From assembly GCF_003573695.1 (NCBI RefSeq), contig NC_039368.1, positions 10,749,860 through 10,813,859 on the forward strand: DNA of 64,000 bases. Direction: 5' to 3'. Source of the stretch: Papaver somniferum. Lineage: Eukaryota > Streptophyta > Magnoliopsida > Ranunculales > Papaveraceae. This document shows, piece after piece, positions 1-64,000 of this stretch; position 1 is the first letter of the stretch, and every line of letters starts with the position of its first letter. The notes beneath the pieces were generated by a model. It saw only the letters and a list, made by a program, of their open reading frames with translations. It was not told where the DNA came from and made no database searches. The translations under genes were made by a program, and so were the position numbers.

Positions 1-890
1 TTGCTTCTCCTCGGATCTCCTCGACTCTAAACTCTCCCCTCAGGGTTTCTAACCCTTCTATGACAAAAACCCAACTATATATATCCTTCAGATTCCCTAG
101 AAACTCGATCAAATTCGAGAATAAATCTCTTATTCTTCACGTGCAGTTTGAACAATAATTCCATCTGTCGATCTTTGTATGCGTCTGTTAGCTATTCTAT
201 TGCTCCCAAAATATTCTCTGACTTGAACTCGACTAAATACATGGTTTTCCAGCGTAGAAAATCCCCCAAAAATCTCTCACCAATCTTTGAAACTCAAAAT
301 AGAACACCGTGTCCTGTTAATACTTTGATTACTTCTCCCGGCCATTCCAGCCCAATTGGTTGGGTCCAATTGATTGTACCAGGCCTGTTTAGTCATGTAG
401 AGTCCATACGTACCAAATACAGCAATTGAATCTCCTAAAATCACGTCCGAAATTCGATCTCAAAATCTGCCAGACGCTGCATAGTCCTTTCCCGCCAAAA
501 TCTTGAGTTTGAAAATTGAGAAGGGATGCCCCCTATCCTCTGATGGGGTGCGAATAGCAAGTTGGGCTGAAATAAATTTGTTGGGTGGAAATAACCAAAA
601 CTTGGGTGCCTTTAGAGATTTTTCTGGGATGTTTGCCGCACTTTTTTCGGGGTTCCTCCGGGATATTCCTGGGGTACTTCCGGTACAATTCTGGGGCGCT
701 TCCGGTACGTTATCAACGGAGGTCCAAATGCCGCATTTTTAGCCAATTTCGCCACAAAGCCTTATTTTTCCAAAAACACCTACAAATAAATAAAATAACC
801 AATTAAGTACAAAATCGAGCACTAACACTATATACAATTGAGATATATTAGACACATAAATGCGTCTATCATAGTGTCTGTCACAGGCAG
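1..890. other. Unclassified non-coding stretch, possibly an LTR-element fragment
   Basis: No convincing coding sequence is visible. The ORFs here are short and have no recognisable domains. The segment around 600-800, ending in an A/T-rich run with CAAAAACACC followed by AAATAAATAAAATAA, has the look of the 3' part of a Ty3/gypsy-type LTR. I found no terminal TG/CA pair, primer site or second copy in the window, so this is an impression only. The boundary with the copia relic to the right is not sharp and lies roughly at 840-950. Confidence 0.3.
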
Positions 891-959
891 TGACTTATCA
901 GTTCGATGAGAACCATTAACTTCGCCTGAACTGTCCACTTGCTGTGCAGGCTTGTCTTC

Positions 960-1946
960 TCATAATGAGACCCTTCCCGTACCAGTTGAAACTCCACCTG
1001 GCATATTCCATGACTCAGTAGAATTCCCATCTACTACAGTCTGCCCTGTCTCAGTTGTGTCAGACAACCACATATCTGACTGATCATTAGGAGGTACTAT
1101 CCTGTCATCTCGACAATCTTCAGTGTTATCAACTAAATAATCAGATGCATAAGTAAATTTGTTTTCAAAGAAAACTACATCACGCGATACAAAGAATTGT
1201 TTACTTTCTAAATCAAATAACCGCCAACCCTTTTTTCCATAAGGATATCCGACAAATATACAACGTCGACTTCGTGGATTAAACTTGTTTCGATCACGAG
1301 GCACAATACTTGCATAGCACAAGTAACCAAATACTCTAATATGAGTATAAATAGGAGATTTATTATGTAACAATTCATATGGAGTTTTCCCATTAAGCAA
1401 GGTACTAGATGTGCAATTAACTATATAAGCGGCACTTAGGATACACTCACCCCAAAAACGAAGAGGTAAATTCTCTTGAAATCGTAGAGCACGCGCCACA
1501 TTTAATATATGATGATGTTTGCGTTCCACTCTCCCATTTTGTTGTGGTGTATCCACACATGAAGTTTGAAATTCTATCCCTTGTTCAACAAAAAATGGAA
1601 TTAGTGGACGAAATTCAGTACCATTGTCGCTGCGAACTTGCTTAACTAGTTTATCAAATTGTGTCTTAGCCATAACACAAAAATCCTTAAAAATCTGCAC
1701 CACCTCAGTTTTATGTGTCGTTAAATAAACCCAAACACATCGTGAATAATCATCAACAATAGTAAGAAAATAGTGTGCATCACAAGAAGACGAAGTACGA
1801 TATGCGCCCCATACATCACAATGAATTAAACTGAAGATATCATTAGCTTTATTCTCACTAAAAGAAAAACTTGAACGAGTTTGTTTAGCTTTAAAACAAG
1901 TATCACATGGTTCATTGAGAAACTTCTGACAATCATCTTTATTCAT
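960..1946 (-). pseudogene. copia integrase (core domain retained, C-terminus cut)
   Basis: This 328-residue open frame follows the protease piece. Visible in order are a CX2C motif (CDTCFKAKQ), the integrase core with HCDVWG, FLTIVDDYSR, VRSDNGTEF and TPQQNGRVERKHHHI, and the C-terminal segment with VFGYLCYA and CIFVGYPYGKKGWRLFD. The D-D-E catalytic residues are therefore present. The frame stops where the reverse transcriptase linker would be expected, and no RT follows to the left. Known family role: integration of the cDNA copy into host DNA. It is part of a truncated element and is not expected to be functional. Confidence 0.85.
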
Positions 1947-3522
1947 ACCGGAAGCAAAGAAACAATCTTATTAGAAGGATGACCTAAACGCCTATGCCAC
2001 AAATAATAATCTTCACCAGTGGTAACTCGATTAGACATAATCTGCTCTCCATTGTGGAAGATATAGACCCCATATCGTTTCTCAACCACACTAATCAGCG
2101 TCCTCGTAGTACGGTCCTGTATCACACACAACTTATCAGTCAGAGTGACAATGCATTTCAAATCCTTAATCAAACATGCTAACAAAATCAAGCTGCAATG
2201 AAGATCCGGAACATATAAAACACGATATAATCTCATGTTATCTCCAAGCACCACAGTGCCTTCACATGGAGAAATCGAGTATGTGCCATTCAGAAGTTTT
2301 ATGGAAGAGAGACCAACGTGACATGTTTTAAACAAAAACTCTTTACTTCCTGTCATATGCCTGGAAGCCCCTGTATCAAGTATCCACTTACCGGCCAGCT
2401 TCTCCTTCGAACCATCAATATTCGAGTTTTTAAACATTCCAACAATGGATTTCCATTGGGCATCAGTAAGGGTGTTATCAATACCTAGACGATACTGTGA
2501 TGAAATAGAGGCTCCACTCGAATTAGTATTTGTGAGTGCAACATTAGCTACAACAGGTGATGACATTCCACGATCAATATTTTTCCCTTGGTAACCACGA
2601 CCTCGTCCTCTTCCTCTTCCCATGTTATACTCTTTATACTCTTCATACCATTCCGGGTACCCCTTCAGTTTGAAACAATTTTCCACCTCGTGATCTGTCT
2701 TTCCACAATGTTTGCAAACTGGTCTCTCTGTAGAAACATGGGCCATGCCCTTATCATATCCCTTTGATATTTTCTGAGTCTGCACCGCAAACCCACAGCA
2801 TTAGCACGCACATCACGTGTTTTTGTAATCGTTTGATGTCTTTCTTCTTGAACATCAAGAGCATATACACGACTCAAGTTTGGAAGAGGATCTTGAGCAA
2901 TAATATGAGATCCAATAGTTCCATATACAGCATCATCCAACACCATTAAAAGCTGATGTATACGTTCTTCATCACGTTGCTTATTCCATTGGGTAATAAG
3001 AGAACAAGTACACTTACCACAGATGTACAAGGGCGTTTTAACATGATCATTGATTTCTTCCTAGAGAGCTTTCAAACGTCCGTAATATGCTGGTACAGTA
3101 TGTCCATATTGACGATATCTTACTAGATCTGAACGCAACTGCATCAATCTTGGTCCATTACCAATCGAGAAATGCTGCTTCAAATCATCCCATAACTCTT
3201 TGACAATATCAAAATAGGTCAAGCTTGACCGAATTGTTGATTCAATGGATGTAAGAATCCATCCAATTAACATAGAATTAACACTCCACCAATCTTCAAT
3301 ATGCAAACTATTTTTCTCAGGCTCAGTAAGTTTTCCATCCAAAAAACATGTTTTACGTTTGGCTCGCAAGGCATTCAACATCGATCGAGACCATTCTTCA
3401 TAATTATCACCATTGAACTTCACAGGAGAGATCAACATACCCGGATGATCCGAAGGATGTAAGTAGTATGGTGAGGTTGAATCAACTTTCCGTTTTTCAG
3501 ATTTTGATTTGTTTCCAGTCAT
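1943..3522 (-). pseudogene. copia gag and protease (broken)
   Basis: This is the structural and protease part of the copia polyprotein. The N-terminal piece (3522-3061) holds the copia GAG domain with YLHPSDHPGMLISP and a W-rich segment. The gag continues in 3030-2665 (CTCSLITQWNK, then LDDAVYGTI), but a stop codon near 3061 separates the two. A frameshift near 2785 leads into 2785-1943, which carries the zinc knuckle CKHCGKTDHEVENC (CX2CX4HX4C) and the aspartic protease motif WILDTGASRHMTG. It ends with the GAG-pre-integrase motif YYLWHRRLGHPS. Catalytic residues look intact, so loss of function comes from the stop and the frameshift. Confidence 0.85.
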
Positions 3523-3576
3523 GATGCTAATTTTTTAGCACAGTTTTCTGATTTCTGATTAGGTTAAGTCGAACCT

Positions 3577-3589
3577 GGCTCAGATGCCA
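3577..3589 (-). other. Primer-binding site (initiator tRNA-Met type)
   Basis: On the minus strand TGGCATCTGAGCC directly follows the LTR end. It is close to the usual copia primer site TGGTATCAGAGC, with two or so changes. Its position immediately inside the LTR sets the LTR edge and the direction of the element. Confidence 0.75.
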
Positions 3590-3762
3590 TGAAACAACAA
3601 GGTAAGAATATGAAGATTTTGTATATTCCCAAAAGCTTGATTACAGACATGTTATCCCTGTGTCTAAATAGGCGTCAACTCTTTTACAAATATGGTGAGG
3701 AATTTGTACGCAGTGAATATCTTTCCTAATACAGAATATATGTCCTAACTACCGTATATACA
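3590..3762 (-). repeat. 5' LTR of the Ale-like copia relic
   Basis: This 173 bp segment begins TGTATATACGG and ends TTGTTTCA on the minus strand, so it has TG...CA ends. It abuts the primer site. Short LTRs of this size and composition are typical of Ale/Retrofit elements. No partner LTR is present in the window, so the far edge rests on the TG/CA rule and on the change in coding character to its right. Confidence 0.7.
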
Positions 3763-4171
3763 AAAACATATGCGAATCCCTTAATACTTCTCCATCTTCG
3801 TCACAACTAGTATCCAATGGATCTCGGCGGTGAGTCAACCACTCCTTATAAAACATGCATATTTCCGTTTCTACTTCAGAGTTCAGACCTACTGGATCAA
3901 AGTTGGTGATACATTTCAGTAAATGCGCAGCTTCAAACAAATTGACAGCCTTGTATTTATGCTCATGCAATGCGATAACATGATCCAGAATTAGAGGATT
4001 TGTGCTTTTATCTTGGTTGGCATCAGAATCTTCACGAAAAGCAAGAGATACTAAAAGGTCTTCACTCATTGAGTCCTTGATGTCAAAAACTCCATAGCTT
4101 GAACAAATATTGCAAGTAAAGGATCGAAACCTAACCTTTTCCACGATATTTTTAAATTTATCAGCATGCAT
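3763..4171 (-). pseudogene. Unidentified coding remnant cut by the copia LTR
   Basis: The minus strand has about 136 codons of open frame with mixed, protein-like composition (for example NPLILDHVIALHEHKYKAVNLF) that does not resemble a retrotransposon. The frame runs into the LTR and stops there, so the original 3' part was displaced. I do not recognise the family. The ATG at 4171 may simply be an internal Met, because the sequence upstream could be an intron. It may belong with the minus-strand open frame at 4485-4679. Confidence 0.35.
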
Positions 4172-4484
4172 CTCCTATTACTAATCTAGGTTTGATAATT
4201 AGAATTTAAAACCTTAACGATCATATCTCACAAGCTCTAGGTTGACCAAGTAGATTGTTCGACATTTGTTTCTATCGAAGGAAGGGATCATAGAGGCAGA
4301 TGCTCGGTCTCAGAACTGAATGATATGTTGGCAAGTTCTATTCCAAGTGCCCCCATTAGATATGATAAGAGAACTAATGGAATCTTAGTCATGATGAATT
4401 TTGAAATGTAGGGTTTGGTGAACCTATAATTCTTAAATAATGTTACAACTGAATCTAGTTTGTGATGAGGTTTGTATAAGTAAT

Positions 4485-4679
4485 TTAGGAACAGATGATG
4501 GAGCTAACCTTTGCTTTGTTGACAATATTTGGATTCTCGTAATGCGGAAACAACATACCAAGTTGAAGATGATCAGAATCGCACCAAATGGATTGAAACA
4601 TTGACTCTTTATCCATTCTCCCACAGTGTTTGGGTATCACAGAATAGCTCCCTAAATAGAGACCCAAATTAAAAGCCAA
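4485..4679 (-). pseudogene. Unidentified exon-like open frame interrupted by copia insertion
   Basis: The minus-strand frame contains GLYLGSYSVIPKHCGRMDKE and ends NIVNKAK followed by GTTAGC, a plausible splice donor. Removing the copia element between 4697 and 10562 lets this frame read on from CKNATINEVING on the right side. That right-hand sequence overlaps a LINE-like fragment, so it is unclear whether this is a host exon or LINE DNA. No family was recognised. The remaining stretch 4172-4484 shows no coding signal. Confidence 0.3.
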
Positions 4680-4691
4680 GTTTGACGATGT

Positions 4692-4696
4692 CCCAT
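4692..4696. repeat. Left target-site duplication (CCCAT) of copia element 2
   Basis: CCCAT immediately precedes the left LTR (TGTTGG) and is repeated at 10563-10567 just after the right LTR (CCAACA). A five-base duplication is the copia norm. Confidence 0.85.
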
Positions 4697-5407
4697 TGTT
4701 GGAACAATTACCGATTTCACACCTGCAAAACAGAGATTAAGACACGAAACAAAGTGACTGAGTCACGACCAGGTCGCTCTCTTTAGGACGTTTCGTGGCT
4801 CTGCCTTGAATTTTGTGCAAGCAGTTCTTTTCCGTCACAACGCCCCCAGGATAAAACAGCCGAGAAAAATTCTCTTTCGATCTCTCACACACACAATGAG
4901 AAATCGATCACTTTTACTCTCTATTCTTGCTCAGTATTTTTGGTCTCTTGATTTTCAGAAAAACAATAGTGTAAAAACTTGTATATTCTTTCTGTTCTCA
5001 AAACTTTTTTTATAACCAGGCAGTCAATGCAGATTAATGGAGAATAAATTGGATTAATTGCTGCAATTAAAATTCCATTCGAAACAGTCAAAAACACATG
5101 CAAATAAATCATGCCATAATTAGCGCAATTAAAACATAATTAAGTGCATTAAAAACGGTTTGAAAAAATCTTTTAAAAACAACAAAAATACTTTCCAAAT
5201 TCAAGAGACCTCCCAAGACCCCCAAGGCCCCGCTCCTGGACTAATGTTATATATATATATATATATATAATATATGCACAATCAGTAGGGGGAGGGATTC
5301 GGTCCTGAGACCTAACCCTCCAGGCCCAAAATGCTTAACCACTGGGCCAAGCTCGAATTGTTGATATAAATGTCCAAAAGAATTATTTTAAAACATATAT
5401 CCCAACA
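4697..5407 (-). repeat. 3' LTR of copia element 2
   Basis: On the minus strand it starts TGTTGGGATATATG and ends CAATTGTTCCAACA. It aligns along its length with 9865-10562. It contains a TA-rich microsatellite (about 5247-5275) and the tRNA-like module described separately. Confidence 0.92.
5284..5355 (-). repeat. tRNA/SINE-like module in the 3' LTR
   Basis: On the minus strand there is TGGCCCAGTGG, which fits the pol III box A consensus, at 5349-5339. It is followed about 33 bases later by GGACCGAATCC, which is close to box B (GGTTCGANNCC), at 5305-5295. A TA-rich tail comes next. The same block is in the other LTR. This looks like a tRNA-derived SINE captured by the LTR, although I could not assign a SINE family. 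Confidence 0.5.
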
Positions 5408-5416
5408 ATCCCCCAC
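5408..5416 (-). other. Polypurine tract of copia element 2
   Basis: The minus strand reads GTGGGGGAT directly before the TG of the 3' LTR. This is the expected plus-strand priming site and confirms the minus-strand orientation. Confidence 0.75.
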
Positions 5417-6004
5417 TTATATTTTTAAAATCATTGAGCAAGATTCGTATAGTTATGTGCATAATCAAAGGTATCTTTCGATTTTGAACCTTTACATAAT
5501 ATTAAATTCTCTGAACTCTGTCACAGAGTGAACACATATCTTTGAACTCTATGGAGAGAACAAATTACTTAACACACACACAATACTAAGAGTAAAGTCT
5601 TAAATGCCAGCACATTACGGCCCTGTGCTTATCCCAGTTTCAATGAATGTTCTAGAGAACTTCCCATGTTCTCATAGAAAGCGGCCACACTTTCTCATTT
5701 ACATAGGTGAGTCTATCAAAGGTACTCATGTAACTTGGTACCCCACTCAATACAAAGATATAGACTTCACAAAGAGTTAAAAAACTCAACCTTAACCCGC
5801 TTCACGATATCATGCCATGGGAAAGGTGCATGATTCTATCTCCATATCATTTGTGAATCGTTATTCCCTTTGAACTTATTTCTAGGTGGGTATCCATCAC
5901 AAAATGACTCAACTTCTAGTGGGGAAAAGTCCCATGCCTTTAGAGGTATATAATACCTTTTCCATAGCTAATACTTTCATCAAAGAATCAGTTAAGTTTT
6001 CTTC
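5417..6004 (-). other. 3' non-coding region of copia element 2
   Basis: About 590 bases lie between RNase H and the polypurine tract and contain no coding signal. The block around 5625-5800 (GGTGAGTCTATCAA and flanks) resembles the equivalent non-coding block in the copia array at about 24400-24560. This suggests that the two copia families are related and share a conserved 3' region. Confidence 0.6.
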
Positions 6005-7454
6005 CTACCTAACATGATCCACACGTACATCACTAGTTGTGATAAACTCTCTAACTGTGTTGTGATTTCGACGCATTTGTCGATTCTTACCATTATAAAA
6101 ACAGTTCTGTTCTTTTGCAATAGCCGCGGTACTATCACAATGGATCATAATAGCTGGTATCGGCCTATCCCGTACAGGAATTCGAGAAAGCAAGTTTTTC
6201 AACCATCCTGCTTCTTCACTAGTTGCTGCTAGTGCTATCAATTCAGACTCCATCGTAGATTGATCCAGAATTGTCTGTTTCTTTGACTTCCAAGACACAA
6301 CGCCACCAGCAATATTAAATAAACATCCACCAGTGGCCTTGGAGTCATCTGAAAGAGAGTTCCAATCAGCATCACATTATCCTTCAAGGACTGCAGGAAA
6401 TCTCTTATAGTGTAATCCTAGGTTAATGGTCTTTATAAGATACCGCATAACCCTCTCAACTGCATTCCAGTGTTCCAAACCTGGACAACTGGTAAACCTG
6501 CATAAAACCCCCACTGCATATGCAAGGTCTGGTCTGGTACAATCAGTTGCATAACAAAAACTACCAATTATACTAGCATATTCAGATTGTCTAATGCTAT
6601 CACCAGTATTCTTAAACAATTTAACACTAGCATCAAAAGGAGTACTCACAGGTTTACAATCAAAATAGTTGTATTTCTTTAAAATCTTTTCAATATAATG
6701 AGACTGATCCAAAGGAATACCATCATTAGTTCTAGTAATCTTAATTCCCAGAATTACACTAGCTTCACCCAAATCTTTCATTTCAAAGTTAGACTTAAGC
6801 ATATTCTTAGTTTCTTCAACCACAGACAATTTTGAACCAAAAATCAGCAAATCATCCACATATAAACAAATCATGATGCATGTATTGTTTTCAAACTTAT
6901 AGTATATGCATTTGTCACTTTCATTAATTCTGAAACCATGTGAAATCATCAAATTATCAAATTTTTCATGCCATTGCTTAGGAGCTTGTTTCAAATCATA
7001 CAATGACTTATCTAACTTACACACTTTATGTTCTTGACCAGGAACAACAAAACCTTCAGGTTGTTCCATGTATATTTCTTCTTCTAATTCACCATTTAAA
7101 AAAGTTGTTTTGACATCCATTTGATGAACAACAAGATTATGCTCAACAACAACAGCAATCAAAACACGAATAGATGTCAATCTTGTAACGGGAGAGTAAG
7201 TATCAAAGAAATCTACATCTTCTCTTTGTCTAAATCCTTTAGATACCAACCAAGATTTGTGTTTGTCTACTGAACCATCAGGATCGACTTCCTTTTAAGT
7301 ACCCATTTACAACCTATTTCTTTGCAACCAGGGGGTAAATCTGCTAGGTGCCAAGTTCCATTAAGATTATGGGAGTCCATTTCATTATCTATGGCTTCTT
7401 GCCAAAAACCGGATTCAGGAGAATTAAGTGCCTTTGAAGACTAGAAGGGTCTTC
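6005..7454 (-). pseudogene. copia reverse transcriptase and RNase H (broken)
   Basis: The reverse transcriptase occupies 7249-6377, with FFDTYSPVTRLTSIR, QMDVKTTFLNGELEEEIYM, LYDLKQAPKQWHEKF and the catalytic ICLYVDDLLIF, then YIEKILKKYNY and TRPDLAYAVG. A short upstream part (7454-7250) in other frames holds the RT N-terminus (CKWVLKR-like). RNase H is at 6298-6005 with MSWKSKKQTILDQSTMESE and HCDSTAAI. A stop or frameshift near 6377-6300 and breaks near 7250 interrupt the frame. Domain order and active-site residues match Tork-like copia elements. The enzyme would copy the element RNA into DNA. Confidence 0.9.
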
Positions 7455-8573
7455 CTATAGGGTATAAACTTCAAAGTCATAACCATAATCTGTCGCAATC
7501 CTAGCCCTTTTACTACGTCTGGGTTCAATTTCAGCGTCTCTAGTCTCTGCAGTTCTAGGTTCTTCTATTCTAAGTTCAGGACTTGTACTAGATAGAGAAC
7601 CCCCACTATTTCTAGATTTAAAAGGAAATCTATCTTCAAAGAAATAAGCATCAATAGATTCAATACTAACTTTATTATTTAGATCAAAAAATCTATAAGC
7701 TTTACTGTTTTGAGCATACCCAACAAAAACACATTCATAAGCTTTACTAGCTAGCTTTGATCTTTTAGGATCAGGAATACGAACATAAGCCAAACAACCA
7801 CATACTTTAAAATAAGATACATTTGGTTTTCTGTTTTCCAAAGTTCATAGGATGAAATTTTATTTTTTGAATTTTTCACACGATTCAAAACATAGCAAAT
7901 AATCAGCAAATTTTCTCCCCAAAAATGAGGGGCAGCACCAGAACTCAGCAAACATGCAGTCACAAGAGTAGTAAATGTACGATTCTTTCTTTCAGCTTTT
8001 CCATTCATTTCAGGGTTATACGGAGAGGTTTTTCATGTATAATTCCAGAAGATTCATAAATTTAAGTGAATGGTTTAGAATCATATTCAGTTCCTCTATC
8101 ACTACGAAATCTCTTAATTTTCCTACCAAATTGATTTTCAATTTCAACAATAACAATCTTAAATTTTTCAATAGCTTCATTCTTATGACTTAGCAAGTAA
8201 AATAGGTATAATTAGAATAATCATCAATAAAAGTCATGACATATCTCTTTCCATTTCTAGTTAATATACCTTCATATTCACACAAATCAGAATGCACTAA
8301 CTCCAATGGTTCAGATTCTCTAATAACAAATTTATGGGAACTCTTGGTTATCTTAGCTTGACTACAAGATTCACATTTTTTAAAATCATGCATGGATAGC
8401 TTTGGAATAATACCTTGCTTTCTCATGGCATCTACTGATCTACTGTTCACGTGACAAAGTCTATCATGCCAAACATTAAAAATACATACCATATAGGAAA
8501 AAGATGCAATTTTATTCATTTCAACATTAAGCTTAAACATTCCATCATCAGCATAACCTTTTCCTACAAACAC
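7455..8573 (-). pseudogene. copia GAG-pre-integrase and integrase (broken)
   Basis: The piece at 8573-8190 has WHDRLCHVNSRSV, the zinc-binding CESCSQAKITKS and the start of the integrase core (HSDLCEYEG, FIDDYSNYTY). The middle of the core is out of frame. MNGKAERKNRTF at 8008 begins the last core segment, and 7841-7455 carries the C-terminal region VCGCLAYVRIPDP and CVFVGYAQNSKAYRF, ending in a basic tail. At least two frame breaks occur (about 8190 and 7800), so no intact integrase can be made. Confidence 0.88.
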
Positions 8574-9857
8574 TCTGTTTTAGTAATTGTGTAAACATCA
8601 GTTCCGATAGTTTGATACAGCCAAGCCTTGTTGAGAAGATAGCCGGAAACAAGATTATTTCTCATATCTGGAGTGTGAAGGACATCTTTCAGCATAATTG
8701 TCTTCCCATAGGTAAACTTCAGTTCTACCGTACCAGAACCTTTCACAATAGTGGTATGGGAGTCTCCCAACAACACTTTCTTATCCTTTATTTCTGCATA
8801 GCTCTTAAATAGGGACCTATCAAAACAACAATGACGCGAATCACCACTGTCTATCCACCACCCATCGGTTCCACTAATCATGTGAATATCTGGATCAGAA
8901 ACCATGGCAATTATAAAGCTTTCAGCAACATTAGCTTGTGCGTTATTCTTTCCTTTGGTATTCCTGCAGTCCTTAGCCATGTGGTTTGGTTTACCGCAGG
9001 TATAACAAAGGAACTCAGAATCAGAATTCTGAAATTTCCTTGATGGGTGTGGGTTCTTGTTTTGATTAGGTTTTCGTTTCCTTTGGTTCTGGTCAGGTTT
9101 CATCGGTTTTTTCTTAGGTTTCAAACTCGATTGAGTCTGATTCTTATTATTGGAAACGATAAGAATCTCTTCCTTTATGTCTTGTTTCCGTTCTTCCTCT
9201 TCAACCATGAGCTTAACAATCAAACTTTCAAGAGAAAATTCCTTAGTTTTATGACGCAAAGCATTACGAAAACCTTCCCAAGATGGGGGGGAATTTATCA
9301 ATCAATACAGATACTTGAAATTGTTCATCAATTTTCATACCTTCCGTCATAATTTCATGAGCTATTTTCTGAAGTTCATGAGCCTGAGCAACGACTGATT
9401 TTTCATCCACCATTTGATATCTCAGGTAACGGCTTACAACATATTTCTTCGATCCAGCTTCTTCAGTATCATATTTCTTCTGTAAGGCATCCCACACATC
9501 TTTAGCAGTATCAAATGTGGAGTAATATTCATATAGATCGTCAGACAAAGCATTCAGAATGTAGTTTTTACAATCAAAGTCACTATCAATCCATTTTTCA
9601 TAAGCTTTTTTTTCTTCAGAAGTTTGGGTCACAACAAGTTCTTCAGTTGGTTGAGGAGTTGCACTTGTTGCGGCCGGAGATGCTTTTTCTGCAGCTTCTG
9701 CATCTTGTGGATCAGCTGGTTTGATGGAGGTCACCATCATGTGCAACTTCATCAGTTTGAGGTAGAAAAACAACTTTAGCTTCCATCTTCTGAAGTGAAG
9801 TCTTTCAAACTTGAACGGCTTGTTGATATCAGCAATTGTTTTCTTTTCAGATTCCAT
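8564..9857 (-). pseudogene. copia gag and protease (broken)
   Basis: The gag runs from ATG at 9857, with KFERLHFRRWKLKLFFYL, a charged insert, and the UBN2-type segment DDLYEYYSTFDTAKDVWDAL. A frameshift around 9264-9301 leads into the second half, with a basic region and the zinc knuckle CYTCGKPNHMAKDC. The protease motif reads WWIDSGDSRHC; the usual residue after the catalytic DSG is alanine, so this copy has an A-to-D change next to the active site. The gag start lies almost at the LTR edge (LTR begins at 9865), which is abnormal. Confidence 0.88.
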
Positions 9858-9864
9858 GGCAGAA

Positions 9865-10562
9865 TTGTTCGAACAATTGCCGATTTCACACCTGCAAAAC
9901 AGAGATTAAGACACGAAACAAAGTGACGGTTGAGTCACGACCAGGTCGCTCTCTTTAGGACGTTTCGTGGCTTTTCCTTGAATTTTGTGCAAGCAGTTCT
10001 TTTCTGTTACAACGCCCCCAGGATAAAACAGCCGAAAAAAACTCTCTTTCGATCTCTCATGCACACAATGAGAACTCGATCACTTTTACTCTCTCTATTC
10101 TTGCTCAGTATTTTTGGTCTCTTGATTCTCAGAAAAATAATAGTGTAAAAACTTGTATATTCTTTCTGTTCTCAAAAATGTTTTTATAACCAGGCAGTCA
10201 ATGCAGATTAATGGAGAATAAATTGGACTAATTGCTGCAATTAAAATTCCATTCGAAACAGTCAAAAAACGGGCAAATAAATCATGCCATAATTAGCGAA
10301 ATTAAAACATAATTAAGTGCAGTAAAAACGGTTTGGAAAAAATCTTTTAAAAACAGCAAACATAATTTCCACATTCAAGAGACCTCCCAAGACCCCGCTC
10401 CCGGACTAATGTTATATATATAATAATATATATGCACAATCAGTAGGGGAGGGATTCGATCCTGAGACCTAACCCTCCAGGACCAAAATACTTAATCACT
10501 GGGAAAAGATCGAATTGTTAGTATAAATATACAAAATAAATATTTTAAAACATATCCCAACA
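9865..10562 (-). repeat. 5' LTR of copia element 2
   Basis: On the minus strand it starts TGTTGGGATATG and ends TTGTTCGAACA. It matches the left LTR over its whole length, with scattered substitutions and small indels. It contains the second copy of the tRNA-like module. Confidence 0.92.
10438..10512 (-). repeat. tRNA/SINE-like module in the 5' LTR
   Basis: The box B-like sequence GGATCGAATCC (10462-10452, minus strand) is closer to consensus than in the other LTR. The box A-like part (10507-10497) has decayed. Its presence in both LTRs means that it was part of the element before this insertion. Confidence 0.48.
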
Positions 10563-10567
10563 CCCAT
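10563..10567. repeat. Right target-site duplication (CCCAT)
   Basis: This is the exact repeat of 4692-4696 on the other side of copia element 2. Confidence 0.85.
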
Positions 10568-11060
10568 TAATAACCTCATTTATGGTTGCATTCTTACAGG
10601 TGCAGAGAGTTTCCAAATTCTAGAATACTTATCAGGTAATGGAATGTTTGCGCACCAGCTTTCCTTCCAAAAACCAGAATTCTCCGTTTTTAAGGAGAGA
10701 AGTCATGATACCTTTCCATAAGCTAGTACCATGTGAAGTGCGAACAATATCCGGATACCAAGTATTATTTTCCTCCATATATATTTTTTATCCGAGCCTA
10801 TCTCCATATCCATTTCGCTAGCAAAACCCTGTTCGTATATCCCCAATCCCCCTATCGCTTTCGGTCTACTAAACCTTCTTCCATCCCACCCACTGAAAAG
10901 TTTTCTTTTCTTACGTATCACTTTAATTTATCTATCTTCTTCGCCACTGTTGCGAGAATAGCGAACGAGGCCTACCCAATAAGAGTAAGCCTTCCCCCTC
11001 TTGACATGTATTTTTTCTTCCAAGGAGCCAACTCTCTCAGAATTCATAATCATTAGCTGA
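10568..11060 (-). pseudogene. LINE (L1-type) ORF2 fragment
   Basis: The minus strand shows fragments typical of the segment between the reverse transcriptase and the C-terminal zf-RVT region of plant L1 elements. These are RPKAIGGLGIYEQGF (10921-10703 frame) and, in another frame, SLWKGIMTSLL and FWKESWCANIPLPDKYSR. Frame shifts separate them. The left edge is the insertion point of copia element 2, so this LINE was already present when copia 2 arrived. It is a degraded fragment with no ends identified. Confidence 0.6.
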
Positions 11061-11822
11061 CCACCACATGATGTGTTAGCTAGTATGTCTTTGCTAAATT
11101 CTGTTTCTGTCCGCTACCGTATCTATGGGTTTTTGTATACGAACAAATCCTTGGGACAATATTAGTATAGCCGATAATTTCTTCTAAGAGCATCTCCAAT
11201 GGTAACTTGGCGTGCATCTTTTGTGGAAATTACTTTTTCTAATATAAATACCAAATAATCCTTAATTTGAGGAGATGAAAGAAAAACATCTCCAATCACA
11301 AACTGTATTTCTTTAGTCATGAACTTTCTAAACCATTAATCTAAATTATTCATTTAATCATAACCATACATGATGATGAGTAGGATGTTCATATCTCTAA
11401 AACTAGAGGATGACTTTGAAGATATCCACATAATTACTTGACACATCACCTTCACATCCTTCCTTCACATTTCCATTGGAGAATATTTTTTGTTTAAATC
11501 TTTGAAAATCCTACCTGGCCTTATTTTTAGGACATTTTGAATGTCTCACCGGAGATGCTCTAATTGGTTGCGGAAATGCCGGATGATATTGGAAATGCAG
11601 AAATTATATCTAGCATTCCGGATAGCAGAGATTGGCTTCACTCAACTACTGATGAATTCTCCGCTAAATAGTGCTACAATGTAGATCCATCGACAAGGAA
11701 ACAACTTCACAAAACCACATATCTTCTGGAATGATATAATCCCTACATGCAAAGGTATCGCTTTTCAGTGGGGACTTCCATCGAAGGTGTTTGCATTTAA
11801 AGCTTTACCTGAACCGATGGAA
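11061..11822 (+). pseudogene. Possible plus-strand LINE remnant, split by a MITE
   Basis: Plus-strand translation around 11600-11820 shows AEIISSIPDSRDWLH, TTDEFSAK and WGLPSKVFAFKALPEP in shifting frames, resembling the pre-zf-RVT and zf-RVT segment of plant LINE ORF2. Stops and frameshifts are frequent. A MITE occupies 11188-11560, and the next LINE inserted at 11822 in the opposite orientation. The assignment rests on weak motif resemblance. Confidence 0.4.
11188..11560. mobile_element. MITE with GAGCATCTCC ends (PIF/Harbinger-like)
   Basis: The 373 bp segment starts GAGCATCTCCAATGG and ends CCGGAGATGCTC, giving terminal inverted repeats of about 14 bp with one or two mismatches. TAA is duplicated on both sides (11185-11187 and 11561-11563). 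It has no coding capacity and is AT-rich. The 3 bp TAA duplication and small size fit Tourist-like non-autonomous PIF/Harbinger elements. Confidence 0.75.
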
Positions 11823-12161
11823 TTTTTTTTTTTTGAAGAATAAGATTATTATTTTATTAATAAAAAGGAAAATAGATTACATAGGTACCCTCATTCAGAT
11901 ACAAAACAGTTATACTTTCCCTTCTATTATGACTTTCCAGTGTGTTATGATGAGTTGACTGAATTGTATGAATTTGAACCAGTTTGATGTTGATGGTCAT
12001 AGGTATATGGTGCTTTTGACTTCATCAATGTCCACTTTGGCTTCTCTTCCTCTTTTCCCGGCCATTACTCTTTGGTTTCTTTCATTCCATATCACCCATA
12101 TGATAGCAAATATTAATAAGGGCCATATCCTCCTTCCTCTGTTTCTCCCTCTTCTTTGTTT

Positions 12162-15100
12162 CTATGCCAGCATTTGATGTTCCATGTTTTTGTTCTGGAC
12201 CCATGTCTGATTGAAGCATTTAATTAAGTAGTTCCAGATATCTGAAGCATATGTGCAGTGTAAGAAGATGTGAGCAATTGTTTCTTCCTCCATTCTACAA
12301 ATGATGCACCTTGAGTTTTGGATGTCACATCTCCTTTTAAGTAAGTTATCTACAATAGCAATGGCATTTTGTAGCACCATCCACATAAATAATTTTACCT
12401 TGGGACGTACAAATTTGATCCAGATGCTTTTATAAGAGACCTGAATCAAATGTGTTGAGGGGTCTTGTGAACTTAGAGCTTCATAACACTCTTTGGCAAA
12501 AAATTTCTCTCCAAATTTGCATGTAACTTCATCTGAATTGGTGTTTAATACTGGAGGGGTTCCAATGTGCATTATTAAGTTCAAAATATCCTGCATTTTC
12601 TCCACAGATGCATTTCTATTGAATTGCACATTCCATCTTCCATTGTGAATCATTTGATGAATGTAACCATCTTTATGAGTAGCTTTTTTATAAGCAGTGG
12701 GAAATAGTGTCTCCAGATATCTAGCCAAAATCTGATCGACGCTCCATTATTGATTCGCAGAGTTGTATGTTGTTCCACAATTTCTCTTGACTGTTGTATA
12801 CCCTTCCAAAATCCTCTGCCATGAGGAGTAGTTAAAGTTTTAGCCCATAAGTCATTTTATTCACCTTGTACTTTCTCCCTTATCACTTTTCTCCACAATG
12901 CTTGTTTCTCCTTCTTATATCTCCAGGTCTATTTTGCCAGCAGAGCTTTGTTGGTTAGTCTGAGATTTGTTACTCCATCCCAATCCCCCTTTTTTCTTTG
13001 AGATGTATACCTTTCTCCAAGCTATCCAGTTTATTTTCTTCTTTTCCGCTGATAAACCCCAGAGAAAGTTCCTCATGATTTGAGAAAGTTTCTTTTCTAC
13101 ACACACTGGCATAGGAATGATAGACATGAAGTATATTGGTGCTTTTGATCAAGACCAATATACCAGCTTTATTGAAAATTTTCCTCCTCCAAGGTGCAAG
13201 TCTTTTCTGAACTTTCTCTATGATCACATCCCATATAATTCTTGTGTTACAAGTTGCTCCCACTGGCATTCCTAGGTATTTGATAGGCAGTGTCTCAATA
13301 GTGGAACTTAATATGCCTGCACAGTCCTTGACCTTGTTATCAGCTCCAATGCTTACTACTGAGATTTTCTGCAAGTTGACTGGAAATTTAGTTATACCTT
13401 CATATATTTTGAGAATTAATAACAAATTTTCTACCTCCTCTTCTCTTGCATCAATAAATACAAGTGTATCATCAGAAAATTGAAGGTGTGTTATCATGTC
13501 TGGATTGTTTATATGAAATCCTTTGAACATATTTATCTCCACAGCTTTCTTCATTAGTTTAGTGAATATTTCAGCTACCAGAATGAACAAGAAGGGAGAC
13601 AATGGGTTTCCTTGTCTCAATCCTTTTTGTGAACTAAATCTTTCAGTGGATGTTCCATTTAAAATCAAGGAATATTGAGCAGTTGTAATGAAACACCAAC
13701 TCCATCTCCTCCACTTGATCCCAAAACCAGAAGCTTGAAGTACATGATCAACTGTGTGCCAGTTGATGTTGTCAAAAGCTTTTTGTATATCTAACTTGCA
13801 CAACAACCCTGGTTTCTTGCTCTTTAATCTTGAGTCAATCAATTCTCCTTCCACTAGGATTCCATCTAATATTTCTTTGTCCTTGACGAATGCACCTTGG
13901 CTGTCAGATATCAATTTAGCTAAAACTGATTTGAACCTTTCAGCTGATATCTTGGAAAAAATTTTGTACAGGCACCCAACTAAGGTGATTGGCCTGTAGT
14001 CTTTTGGAGAGTTAGAGTCTTCCTTCTTTGGTATCAATGTAATGAAAGAACAGTTAGTTCTTGAAGTCATCTTTTCCTCAAAATAGAATTCATGAACTGC
14101 TGCCATTAAATATATTTTTATTATATCCCATGCTGCCTTGAAGAACTTCATGGGATATCCATATGGCCTGGAGATTTGTTATTCTTAAAATGCAGAAATT
14201 TTTGTTTTACTTCATCTTCTTCAATTATTCTTTCCATCCAGACTTGCTCCTCTAAGGATATTTTTTTGAATCGATTGGTGTCCAGTTGATATCTTATTGG
14301 ATGCTCATCCTTAAACAATTTGGTGCAGTGCTCTATGAATTATTTTTTGATATCTTGCTGACAGAAGTTATCATGGCCATCAATTTCCATCTTGTGTACT
14401 GTATTTTTCCTTCTTCTGCCATTTGCAAGGCTGTGGAAAAATCTAGTGTTGTCATCTCCCTCTATGAAGTGTTTTTCGTTGGCCCTGGACATAAGCATTC
14501 ATTGATTTTCTGCACTAATTTGTTGCAGCTTTAATTTCTATTCCACTCTGGATATAAAGTCTTGTTGTTGTAGTGGCCCCTACTCCTCCAACAAGTTAAG
14601 TGCATCTAATTTCACATTTAGCTCATTTTTGAAAGATTGAGTTCCTCCATGTTTCTTTTCTCCATATCTTCATAATGAATTTCAGGCTTTGTAGCTTTTT
14701 AGAGAAAACATAACTTGGTGTTCCAGTGAAGGACAGTGCAGACCACCAAATTTGAAGATTGGTTAGAAAGTTCTTATTAAGCAACCAGTAAGCTTCAAAT
14801 TTGTAAGAAGGTTTTTGTCTAACAATGTCAGTAGTTGTGAGCACTATTCGGTTATGATCTGACAAAGATCTAGATAAGAGGTGCTGAGCAAGATGAGGAA
14901 ATTTACCTGCAAAAGCATTTGATACCAGAATTCTGGCAAGTCTGCATAATAGAGGCTGAGTTTGCATATTTGACCATGTGTACTTTCCTCCAAGAAGTGG
15001 CAAATCAATGAAAGGATGCTTTCCTAGGAATTCATTAAATAATCTCCTACTCCTTTTTCTTCCTCCCTCTTTGTTTCTTTCAGCAGGTCTTCTTGTTGCA

Positions 15101-15521
15101 TTCTAATCTCCAGCCAAAACGAAAGCGTCTGACAGCCATCCAGTTAAGTCCTCCATCTCTACCCAGAATTCTAATTTTTCATCATACTCACACGGTGAGT
15201 AAACATTTGATAGGCTCCATTAAAATTATCGCTTCTGCACTTAATAATGAGTTGGGACCAATGAGTTCATCTATGCAGCTTAACTGGGTATCATCCCATA
15301 TGGTTATTATTCCTCCTGACAAACCCCTGGAAAGAATTGATCTCCACTTGTTGTTGATGTTTCCCCATAAGTTATTTATGAACCAATCACAAAGTTTCAT
15401 CATTCTAGTTTGTTGAATTAGAACACACACTGTTTATGTCTCTGAATTTGATCTTCACCGCATCTATCTTCTCCATAGCATTTAGACCCCTAATGTTACA
15501 TGAGAAGATTTTAAGATCCAT
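12162..15521 (-). pseudogene. LINE ORF2: endonuclease, reverse transcriptase, zf-RVT (broken)
   Basis: ORF2 appears to begin at ATG near 15521 with MDLKIFSCNIRGLN, the usual start of the APE-type endonuclease. Further endonuclease pieces are at 15430-15188 and 15003-14623 (GGKYTWSN, SLSDHNRIVL). The reverse transcriptase is in 14151-12970, with FITLIPKKEDSNSPKDYRPI, CKLDIQKAFDNINW, GLRQGNPLSPFLF and the catalytic FSDDTLVF (FADD is more usual). The C-terminal piece 12728-12162 ends in a zf-RVT domain (RPKVKLFMWMVLQNAI, CIICRMEEETIAHIFLHC). Several frame breaks (about 15190, 14600, 14150 and 12970-12730) make it non-functional. Confidence 0.88.
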
Positions 15522-16841
15522 TCAAAATTTGTGAACCCATTGAATTTCCATTTTGTGCTGTAGCATTTTTGTTTGTTGATGCTCAGCGACAATTTTCCTA
15601 TGCTCGTCTATAATGTCTGCAAAGACACTTCTGACTTGTTCTTCATTCCCTTCGTATTTTGCTCCCACATTTTGACTTGCTTCCATCAACAATTCCACGG
15701 TATTATAATCCTCCAGCGGACTATTTGCCTCTTCAATCAATTTGTCTCTGATAAATCCGCCAATTGGATTAGCTGGACTTGCACAATATGATTGATTAAG
15801 TGCTAATACCATATTTGTTTTTCTAGTGGCTTGAAAGGTAAACATGGGTGTTGAATCAATCTGTGGTTGTTCCTAAATTATGAGTTGCATCGTTGAATCT
15901 TCTCTTTGCGGGCTTCTTTGAGCTACTGCTTCCTTCCTTTTCTTCCATTTCTTCTAAAAATTTAGAAACAGGTCTCGGATGGAATGAGTCTTTGCAACTG
16001 TCCCTTTTTGTTTTTCTCAAACTTGATAAATAAATATTTTATTGGATTGACAGGTGTTGTTGTTAAATCGGGTGACGCGATACCATGTTAGAATTCGGGC
16101 ATCCAACTCAAAACCTATTGGCAATCAGTGGAGAGGCCCAAAGAATTATAAACCGCAGGATCTTAATTTCCCATGCAACGTGGTACAAATAATCTCAACA
16201 GTCTTGTAATTTGTGGATGAGAGGTCGCAATTTTCGTTTTGAAATCTGCTTTGATCAATTTCTCCCTCCTCCAGCTCACCGTTTTGAGTTCAATCCCTCA
16301 CTTTGTCGGCTTCAGTACCCTCTGACATTTGCAGTTGCAGTTTGTCGTTTGCTCTGTGAAATTCAAATTTTGAATTATGAAGATTCTGACCTCCAAGTAA
16401 CGGGATTGTGTCTTTGTACTCAGCCTCCTATGGTCTTCTTTTTTGCATGAAATCAAAGTCCCATACAATTGCAAGTGTAAGATTTATTCCTTGAATGGTG
16501 ACTTCAATTGCTGTCGGAATTTTAGTGATTTCATTTGTAACTCCAATTATGCAGCATTCAATGTTCTTCAATGCAGTTTGTCTATCAATCTCTGCCAACC
16601 CACCTAATTCTTCACCAATTTTATTGAATGTATTCCAAGACCAAAGATGTACTGGAATCCCCTTTAATTTGATCCAGGTGGTATTGTTCTTAAATTTTGA
16701 TGTATCAATGATCTCAGCATCCAAGTACCATCTCTTCGCTCCAGTGTCAGTAACTCTAGTGTCTCTAATATTTTGTCTGCATGGGATCTTCTGAGTTGGT
16801 GCAATCCAGTTTAATCTTGCTCTTTTTCCTTCTGTTATCAT
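15522..16841 (-). pseudogene. LINE ORF1 (nucleic-acid-binding protein, broken)
   Basis: The 5' piece (16841-16428) has the DUF4283-type core, including TTWIKLKGIPVHLWSWN and IGEELGGLAEID, seen in ORF1 of plant L1 elements. The 3' piece (15845-15522) is an acidic, helix-rich tail ending HKF. Between them the frame is broken and no zinc knuckle is visible. The ORF1 stop TGA is followed at once by the ORF2 ATG. In L1 elements ORF1 binds the element RNA. The true start may be upstream of 16841. Confidence 0.7.
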
Positions 16842-17056
16842 GTATGTTTATCCCTCCTAGGCAGCCGTTTATCCATTTTAATCTCCCTTTTCAGAAAAAC
16901 AAAAACAGTTAACAAATTTCAGAAGAAAAGGGTATATAACGAGACAAAGGAAAGATTTATACACGATATAGTAAGATGTGATCAGTTATTAGAGTAATAT
17001 TGGACATCCCATATACCTACAGGGCAGGTGGCCTAATCAAATCATGGTCTAAAAAA

Positions 17057-17097
17057 GAACCATAATATTGGGCATACCAAAATCTTCCAAGGCATAC
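17057..17097 (+). repeat. Left terminal inverted repeat
   Basis: It begins GAACCATAATATTGGGCATA and ends GGCATAC. It is the reverse complement of 22158-22198 apart from three bases. Confidence 0.85.
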
Positions 17098-17246
17098 TGA
17101 ATGAAGACAAAAAAGATTGTGAAATAGCAAAATCAGATAACCCCTTAACCCAAATTTTTTTAATGGCAAATCTGCCCTTTACGTATTAGTGTTAATAATC
17201 TTGATTAGTGATTAAAATAATTTTCAGAATTATAAGAGTTGTTTAG

Positions 17247-17714
17247 ATGAAAAATTTGAGGAAAAAAAATCAAAGAGTTTTGGTTTGGTTAAGAAGGAGA
17301 GAAAGAGAAGGAGAAAGTGAGAAAATTCTAATTCTTGATTCAATAGAGGATGAGGAGGGTCATATATCATCTAAAAAACCTAGGAAAATACACATCAACT
17401 ACACCAATGATTCCCAAATGGCTGATTTCTTAGATTATGAGAATGATTTTACACCCACTCAAACTCAAGCTCAAACTCAAACACAAACTCAAGATGATGA
17501 TTTTTATGAGCTAAATCCTGATGATGAAGACATTGATGAGGAACCCAATGCTTCTAATACACATGTACACTTATATCCTATACTTAATCTCACTTTTATA
17601 GCTCTCAATTATCAAAAGTTAGGTTTTTTGAATCATGGTTCGGCGAAACAGGTTGAGGTTCGGCTCACATCTATGAGCCGAATCTACCAATTGATGAACG
17701 GTTCGGCTTACTGA
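17247..17714 (+). CDS. Hypothetical acidic, Q/T-rich protein inside the TIR element
   Basis: An open frame of 155 residues starts about 190 bp from the left TIR. The N-terminus is basic and Arg/Lys-rich, followed by an acidic section with a TQTQAQTQTQTQ run and DPDDEDIDEE-like patches. The last 30 codons run into the TTCGGC array and are probably not coding. No domain was recognised. Its position suggests that it is the first exon of a lost second gene of the transposon. The GT-rich downstream context was not resolved into further exons. Confidence 0.3.
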   Translation: MKNLRKKNQRVLVWLRRREREGESEKILILDSIEDEEGHISSKKPRKIHINYTNDSQMADFLDYENDFTPTQTQAQTQTQTQDDDFYELNPDDEDIDEEPNASNTHVHLYPILNLTFIALNYQKLGFLNHGSAKQVEVRLTSMSRIYQLMNGSAY

Positions 17715-18196
17715 ATCTATTTACTGCATGCGCCGAACCTATAATTTCCAATTCCAACCCTTTTGCTAGACACTAGTTCGGCTTATATGAAAGTTTCATA
17801 GTAAGCCGAACAACATCCTGAATTGCCCGAAATAGAATCATTACTAATTCGGCTTACGTATCCAAAATCGTATGTGCCGAACATAATTTTTTAATTTCTG
17901 GGTTGAAATATTGTTACTGGTTCGGCACATATGGAGAATATCGTATCAGCCGAAACCTCTTATGTTCAAGGTTCGGCACATAATATGATTATCGTCTGAG
18001 CCGAACATGAATTTGTTAATTTTTGGGTTAAAATATTGTTCGTGGTTCGACACATATTGAGGATATCGTATAAGCCGAAACCTGTAATGTTTATAGTTCG
18101 GCAAATAAGGTGATTATCGAATGCGCCGAACCTGAAGGACAAATGATTCGGCGCGCAACTAACATTAGAGGATAAGCCGAACTCTATAAATTCGGC
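17639..18196. repeat. Left array of inverted TTCGGC/GCCGAA modules
   Basis: Nine modules begin with TTCGGC (one TTCGAC) and end with GCCGAA, with starts at 17659, 17702, 17777, 17848, 17921, 17972, 18046, 18097 and 18147; half-modules lie at 17639 and 18191. Six of the nine are exactly 34 bp and one is 35 bp. The module at 17777 is almost a perfect hairpin. Start-to-start spacings cluster near 50 and 73 bp. Confidence 0.85.
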
Positions 18197-19546
18197 GCAT
18201 AACTGTTAAGCTATTCATTAAAACATGAAATTGAAGGTGTCCATAACCCAATCCCAGCACCATTAAAAACAAAGTTCAGCACCTAAAAGCAAAGGTGTTT
18301 GCAACACCATAAAAGTGTACTTAAAACTTAAGAAAAAGTGTACCATAAAAGTGTACCATAAAAGTGTACATAAAAGGGCATTTAACCACGACCCATCTTT
18401 TTAGTTGCACGACCACCTCTTCTTCCACCTTGGTATTCATCTTCCGACGCATCATTACCGGGTTGGACGGTAGCACCACCTTGGCTTGTACCTTCACCAA
18501 CTTGTCGAGACCTCTTAGTGGTAGGCCTTTGTTCGGGTTCCTCGGGTCCTTGTCCTTTGTTGATGATTGCATCCAACTTGTTGATGAGGTATTTTTGTTC
18601 TTCCACTGTAATTGGTGTTTTGCAACCAAGTTTGGCCTTCATTTTTTTCAACATCTCCCTACCCGCGGCAACCTATTTTTTCATTTGTCAACAACTTATA
18701 ACCATGAGGTTGAAGACATTTTTACCATAACTAATATATGAAAATAGTATAAAGTGAAGTCATTCTTACCATAATCTTGAAAGCCTTGACTACATCTTCG
18801 GAAGTAGACTTGTTGGTGATCTTGATTGGCCTCGCCTTCCCCTTATCAGCTATCTTTTGCCTTTTTTATTGATAATGAAGGGATGAGAAATTTGGTTATA
18901 CCAATCCATATAGCCCGGATCCTCTTCACATGGATCATCAAGTAAAGGTGTTAACTTGGACGCATCTAATGTGTGATTGTCTAAATTATTCCAAAACTCA
19001 ATGGGATCAGGATCATACTTTGGTTCCCAAGATGAAGTGGTGCTTTTAGTTCCCTTACCACTCTTTGGTAACAACCTGAATTTCTCGTCAAACAAAGGAA
19101 CCTTTTGGACGCATCCTAATTGACGGAGTACTCGCCTAGGATCGTATATAACATAACCACCGGGATACCACAATGGCCCATGATACATACCTACCCCGGC
19201 ATACCCATCTTCAACAACTTCATTTCTTCATCTTCCTTCTCATATGGTTGAAAAGTGACATCATCAACACCAAGACGGTCTAACGTCTCTCTCAAACTTG
19301 CCACCAACTTCTTTTTGTTCCTTTTCTTGGAGTCCTCGTACGCGTACCATGCTGCAGTTGGCTCAGTATCAACATAATCGACATCTTTCTCAAATACTTT
19401 GGCCAAGTTCAAAATTGGGAAATGGTCATATATCCACACCTACATCCAAAGAACCACATTAAAAAATCAAAGGAATTGAATTGATAGAAACAAGTTTTAC
19501 TTGGAAACATCAAAGTAAGAATAAAGTTTGCAAACTCAAAGAACTG

Positions 19547-19630
19547 TTCGGCTTATATGGAGCAAGTATTATAAGCTGAACCAAGTAAGTAAAAACTTCG
19601 GCTTAAAAGAGTTTATGGTTATAAGCCGAA
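19547..19630. repeat. Middle pair of TTCGGC/GCCGAA modules
   Basis: Two modules of exactly 34 bp (19547-19580, whose right arm is GCTGAA, and 19597-19630) sit in the intron between PMD exons 2 and 3. They have the same design as those in the outer arrays. Confidence 0.85.
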
Positions 19631-20921
19631 CCATACTCTGAACTCCAAAAAGTTACCTGGAGCAAAGTGAAGTTCCCTCCGATGTTTGTACTTGTCAACC
19701 TAGACGCGGTGGCAAGTTGGTACAGCAGGTAAGCGAGCGTAGCCGTTCCCCAAGCAGACTTATTACAAGTTTCAAGATTCTTTACCAATTGGAGATAATT
19801 AGCATTTACCTTGTTACCGGTAGTGTCGGGAAAGATGTCTCTACGAAGAGTATAAAGCAAGTAGGCAGTTCCGGTTTGCTTCACTTTGACGAGATCCATT
19901 ATCAACAAACCTTGTGTGACTCTTTCCTTTGTGTTCTCAAACTCCTTTTTCAAGTTAGTCAACTTGATCTTCTTATTCTTCTTATTTCTGCCACCTGGTA
20001 TGAAAACGGTATCGACATCTTTAACTGATCGAAAAAACTCCAACTCAGTTTTCTGTGAACCCCAACCAAGGCATTCCAGGTACAAATTGTATAGCTCATC
20101 CCAACTCATGTCATAAAAACCAGCATCCACACTTACACCCCTTGCTTTAAGGCCTGTAATCTTACTAGCCTCATCAGGAGTGATTGCCATCTCTCCAAAA
20201 GGTAATTTAAATGTGTAAGTTTCTGTACAAAAGCGCTCGGTAAATGCAGAGGCCGACACACTATCATATTCCTTATGTCCATAATTGATGATAAGCCATA
20301 AAGCACTGCGTTGTCCATAATCACCTCAGGAACCTCTTCATCAAGACTTCATTCCGCTGCCCTTTGGTGTCTCAATACTCGGACTGCACGGTTGTGATCA
20401 GGAGTCTCATAAATTTTCTTCGCCCAAGAATCGGCATAACCAATCAACACATTTCCTCCATCTTCCGGAAAACCATGAGGCAAACCATCTGATCGAGGTG
20501 TAATTACGTCATCTTCATCAGGAATGTGTAAAACAGTGATCCGTCGATCATCATCGTTCTTCTCTCTCTCGGGTTCTGCCACCTTCTTACCTTTCTTGTC
20601 TTTCTTGGGTTTTCCTTGGAGTTGTGTTTCTTGATGAACTTCTTGATTATCATCAACTTCTTCATCTTCAGCTATTCCTTCTTCTTGTCTTTCAATTCTT
20701 ACTTGTTCAGCTTCTTCTTCTAAAATTCCTCCTCTACCTCCCGCTCCCAATTTTTTCTTACCTCCTCCTCTAGGATCGGGAGTTTTAGAAGTAGAAGGTG
20801 TTACCTCCATCTTCTTACTCTTTGTAGCTGCATTGGTCCTGACACAAGTATGAAAGTTATAAGACTCATTCGAACAACAAAGAGATTTGGAAAGACAAAA
20901 ACTTGTAAGAAAATAATAAGG

Positions 20922-21628
20922 CTCGGCTTACCCGAAATAACACATATGAGCCGAATCATGTCTTGAAATTTTTATTAGCTTACACAGAGAGTGGATCGGC
21001 TCATACCACAAAACAATTATAAGCTGATCCTGTATATTCGGCTCACAACCGATACCATCGAATAAGCCGAGTCTATGATTATGAACTCAAACATGTATTC
21101 AACGCAACATGATATCATATAAATAAGCCGATCCTATACACTTGTAAAATTTATGAAATTTTAACAATGATATTCGGCGCAACCCTAATACTATCGAATA
21201 AGCCGAATCTAGACTTATGAATTGAAACCTTTATTCGGCGCAAAACTAATACAACCATACAAGCCGATCCTAAGCACATGCAAAAATTCTGAAATTCAAA
21301 CAACAATTATTCGGCACAAAACTAATTCTACCATACAAGCCGATCCTAAGCACATGCAAAAATACTGAAATTCAAACAACAATTATTCGGCACAAAACTA
21401 ATACTACCATACAAGCCGATCCTACGCACATGCAAAGTTTCTGAAATTCACAAAACATATTCGGCAAAAACTAACACCATCGAATAAGCCGATCCTAAAT
21501 ATAAGTCTCTGTGTCACTAAGTTCGGCTCAAAACGGATTTCAGATATACGCCGAGCCGTTCATATGCACTTTCAGGGTTCAGTTTCAAGAACAGCTCGGC
21601 GCACATATAAGATTTGTTTTGCGCCGAA
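20922..21628. repeat. Right array of inverted TTCGGC/GCCGAA modules
   Basis: Eleven modules start at 20922, 20995, 21037, 21098 (degenerate), 21173, 21234, 21310, 21386, 21460, 21522 and 21595. All are 34 or 35 bp long. Arm variants are CTCGGC, ATCGGC, GCCGAT and GCCGAG. Modules at 21234, 21310 and 21386 lie in a 76 bp tandem repeat. Most of the array is in PMD intron 1. Confidence 0.85.
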
Positions 21629-22157
21629 CCATACCCTGTAACCGCCGCAGAAACATGATTTTGACGAATTAAATCGAGCAAACCAATCTAAAACATCAAA
21701 TACGAGATGGGTTTGTAGAACTAACCTTCTTATTCTCATTTCCGGAGTTGGTTCTTCTTCAATCTCTTCTTCCGGTTGATTTTGTGGTTGATTTTGAGTT
21801 TGTTCTTCACTCTCTAAATCTTCTTCTTCTTCAATGGGTTGTTGAGTCGATCGATTTGAACGAGATGCTGGCTTACGACGACCCATTATATAGATGAGTT
21901 TAATCGTCGACTAAATTTTCAAGAATCGACGATTAAATTTCCGCGATGAAAAAAAAAGGGAAGGGTGAATGAGTTCGGATGTGGAGAGGAAGAAGAAGAA
22001 GGTGAATGAAAATGATTTTAGGTGTAGTTGATTATAGGTTTTGTATTAGGGTTAGGGATAGATTAGTAGTAATTTAAAGGATTTAAGGGAATATAGGTAA
22101 TTGAACCACCCCATAGGGTACCCCTTATAAGGTCACCCAAGTTAGGACTAGTGCCTT

Positions 22158-22198
22158 GTATGCCTAAGAAAATTTTGGTATGCCCAATATTATGGTTC
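22158..22198 (-). repeat. Right terminal inverted repeat
   Basis: This is the partner of the left TIR. Read on the minus strand it starts GAACCATAATATTGGGCATA and has three mismatches over 41 bp. Confidence 0.85.
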
Positions 22199-22206
22199 CT
22201 AAAAAA

Positions 22207-22704
22207 ATAACAGCGTCATTCGAGTAATAGGTTTCATAGGAAAGGGCCGAACAAGCCCAAAGTAGGGCCAAAACTCATTAAAACGTTTTGTAACGAAATT
22301 AAGAAATACGCTCCAAAACTAGTCATATAAACCCAAGGTGACCAAACTTGTGGTACAAAAACCCCACTCAAATGTTGGGATTCACTAAAACTCCATCTTA
22401 AACTAATTTGATACAAAAACCCCAAATTTTAAAAAATTGATACAAAAACCCCAAATTTCAAAATTGGTTTCGTCAAATTCTATGAGGTATCATCAAATTT
22501 TATGATGAAACCAAATTTTGGTTTCATCAAAATCTTTGGGTTTCTGTGTTACTTTTGTTTTTTGGAGTTTTTGTGTTACTTTTGTTTTGGCGGGTTTTTT
22601 GTGGATGGATAGTGACATCTTCGGGGTTATAACTCGCGGACCGATACACCCGAGTGTAAAAAAATCAAACGACGGAGAGACTGCGGGACTGAGAGAAGAG
22701 AGGA
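22207..22704. other. AT-rich non-coding stretch with short inverted repeats
   Basis: No gene is visible. GATACAAAAACCCCAAATTT occurs twice close together (about 22411-22455). A 25 bp near-perfect palindrome, GATGAAACC...GGTTTCATC, sits at 22504-22528. GTTACTTTTGTTTT repeats follow. The layout suggests a small fold-back element or decayed transposon ends upstream of the F-box remnant, but no target duplication was found. Confidence 0.35.
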
Positions 22705-22956
22705 ATGGCGGCGGCGAGACCATTGTTGTGGAAGGTTTCTCCTATACTGCAAATGAATCCTCTGCCTAATTACCCAGGAATTGTTCCTCCTCCTATTTAC
22801 CTTAGAGGAGATGGAAATCTTCGTCCTCCTCCTCTTTACCATGAAGGATATCAAAAAATTCGAGTAGGAGGAACTGATAAAAAAGAAGAAATTTTGGGAA
22901 CATCGATTGCAGAATTGTGGAAGGGAGAGATTGAAGACGACATAGATCCAAGGTAG
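22705..22956 (+). CDS. Small hypothetical open frame upstream of the F-box remnant
   Basis: An ATG in a GC-rich context (GGAATGGCGGCGGCG) opens 83 codons that include a proline-rich section (NYPGIVPPPIYLRG) and an acidic C-terminus, ending in TAG. It contains no F-box motif, and its frame does not continue into the F-box-associated frame at 22994. It may be the 5' end of the disrupted gene, displaced by an unseen splice, or an unrelated ORF. I do not recognise it. Confidence 0.3.
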   Translation: MAAARPLLWKVSPILQMNPLPNYPGIVPPPIYLRGDGNLRPPPLYHEGYQKIRVGGTDKKEEILGTSIAELWKGEIEDDIDPR

Positions 22957-22993
22957 ATGAATTGGGCGGAATCCAGCCATGAATTGTGGAACT

Positions 22994-23293
22994 AAAAAAC
23001 TGAGGAGCAGAAGCGGAGAGACCTACAGGTGAGATGGTCAATCTTGAGTAATTATTTACATGAAGCAGGATTTGAAACTCATAATCACATACCACTATTA
23101 ACTATAAAATCACCAGAAAATGATCACCAAACAATTATATTCACAATTGGTTCACCTGATTTAGGATTGTAAAGTGCGCACAAATTAGTATTAGATCGTG
23201 GTCCTTTTTTTTCCTTTGATTGGCCGATGCAAGCCGTGAATGGTTTGCTATGTTTTGTCACATCTAATATAAAGGAATTTCTCATATATAATC
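22994..23293 (+). pseudogene. F-box-associated domain gene, 5' part of the split copy
   Basis: The plus-strand frame reads WSILSNYLHEAGFETHNH, then SFDWPMQAVNGLLCFVT and IKEFLIYN, where the copia array begins. The VNGLLCF...LIYN pattern is the familiar start of the kelch-like F-box-associated region in plant SCF substrate-receptor proteins. A TAA interrupts the frame near 23171 (GL-stop-SAHKL). The F-box itself is not visible upstream. Asn is encoded exactly at the insertion edge, and the frame resumes at 51798 as N-P-M-T-G. Confidence 0.8.
23289..23293. repeat. Left target-site duplication (TAATC) of the copia array
   Basis: TAATC directly precedes TGTTGG of the first LTR and is repeated exactly at 51798-51802 after the last LTR (CCAACA). 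With one copy removed the F-box frame is continuous. Confidence 0.9.
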
Positions 23294-24164
23294 TGTTGGA
23301 ATATTGACAACAATAATGAAAATAAATTGAATAAGCACAAGATATACTTAGCTTAATTTGCAGCAACTTGGAGTAGCATGCGGAGCAAAAATTGATAGAG
23401 GCACGTATATGATACGCTGTCCTAAAGACAATATCGCTTGCTACTCCTCTAAACAGAGAGATGCTATAGCTTCGTTGGCGAGTTGCAGCCAGGATACAAC
23501 TATCATTAGCATTCCTTCTTGTAGCATATAAGAGAACGCCCTAAGAACTTGGCAGTGAAAAACAACTCAGTGAAACCACCTTGTTTCACTCAAATAAAAC
23601 TCATAGAGAAAAATGGAAGAATAAACTTGTTTTTCTCATTTTTCTCTCCTATTCTTTTTCTACTAAAAACAGAGGAGTTAATGTTGAGTTGTTTTTCTTT
23701 CAAAACATGAAAACCAAAACATGAAGGAGTTCATTTTGTTTTTCTCTTTTTCTACTGAAAACTTCAGAAGAAGTCTTTTTTTTCTCTACTCTCTCTTAAA
23801 ATGAACTCAAGACCCTCTTTCTATTAATGTTTCAATAGTTAAAAACAATAAAGAGAATCTCAACGTTAGAAACATGAGGAGAGAAACCCATGTGTATGAC
23901 ACAAAATTTTGAGAAGATTTTCATATTTACTGGTTATGTCTAGTGAAAAATAGTGCATGCTTTTTCTTTAATAAGAAAACAGCTTTTCAGAAAAACAACT
24001 TTTGCTTTTGTCAGAAAACAACTTTTGCTTTTATCAGAAAAAACAACTTTTGATTTTTGTCAGAAATCATCTTTTGTTTTAAACCAAACAGATTTTGCTT
24101 TTATCCAAAAACAACTTTTGGTTTTATCAATTCAAAAGAAAAAACAAACCCGTTTTTTCTAACA
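23294..24164 (-). repeat. Array LTR 1 (outer left, 3' end of the array)
   Basis: It starts TGTTGGAATATTGAC and ends TTTTTTCTAACA on the plus strand (871 bp). It lacks about 15 bases (GGATGCATCACGTC region) near 23370 that the other LTRs keep. Near its right end it holds imperfect direct repeats of about 22 bp around CAACTTTTGCTTTTATCAG. Confidence 0.9.
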
Positions 24165-27100
24165 GTCCCCCACATGAATGATAAAACATATCGATAAGAT
24201 GTGAGAAAACAGAAGGCATATAATTTGGCTAAGGTGTCCCAAAGATTGAACCTTAACTTAGTGAGAGGTTATCAGAACTGCTTGTTGTAACGGTGAACAC
24301 AATGTGTTGAACCGCCAGCAGTGAATGCAATTCAGAGATAACAATCACACTTGATGTCTCCACCGAAAGCTGCCAATCTCTTGCGGTTGTGCCCATTTGG
24401 GTGATGGGCTAAATCCCGGTTTTAATGAATGTCTCTAGAATCATCTCAAATTCTCATAGGAAGCGGCCCCACTTCCAACATCCACATAGGTGATTCCGTC
24501 AAGAGTGTCCTGCCACACCCCGCTTTAAACAAAGCCATGGAACCCATTAAAATCTCAACATGTCATCCTATCTCATGCGGGTAACACTATCACAGGGTTA
24601 CACCATAGGGAGGGACAAAGATAGTGTTTCTCGATATCACCATAAATTAGGTTGTCTCATTGAACCTTGATTTTGGAGCTCTATTCACAAGGTTGAGTAT
24701 CCTTCATGGTGATTTATTTTTATGAGCTTAAGTCCCATCCCCTTCAATGTAGAGATAACAACATTTCTTTATGAAACTTTCGTCGAAGGAACTGCAATAT
24801 TATCCTTGGACCTTACAAAGTCAAGAGAGATAATACTGGTAAAAAGTAGTTGCTTCACTATCTCTTGCTTTCTATGAAGCTATAGACTCTGACTCCATAT
24901 TGAATCAATCTATACTTGTATGTTTGTATATCTTCCATGATACAGACGCACCTCCAAGTGTGAAGATGTACCCACTATTGGATTTTGACTTATTTGAGTC
25001 ATAAATCCAGTTGGCATCACAACACCCTTCTTTCAGAGCAATATTTTTCCCAAAACTTAAACAAAAGTTTGAAGAACCTCTCAAGTAGCGCAAAACTCCG
25101 TTGAGAAAATTCCTGTGATCCTGCTCAGGGTTATAAGTGTACCTGCTCAAACTAATCACAGCGTAAGCAATACCAAGTCTTATATAAATAATAAGTTACA
25201 TAAGACTGCTAATTACGCAAGAATACTCAAAAGTTGAGAAACACCGTCACCCTTGTTCTTTATCAAGTTAAAAGTGGGTTCACAAAGAGTAGAAGTAGGT
25301 TTAGCCTCAGCGTGATTAAATTTCTGTAGTATGGTTTCAGCAAAATGAAATTGACTAAGACTATATTCATCAGACGTGTCTCTGACTTTTATCCCTAAGA
25401 TTACAGCAATAGGATCGAAGTCTTTTATGTCAAAGTTCTCATTCAACATGCTTTTAATGGTATTAATAAAAACAATGTTGCTGTCTAATATGAGCATATC
25501 ATCAACATGCAGGCATACAGTCACATAAGCATCATCCTCGTATTTAATGTAAACACATTAGTAAGATTTATTAATCTTAAACCAGTAGATATCATTTCAT
25601 GATTATATTTTCATGTCTTTGTTTAGGCGCTAGTTTCAAACCATATAGAAATTTAATCAATTCGCTTACTTCATTCTCATAACAAAAAACCTTTAGATTG
25701 GTACATATAAATTTCTACATTTAATTCACCATTTAAAATTGCAGTCTTAATATCCATCTGATGTATATATTCAAATCATGAATAAAAGCAATAATAATCA
25801 TCATCTTAACAGAAGTGATTCTAGTGACAGGTGAATAAGTGTCAAAGAAATTTATTCCTTAATTTTTGGTTATCACCTTTAGCCATAACCATACTAGGTA
25901 TTTATCCACAGTCCCATCTTCCAAGGTCTCGTTTTGAAGACTATTCGGAAGAACATATAACTTCCTTGTGGGTTCAGTGTCCAGACTCTACCATAAAGGT
26001 CACTTAGCCGAGGCTAAAAATTGTGTAAGTTCAAACTCTCTTACTTATACTATGTTCAGTCTAAACATCTTACGACGGGGTTGACTAGTCGAAGGAACAT
26101 CTAAGAGACTGTGATGGACCTTTTTTGAGGTCCAATCCTCAAAGGAATTATATGTTCAAAAAACCAAGCATCTCTAGATTGCATTACAGTGTTCATACCA
26201 ATGTTATCAATATCAAATCTTATGACCATTAACCTATATGCACTAGCATGCTTAGGATAGGTTAGGAATCCATAATCTTAGGTCAAAATTTTGATTTGTT
26301 TGGGAGGCGAAATAGAAGATACACCCTCACATTTTAGGTTATACACCTTGCACAATCTTCTTGGAAGATTAAAATAATTTTTTTATTTATTTTACACCTC
26401 CACAGTTACCGAGATTTCTCAACATGTTGTTATATTGTGTCATTTAACACAAGCTGCATAATAAAATTATGGTATCCTACCAACATTATGACTTAACATG
26501 TTCATGCATTCATTATCAATTAATAGCATACAAGCTACACTTTATCTATTAATCCTCATTTTCTATTATGCTAACAGTTCAAAGCATCATATGAACTTAT
26601 TTCCAAATATCATATCTCATAGTAAGGTAGATAACCATTGGAAATTGCATTTAAAGCATAACGTACATGTGGAGAATGATGATGTCCGTACCTGAAATCT
26701 TTTTACTTATTTTTTCCTTCATATGTTTTTGATAGTTAGTTTCTCAAAGAACCTTAGTACTTTTGGAAGAAGACTCACACGTTTCTTCTGTAGCATGCAT
26801 TCTACCACTCCCAATATTAACCATACTTCTTGTTGGATTAAGTTATTGTACCTCAACATTAGATCAAGCAATCATTAGCAGGTCACAAAATATTGGTAAT
26901 TAAAACCAAATGCTTTGTGTATTCGCAAATCAATTTAAACACACAATTTTCTTGTTGTATCACAATTATTAAGCAAACATGTGATTTATGAAAATTGATG
27001 TTACACAAAACATATATGATACAAGTAATTTTGAACATAAACAAATTTGATATACAACTTATCAAAATCATATTGACAAATTAATACAAATTTACCTCTA

Positions 27101-27825
27101 CAAAAGATTATTGCTCATGTCATAGGAATCGTTTGCTAGCTACATGCTTAAGTTATCATGAGAATTAAATTTCAACTAAATATCCTCTAAGTAATCACTA
27201 CTCCAGGTTCTCATGATATGCTCAAAGTGATATCACATCACTAATCAAATGTTGCTAGACATAATCTAGAGACTACACACAATTTTCATTTTCTAGACAG
27301 ACATGCACAGCAATTTTCCAAATACCTTATCTCTCAAACCGCATATCCAAATTATAAAAAGAATTCAACAAAAATCTTCTTGAGATAAGAGATAAACCCA
27401 AAACTCTACAAATCAATATAACTTTAACTTTTGTTCTTTCACAGGGTTTGTAAAATATTAACAAAATACTTTTACAATTCCAAAAATTACAAAATTTGCC
27501 GAGGGTATCAACCAATATATATACTACAACGTGGTAAAGGATTTAACAAAATTCCTTATGAGTTAAGAGATAAACTAAAAACTCTTCAGCTCAACAAACT
27601 TTTAATTATTATTATTATTATTTATTTATTTTCACTAAAAAGAGGAACATCTTTAGTTTTACAAAGTTAGTAAAACACCAACCATAAACAAACCAATGAA
27701 TCATTATATATTAATGAAGCCAAATGCTTTATGACTCTTTCCACTAAACTTAGTAGTTTTATTGCTCAACAATATTTTTTCCTTATTATTGCTACAAAAG
27801 ATAGAGTAGGATATTGTGTTTAGAC
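24165..27825 (-). pseudogene. Array internal region A with copia pol remnants
   Basis: A purine tract (minus strand TGGGGGAC) abuts LTR 1. Pol remnants lie at about 24720-26400. RNase H and RT end are at 25159-24905 ([26 protein letters not shown]). The RT palm is at 25524-25213 (CLHVDDMLILDS, His in place of Tyr in YVDD). RT N-terminal shreds (MDIKTAILNGELNVEIYM) lie to about 25960, and integrase C-terminal shreds (QSRDAWFFEH) to about 26350. From 26400 to 27825 there is AT-rich DNA without coding signal where gag, protease and integrase should be. This copy lacks a block present in B, C and D (around 31910-32150 in B). Confidence 0.8.
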
Positions 27826-28713
27826 TGTTGTAATATTGACAATAATAATGAAAATAAATTGAATAAGCACAAGTGATGCTTAGCTTGATTTACATCAACT
27901 TGGTGGATGCATCACGTCGAGTAGCATGCAGAGCAAAAATTGATAGAGGCACGTATATGATACGCTGTCCTAAAGACAATATCGCCTGCTACTCCTCTAA
28001 ACAGAGAGATGCTATAGCTTCATTGGCGAGTTTCCTCCAGGATACCACTATCGTTAGCATTCCTTCTTATAGTATACAAGAGAACGCCCGAAGAACTTGG
28101 CAGTGAAAAACGACTCAGTGAAACCACCTTGTTTCACTCAAAATAAAACACATAGAGAAAAATGGAAGAATAAACTTGTTTTTCTCGCTTTTCTCTCCTA
28201 CTCTTTTTCTACTAAAAACAGAGGAGTTAATGTTGAGTTGTTTTTATTTCAAAACATGAAAACCAAAATATGAAGGAGTTCATTTTGTTTTTCTCTTTTT
28301 CTACTGAAAACATCAGAAGAAGTCTTTTTTTTCTCTACTCTCTCTTAAAATGAACTGAAGACCCTCTTTCTATTAATGTTTCAATAGTTAAAAACAATAA
28401 AGAGATTTTCAACGTTAGAAACATGAGGAGAGAAACCCATGTGTATGACACAAAAATTTTGGGAAAATTCTCACATTTACTGGTTATGTCTAGTGAAAAA
28501 TAGTGCATGCTTTTTCTTTAATCGGAAAACAGTTTTTCAGAAAAACAAATTTTGCTTTTGTCAGAAAACAAATTTTGCTTTTATCAGAAAAAACAACTTT
28601 TCCTTTTTGTCAGAAATCATCTTTTGTTTAAACCAGAAAGCTTTTGCTTTTATCCAAAAACACCCTTTGCTTTTATCAATTCAAAAGAAAAAATAAAGCC
28701 GTTTTTTCTAACA
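27826..28713 (-). repeat. Array LTR 2
   Basis: It is 888 bp and starts TGTTGTAATATTGACAATAA, a variant shared only with LTR 3. It ends TTTTTTCTAACA. The sequence on both sides is internal-region DNA, so it serves two neighbouring units. Confidence 0.9.
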
Positions 28714-31700
28714 ATCCCCCGCATGAATGATAAAACATATCGATAAAATGCGAGAAAACAAGAGGCATCAAAATTAGGCTAAGATGTCCCAAAGACATAA
28801 CCTTAACTTAGTGAGTGGTTACTGGAACTGCTTGTTGTAACGGTGAACACAATGTCCTGAACCGCCAACAGTGAATGAAATTCAGAATTAACAATAGAAC
28901 TTGATGTCTCCATCGAAAGTTGCCAATCTCTTGCGGTTGTGCCCATTTGGTCCATGGGCTAAATCCCGGTTTTAATGAATGTCTCTAGAGAATCAGCTCA
29001 AATTCTCATAGGAAGCGGCCCCACTTCCAACATCCACATAGGTGAGTCCATCAAGAGTGTCCTTCCACACGCCGCTTTAAACAAAGCCATGGAACCCATT
29101 AAGATCTCAACAAATCATCCTATCTCATGCAGGTAACAATATCACACAGTTACACCATAGGGAGGGAAAAAGATAGTGTTGTCTCGATATCACCATAAAT
29201 TAATTGTCTCATTGAACCTTGATCTTGAAGCTCCATTCACAAGGTTGAGTATCCTTCATGGTGATTTATTTTTACGAGCTTAAGTCACATCCCCTTCAAT
29301 GTAGAGATAACTACCTTTCTTTATACACCCTTTGTCAAAGGAACTGCTATATTATCCTTGAACCTTACAAAGTCAAGAGATATAATACTGGTAGTTCACT
29401 ATCTAGTGCTTTCTATGAAGCTATAGACTCTGACTCCATATTGCATCGATCTATACTTGTTTGTTTGTATATCTTCCATGATACAGACGCACCTCCAAGT
29501 GTGAAGATGTACCCACTATTGGATTTTGACTCATTTGAGTCATACATCCAGTTGGCATCACAACACCATTCTTTCAGAGCAGGATTTTCCCCAAAACTTA
29601 AAAAAAAAGTCTGAAGAACCTCTCAAGTAGCGCAAAACTCTGTTGAGAAAATTATTGTGATCCTGCTCAGGGTTGCAAGTGTACCTGCTCAAACTACTCA
29701 TAGCGTAAGCAATACCAAGTCTTATACAATTAATCAGTTACATAAGACTGCTAATTACGCAAAAATACTCAAAAGTTGAGAAACATCGTCACCCTTGTTC
29801 TTTATTAAGTTAAAAGTGGGTTCGCAAAGAGTAGAAGATGGTTTAGCCTCAGCGTGATTAAATTTCTTTAGTATGGTTTCATCAAAATGAAATTGACTAA
29901 GACTATATTCATCAGACATGTCTCTGACCTTTATCCATAAGATTACATCAATAGGATCTAAGTCTTTTATGTCAAAGTTCTCATTCAACATGCTTTTAGT
30001 GGTATTAATAAAAACAATGTTACTGTCTAATATGAGCATATCATCAACATGCAGGCATACAGTAACATAAGCATCATCCTCATATTTAATGTAAACACAT
30101 TAATAAGATTTATTAATTTTAAACCACTAGATATCATTTCATGATCAAATTTTCATGTCTCTGTTTAGGCGCTTGTTTCAAACCATACAGAAATTTAAGC
30201 AGTTCACTTACTTCGTTCTCACAACAAAAAACCTTTAGATTGGTACATATAAATTTCTACATTTAATTCACCATTTAAAATTGCAGTCTTAATACCCATC
30301 TGATGTATATATTAAATCATGAATAAAAGCAATAATAATCATCATCTTAACAGAAGTGATTCTAGCGACAGGAGAATAAGTGTCAAAGAAATTTATTCCT
30401 TAATTTTTGGTTATCACCTTCAGCCATAACCATACTAGGTATTTATCCACAGTCCCATCTACCAAGGTCTCCTTTTGAAGACTATTCGGAAGAACATATA
30501 ACTTCCTCGTGGGTTCAGTGTCCAGACTTTACCATAAAGGTCACATAGCCGAGGCTAAAACTTGTCTAAGTTCAAACTCTCTTACTTCTACTATGTTCAG
30601 TCTAAACATCTTAAGACGGGGTTGACTAGTCGAAGGAACATCTAAGAGACTGTGATGGACCTTTTTTGAGGTCCAATCCTCAAAGGAATTATATGTTCAA
30701 AAAACAAAGCATCTCTAGATTGCACTACAGTGTTCATACCAATGTTATCGATATCAAATCTTATAACCATTAACCTATATGCACTAGCATGCTTAGGATA
30801 GGTTAGGAATCCATAATCTTAGGCCAAAATTTTGATTTGTTTGGGAGGCGAAATAGACGATACACCCCCCACATTTGAGGTTATGCACCTTGCATAATCT
30901 TCTTGGAAGATTAAAATAATTTTTTTTATTTTACACCTCCACAGTTACCGAGATTTCTCAACATGTTGTTATATTGTGTCATTTAACACAAGCTGCATAA
31001 TAAAATTATGGTATCCTACCAACATTATGACTTAACATGTTCATGTATGCATTATCAATTAATAGCATACAAGCTACACTTTATCTATTAATCCTCATTT
31101 TCTATTATGCTAACAGTTCAAAGCATCACATGAACTTATTTCCAAATATCATATCTCATAGTAAGGTAGATAACCATTGAAAATTACATTTAAAGCATAA
31201 TGCACATGTGGAGAATGATGATGTCCGTACCTGAAATCATTTTACTTATTTTTTCCTTCAAATGTTTTTGATAGTTTAGTTTCTCAAAGAATTGCTTTCA
31301 TACCTTAGTACTTTTGGAAGAAGACTCACACGTTTTTTCTGTAGCACGCATTCTACCACTCTCAACATTAACCAACCTTCTTGTTGGATCAAGTTATTGT
31401 ACCTCAACATTAGATTCAAGCAATCATTAGCAAGTCACAAAATATTGGTAATTAAAACCAAATGCTTTGTGTATTCGCAAATTAATTTAAACACACAATT
31501 TTCTTGTTGTATCACAATTATTAAGCAAACATATGATTTATGCAAATTGATGTTACACAAAACATATATGATCCAAGTAATTTTGAACATAAACAAATTT
31601 GATATACAACTTATCAAAATCATATTGTTCCTTGACAAATTAATACAAATTTACCTCTATAAAAGATTATTGCTCATGTCATAGGAATCCTTTGCTAGCT

Positions 31701-32611
31701 ACATGCTTAAGTTTTCATGAGAATTAAATTTCAACTAAATATCCTCTAAGTAATCACTACTCCAGGTTATCATGATATGCTCAAAGTGATATCACATCAC
31801 TAATCAAATGTTGCTAGACATAATCTAGAGACTACACACAATTTTCATTTTCTGGACAGACATGCACAACAATTTTCCAAATACCTTATCTCTCAAACCG
31901 CATATCCAAATTAGATAAATCAAAAAGGGGTTTAAAGATAAGATCCAGAACTAAATATCTTATTCAGATCAACATTTCCAGAAACTCATAGTCATGCCAA
32001 AAAAAATTAATTTTTCAGCAGAGTTTTTTCTGCCCGTCAGAAATTTCAGAAACATTTTACAGTTTTGTAAAATATGTAAAAAATACTTTTCCAACTCCAA
32101 AAATCATAAACTTGGTGGGGTGAAAAACAAATATGTCTCCTAGTTGTAAAAAGAATTCAACAAAAATCTTCTTTAGTTAAGAGATAGACCTAAAACTCTA
32201 CAAATCAATATAACTTTAACTTTTGTTCTTTCACAGGTTTTGTAAAATATTAACAAAATATTTTTACAATTTCAAAAATTACGAAATTTTCTAAGGGTAT
32301 CAATCAATATTTCTACTACAAAGTGGTAAAGAATTTAACAAAATTCCATATGAGTTAAGAGATAAACTCAAAACTCTTAAGCTCAACAAACTTTTTATTA
32401 TTATTATTATTATTTTTTCACCAAAAAGAGGAACGTCTTTAGTTTTACAAAGTTAGTAAAACACCAACCATAAACAAACCAATGAATCATTATATATTAT
32501 TGAAGCCAAATGCTTTATGACTCTTTCCAGTAAACTTAGTAGTTTTATTGCTCAACAATATTTTTTCCTTATTATTGCTACAAAAGATAGAGTATGATAT
32601 TGTGTTTAGAC
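28714..32611 (-). pseudogene. Array internal region B with copia pol remnants
   Basis: The organisation matches region A. The RT palm is at 30039-29755 (MLILDSNIVF, LSQFHFDETILKKFNH), with RNase H shreds to the left and integrase shreds to about 30890. It has DLDP and DVILWIKVRDMSDE, where A has DFDP and VILGIKVRDTSDE; these changes are shared with region C (apart from G/D at one site). It retains the block with AAAAAGGGGTTTAAAGATA near 31925 that A lacks. No gag, protease or integrase core is present. Confidence 0.8.
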
Positions 32612-33500
32612 TGTTGTAATATTGACAATAATAATTAAAATAAATTGAACAAGCACAAGTGATGCTTAGCTTGATTTACAACAACTTGGTGGATGCATCA
32701 CGTCGAGTAGCATGCAGAGCAAAGATTGATAGAGGCACGTATATGATACGCTATCCTAAAGACAATATCGCCTGCTACTCCTCTAAACAGAGAGATGCTA
32801 TAGCTTCATTGGAGAGTTGCCTCCAGCATACAACTATCGTTAGAATTCCTTCTTGTAGTATACAAGAGAATGCCCAAAGAACTTGTCAGTGAAAAACGAC
32901 TCAGTGAAACCACCTTGTTTCACTCAAAATAAAAAACATAGAGAAAAATGGAAGAATAAACTTGTTTTTCTCACTTTTCTCTCCTACTCTTTTTCTACAA
33001 AAACAGAGGAGTTAATGTTGAGTTGTTTTTCTTTCAAAACATGAAAACCAAAACATGAAAGAGTTCATTTTGTTTTTCTCTTTTAATACTGAAAGCATCA
33101 GAAGAAGTCTTTTTTTTTTCTCTACTCTCTCTTAAAATGAACTGAAGACCCTCTTTCTATTAATGTTTCAATAATTAAAAACAATAAAGAGATTTTCAAC
33201 GTTAGAAACATGAGGAGAGAAACCCATGTGTATGACACAAAAATTTTGGGAAAATTCTCACATTTACTGGTTATGTCTAGTGAAAAATAGTGCATGCTTT
33301 TTCTTTAATCGGAAAACAGTTTTTCAGAAAAAAAACTTTTGCTTTTGTCAGAAAACAACTTTTGCTTTTATCAGAAAAAACAACTTTTCCTTTTTGTCAG
33401 AAATCATCTTTTGTTTAAACCAGACAGCTTTTGCTTTTATCGAAAAACACCTTTTGCTTTTATGAATTCAAAAGAAAAAACAAAGACGTTTTTTCTAACA
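32612..33500 (-). repeat. Array LTR 3
   Basis: It is 889 bp and starts TGTTGTAATATTGACAATAA. It is closest to LTR 2 by eye, including at the GTGATGCTTAGCTTGATTTA stretch. Confidence 0.9.
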
Positions 33501-36500
33501 ATCCCCCGCATGAATGATAAAACATATCGATAAAATGCGAGAAAACAAGAGGCATCAAAATTAGGCTAAGATGTCCCAAAGACTGAACCTTAACTTAGTG
33601 AGTGGTTACCGGAACTGCTTGTTGTAACGGTGAACACAATGTCCTTAACCGCCAACAGTGAATGAAATTCAGAATTAACAATCACACTTGATGTCTCCAT
33701 CGAAAGCTGCCAAGCTCTTGCGGTTGTGCCCATTTGGTCCATGGGCTAAATCCCGGTTTTAATGAATGTATCTAGAGAATCATCTCAAATTCTCATAGGA
33801 AGCGGCCCCACTTCCAACATCCACATAGGTGAGTCCATCAAGAGTGTCCTTCCACACCCCGCTTTAAACAAAGCCATGGAACCCATTAAGATCTCAACAG
33901 ATCATCCTATCTCATGCAGGTAACACTATCACACAGTTACACCATATGGAGGGACAAAGATAGTGTTGTCTCGATATCACCATAAATTAGTTGTCTCATT
34001 GAACCTTGATCTTGAAGCTCCATTCACAAGGTTGAGTATACTTCATGGTAATTTATTTTTACGAGCTTAAGTCACATCCCCTTCAATGTAGAGATAACTA
34101 CCTTTCTTTATACACCCTTCGTCAAAGGAACTGCTATATTTTCCTTGAACCTTACAAAGTCAAGAGATATAATAATGGTAGTTCACTATCTCGTGCTTTC
34201 TATGAAGATATAGACTCTAACTCCATATTGCATCGATCTATACTTGTCTGTTTGTATATCTTCCATGATACAGACGCACCTCCAAGTGTGAAGATGTACC
34301 CACTATTGGATTTTGAATCATTTGAGTCCTACATCCAGTTGGCATCACAACACCATTCTTTCAGAGCAGGATTTTTCCCAAAACTTAAAAAAAAAAGTCT
34401 GAAGAACCTCTCAAGTAGCGCAAAACTCTGTTGAGAAAATTACTGTGATCCTGCTCAGGGTTGCAAGTGTACCTGCTCAAACTACACATAGCTAAGCAAT
34501 ACCAAGTCTTATACAATTAATCCGTTACATAAGACTGCTAATTACGCAAAAATACTCAAAAGTTGAGAAACATCTTCACCCTTGTTCTTTATTAAGTTAA
34601 AAGTGGGTTCGCAAAGAGTAAAAGCAGGTTTAGCCTCAGCGTGATTAAATTTCTTTAGTATGGTTTCATCAAAATAAAATTGACTAAGACTATATTCATC
34701 AGACATGTCTCTGACCTTTATCCATAAGATTACACCAATAGGATCTAAGTCTTTTATGTCAAAGTTCTCATTCAACATGCTTTTAGTGGTATTAATAAAA
34801 AAAATGTTACTGTCTAATATGAGCATATCATCAACATGCAGGCATACAGTAACATAAGCATCATCCTCATATTTAATGTAAACACATTAATAAGATTTAT
34901 TAATCTTAAACCACTAGATATCATTTCATGATCAAATTTTCATGTCTCTGTTTAGGCGCTTGTTTCAAACCATATACAGAAATTTAATCAGTTCGCTTAC
35001 TTCGTTCTCACAACAAAAAACCTTTAGATTGGTACATATAAATTTCTACATTTAATTCACCATTTAAAATTGCAGTCTTAATACCCATGCGATGTATATA
35101 TTCAAATCATGAATAAAAGCAATAATAATCATCATATTAACAGAAGTGATTCTAGCGACAGGAGAATAAGTGTCAAAGAAATTTATTCCTTAATTTTTGG
35201 TTATCACCTTTAGCCATAACCATACTAGGTATTTATCCACAGTCCCATCTACCAAGGTCTCCTTTTGAAGACTATTCGGAAGAACATATAACTTCCTTGT
35301 GGGTTCAGTGTCCAGACTCTACCATAAAGGTCACATAACCGAGGCTAAAACTTGTCTAAGTTCAAACTCTCTTACTTCTACTATGTTCAGTCTACACATC
35401 TTAAGAAGGGGTTGACTAGTCGAAGGAACATCTAAGAGACTGTGATGGACCTTTTTTGAGGTCCAATCCTCAAAGGAATTATATGTTCAAAAAACAAAGC
35501 ATCTCTAGATTGCACTACAGTGTTCATACCAATGTTATCGATATCAAATCTTATGACCATTAACCTATATGCACTAGCATGCTTAGGATAGGTTAGGAAT
35601 CCATAATCTTAGGTCAAAATTTTGATTTGTTTGGGAGGAGAAATAGACGATACACCCCCTACATTTTAGGTTATGCACCTTGCACAATCTTCTTGGAAGA
35701 TTAAAATAATTTTTTTTTATTTTACACCTCCACAGTTACCGAGATTTCTCAACAAGCTACATAATAAAATTATGGTATCCTACCAACATTATAACTTAAC
35801 ATGCTCATGTATTCATTATCAATTAATAGCATACAAGCTACACTTTATCTATTAATCCTCATTTTCTATTATGCTAACAGTTCAAAGCATCACATGAACT
35901 TATTTCCAAATATCATATCTCATAGTAAGGTAGATAACCATTGGAAATTACATTTAAATCATAATGCACATGTGGAGAATGATGATGTTCGTACCTGAAA
36001 TCTTTTTACTTATTTTTTCTTTCAAATGTTTTTGATAGTTTAGTTTCTCAAAGAATTGCTTTCATACCTCAGTACTTTTGGAAGAAGACTCACACGTTTC
36101 TTCTGTAGCACGCATTCTACCACTCCCAACATTAACCAACCTTCTTCTTGGATCAAGTTATTGTACCTCAACATTAGATTCAAGCAATCATTAGCAGGTC
36201 ACAAAATATTGGTAATTAAAACCAAATGCTTTGTGTATTCGCAAATCAATTTAAACACACAATTTTCTTGTTGTATCACAATTATTAAGCAAACATGTGA
36301 TTTATGCAAATTGATGTTACACAAAACATATATGATCCAAGTAATTTTGAACATAAACAAATTTGATATACAACTTATCAAAATCATATTGACAAATTAA
36401 TACAAATTTACCTCTACAAAAGATTATTGCTCATGTCATAGGAATCGTTTGCTAGCTACATGCCTAAGTTATCATGAGATATAAATTTCAACTAAATATC

Positions 36501-37378
36501 CTCTAAGTAATCACTACTCCAGGTTCTCATTATATTCTCAAAGTGATATCACATCACCAATCAAATGTTGCTAGACATAATCAAGAGACTACATACATTT
36601 TTCATTTTCTGGACAGACATGCACAACAATTTTCCAAATACCTTATCTCTCAAACCGCATATCCAAATTAGATAAATAAAAGGGGTTTAAAGATAAGATC
36701 GAGAACTAAATATCTTATTTAAATCAAAATTTCCAATAACTCATAGTCATGCCAGAAAAAATTAATTTTTCAGCAGAGATTTTTCCGCCCGTCAGAAATT
36801 TCAGAAACATTTTACAGTTGTGTAAAATATGTAAAAAATACTTTTACAACTCCAAAAATCATAAAACTTGGTGGGGGAACAAAAAATATGTCTTCTAGTT
36901 GTTTTAAAAAGCATTCAACAAAACTCTTCTTGAGTTAAGAGATAAACCCAAAACTCTAAAAATCAATATAACTTTAACTTTTGTTCTTTCACAGGTTTTG
37001 TAAAATATTAACAAAATACTTTTACAATTCCCAAAATTACAAAATTTGGTGAGGGTATCAACCAATATGTCTACTACAACGTGGTAAAAAATTTAACAAA
37101 ATTCCTTATGATTTAAGAGATAAACTCAAAACTCTTCGGCTCAACAAACTTTTAATTATTATTATTATTATTATTTATTTATTTTCACTGAAAAGAGGAA
37201 CATCTTTAGTTTTTCAAAGTTAGTCAAACACCAACCATAAAAAAACCAATGAATAATTATATATTATTGAAACCAAATTCTTTATAACTCTTTCCATTAA
37301 ACTTAGTAGTTTTATTGCTCAACAATATTTTTTCTTTATTATTGCTACAAAAGATAGAGTAGGATATTGTGTTTAGAT
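33501..37378 (-). pseudogene. Array internal region C with copia pol remnants
   Basis: This is the closest relative of region B. The RT palm is at 34826-34542 (MLILDSNIFFINTTKSMLN, VILWIKVRDMSDE), and integrase C-terminal shreds reach about 35680. Next to LTR 4 the minus strand carries KILLSNKTTKFNGKSYKEF (within 37370-37260), which looks like the first residues of a copia gag, so a gag start may survive while the rest is lost. The remainder, 35700-37250, is AT-rich and non-coding. Confidence 0.78.
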
Positions 37379-38252
37379 TGTTGGAATATTGACAACAATA
37401 ATGAAAATAAATTGAATAAGCACAATTGATACTTAGCTTGATTTGCAGCAACTTGGTGGATGCATCACGTCGAGTAGCATCCAGAGAAAAAATTGATAGA
37501 GGCACGTATATGATACGTTGTCCTAAAGACAATATCGCCTACTACTCCTTTAAACAGAGAGATGCTATAGCTTCATTGGCGAGTTGCCTCCAGGATACAA
37601 CTATCGTTAGCATTCCTTCTTGTAGCATACAGGAGAACGCCCTAAAACCATGGCAGTGAAAAACGACTCAGTGAAACCATCTTGTTTCACTCAAAATAAA
37701 ACTCATAGAGAAAAATGGAAGAATAAACTTGTTTTTCTCGTTTTTCTCTCATACTATTTTTCTACTAAAAATAGAGGAGTTAATGTTGATTTGTTTTTCT
37801 TTCAAAACATGAAGAAGTTCATTTTTTTTTTTCTCTTTTTCTACTGAAAACATCAGAAGAAGTCTTTTTTTTTTCTTTCTCTACTCTCTCTTAAAATGAA
37901 CTCAAGACCCTCTTTCTATTAATGTTTCAATAGTTAAAAACAATAAAGAGAATCTCAACGTTAGAAGCAAGAGGAGAGAAACCCATGTGTATGACACAAA
38001 ATTCTGGGAAGATTCTCACATTTACTGGTTATGTCTAGTGAAAAATAGTGCATGCTTTTTCTTTAATCAGAAAACAGCTTTTTAGAAAAAGAACTTTTGC
38101 TTTTGTCAGAAAAAACTTTTGCTTTTATCAGAAAAAACAACTTTTGCTTTTTGTCAGAAATCATCTTTTGTTTTAAACCAGACAACTTTTGCTTTTATCC
38201 AAAAACAGCTTTTGCTTTTATCAATTCAAAAAAAAAACTGTTTTTTCGAACA
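37379..38252 (-). repeat. Array LTR 4
   Basis: It is 874 bp and starts TGTTGGAATATTGACAACAA like LTRs 1 and 5, ending TTTTTTCGAACA. It serves as the boundary between internal regions C and D. Confidence 0.9.
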
Positions 38253-38324
38253 ATCCCCCGCATGAGTGATAAAACATATCGATAAAATGCGAGAAAACAG
38301 AAGGCATCAAAATTAGGCTAAGGT

Positions 38325-38329
38325 GTCCC
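38325..38329. repeat. Left target-site duplication (GTCCC) of the gag-only LTR element
   Basis: GTCCC precedes TGATGAGTGC and is repeated at 47281-47285. The other array units read TGTCCCAAAGA uninterrupted at this place, which proves the insertion point. Confidence 0.93.
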
Positions 38330-40834
38330 TGATGAGTGCTAAAAAGTGCATATTTCTATATATTATTCTTGGCATTTAACTCATCTTTTGTGCGTTAATT
38401 CTACATTTTATCCCATATTCTGTATTTTCATTGTTTTCAAGAATAAATATTTTTATTAATTAATTTTGCATTTTTAGGTAATAAATAAAGTTCGGATGAG
38501 TCGCGGAGCGAAAAGAGCAGAAAAGTAGTGAAAAGCCGGGAGAAATTACGCAAGGAAGCTGCGAAGAATGGTGCGCACAACCTCATTTTCTACACACAAA
38601 AGCGCCTCCGACCTCAGCCATCAGATCATTTCTCAGAAGCATCCGACGGTCGCTCCTTGCTGATCATCAAAATCTGATGTCTCTGCCAAGCACCACAGCG
38701 CTGAAATTCCAAGCCTTCAGATTAGATGGTAGCTGAATCCAACGGTTGCTCCCTTGCTGTTCATCAAAGTTTGATATCCCCGCCTTACACTACAACACCT
38801 AACCCCATCTAGAGCCGTTAACTTCGTTGTATCCCTTCATCCGACGGTCGCTCCTCGCTTGCCTCCGCATCACCGTCCGATCCACCTACCATCGTCACAT
38901 CCTACGGACCAGATCGCGAAACATCATCCCTCGCTGCAACCGCTCAACACTACAGTACCAAACACCCTACACCTCTACCAAACGCCCCCCTCTTCCCAAA
39001 TCAGTCGACCACCCTCCCCTTCTCCCAAAATCAGTTGCAGAACCACCATACCGCCTGCAACTTCCCTGCCACCACCAGACCTCGAGCTCCACCACCACCA
39101 CAAACACCTGACAACACCACTACCATCTCCATCACCCGACAACAAAACCCATCATCCTATTTCACCCATTTCATTAACCCTACCCACTGTTAGGGTTTTG
39201 ACATGAGAGAACTAGGTTGATGGGAACTGAATTCGTATCAGAGAAACATCAAGAAGCATGGGTCATCGACAAGAAGGACAAGGAACAACAAACAAGGAAA
39301 TTTGGTGAGTGATTTTGAAAATCGAAAAAACCCTAATTTCAAATTTAGGGTTTCTTAAATTTGGGGATGTTTTGTAAACTATAAAAGGGAAGTGTTAGGG
39401 ATGTAAAAACTGTTCTTGGGCTAGCCAAGTTTCCCCCTAATTGGGTTAGGTTTGATTTTAATTTCACTTTCAATTTTAACCATTTGCATATTTTTCTCCT
39501 TGTTCACTGTTAGTGTTAATGTCTGGATGTTTCATAGTTTGATGTTTAGTTAGCTCAATATTGTTAGTTTGATTTTAATTTCAATCTATAATGTGTTAAT
39601 GCTCCTGTTAGTTATAGTTAATGTGCATGTTCTGCTACTATTTTTCAATGTGTTCTGTGTATATTCTCTGTTAATGTGCATATTCTGTTTTGTCTTGTAA
39701 ATGTTCTCATGTTGTTCATGTCATTCTTAGATGTGTGAAATGTTCTAGGATAGAATTGAATCAAGGTAAACCACATTTTACTCTCACAGTGCATATCATG
39801 TATGCTTTGTAGTTAGGATAAAACTATGTGATATTACCACAACTCATACCTAGTTGATATTGTCAAATTCTCTGACTAATTGTGCTTTAGTCAGACATTT
39901 AGTGCTTAGGATTGACACTTTAGTTGTGATTCAACTGTCCATTGGTGAAACACCCTAGGTAAAAGGCAGGCTTGAACCTTTACCTTTACCTGCTTTAGGG
40001 AAGAATTGGCATGATCAGCTGAGTTCATCCTCTTGTCCTCACTGTTTTGTTCTTATTTTGTTCTTTTTCATATTTAGACTCATTCCATTGTTTATTGTTT
40101 TCTTTCTTTCATTTGCTATTTTCATCACCACCCTGCCCTTGGCCTTAGGCCTTGGTTCAATTTGATTTGTCCCTTATTTTTGCCTCTGCCAAGCTGCTGC
40201 CACTTCTTCTCCTGCTGCAGCTCCATTCTGCTGCACCACTTCTGTTGCTGCTGCAGCTTCTTCTGCTGTAGCTGCTGTTGCCTCCTGCATCTGAGCCTTT
40301 GCAGCTGGCTGCCAATCCACTTCTGTGGCTCTTGCACTGCTGCTGCCAATCCATTTCTGCTGCTGCTGCCTTTCTGCAGCTGCTGCTGCCTTCCAAGGCC
40401 AACTGAGTCCAAGGTCTTAAGCCCAACTCACAAGTGGACTGTTAAGCCCAACTCACAAGTGAACTGTTAAGCCCAAGTCATAGTTGAACTGTTGAGCCCA
40501 AAGCTCAGACCAGTTTCTAGAACCAAAGCCCATTTGCACTTCAAAGATAACTGAGCCCAAGCTCAGTTCATTTTATCTTTAACAAACCCACTAAGCCCAA
40601 TTCATTCAAAGGGCATTCAAACCCATTAGCACTCAAAACCCCATTTAAGCCAAAAGGCTTCTAAACCCAAAGCAAATCTAAGAACCCAATTAGCTAAAAC
40701 ACTTCCGAAACACACCCAATCTCTGTGGATCGACCCGTACTTGCACGAGCTACAACTGACGACCGTGCACTTGCGGTATTACTGTAGGCCCGCGTTTCCA
40801 TTGCTTCATTTAATACACCCTTCCGGACCTGCCA
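38330..40834 (+). repeat. 5' LTR of the gag-only element
   Basis: It starts TGATGAGTGCTAAAAAGTGC and ends CCTTCCGGACCTGCCA. The first 60 bases form an imperfect inverted repeat (GATGAGTGC... against ...GGCATTTAACTCATC). A TATA-like TATAAAAG is at 39380-39387. Imperfect CTG/CAG triplets fill about 40180-40400. Conserved open frames in it (38827-39206) are non-coding by context. Confidence 0.93.
39380..39387 (+). promoter_or_regulatory. TATA-like box in the 5' LTR
   Basis: TATAAAAG followed by GG lies in a stretch that is otherwise free of signals. The identical box is in the 3' LTR at 45827-45834. It is a plausible start region for the element RNA. Confidence 0.45.
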
Positions 40835-40840
40835 AGTTTT

Positions 40841-40858
40841 TGGCGCCGCTGCCGGGGA
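40841..40858 (+). other. Primer-binding site, tRNA-Asp type
   Basis: TGGCGCCGCTGCCGGGGA begins six bases after the LTR. It differs by one base from TGGCGCCGTTGCCGGGGA, the complement of the tRNA-Asp 3' end used by Athila/Tat-type elements. Confidence 0.85.
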
Positions 40859-41640
40859 TTGGTGCTGTGTTTTATCTGTGTTTTTTTTAGCTATTTTGTA
40901 TTTCAATTCATAGCATTTGCATCTGCATCTGCTTCATTTCATTTGCTATTGGACCTGCTGATTCTGAACCTGTTTTATCCTCTGCTGGGACGCCACCAAG
41001 GAAAAGAACCAAAACCCAACTGGGTTTTTGCAACAATATCAGAGCAGCTGGGCTGTGCTAAAAAGGTAAGCCTAAACCCATTCATTGAGAGAACCCAACC
41101 TGTGGGCTTCCAAATTTTTTAATTGTGGGCTTGTAATAATTAACCCAATTTTTTGGGCTTTTATTTTCTATTTTTTATTTTGGGTTTGTAATAATTTATT
41201 TTTGGGCTTGTTGTTTAATTTGTGGGCTTGTATTTATTTTGTGTGGGCTTGTTTAAATTTTTCCATTGGACTTGTATTTTGGACTCTGGGTTTAAACCCA
41301 GCTGATAACCGATTGTGGGCCGCAGCCTTCCTTCCATTTCATTAGAGGCTTGCACAGTGGGCTTGCTCCCATTCAAAAACCAAATTTTATTTTTTTAATT
41401 TTATTTTTCTTTAAAAAAAAAAAAAAAAAAAAAAAATAAAAAAAAAATTTCTACTTTGCTCCCAATTTTAAAACCAAATTTTTACTTGCTCCCATCTTAA
41501 ACCAAATTTTTATTTTTACTCCCATTTTAAACCAAATTTTCAAATGTCTCCCACCAAAACCAAATTTTTCCCAAAAATCCAAACCCTTTAAAAACCAAAT
41601 TTGAGCTTTGTAACATAGTTACTTAGCTTTTGAGCCAATC
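40859..41640 (+). other. Leader of the gag-only element
   Basis: Non-coding. Repeated TGGGCTTGT-type words run through 41100-41290 and CAAATTTT-type words through 41370-41600. An A run with one T break occupies 41413-41447. I see no coding signal in it. Confidence 0.6.
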
Positions 41641-43391
41641 ATGTCTGGATATTGGTCTGCTCCTGGGGATGGAAATAAAACTCTTAGAGAACTTGCTTAT
41701 GGGCATATGCCACGTTATGAACCTTCCACGGACCATGATGTCAATAGTCATAGGAATTATTATGGACATTTTCAAAGTCCCGAGCCGCAATACATGAACC
41801 CTAATGACTATTCATACATGCATCATTCGCCACAACGTGAAAATGAACATTTTGCTAGTGCCTCACTCACACAATCATCACTTATGGATCAAATAGAAGC
41901 TCGAATCACAGCTTTAGAAATGCAATCACATGAGGAATCTGTCACATCTAATTTTCTTAGGCAACCTGAAATCTATGCATGTCCCGCATGTGGTAGTTTA
42001 GACCACCCTGTTGAGAATTGTCATATTTTGCATAATTTTAGGCAATCTAGAGAAAATCCAAGGTATGAAATGCCCATAAATTGTGAGAATGGTAGTCATT
42101 GGGACCATAATCAATCCTTTGAGGGTTGCGATCAATCTTTTATAAACCCTAATGACCATGCACACATGTACCAATCACCACAATTTGAACATGAAGAATT
42201 TTGTACTCCCATGAATTTAGACTCCACCACAGAAGCTTTCAGACTTAGTGAGCAAAACTTCGATAGATCTACATCACGAATTCAGGCATATTTAGATCAG
42301 ATTTTGCTTCACCTACAAAAGGAGGAAATTCATGAGGAAATGTATGTTGTCCCTAATGAAGTGTCTAGTCCCATTCATAAATAATGTTGAATATGAACCT
42401 AATTTAGAGGAACATGAATCGACTAACGACACCACCACTTTTAATGAGGACCAATATGCATGCTACCATGATGATGATTATGATGATTATGATGATGTGT
42501 TAGAAGAACATGAAAATATTGTGGAACCTGTTGGTTCAATAACATATGGCTTCTCGCCCTCGACCTTCATGAATGTTGTTTTTTCTAATACTCATTGTAA
42601 TTCATATGATTTTGATATTGACATGGGATTCGTACAATTATTCTGTGAAGATGAGCATGACATAGGAATAGTTGAATCTTCTGTAGACACTAATATGCAT
42701 GAAAATATATTTGATGTGTCTGATTCTCTACCTAGGTCACATTGTGATATTTCTCCTGATTTGCCGATGCATGAGAATGAATCTGTTGATGATGTTGATG
42801 ATTCTAAGTGTGAACTTGCCAATGTGAGTGATGATTGTGAGCATGATGTGACATGTGTAGATGAGTTAGAAGATTTTGATTTGATTGATAATGATGCCTA
42901 TTCTTCTAAAGTCACAATCTTGGCCTTCCACCCAACCTAGATTTGGTTTGTACCAATATTGTAAAACCAATTTTCTGAGAATGCCCAACCTAGGTTTGGA
43001 ACTGTGTGCTTCCCAAGTCCTCTTGGACTATTTTGCTTCCAAATATAATACATTTGAGGAACCACAGTTGGAAATAGCATGTTTGCCCGTCCCTAGCACA
43101 GTTCATTTTGAGCTAGACCTTGTGCATGATGAACCCCCAAAACTGCGCGATTTTGTTTTCAAAATTATATCTTCTGTAAAATCCAGGTTTGGGGGTAGCT
43201 CATTTTGTTTCACAGTTTCACTTGCGTTTCTTTCCTGTTATTATTGTGTGAAGCTGTTGAAATGTCTACACTTCGTCTTTTGGGTTGATCCTCAACTCTT
43301 TAGATTGTTAGTGTATGGTGAATTTTTTGTATATAATCCAGTAGATAAAATTTTAAAAACCCTTTTGTTCCTTTTGTATATATTTTGCTAA
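41641..43391 (+). pseudogene. gag-like reading region of the non-autonomous element
   Basis: The first frame (41641-42384, 247 residues) starts MSGYWSAPGDGNKTLREL, carries two similar His/Pro/Asn-rich blocks (MNPNDYSYMHHSPQ and INPNDHAHMYQSPQ) and one CX2CX4HX4C knuckle (CPACGSLDHPVENC). A second frame (42332-42940) is very acidic (DDDYDDYDDV). A third (42885-43391) holds LGLELCASQVLLDYF, PPKLRDFVFKIISS and a hydrophobic C-terminus that could span a membrane. The overlaps of 40-60 bases suggest either frameshifting or decay. No enzyme domains are present. A gag-type role is inferred from the knuckle and position. Confidence 0.6.
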
Positions 43392-44095
43392 TCCAATATG
43401 ATCTCGGCTGAAATATGTTGGATTTTTGCCTTGAATAACGGAGTTTTAATTCTGCTTTCGCCGAAATCGGGTATTCTCTCTCCTTTTACTCTACTCAGCA
43501 TGTCCCTTTCCATATGTTGCATTTTAATTCTTTCCATATTTTGAAACATTGAGGACAATGTTTAGTTTAGGTTTGGGGGTATAGAGTAGATACCACGATA
43601 TATGCCATAATGCCATAATTGAAAACAACTCCTTTTTTTGAAAAAATTGAAAAATTCCAAAAAAATTAAAAAACAAAATTCAAAAAAATAAAAAATTAAA
43701 AAATGAAAAAATCATAAAAATGGAGCTCATTTACCTTGAAATGTTGACTCTTGTGCAAATATGTATTTTTATTAGGAGTCTTAGTCTAGATATTTAGGCA
43801 CCCTGATTCTAGCACAATTCACATAGTGATAAGAAATTTGCACGCGCACGATCTACCAATACATGTATGGCCTCGATCTTCAAGGTGTTGGATAGGAAGT
43901 TACGATTGCCAATCACTTTAGAATACTGAACGAAACTTGACTAGCTTGTTCTTTGGTTGGTTGGGATAGAAGGTGGAGGTTACATTAAGAAAGACAACCA
44001 TCGAATTAACTGGGTGTGCATCAAAAAGGGCTACCTCTTGCAAAGTGTCATGTAATTTTTTGTTTCTTTTGTTATGTATCAAAAGTGTTTCCTTT

Positions 44096-44153
<58 letters not shown>

Positions 44154-44782
44154 CAGAAAAATCCAAAAAAATCAAGTATTTATCAATTCCATCATCTCTT
44201 GTTCCAAAAATAAAAGAGATAGTCAATGTAAATAAGAGTCATGTAAAGTCATTTTTGTTGTTTGTTGTAAGCAAGGAGGGTGTATGCCATTGATGTACAA
44301 CGCGAGAAATTGTGAAATACCTCCAACTCATTCACAATTCTCGTAAAGTCCGGACAGCTAGCTAGATTTCGACCTCAGTTCTTAGCCTGAGAAACTATCT
44401 CTTGGTGATTAGTAGTCATAACTTCAGATCTTTCTTTACACATGTGTAGATACACTTTACACTCTTATCACATGTCCTTATTTGTTATCAGTGCTAGGAT
44501 TGTGCCTTCGATAGCTAGATTGACATCTCCATTTTGCTGTGAGCTTAACTGTTTTGCACATGTCACGTTTGATGGAATCTGAGCTTATATTTTGTCTTAG
44601 GTTTTGTAGGCACACCTCTGGTAAACCTTCACGAGACTTCACTCGTCCACTAGGGACACTTAGTGGTTTAAAAGGCTTAGTGCATACGCTAAATGCATTC
44701 GAGAGACCAGCGACAGTGGTATAGTAGGATTTCCTTAGTTTGTTTTACTTGAGGACAAGTAAAATTCAGGTTTGGGGGTATT
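43392..44782 (+). other. 3' non-coding part of the gag-only element
   Basis: A-rich words (AAAAAATTGAAAAATTCC type) lie at 43620-43730 and an unbroken run of 54 A at 44097-44150. The polypurine tract GGTTTGGGGGTATT (about 44770-44782) abuts the 3' LTR, and a similar GGTTTGGGGGTA occurs at about 43570-43581 as a possible second tract. No coding signal was found. Confidence 0.6.
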
Positions 44783-47280
44783 TGATGAGTGCCAAAAGTG
44801 CATATTTTATATATTTTTTGGCATTTAACTCATCTTTTGTGCATTAATTCTACATTTTATCCCATATTCTGTATTTTCATTGTTTTCAAGAATAAATATT
44901 TTTATTAATTAATTTTGCATTTTTAGGTAATAAATAAAGTTCGGATGAGTCGCGGAGCGAAAAGAGCAGAAAAGTAGTGAAAAGCCGGGAGAAATTACGC
45001 AAGGAAGCCGCGAAGAATGGTGCGCACAACCTCATTTTCTACACACAAAAGCGCCTCCGTTCTCAGCCATCAGATCATTTCCAGAAGCATCCGACGGTCG
45101 CTCCTTCTGATCATCAAAATCTGATGTCTCTGCCAAGCACCACAGCGCTGAAATTCCAAGCCTTCAGATTAGATGGTAGCTGAATCCAACGGTTGCTCCC
45201 TTGCTGTTCATCAAAGTTTGATATCCCCGCCTTACACTACAACACCTAACCCCATCTAGAGCCGTTAACTTCGTTGTATCCCTTCATCCGACGGTCGCTC
45301 CTCGCTTGCCTCCGCATCACCGTCCGATCCACCTACCATCGTCACATCCTACGGACCAGATCGCGAAACATCATCCCTCGCTGCAACCGCTCAACACTAC
45401 AGTACCAAACACCCTACACCTCTACCAAACGCCCCCCTCTTCCCAAATCAGTCGACCACCCTCCCCTTCTCCCAAAATCAGTTGCAGAACCACCATACCG
45501 CCTGCAACTTCCCTGCCACCACCAGACCTCGAGCTCCACCACCACCACAAACACCTGACAACACCACCACCATCTCCATCACCCGACAACAAAACCCATC
45601 ATCCTATTTCACCCATTTCATTAACCCTACCCACTGTTAGGGTTTTGACATGAGAGAACTAGGTTGATGGGAACTGAATTCGTAGCAGAGGAGCAGAAGA
45701 AAGCATGGGTCATCGACAAGAAGGACAAGGAACAACAAACAAGGAAATTTGGTGAGTGATTTTGAAAATCGAAAAAACCCTAATTTCAAATTTAGGGTTT
45801 CTTAAATTTGGGGATGTTTTGTAAACTATAAAAGGGAAGTGTTAGGGATGTAAAAACTGTTCTTGGGCTAGCCAAGTTTCCCCCTAATTGGGTTAGGTTT
45901 GATTTTAATTTCACTTTCAATTTTAACCATTTGCATATTTTTCTCCTTGTTCACTGTTAGTGTTAATGTCTGGATGTTTCATAGTTTGATGTTTAGTTAG
46001 CTCAATATTGTTAGTTTGATTTTAATTTCAATCTATAATGTGTTAATGCTCCTGTTAGTTATAGTTAATGTGCATGTTCTGCTACTATTTTTCAATGTGT
46101 TCTGTGTATATTCTCTGTTAATGTGCATATTCTGTTTTGTCTTGTAAATGTTCTCATGTTGTTCATGTCATTCTTAGATGTGTGAAATGTTCTAGGATAG
46201 AATTGAATCAAGGTAAACCACATTTTACTCTCACAGTGCATATCATGTATGCTTTGTAGTTAGGATAAAACTATGTGATATTACCACAACTCATACCTAG
46301 TTGATATTGTCAAATTCTCTGACTAATTGTGCTTTAGTCAGACATTTAGTGCTTAGGATTGACACTTTAGTTGTGATTCAACTGTCCATTGGTGAAACAC
46401 CCTAGGTAAAAGGCAGGCTTGAACCTTTACCTTTACCTGCTTTAGGGAAGAATTGGCATGATCAGCTGAGTTCATCCTCTTGTCCTCACTGTTTTGTTCT
46501 TATTTTGTTCTTTTTCATATTTAGACTCATTCCATTGTTTATTGTTTTCTTTCTTTCATTTGCTATTTTCATCACCACCCTGCCCTTGGCCTTAGGCCTT
46601 GGTTCAATTTGATTTGTCCCTTATTTTTGCCTCTGCCAAGCTGCTGCCACTTCTTCTCCTGCTGCAGCTCCATTCTGCTGCACCACTTCTGTTGCTGCAG
46701 CTTCTTCTGCTGTAGCTGCTGTTGCCTCCTGCATCTGAGCCTTTGCAGCTGCTGCTGCCAATCCACTTCTGTGGCTCTTGCACTGCTGCTGCCAATCCAT
46801 TTCTGCTGCTGCTGCCTTTCTGCAGCTGCTGCTGCCTTCCAAGGCCAACTGAGTCCAAGGTCTTAAGCCCAACTCACAAGTGGACTGTTAAGCCCAACTC
46901 ACAAGTGAACTGTTAAGCCCAAGTCATAGTTGAACTGTTGAGCCCAAAGCTCAGACCAGTTTCTAGAACCAAAGCCCATTTGCACTTCAAAGATAACTGA
47001 GCCCAAGCTCAGTTCATTTTATCTTTAACAAACCCACTAAGCCCAATTCATTCAAAGGGCATTCAAACCCATTAGCACTCAAAACCCCATTTAAGCCAAA
47101 AGGCTTCTAAACCCAAAGCAAATCTAAGAACCCAATTAGCTAAAACACTTCCGAAACACACCCAATCTCTGTGGATCGACCCGTACTTGCACGAGCTACA
47201 ACTGACGACCGTGCACTTGCGGTATTACTGTAGGCCCGCGTTTCCATTGCTTCATTTAATACACCCTTCCGGACCTGCCA
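44783..47280 (+). repeat. 3' LTR of the gag-only element
   Basis: It starts TGATGAGTGCCAAAAGTGC and ends GGACCTGCCA. It is nearly identical to the 5' LTR; visible differences are few and include a short change near 45690 and one or two triplet-length changes in the CTG/CAG part. Confidence 0.93.
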
Positions 47281-47285
47281 GTCCC
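47281..47285. repeat. Right target-site duplication (GTCCC)
   Basis: This is the exact copy of 38325-38329, followed by CAAAGATTGAACC, the continuation of array internal region D. Confidence 0.93.
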
Positions 47286-50200
47286 AAAGATTGAACCTTA
47301 ACTTAGTGAGTGGTTACCGGAACTGCTTGTTGTAACGGTGAACACAATGTCTTGAAACGCCAACAGTGAATGCAATTCAGAAATAACAATCGCACTTGAT
47401 GTGTCCACCGAAAGCTGCCAAGCTCTTGCGGTTGTGCCCATTTGGTCCATGGGATAAATCCCGGTTTTAATGAATGTCTCTAGAGAATCATCTCAAATTG
47501 TCATAGGAAGCGGCCCCACTTCCAACATCCACTTAGGTGAGTCCATCAAGAGTGTCCTGCCACACCCCGCTTTAAACAAAGCCATGGAACCCATTAAGAT
47601 CTCAACAGATCATCGTATCTCATACAGGTAACACTATCACACAGTTACACCATAGGGAGGGACAAAGATAATATTGTCTCGATATCACCATAAATTAGTT
47701 ATCTCATTGAACCTTAATATTGAAGCTCCGTTCACAAGGTTGAGTATCCTTCATGGTGATTTATTTTTACGAGCTTAAGTCCCATCCCCTTTAATGTAGA
47801 GATAACTACCTTTCTTTATAAACCTTTCGTCAAAGGAACTACAATGTTACCATTGAACCTTACAAAGTCAAGAGAGATAATACCGGTAGAAAGTAGTTGC
47901 ATCACTATCTCGTGCTTTATCTGAAGCGATAGACTCTGACTCCATAGTGGATCGATCTATACTTGTGTGTTTGTATATCTTCCATGATACAGACGCACCT
48001 CCAAGTGTGAAGATGTATTCACTATTGGATTTTGACTCATTTGAGTCCTACATCCAGTTGGAATCACAACACCCTTCTTTCAGAACAGGAGTTTTCCCAA
48101 AACTTAAACAAAAGTCTGAAGAACCTCTCAAGTAGCGCAAAATTCTGTTGAGAGAATTCATTTGATCCTGCTCAGGGTTGCAAGTGTACCTGCTCAAACT
48201 ACTCACAGAGTAAGCAATACCAAGTCTTATACAATTAATCAGTTACATAAGACTGCTAATTACGCAAAAATACTCAAAAGTTGAGAAACACCGTCACCCT
48301 TGTTCTTTATCAAGTTAAAAGTGGGTTCACAAAGAGTAGAAGCAGGTTTAGCCTCAGCGTGATTAAATTTCTTTAGTATGGTTTCAGCAAAATTAAATTG
48401 ACTAAGATTATATTCATCAGACGTGTCTCTGACTTTTATCCCTAAGATTACATCAATAGGATCTAAGTCTTTTATGTCAAAGCTCTCATTCAACATACTT
48501 TTAGTGGTATTAATAAAAATAATGTTACTTTCTAATATGAACATATCATCAACATGCAGGGATACAGTAACATAAGCATCATCCTCATATTTAATATAAA
48601 CACATTAGTAAGATTTATTAATCTTAAACCACTAGATATCATTTCATGATCAAATTTTCATGTCTCTGTTTAGGCGCTTGTTTCAAACCATACAGAAATT
48701 CAATCAATTCGCGTACTTTTTTCTCACAACAAAAAACCTTTAGATTGGTACATATAAATTTCTACATTTAATTCACCATTTAAAGTTGCAGTCTTAATAT
48801 CCATCTGATGTATATATTCAAATCATGAATAAAAGAAATAATAATCATCATCTTAACAGAAGTAATTCTAGTGACAGGTGAATAAGTGTCAAAGAAATTT
48901 ATTCCTTAATTTTTGGTTATCACCTTTAGACATAACCATACTAGGTATTTATCCACAGTGCCATCTACCAAGGTCTCCTTTTGAAGACTATTCAGAAGAA
49001 CATATAACTTCCTTATGGGTTCAGTGTCCGGACTCTACCATAAAGGTCACATATCAGAGGCTAAAGCTTGTCTAAGTTCTAACTCCCTTACTTCTACTAT
49101 GTTCAGTATAAACATCTTGAGACAGGGTTGACTAGTCGAAGGAACATCTAAGAGACTGTCATGGACCTTTTTTGAGCTCCAATCCTCAAAGGAATTATAT
49201 GTTTAAAAAACAAAGCATCTCTAGATTGCACTACAATGTTCATACCAATGTTATCGATGTAAAATTTATGATCATTAACCTATATGCACTAGAATGCTTA
49301 GGATAGGTTAGGAATCCATAATTTTAGGTCAAAATTTAGATTTGCTTGCGAGGCGAAATAGCCGATATACCCCCACATTTTAGGTATACAGGTCAAGAAC
49401 ACAAATATAGGTTATGCACCTTGCACAATCTTCATGGAAGATTAAAATAATTATTTTTTTTATTTTACACCTCCACAGTTATCGAGATTTCTCAACATGT
49501 TGTTATATTGTGTCATTTAACACACGCTGCATAATAAAATTATGGTATCCTACCAACATTACGACTTAACATGTTCAAGTATTCATTATCAATTAATATC
49601 ATACAACTTCACTTTATCTATTAATCCTCATTTTCTAATATGCTAACAGTTCAAAGCATTACATGGACTTATTTCCAAATATCATATCTCATAATAAGGT
49701 AGATAACCATTGGAAATTATATTTAAAGCATAATGCACATGTGGAGAATGATGATGCCCATACGTGAAATCTTTTTACTTATTTTTTCCTTCAAATGTTT
49801 TTGATAGTTGAGTTTCTCAAAGAATTTCTTTCATACCTTAGTACTTTTGGTAGAAGACTCACACGTTTCTTCTGTAGCACGCATTCTACCACTCCCAACA
49901 GTAACCAACATTTTTGTTGGATCAAGTTATTGTACCTCAACATTAGATTCAAGCAATCATTAGTAGGTCATAAAATATTGGTAATTAAAACCAAATGCTT
50001 TGTGTATTCGTAAATCAATTTAAACACACAATTTTCTTGTTGTATCACAATTATTAAGCAAACATGTGATTTATGGAAATTGATGTTAAACAAAACATAT
50101 CTGATCCAAGTAATTTTGAACATAAAATATTTTTGATATACAACTAGTCAAAATCATATTGTTCCTTGACAAATTAATACAAATTTACCTCTACAAAAGA

Positions 50201-50969
50201 TTATTGCTGATGTCATAGGAATCGTTTGCTAGCTACATGCTTAAGTTATCATGAGAATTAAATTTTAACTAAATATCCTCTAAGTAATCACTACTCCAGG
50301 TTTTCATGATATGCTCAAAGTGATATCACATCACTAATCAAATGTTGCTAGACATAATCAAGAGACAACACACATTTTTCATTTTCTGGACAGACATGCA
50401 CAACAATTTTCCAAATACCTTATCTCTCAAACCGCATATCCAAATTAGATAAATCAAAAAGGGGTTTAAAGATAAGATCAAGAACTAAATATCTTATTTA
50501 GATCAACATTTCCAAAAACTCATAGTCATGCCAGAAAAAATTAATGTTTCAGCAGAGTTTTTTCAGCCCGTCAGAAATTTCAGAAACATTTTACAGTTTT
50601 GTAAAATATGTAAAAAATACTTTTACAATTCCAAAAATTACGAAATTTGGTGAGGGTATCAATAATTATGTCTACTACAACGTGGTAAAGGATTTAACAA
50701 AATTATTTATGAGTTAAGAGATAAACTCAAAACTCTTCAGCTCAACATACTTTAATTATTATTATTGTTTATTTTTTTCATTAAAAAGAAGAACATCTTT
50801 AGTTTTCCAAAGTTAGTCAAACACAAACCATAAACAAACCAATGAATCATTATATATTATTGAAGCCAAATGCTTTATGACTCTTTCCACTAAACTTAGT
50901 AGATTGATTGCTCAACAATATTTTTTCTTTATTATTGCTACAAAAGATAGAGTAGGATTGTCTTTAGAT

Positions 50970-51797
50970 TGTTGGAACATTGACAACAATAATGAAAATA
51001 AATTGAATATGCACAAGTGATACTTAGCTTGATTTGTAGCAACTTGGTGGATGCATCACGTCGAGTAGCATGCAAAGCAAAAACTGATAGAGGCACGTAT
51101 ATGATACGCTGTCCTAAAGACAATATCGCCTGCTACTCATCTAAACAGAGAGATGTTATAGCTTCATTGGCGAGTTGCCTCCAGGATACAACTATCGTTA
51201 GCATTCCTTCTTGTAGCATACAAGAGAACGCGCTAAGAACTTGGCAGTGAAAAACGACTCAGTGAAACCACCTTGTTTCACTCAAAATAAAACTCATAGA
51301 GAAAAATGGAAGAATAAACTTGTTTTTCTCGTTTTTCTCTCCTACTCTTTTTCTACCAAAAACATAGGAGTTAATGTTGAGTTGTTTTTCTTTCAAAACA
51401 TGGAAACCAAAACATGAAGGAGTTCATTTTGTTTTTCTCTTTTTCTACTGAAAACATAAGAAGAAGTCTTTTTTTTTCTCTACTCTCTCTTAAAATGAAC
51501 TCAAGAATCTCAACGTTAGAAACAAGAGGAGAGAAACCCATATGTATGACACAAAATTCTGAGAAGATTCTCACATTTATTGGTTATGTCTGGTGAAAAA
51601 TAGTGCATGCTTTTGCTTTTATAAGATAACAGCTTTTCAGAAAAACAACTTTTGCTTTTATCAGAAAACAACTTTTGCTTTTATCAGAAAAAAAAAAACA
51701 ACTTTTGTTTTTTTGTTAGAAATCATCTTTTGTTTTAAACCAGACATCTTTTGCTTTTATCAATTCAGAAGAAAAAACAAACCCGTTTTTTCCAACA
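50970..51797 (-). repeat. Array LTR 5 (outer right, 5' end of the array)
   Basis: It is 828 bp, starts TGTTGGAACATTGACAACAA and ends TTTTTTCCAACA, followed by TAATC. It lacks about 45 bases (the CCCTCTTTCTATTAATG stretch) that the other LTRs keep. Confidence 0.9.
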
Positions 51798-52588
51798 TAA
51801 TCCTATGACTGGTGAAAGATTACCTTGGATTGAGACTACTGTTAATCAGGGAGGAGAAAATATACGCAAAGTTAACTGCATTGAACTTGGTTTTGATCCA
51901 GTGAGTAATCGACATAAAGTCATTTGCATATCAAGTAGCACATTGAAAGATTATTATGCTGTTGATACCTATGGTTTTCCGGTATCATCTGATCCACATG
52001 TGGGAGCTGAAGATCAAATTGTTGAAGTACTGACTTTGGGAGAAAATACATGGAGAAGAATCGATGCAGTCCCACCCTATCACGTAAATATTGGGACAGA
52101 GTTGTTAGCTAGACCTATTATGTTAATGGTAATATATATTGGCGATTCCAGTATGTTCGCAAAGGTGAAGTAATAATGGGATTTGATTTTGGAAGTGAAA
52201 AATTTAGAGTTATTCCAGTCCCTGATTTCTGCATTCAGGAGGATCCTGAGGACGACGTCAAATATTTCCAACCAGTGGAATTGATGGAAATCGATAGACG
52301 TTTAGCTTTAATTCACAGGATATTAAGTTATGAAAATTCTGTCTGAGTAATGCATGAAAAGGCTGGTGGTAACATTGAGTGGAAAAATGAGGATATCTAC
52401 ATACCTTATTCCTGGAATGTACGTTTATATCCTTGTATTATAGCTCTTACCGGCACGAATCTAATCTGCATACGACCAGACCGTCCAGATAGTATTTTTT
52501 ATTACAACCGCAACACAAAGGAGTACCTAAGGTTTCCACTCTCACCTGATTGTGGTCTTTCTACTTGTGAAAGGATAATGCAGTTATA
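51798..52588 (+). pseudogene. F-box-associated domain gene, 3' part of the split copy
   Basis: The frame resumes exactly after the array as NPMTGERLPW and goes on with VNCIELGFDPVSNRHKV, GENTWRRIDAVPPYHV, then after a frameshift near 52110 VNGNIYWRFQYV, GFDFGSEKFRVIPVPDF and ELMEIDRRLALIHRI. A TGA at about 52344 precedes MHEKAGGNIEWK and the final SIFYYNRNTKEYLRF. This is the F-box-associated (FBA-type) domain of plant SCF receptor subunits, which bind targets for ubiquitination. The insertion, a 5' nonsense codon, a frameshift and a 3' nonsense codon make it a pseudogene. Decay probably followed the insertion. Confidence 0.82.
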
Positions 52589-53640
52589 GTCAAGAACCTC
52601 TTACCTGTCAGTACATAGCGTGAAAGGATGTTACGTATGAATGCAGCATGTTACGAGTGTTCTGGATGATTGAAGTATGATTGTGTTCTTTACATTTCAG
52701 TTTATAAATCATATATCGCTCCAAGTCTAGTGTTTCCTTTCCTTTTAGCTCTAAATGATTAAGTTTACATAGGTTGATATCTTTGATATTGGTTGAAAAG
52801 ATTTGGTTGGACAAGGCTATTGAAGTTGGAAATAAAGCTCTTTTACTAGTACCTCTTCAATTACTGGCTGGATTACACATTGCTCATTTCTGGTTGGTTG
52901 TTCTTGCCAATATATGGTTGCTGCGGATTTTAGTATGTGATGCATTATTTGGTGTGTATTTTTTTTTTCTGATGGGTTGATTGACTTATGTTTGTGGGAA
53001 TGCCTATAGAAACTTGTTGAACTTGTGTTTTGGTTTAGAGGGAGAACGAGTGATTAGGAAAAGTGCTGATTAGCAAGAGTTCATTAGATGTATAATTTAC
53101 TGAGGAAAAACAATCTACTATGTACAAAACTATACTTTTTGGATTGGAAAGGCTTCGAGAATCTACAGTGGCTGCAGCACCTAGAGCTTATTGAAATTCT
53201 CACGGGTTGTAGGAGATACGGGTTTTGCGTCTGAGGTAAATAAGGCTAAACTTCACAAATGGTTGTTGCGTTGAAAGAAAAAGGGTAGCGCTACAACTAA
53301 GGGTAGCGGGTAGCCCACCTTTAGTAAGTAGTGCAGGGTGGAGTTTTTCTCGTTAAAGTTCTTATGAACTTCTGGATATAAAATCCTTTTTGGATGATGC
53401 CACGAGGCATAACACCTAATATAGCTTTAACAGCTTCTAGTTAAAAACACTTGATAAATTGCATATACACGCTCATATGTTCATTACCAATTTCTCCCAT
53501 GAACGGCTAAGCTTATTATATTAAAAGTTAAAACCTATTGATCGGTTTGAGTTTATCATTTGACTTGTTGTCCTTTTGTTACAGGTTCCTCTGTGGCTTT
53601 GTGCTTCTTGATATTGGTTGATCATCAAGTTCAGATTACC
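52589..53640. other. Intergenic or intronic stretch, no clear gene
   Basis: The only longer frame (52774-52980, plus) is hydrophobic (ALLLVPLQLLAGLHIAHFWL) and could be a membrane exon ending before GTGTGT, but it has no recognisable family. The rest is AT-rich without structure that I can support. Confidence 0.35.
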
Positions 53641-53655
53641 TGTTTTTCATTTTAT

Positions 53656-54805
53656 GGATGACTCGAAACATCCTCTGCCTCCTTCAACAGTTTATCATAA
53701 GCTACAACTGGTTCAGGCTTCCCGTTACACATTCCTCCAAGCTGTTTCGACCATGCATATATCCTGTAGGTTTCGATAACCATTCCTTTGCATAGGCAGT
53801 TGATTGATTGCATTTTTGAAAGAATCTGGAGTTTCAAGGAATTTTTTTAGACATTTACTTGGTGGACTTTTGTTTGTGTTGGAAGGTTGATCTGTTGGAT
53901 GAAGAAAAAGTTATTTTGTTAAGAAAGCAGATTAGTGGTGGGTGCCTGTAGCTTCATAGATGGTATTTCACAGGCCCTACCCAATTTGTACATACGATAC
54001 ATCTTGTTTGGTTTAATGGAGTAAACTACTTTTCGGAATTATTATGTGCATGTTTTCTCTATGTAGGAATGGGATGACTAAGGATCAGCTGGTGGCGGAT
54101 ACGGCGTTTAAGACAAACTGTTTATTTTGGGTTGGATTTCTTCTAGGTCGATTTCAATCGGGAATTTATAGGCTATGCTACCATGAGGTAAATTCCTGCT
54201 TCACTAACTATCAAGTGTTTGTGGATTTAGTGCTTCTGATTGTAAGAATCTGCTGTATTTAGGATTTGTAGACAGAAAATCAGCGCCAGGTTTCAAGCTT
54301 CCCTCAAATTGTGTTTAGCTAATCATCTGCCTTCCGAATAGACTTCTGTTTGAAAAATAAAATAAAATAGTGAATTAATCAATCTTAGTTCTTTGTAAAC
54401 ATAGATAACCATTTTCTCCTTACAATTATCACTACGTCATCTTACTCTCACTGTGACCAGCCTCCACCACCATGTCAACTATGTTAGCGGTGAAGTGAAA
54501 GCTAATAAAATATTTGTTGCTTGCATTTAGAGAACTTGATATATTGGTTCTGCTTTTTTTTTTCTATAATAGACTGACATCCAAGCTGCAATAAAACGAA
54601 AAATCATTATTATTATTCAAAATAGAACTTTCTCGTACAATGATTAATCGACTTGTTTGGTTATGAAGCCTTTACAGTTGGGTGCTTCTAGGAAAAAAGG
54701 AAGGTGGAAAGAATGGAGGCAGCTAAGGCAAATCCAGCAATCTATAAAAGCCGATTCTGCAGCGGCGGCGGCAAGGGATACAGAATTCAGGCTGACGAAG
54801 TAGTG
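53656..54805 (+). CDS. Possible exons of an unidentified host gene
   Basis: Three plus-strand pieces look protein-like. The first is MDDSKHPLPPSTVYHKLQL near 53656. The second, 54065-54187 (NGMTKDQLVADTAFKTNCLF and LLGRFQSGIYRLCYHE), ends at GAG|GTAAAT, a good splice donor. The third, about 54665-54802 (KKGRWKEWRQLRQIQQSIKA, SAAAARDTEFRLTK), is followed by TAG. The last piece is basic with an alanine-rich helix, and the middle piece may enter a membrane. I do not recognise the family, the splice structure is not proven, and the edges are approximate. Confidence 0.35.
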
Positions 54806-54809
54806 GGAG

Positions 54810-55689
54810 AAGTTCTAGACGGGGAATTAAGCTATTGAGGAGGAGACCTGCTCTTGTTCCTTGAGGGCATATGGTTTGCTGCCTAAGATGTGCCCGTACT
54901 GTCATGTCCCGGTTATTGGCAGACCAATTATTAAGGGCTAACCCATTCTTATGGGGTGTCCGCTAGTCAGCATCTCTGTTAGCCGTCAGTTATCATCCGT
55001 TAGTCTAATTATCGTTAGTCGTTTGTGTGATTTGCACATGATATAGCCTCTTTAATCCTCATCAACTCATTACTTTCTTTATACATTTTCTGAATGGATT
55101 TTGATTGTACTTCTCGTCATTCTACCCCCATCAGCCTCATGGTAATCAAAGTTATCCACCAAGTTCTACATTTCATACCTGGAAAGCCAAGGGGAATCCT
55201 CTCGAGTATGAGTTTCTCCTAAAATGCCCTAATTTTGAAACACACAGTGTACTTGATACACAAAAAAATATCCATTTTCTTACTTAGACATGAAATATAG
55301 GAATGACGGCTTACCGGAGGCTGGAGCAGTGAGATTGTGGATGGATTTGGAAGTGGTGGTTGACCCCAGAAAACATAAGTCCATGCCGCTGTAAATTTGG
55401 TGTTCTAGGTGCGCTTCTTGATAAGGTAATCGCAAACCCGAAATTACCATTCTGTCCCTGTATTTACAGTATTGAAAAGTTCAGTTCAGACAAACACCTG
55501 AAAATGCTGGAAGAAGCGTCAGACGGCAGCGGTGCACCATACTATGCTATTTGTGTGAGTATAACGGAAAAGGAAGATCGGAGATATACCCCATATTTTA
55601 GACCACACTTGGCGATATGTACTATTTTTTCTGAAAATTCAGTAACCAGTCCTTTCTGTTGAACAGAGTTAGCTGGTCGATAATGTATA
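54810..55689. other. Non-coding or unassigned stretch
   Basis: Short frames such as 55360-55662 (plus; CRCKFGVLGALLDKV) have no recognisable domain, and no splice pattern ties them together. Nothing else can be supported here. Confidence 0.35.
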
Positions 55690-56390
55690 AGGTCATTCTT
55701 GTTGTTCTTTCGGGAATGACATTTTATGGGGAGAGTTCTTTTTGAACTTGCGCATAATTTCCATATAATTGTGGGGAGTGCGGTTGTGAAATATTACACG
55801 GGTTATCTTGTATCTTTATAATCTCCTTGATGAATGCATCTAGCTTCGGCTATATGGTTGCATCTAAACAAGTTGATATGTTATTTTCTTTGGTCTTGAA
55901 GCATCTCCGTGGAAATTTCATTAGGATTCCACTATTTTTGGTACCTTTGCCAATTTTATTGACAAAAAGGGGGAGAATTAATGTGTAGTTCACACTACTA
56001 ATACATATGATTTTCGGATCATTATGTTAGGGGAGGTGGTTTTCATGTTGAGAATGAAAGTATTGACTAAGGGGGAGTGATACATATCACCATAATATTG
56101 TTGTTGAAGTTGTGATACAATTGAACTTTGATGTTATGTAATAATACTATGACACTGTATAAGAATGATTGAGAGCTTTTGTTTTCTCATTGTTATGGTT
56201 ACGGATATTGAACAACTATGATGCTGAACGGAACATCTATGGAATCATAGGAGTACTTGGAAATGACGAAGATTTCGAGTAATGTTGAAGAACCAAGGAG
56301 ATCAAGCATGTGGACGAGAAGCTACAAAGTTTTATTTATTTTGTATTCCATATGTATTGATATATAGTTTTGTCACTAAAATTGTTACAA
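55690..56390 (+). repeat. Orphan 3' UTR copy of the SIRE-like element
   Basis: This block aligns with 61856-62554, from TTGTTGTTCT.TCGGGAATGA through TTGACAAAAAGGGGGAGAAT to TTTTGTCACTAAAATTG. In the right copy it sits just inside the 3' LTR, as expected. Here it precedes the 5' LTR, so it is the tail of another copy that is missing. The GGGGGAG runs are characteristic of SIRE/Maximus 3' regions. Confidence 0.8.
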
Positions 56391-58829
56391 GCGTTGGAGC
56401 ATTTCTCGGTCGAACTCGCAAGCGTTGCTAGATCAAGCTTGTTTGTCAAATTTAGATGTCAAAACTATATGTCTTGATTTTTAGTCTACTTATAGCTAAG
56501 TCTCGGACAAGGATAGTTAACTATATTTTAGCTCCAGACTCCACCGCAATCATCATATGAAGACGAAGAACTACTCAAGGATAGAGTGTAAGGTATGTGG
56601 ATACTTGAACTTATCTGTCGCTCAAAAGTCTATCTACTCTATCTCCTACTCTTGAGACAAAGGTCGTATAAGTATATAGATTTCAATGATACATATTTGC
56701 TATTTCGAGCCGAGTTTAACTCGCCTATCTATTTCTGGAAATATGTGTTGGTAAGTTTTCGCTTTATCCAAGTTCATCTTTACTCGTGACGAAAATCATG
56801 GTAACATTTCAATATCTTGAAAATCATTTTGATGAAAAATAGTTTGTGAATAACAATTATATAACATCCTCTAAGAATGTTTCAATGATTGAAATGAAGA
56901 GTGGAGATTATGTAACCATCTTTGGATATAAGCACATATAGTGTTTTCGCACATTAGTGTATATATCCATAAACGAGGAACCAAGTGTATGCATATGTGT
57001 GTATACGAAATTGGTGAAGGAGACAGGTTAAGTATGCGCCGTTCGCATACTGGCGGAAGGTTTCACCTGAAAATTTCTGTTGAGCTTGGAATTGACAAAC
57101 TCTTAACTAGTCACCTAAAGTATGCGTACCCATACACATACTGGCGGAGGTTTTCTACCCGAAAATATCTGCTTAGTTTGGAAATTAAACCAACTCAAAG
57201 CCAAATGCTTAAGTACGCATACCCGTACGCATACTTAAGCTGGTTACTTTATCAAATCGGGAGTTCATGAACCTAATCATTTAAATTATAAGGAATGAAA
57301 TCTTTGCAAACCATGGCTATAATGTTCATGAATCTATTCAAGTGAATCAAACGATTTTGTTTCAATTGTGTCTATTATAAAGAACTAAGCAATTGAACAA
57401 CTCTCTAACTAGTTCTTTTGAAGTCATTGGAATTAGTTATGGTAAAGATGAATATGGTTGATATGAAAGTGCTCATATGGCTAACCATCGGTTAACTATT
57501 GTTGAACCAACTAAGTGTACACGTTTAGGTACGGTTACTCAAACTTAAATGAAATACATTTCATTTGTGTATGACAAGCTAAGATTCGATCTAACGGTTG
57601 AAAGATATTAGCTTGAATCTAATTAGGTTTTCATCTAATGGTGAATATTAAATGCTTTGTTACTAAGCTAACATTGATTACGAACCCTGATTCGAAAACT
57701 ATATAAAGAAAAACTCTAGCAACTGGGAAACCTAAACCACACACCTCCTGTGTGATACTATTTATATAAATCTAGAGTCGTTCCTCCTCTAACCTTAGGT
57801 TTCTTTTCGAGACCTTGTAGGTTAACGACTTAAAGACTTTAGTGGGATTGTGAAGCCAGACCCAACTATTTTCTCTGTAGTTGCGCGATCTGATCTTGCT
57901 CTTTTTATCGTATAAGTAAAATCGTAAGATTAGCTTGAGATTGATATCTCCGATAGGCAAGATAAAAAGAAGTCACAAACATCTTCGTCTCATCGTTTGT
58001 GAATTTCTCTAGTTGATTAAGATTACTGTGAGGTGATTGATAATTCTAGGTTGTTCATCGGGAATATAAGTCCGGGTTATCGATTGGTTCCTGTTCACCT
58101 TGATTTTATCAAAAGGCGGAACAAAACTCGTAGGTATTTCTTTGGGAGACAGATCTATCTATTATCGTATACTTTTCTGTGTGAGAAAGATTTGTTTATT
58201 AAAGTCTTCGACTTTGGGTCGTAGCAACTCTTGGTTGTGGGTGAGATCAGCTAAAGGAATCAAGTGCGTAGAATCCTGCTGGGCTCAGAGACGTAAGGAG
58301 CGCAACTGTACCTTGAATCAGTGTGAGATTAATTGGGGTTTAACTACAGTCCATACCGAAGTTAGTTTGTAGTAGGCTAGTGTCTGTAACGGATTAATAC
58401 AATGTGGTGTTCAAACTGGACTAAGTCATGGGGTTTTTCTGCATTTGCGGTTTCCATTTTAACAAAATCTCTAGTGTCTTTGTTTTTTTTCCGCATTATA
58501 TTTTGTTATATAATAGAAACATCACAGGTTGTGCGTTGAATCGATCAATTGGTAAATCCAACCTTTGGTTGTTGATTGAAATTGATTGATACTTGAACAT
58601 TGGTCTTTGGTACCATTCAAGTTTACATATCTTATGTTCAATCGGGCTCGCATATTTATATTTGCTGATTGCAGATTGAATTAGAGATTTCGATATTTAA
58701 CTCCTTGATATATCATTTTTAAGATTGAATCTAACTGTCTAGTTGATTCTCTTGAAAGTATATTAGAGTTAGTCCATACATATTGCTAAGCGAAATATTG
58801 GGTGAGGTTGTTAGACCCTCACATTTTCA
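56391..58829 (+). repeat. LTR of the SIRE-like copia remnant
   Basis: The start lies near 56391 (TTGGAGCATTTCTCGGTCG region, slightly damaged) and the end is at TCACATTTTCA before the primer site. It has TATA-like TATATAAA at 57700-57707 and a cluster of TACGCATAC-type repeats at 57030-57240. Its first part is repeated at 62555-62800. About 2.4 kb is long but acceptable for SIRE-type LTRs. No genes lie within it. Confidence 0.7.
57700..57707 (+). promoter_or_regulatory. TATA-like box in the SIRE-like LTR
   Basis: TATATAAA followed by GAAAAACTC, about 1.1 kb before the LTR end. It is the best TATA match in this LTR and a plausible U3/R promoter. Confidence 0.4.
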
Positions 58830-58831
58830 AT

Positions 58832-58843
58832 TGGTATAAGAGC
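58832..58843 (+). other. Primer-binding site (initiator tRNA-Met type)
   Basis: TGGTATAAGAGC differs by one base from the standard copia primer site TGGTATCAGAGC and stands directly after the LTR. Confidence 0.8.
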
Positions 58844-58896
58844 AGGCAAACACGTTCAAGACCTCAAAAGTCTGTGTTTATAAGCGATCTGACTTT

Positions 58897-60423
58897 ATGG
58901 ACATAATTTCTATCTCCATAAACGTACCACCAGTCTTCGACTGCTCAAACTACTTATGGTGGAAAATCATTATGCGTGCTTTTCTTCAATCGCGTGATTT
59001 TGTATCATGGATTTATGTAGTTAATGTCTATATGCTCCCGTTATTGCAGTAGGAGGTGAAACCTTCCTAAAGGATGTTGGTACATATGGCGCTGTCGAGA
59101 TACTTGCTGCAAAAAAAAATTCTGACGGTTTGAATGCCATCATGCATGCCATTACCCTAGATCTCCAGCACCATGTGACTATGTGCACTCGGTCTAAAGA
59201 TGCTTGGGATATCTTAGAAACCGTATTTGAAGGGAATACCTGTGAAAATTAAGCTAGCCTTCAAAACCTAAATTCCGAATGGGAAAACCTTCGTATGGCA
59301 GATGAAGATCCATTTGATGAGTTTAATCACAAAGTTTCTGAAATTGTTAATGCATCTTTTGCATTGGGTAAGACTATTCCTAAAAAGGACATTGTGATGA
59401 AAATCCTCAGATCGCTGCCATCTAGATACGATTTTAAGAAGCATGTCATTGTTGAGGAAAATAACTTCAATACTCTCTCCAGAAATACTCTGGTTGGGAA
59501 GATAAAGATTTTTGATCATTAGCATACATCCAAATCTAGCAAGGATACTTCCTTCAAAGACTAAAGGACACCAAACTACTTGATAAAAGTAGAAGTGTTT
59601 ATATCTCTGAAGATGATCTTTCTAAGAATGATTCATCAGATGAAGATATTGACAAGTCAGTCTCGATGATCACAAGACAGTTTAGAAATCTTCTTTTGAA
59701 GAGAAGTAAACGGTTCTCCAGAGATAAGCCAAAAGCATCAGTCAAACCTCATAATCGTATTCCTTCTAAAAACAGGGACACAAATGAAACTAATGACGAG
59801 GAGATGCCTCAGTGCTTTAAGTGTAAAGGTTTTGGCCATTTTTCAAATGAGTGTCCAAATCGCAGAAAATACACTGGGAATAAAGGTCTTGCTGCAACTA
59901 TTGATGAAATGTCTGACAATTATGATTCTGATGAAGACAAAAAATCAAGTGTTGCTCTTTTGTGTGAAAATATAAATTTTCATAATTGTAGCAATACATA
60001 CATCAATCTTGATAATATCTCAGTAGAGAATCCAACCATGCTGGAAGAATCAATTGACCTTTCAGTTGGAAACTCTCAGTTTAATTTTCAGGAGCTATTA
60101 TGTGCTTAGCAGCTTGCACATCACAGGCGCCTAAATCATATTTTGCATTGACATGCTCTTATTGTTCACTCAAGGGTCATGAACTTTCAAAGTCTTTCAA
60201 GTACAAACACAAGATGAGATATGTCAACAAACTTCAACAAAGAGCGGATCGTATAGAAAACAAGATTAAACTTGATCAAAAAACCGCTGAGGTATGTAAG
60301 ATTTTATCTTCTTCGAATAAGTTAGTTTCCAAAGATAATTCTAGACCACTAAAGAAGAAAGTATGGTCTACACATTCAGACAGACGGGGTTCTATGAATT
60401 CCATCCAAAAAAGTTATGATTGA
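58897..60423 (+). pseudogene. SIRE-like gag (broken), no pol
   Basis: An ATG at 58897 opens MDIISISINVPPVFDCSNY and WWKIIMRAFLQSRDFV, the usual copia gag start. After frame breaks come the UBN2-type piece at 59295-59522 (FNHKVSEIVNASFALGKTI, ILRSLPSRYDFK) and the piece at 59666-60109 with the zinc knuckle CFKCKGFGHFSNEC. The last piece, 60100-60423, has a second knuckle-like motif CSYCSLKGHELSKS (final Cys replaced) and KKVWSTHSDRR, which normally stands just before the protease. Pol is absent afterwards. Breaks occur near 59050, 59250, 59520 and 60109. Confidence 0.8.
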
Positions 60424-61855
60424 CAGATTGTTGTTCACTGCAGCACAACTTGATACTGTTGATTAGTGCATCTTGTCTCATGTGCCTGTTCAAAAGAGAC
60501 AAGATCGTGCACACCTTTGGCTTTAAGAATTTTTTTTTCTTCTTAGCTTTGTGTTTGGAATTCCTCCAAGTCGATTTGACATTAGAAAGGACTTAGTCCG
60601 TCAATAAAATAGGTATATTGTCAACAATTCTACTCTTCACAGGGTTGTGAGTTTTGCGTGCACGAACCTGTTTAAAGGTTTCGAAAACCTACATTCATTT
60701 TTCCTTCTCGGATATTCTTTATATCTTAAGACTGCTTGTTGAGTTTAGATTGTGAATTCTTATCACAAAACCGTTTGCATATGGATACTCCAAGCATCAT
60801 GTTTTCTGATGGAAAAGACGTCAACATGATTGTTAAGCCATCAATCACTAAGGAAAAAGAAAGATCTACGTTGAACTTTGAAAAGAAAACACATGAATGT
60901 GAGGAAGCCAAGAGTTGTTCCTTCAAACTATCAGAAGTTTTCTGATGTTCTTGAAGAGTTGAAGCAGAAGGAAAGAGATTCAAAAAATAAAGGCTTTTGT
61001 TTTAAGATCACTGGAAATTCAGAAGGCCTTGGTTCGACATCATCATCCAAGAAGGTTTATTGGTATTGATTCATTTCTCCATGAACCATATGTTCCAATG
61101 GATGTTGACGACAAGGAGTTCGTGGACGACAAAGAATTTTTCAAATGTCTTAATGTCTAGGAAACTTCTTATGAGAATTTTATTCTTTTTTTATTTAATA
61201 AGGATAACTAGGGTTTGGAATAGCCATTATTGTGAGTTCACATAGATATGTCCAACGTTTTCATCTTAAAATGTTTTTAGATTTATTTATCTAAATTCTA
61301 AAGTCGATTTTGAAGATGATTTTTCAGTATTAATCTTTATGGTTTTATATATTACAATATGTTATGGGATATGTGTGTTTGCGTCCGTGAACTATGATTG
61401 TCCCATACTTGGTCAAAAGTTATCTCTTTCATATGTCGATATGCATGTATTGATAAAAGATCGATGAACTTTTGACATACAAAAATTGAACTTATTATGT
61501 CATTATGAAAACAATTGATGGAAGATAGGATGAAATTTTTGTCTACGAAGATCATGTCTATTATATCTCGTTATGCAAATAGTGATGAAAATAGAATGAA
61601 TATTTGTCTATCCAGCAGTATTGATCTTCCGTGATCCATATTTTAATGTAATACTATGCGGCTCCGTAAGTCTTCTTATGTGAGAAATTCCAAATAGATT
61701 AATCATGAATTCTTTTGTGGTTAATTTGGTTGATTATTCCGGTTAAATTAATCATGGGTTCTCTTGTGGTTAGTTTAATTGAGATTTTTTGATACAAAAT
61801 CATTTCCTTTTGTGATTTTTTGGTGTCCAAATAAATCCTTCTTTTCTCGTAAAAG
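60424..61855 (+). other. Region in place of pol, no recognisable domains
   Basis: Where protease, integrase and RT would be, there are only short frames (for example 60736-60945, plus, acidic and Lys-rich) without motifs. Either pol was deleted or this is a non-autonomous derivative with unrelated filler. Confidence 0.5.
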
Positions 61856-62554
61856 TAAGGTCGCTCTTGTTGTTCTCTCGGGAATGAAATTTTACGGGGG
61901 AGAGTTCTTTTTGAACTTGCGCTTAATTCTCATATCTTTGTGGGGAGTGCGGCTGTGGAATATTATAGAGGTTATCTTGTATCTTTATAAACTCCTTGAT
62001 GAATGCATCTAGCTTCGGCAATATGATTGCATCTAAACAAGTTGATATGTGCTTTTCTTTGGTCTTGAAGCATCTCCATTGGAATTTCATTGATCTCACT
62101 AGTTTTCCTACCTTTGCCAAATTTATTGACAAAAAGGGGGAGAATTAATGTGTAGTTCACACTAAAAATACACATGGTTATCAGATTATTATGTAAGGGG
62201 GAGTGGTTTTCATATTTATATGAAAGTATTGAATAAGGGGGAGTGATACATATCATCATAGTATTGTTGTCGAAGTTGTGATACAATTGAACTTTGATGT
62301 TGTGTAATAATACTATGACATAAGAATGATTTAGAGCTTTTGTTTTCTCATTGTTATGGCTACAAATCTTCAATAACTATGATGCTGAACTGAATATCTA
62401 CGGAATCATGGGAGTACTTGGAAATGACGAAGATTTCGAGTAATGTTGAAGAACCAAGGAGATCAAGCACGTGGACGAGAAGCTACAAAGTTTTATTTAT
62501 TTTGTATTCCATATGTATTGATAGTTTTGTCACTAAAATTGACAAAGGAGGAGA
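61856..62554 (+). repeat. 3' UTR of the SIRE-like remnant
   Basis: This is a copy of 55690-56390 with ATTGACAAAAAGGGGGAGAA and further GGGGGAG runs, ending in the polypurine tract ACAAAGGAGGAGAT before TGTTAGAG. Confidence 0.8.
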
Positions 62555-62800
62555 TTGTTAGAGAATTGCTCGGTCGAAATCGCAAGCGTTGCTATCTCAA
62601 GCTTGTTTGTCAAATTTAGATGTCAAAACTATATGTCTTGATTTATAGTCTACTTATAGATAAGTCTCGGACTAGGATAGTTAAGTGTAGTTGAGCTCCA
62701 GACTCCACCGCGATCATCATATGAAGACGAAGAACTACTTAAGGAACCAGTGGAACTTCATTGACTAAAAGGTATGTGCAGACTTGAACTTATCTGTAGA
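62555..62800 (+). repeat. Truncated 3' LTR of the SIRE-like remnant
   Basis: It starts TGTTAGAGAATTGCTCGGTC after the polypurine tract and matches the first 240 bases of the 56391 LTR up to about GACTTGAACTTATCTGT. Homology then ends, so the rest of the LTR is lost. Confidence 0.78.
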
Positions 62801-64000
62801 GCCTTCAAATCTAGCAGCTGACTAATCCAAGAGATTAACTAAATAAAGAGGCATTACTAATCTAAATCAAATACTTAAACATTAATTTAAAAAATCTGCT
62901 ACAAAAACTTAACCCAAAACTAGCCCCGCTCTGAAATAAATATATAGACAAGAAATCCTCTCAAATGATACATATAAAATAATCATTTGGTTTACAAATA
63001 GATTATACAACATAATAAACAAAGCTGAAGTTAAACAACTAACGAAATCAACCCTTGAAGCTTTCGCTGCGCAACTCTGATCTGTCTCTGAAATTGATAG
63101 TGGGAATGGGTGAGCGCATCATCCCTAAAAGGGGTGCCCAGTAGGAATAACATTTAACTTTTAAGTAATCATTGAAAATGATTTGAAAACAATTCATGTT
63201 TTCCCTAAACGCTAAAACGCAACCTATTTCACATAGGTAAACAATCATGTATATGGAACTAACTACTTCCAAATAATATATAATATGGTGACTCGTCCAG
63301 CACCTAGATAGTTATATGGTGACTCGTCCCGCACCTAGTTATTGCATGAAAATACGTATGTATAAATGAAGGAGCAATATCCTATATACCATAGATGGAA
63401 ATTCTTATTTCCCAAACAATCAAATGGAAACTCTTATTTCCCAAACAATTCATAAAGACGAACGAAGCATTACGATTCCTTTCCAAGCAATGGAAAGATT
63501 AAAAGAAATACCAGAACTTTCGTAAAACAAAGTTAAACAATGCACGGAAAGCACAATCAGACAATGCATGAATTTGTTAAACATAAACTTTGGTAAAAGA
63601 AAACAACAATAATCACAAAAGAGTTAAATATAAATTCCCACCTCTTTTGATGACAAGCCACGCCTACCTCGAGATCCACGATCCACTGGTCCATCCTTTG
63701 AATCGATCGTTGTTAATACATACTAACTGTTAATCACACAAGAACTCTAAGAATCCAGCCGAAGCGGCTCACACAAGTATTATACAAGTTATCTAATGGT
63801 TCTAAGCCAATTTATGATTCTACATCTTTTAATTATCTATCCTTAGCAAATCTAAGGTAAACTAGTTCAATTAGATTGTTTCTATAGTCCGCTAGATATG
63901 TCTTGTGAATATATGCAACTTTGTAGAAGAAGCCAAAGGCTAATTCAGACCAGAAGAGGTCCAAATCATCAATATAAGATAATTAGTCTTAAGCCCAAGT
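62801..64000 (-). other. Probable LTR fragment of another retrotransposon
   Basis: No coding signal. Two short direct duplications are visible: 63283-63307 with 63314-63338 (ATATGGTGACTCGTCC) and 63395-63420 with 63424-63449 (TTATTTCCCAAACAAT). On the minus strand, GGGCACCCCTTTTAGGGATG and ACCTCGAGGTAGGCGTGG resemble segments common in plant Ty3/gypsy LTR regions. The element would continue beyond the window, and neither end is visible. Confidence 0.35.

Follow-up and report, generated by a model that had tools for sequence, protein, structure and literature searches.

The VANDAL transposons of Arabidopsis encode VANC proteins, which contain DUF1985 (PMC5735166), and have degenerate terminal inverted repeats (TIRs; PMC10398659). 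The motifs of VANC21 (YAGTATTAY), which are single and in one orientation, occupy introns and other non-coding DNA, frequently in tandem repeats (PMC5735166). A paired arrangement is described for the soybean CACTA element Tgmt*, which has CACTA ends and a 3-bp target duplication. Its 28 subterminal repeats, 4 of them on the left within 159 bp and 24 on the right within 732 bp of the TIR, could form 14 stem-loops. Tgm1 is said to be alike, a TnpA-like protein encoded by the element is the presumed reader of the repeats, and the source leaves their role as recognition sites to be determined (PMC2613891). Our search for literature on TnpA/Suppressor-mutator subterminal sites with demethylation returned none.

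Plant-mobile-domain (PMD) genes are themselves carried by DNA transposons, namely MULEs of grasses and Amborella, in which the PMD is fused to the MULE transposase, and an anti-silencing use by MULEs of the PMD proteins they captured has been suggested (Ikeda et al., 2017; PMC5418596). In Arabidopsis, MAIN and MAIL1 have a role in silencing, i.e., in the direction opposite to anti-silencing, and the DOWN motif has been linked to them via gene expression, without binding (PMC7156037, PMC9899485). The sections consulted of PMC5418596, PMC8616336 and PMC6419827 name no target motif for the PMD, and the PMD literature, to the extent consulted, demonstrates no binding of a PMD protein to DNA.

A poppy transposon with a broken PMD gene

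The window, a stretch of 64,000 nucleotides of Papaver somniferum contig NC_039368.1, contains a DNA transposon of 5,142 bp (17057-22198). It is bounded by 41-bp TIRs at 17057-17097 (+ strand, starting GAACCATAATATTGGGC) and 22158-22198 (- strand), which are 93% complementary, and is flanked by an 8-bp target-site duplication, CTAAAAAA, at 17049-17056 and 22199-22206; the terminal GAACCATAATATTGGGC matches exactly at both ends. No further TIR-like, left-array-like or right-array-like copy occurs elsewhere within the window. Relatives were confirmed neither for the relative P0010 in genome_contigs nor for alignment A3 in viral_contigs, both of which are collections not meant for plant genomes. 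One viral contig (L001) with a single exact match to a TIR 17-mer, and with no exact-arm module at a gap of 18-28 bp, was set aside as probably a chance match.

MULEs have long TIRs and a target duplication of about 9 bp, and hAT elements combine an 8-bp target duplication with a hAT transposase. The poppy element has 41-bp TIRs and an 8-bp duplication, and a Pfam scan of all 39 of its open frames of at least 50 aa found no transposase, be it mudrA-type or hAT, a negative that would also be seen if the gene had been lost or resided in an autonomous partner.

The sole gene recognisable by Pfam in the 39 frames, a scan that diverse TnpA-like proteins may escape, is a PMD gene on the - strand, which is broken in this copy. 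Its 240-aa frame in exon 2 matches PF10536 (E=2.2e-27; 96.6 bits vs the curated cut-off of 34.9), and its named relatives include MAIN-like proteins of P. somniferum. Our splice model comprises a predicted exon 1 (21726-21886, starting MGRRKPASR), intron 1 (20839-21725), exon 2 (19657-20838), intron 2 (19440-19656), exon 3 (18770-19439), and exon 4 (18382-18672), which terminates at the stop codon. The relative P0010 reads straight through the position of intron 2. An in-frame TGA (20349-20351) and, near 20319, a break of the frame disrupt exon 2, and exon 3 has apparent frame breaks near 19225 and 18865, the latter judged from reading frames only; since the gene is broken, the product of the copy examined could not act now. 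Another relative, P0017, supports the intron 1 acceptor: it starts MCYFG, which matches a frame within the paired module at 20922-20955 up to a GTAAG donor, and its subsequent residues begin at the predicted exon 2 acceptor, so that a closely related copy probably transcribes part of the right motif array described below. A 155-aa frame on the + strand (17247-17714), without a Pfam match, may be the initial exon of another gene that is now largely lost.

Relatives of the PMD protein show a weak match to DUF1985, the VANC domain, with the best (E=5.5e-7, 30.1 bits) lying under the Pfam cut-off of 35.1; it is weaker in the copy examined (E=0.008) and in P0004 (E=0.035), and absent from P0006. 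The element thus encodes no VANC protein with DUF1985, its clear match being to the PMD. The predicted structure of P0001 (14 aligned sequences; mean pLDDT 48.3, pTM 0.36) was too poor for fold comparison, and the two sequence matches to solved structures, both ribosomal protein eL6 at E 0.16, are not meaningful.

Spacing, placement and signs of constraint in the paired modules

The element contains 22 inverted TTCGGC...GCCGAA modules, grouped as in the original prediction. The left group of nine (17659-18181; 24, 36, six of 34, and 35 bp), together with two half-sites without partners at 17639 and 18191, forms an array at 17639-18196; the middle group has two 34-bp modules (19547-19630); and the right array has 11 (20922-21628; five of 34 bp and six of 35 bp). 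The predicted near-constant length stands, and the count of modules at 34 or 35 bp rises from 19 to 20 (13 and seven, respectively), the remaining two measuring 36 bp (17702) and 24 bp (17659). Left out of this count are two loose 34-bp pairs, one by the left TIR (17068) and one at 21619, along with loose 33- and 36-bp pairs other than that at 17702.

The spacing and the arms are far beyond chance. When each arm is allowed up to one mismatch, 18 of the 22 modules pair at 34 or 35 bp (12 and six), as against a mean of 0.09 and a maximum of 1 in 300 dinucleotide shuffles of the element, and exact-arm pairs at these lengths number eight vs none in any of the 300. The exact pattern with a gap of 18-28 bp occurs nine times in the window, always within the element (shuffle mean 0.00, n=100). 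When the arms are relaxed to at most two mismatches each and three in total, 15 pairs appear at 34 bp and seven at 35 bp, with the remaining lengths between 20 and 79 bp yielding 0 to 8.

The arrays lie 582 and 570 bp from the element ends, as predicted, the left figure being the distance to the half-site without a partner (17639). The placement is not simply subterminal: 13 of the modules are intronic by the splice model (11 in intron 1, two in intron 2), the other nine fall past the 3' end of the PMD gene, and none is exonic. The core words TCGGC/GCCGA follow suit, with 2 of 44 in 2,305 bp of exon and 42 in the other 2,837 bp (Fisher P=4e-9; the exon limits used here lie within 2 bp of the coordinates given above).

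This placement bears on two alternatives. The main rival reading takes the modules for sites of a transposase or a TnpA-like transposition-accessory protein that helps join both ends, for which the almost equal distances to the ends, the paired subterminal repeats of Tgmt* (PMC2613891), and the GAACC that starts the TIR and ends the module on the top strand in five of 22 cases all speak; yet the GAACC ends with an 8-bp duplication are unlike CACTA, the middle pair sits in intron 2, distant from both ends, and none of the 39 frames matches a transposase, leaving this reading somewhat unlikely. Alternatively, the modules might regulate expression of the PMD gene, the reader being either the product of that gene or a host factor; the array in intron 1 would then serve as an enhancer, promoter or operator. 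Half of the modules are in intron 1, close to the 5' end, and the probable transcription implied by P0017 is in keeping with such a role, but it would less readily predict nine sites past the 3' end, and the middle pair is located deep within the gene; we consider this reading improbable.

The modules themselves bear signs of constraint in their arms, core and CpG content. Between 34-bp modules of different groups (52 pairs), the arm positions are 88% alike vs 34% for the inner 14 positions, in agreement with the prediction that the arms vary less than the interior. The half-site core is TCGGCnYA, often preceded by GG, and among the 44 half-sites T2, C3 and C6 are invariant, with G4 and G5 retained in 41 and 42. 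The CpG observed/expected ratio is 1.41 in the arms and 1.33 in the module interiors vs 0.34 in the linkers and 0.52 across the window beyond the element; its retention in modules and depletion in linkers suggest that the modules are maintained while the linkers decay.

As a single copy of the element was examined, part of the constancy of the modules reflects shared descent via tandem duplication: a 125-bp duplication is present in the left array (17885-18134), and the right array is partly composed of 76-bp and 136-bp tandem units. That the modules are nothing but functionless, drifting minisatellites, with equal lengths purely from such descent, draws on these units and on the duplicated stretches, where the arms have changed significantly less than the rest in one of four tests (136-bp unit, P=0.003; 125-bp, P=0.33; 76-bp units, P=0.47 and 0.09). 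It is nevertheless very improbable: the left and right arrays have no 14-mer in common, and their common 11-, 12- and 13-mers (6, 2 and 1) every one include the half-site core, yet they have the same arms and spacing; the across-group conservation of the arms over the interior and the retention of CpG in modules count against it too.

The paired arms could also be hairpins in RNA or DNA cruciforms, e.g., silencing triggers or protein-bound stem-loops. Folded as single-stranded DNA, four of nine modules fold well (17777-17810, z -9.0; 19597-19630, z -4.3; 21595-21628 and 21386-21420, both z -3.6), but the other five are weak (z -2.4 to -0.2) and no covariation between the arms was detected at the core positions, on which two grounds we rejected hairpin or RNA function as the main reading and regard it as barely probable. 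The lack of covariation fits half-sites on double-stranded DNA better than a hairpin.

The centre-to-centre distances between modules (n=19) fall into classes of 42.5, 49-51, 61-62 and 71-76 bp, and this clustering exceeds a uniform null (P=0.0002, periods 10-11). Helical phasing at 10.5 was not borne out, the best period being about 11.4-12 (R 0.74 vs 0.60 at 10.5), and with the large class near 74, in our judgement, driving the periodicity signal, phasing is suggestive only.

The PMD protein as putative reader

As the original prediction proposed, the modules are putatively sites of a dimeric protein, which would fit the near-invariant core, the held spacing, the otherwise unrelated arrays and the lack of covariation. 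Its further statement that no such paired, fixed-length design was known from other families needs changing in view of the published paired inverted repeats of Tgmt*; paired inverted arrays as such are already known from soybean CACTA elements (PMC2613891). The poppy element resembles Tgmt* and Tgm1 in having numerous pairs of inverted repeats that include a GC-rich part and in the uneven counts at its ends, but differs in its GAACC ends and 8-bp duplication, and its paired repeats are further inside, 0.57-0.58 kb from the ends, and partly in PMD introns.

By our splice model, the layout is nearer to that of the VANC motifs than to classic subterminal repeats (PMC5735166). Both have many copies of a short motif arrayed and tandem-duplicated in introns and other non-coding DNA, and in both the motif-bearing element encodes a protein, which in poppy is only the predicted reader; further, the PMD of the relatives shows a weak similarity to DUF1985. 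Unlike the single, uniformly oriented VANC21 motifs, the poppy half-sites are inverted and held at a set distance (PMC5735166), and the element combines a PMD protein with clear TIRs as opposed to a VANC protein with degenerate ones (PMC10398659). It also differs from the grass and Amborella MULEs in that its PMD stands alone (PMC5418596).

Given these parallels, we tentatively favor the modules as operator-like sites of a family-encoded protein, likeliest the PMD protein, with a VANC-like anti-silencing function. Each module would present two inverted half-sites to two protein subunits set at the 34-35 bp distance. The PMD protein of the family may load on the arrays in the introns and past its own 3' end, and thereby keep the element free of silent chromatin, permitting expression and movement, with the action of VANC proteins on VANDALs as the model for the anti-silencing step. 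The weak similarity of PMD relatives to DUF1985 counts for the PMD as the reader. The broken gene copy, the uniform orientation of VANC21 motifs, the silencing role of MAIN and MAIL1, and DUF1985 scores under the curated cut-off count against this reading. It is possible, though more doubtful, that PMD proteins in general are dimeric, sequence-specific DNA binders, with the 34-35 bp module as the first recognised PMD site in an anti-silencing system parallel to that of VANC; along with this, and with the same reserve, such a PMD-based system would rest on a domain distantly related to that of VANC.

Contact of PMD proteins with chromatin, and the manner of it, is called an open question in the parts of PMC9899485 and PMC8616336 consulted. 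A defined, repeated and paired motif around a transposon PMD gene offers a ready probe for such contact. If PMD proteins are indeed dimeric DNA binders, this would explain the presence of PMD genes on transposons and suggest how the host MAIN/MAIL1 proteins find chromatin, and binding of the PMD to the modules would tie PMD proteins to a VANC-style escape from silencing.

The transposon and its inverted modules

The DNA transposon at 17057-22198 (5,142 bp; one copy examined) is bounded by TIRs of 41 bp that match at 93%, with an 8-bp target duplication, CTAAAAAA, present at both flanks. Directly to its right, at 23293-38329, a unit of 4.5-4.8 kb is repeated in tandem about three times, the copies being roughly 90-95% identical; further pieces of it lie at 47281-51761. 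A 2.5-kb direct repeat (38330-40834 and 44783-47280; 99% identity) contains nearly identical open frames of 143 aa, one at 38775 and the other at 45222, and frames resembling, by eye, Copia-type polyproteins and LINE-type reverse transcriptase/endonuclease occur at 960-3534 and 6377-9905 (minus strand) and at 12970-15102 (minus strand).

Within the element, 22 inverted modules of the form TTCGGC...GCCGAA, or variants thereof, fall into a left array of 9, a middle group of 2, and a right array of 11. Thirteen measure 34 bp, seven 35 bp, and one each 36 and 24 bp; the near-constant length described in the original prediction holds, while its count of 19 modules at 34-35 bp is corrected to 20 of the 22. 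When each arm is allowed no more than one mismatch, 18 pairs of 34/35 bp are counted, against a mean of 0.09 and a maximum of 1 in 300 dinucleotide shuffles. The core words TCGGC/GCCGA occur 44 times in the element, namely in module arms (40), unpaired half-sites (2), and exons (2). Neighboring module centers (17659-21628) are spaced in classes near 42, 50, 61, and 74 bp; helical phasing is a possibility. The TIR start, GAACCATA (17057-17064), recurs letter for letter at the outer edge of two modules, GCCGAACCAT (19625-19634 and 21623-21632), and GAACC is found at the end of 5 of the 22 modules.

Half-site structure and constraint

Positions 2, 3, and 6 are invariant across all 44 half-sites, with G4 in 41 and G5 in 42. 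Preferences extend to G at -1 (28/44) and -2 (26/44), A at +9 (40/44), and T at +10, the last chiefly in right halves (19/22); several right halves additionally show CGAT farther inward, indicating that the module is no plain palindrome. At positions 1-15, the two arms of a module match no better than arms drawn from separate modules within one group (permutation P>=0.25), a result that favors a pair of half-sites recognized in double-stranded DNA over a stem; position 16, inside the module past the arms, gave a within-module P of 0.02, among 16 positions tested. When 9 of the 22 modules were folded as single-stranded DNA, 4 folds were good and 5 weak.

Tandem units of 76, 125, and 136 bp within the arrays indicate that part of the module constancy reflects descent. 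The arms changed significantly less than the rest in one of four duplication comparisons (136-bp unit, P 0.003), the remaining three giving no significant difference (P 0.33, 0.47, and 0.09). The left and right arrays have no 14-mer in common; their common 11-, 12-, and 13-mers number 6, 2, and 1, every one containing the half-site core. Across groups (52 pairs of 34-bp modules), identity is 88% in the arms and 34% at the inner 14 positions. CpG observed/expected is 1.41 in the arms, 1.33 in module interiors, and 0.34 in linkers (interiors versus linkers, CpG against TpG/CpA: P 0.02, shared descent ignored). The absence of common 14-mers, the cross-group arm identity, and the CpG pattern point to constraint on the modules, and we consider the feature to be real, well marked, and probably functional.

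The PMD gene and its relatives

The element carries a minus-strand gene with a plant mobile domain (PMD), its main frame matching PF10536 at E 2.2e-27. The predicted exons of this gene (21886-21726, 20838-19657, 19439-18770, and 18672-18382) derive from our own four-exon splice model, two junctions of which are backed by a relative. The gene is broken: a TGA lies in frame at 20349-20351, and the reading frame is interrupted near 20319, near 19225, and apparently also near 18865. By this model, 11 modules lie in intron 1, 2 in intron 2, and 9 past the 3' end, with none of the 22 overlapping an exon. At the element's left end, a 155-aa plus-strand open frame is a candidate first exon of a second gene, the remainder of which might have been lost. 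None of the element's 39 open frames of at least 50 aa gave a Pfam match to a transposase.

Three protein searches, two of which scored just the 7,985 and 7,997 candidates with the most shared words, recovered at least 25 relatives of the PMD protein (P0001-P0025). The 21 named ones are all from Papaver somniferum and share 29 to 64% identity with the query across their aligned portion; beyond these are P0010, P0017, P0021, and P0024. P0010 and P0017 show 91% identity to the protein of this element, covering 67% and 33%, respectively, of the query used in the third search. P0010 is continuous over the position of intron 2, and in P0017 five residues match the frame in the module at 20922-20955 up to a GTAAG donor, followed by exon 2 from the predicted acceptor. 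This GTAAG, on the minus strand in an arm of that module, is apparently the splice donor of P0017. Both look like products of spliced RNA of a close copy, with origin from an intronless copy being a possible alternative. Because the longest contig listed is 2,173 bases in both cases, they may share one contig; the end of P0017 meets the start of P0010, and their split into separate proteins suggests that the close copy may be broken too.

Candidate readers of the modules

The near-invariant core, the held spacing, and the absence of modules from exons suggest that a two-subunit protein binds them. The original prediction's claim that such a paired design was unknown falls with the soybean CACTA elements, among them Tgmt*, whose 28 paired inverted subterminal repeats could form 14 stem-loops (PMC2613891). 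Given this precedent, a role like that of the subterminal repeats bound by TnpA in CACTA elements is a strong rival to reading by the PMD protein. The latter, with an anti-silencing effect, is the reading we favor. VANC, the anti-silencing proteins of VANDAL transposons, carry DUF1985 (PMC5735166). Of the PMD relatives, 10 were scanned: eight have DUF1985 matches with E<=4e-4 (best 5.5e-7), all under the curated cut-off, the other two giving E 0.035 and no match; three of the five relatives in the second scan were picked for DUF1985 already listed in the database. Ikeda et al. (PMC5418596) call a part for MULE-captured PMD proteins in anti-silencing a tempting speculation. Other points count against PMD anti-silencing. 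The VANC21 motifs run in one orientation, unlike the inverted pairs of this element, and silencing is promoted by Arabidopsis MAIN and MAIL1. PMC9899485 states that chromatin binding by the MAIN complex is unknown and gives the DOWN motif of the MORC1 promoter as CATGCAGTTT, which is unlike the modules. We tentatively propose, as a possible though somewhat doubtful chain, that the element's PMD protein would read the modules and, once bound, might mediate anti-silencing; that some element-encoded protein binds them is considerably more probable, and we regard it as likely.
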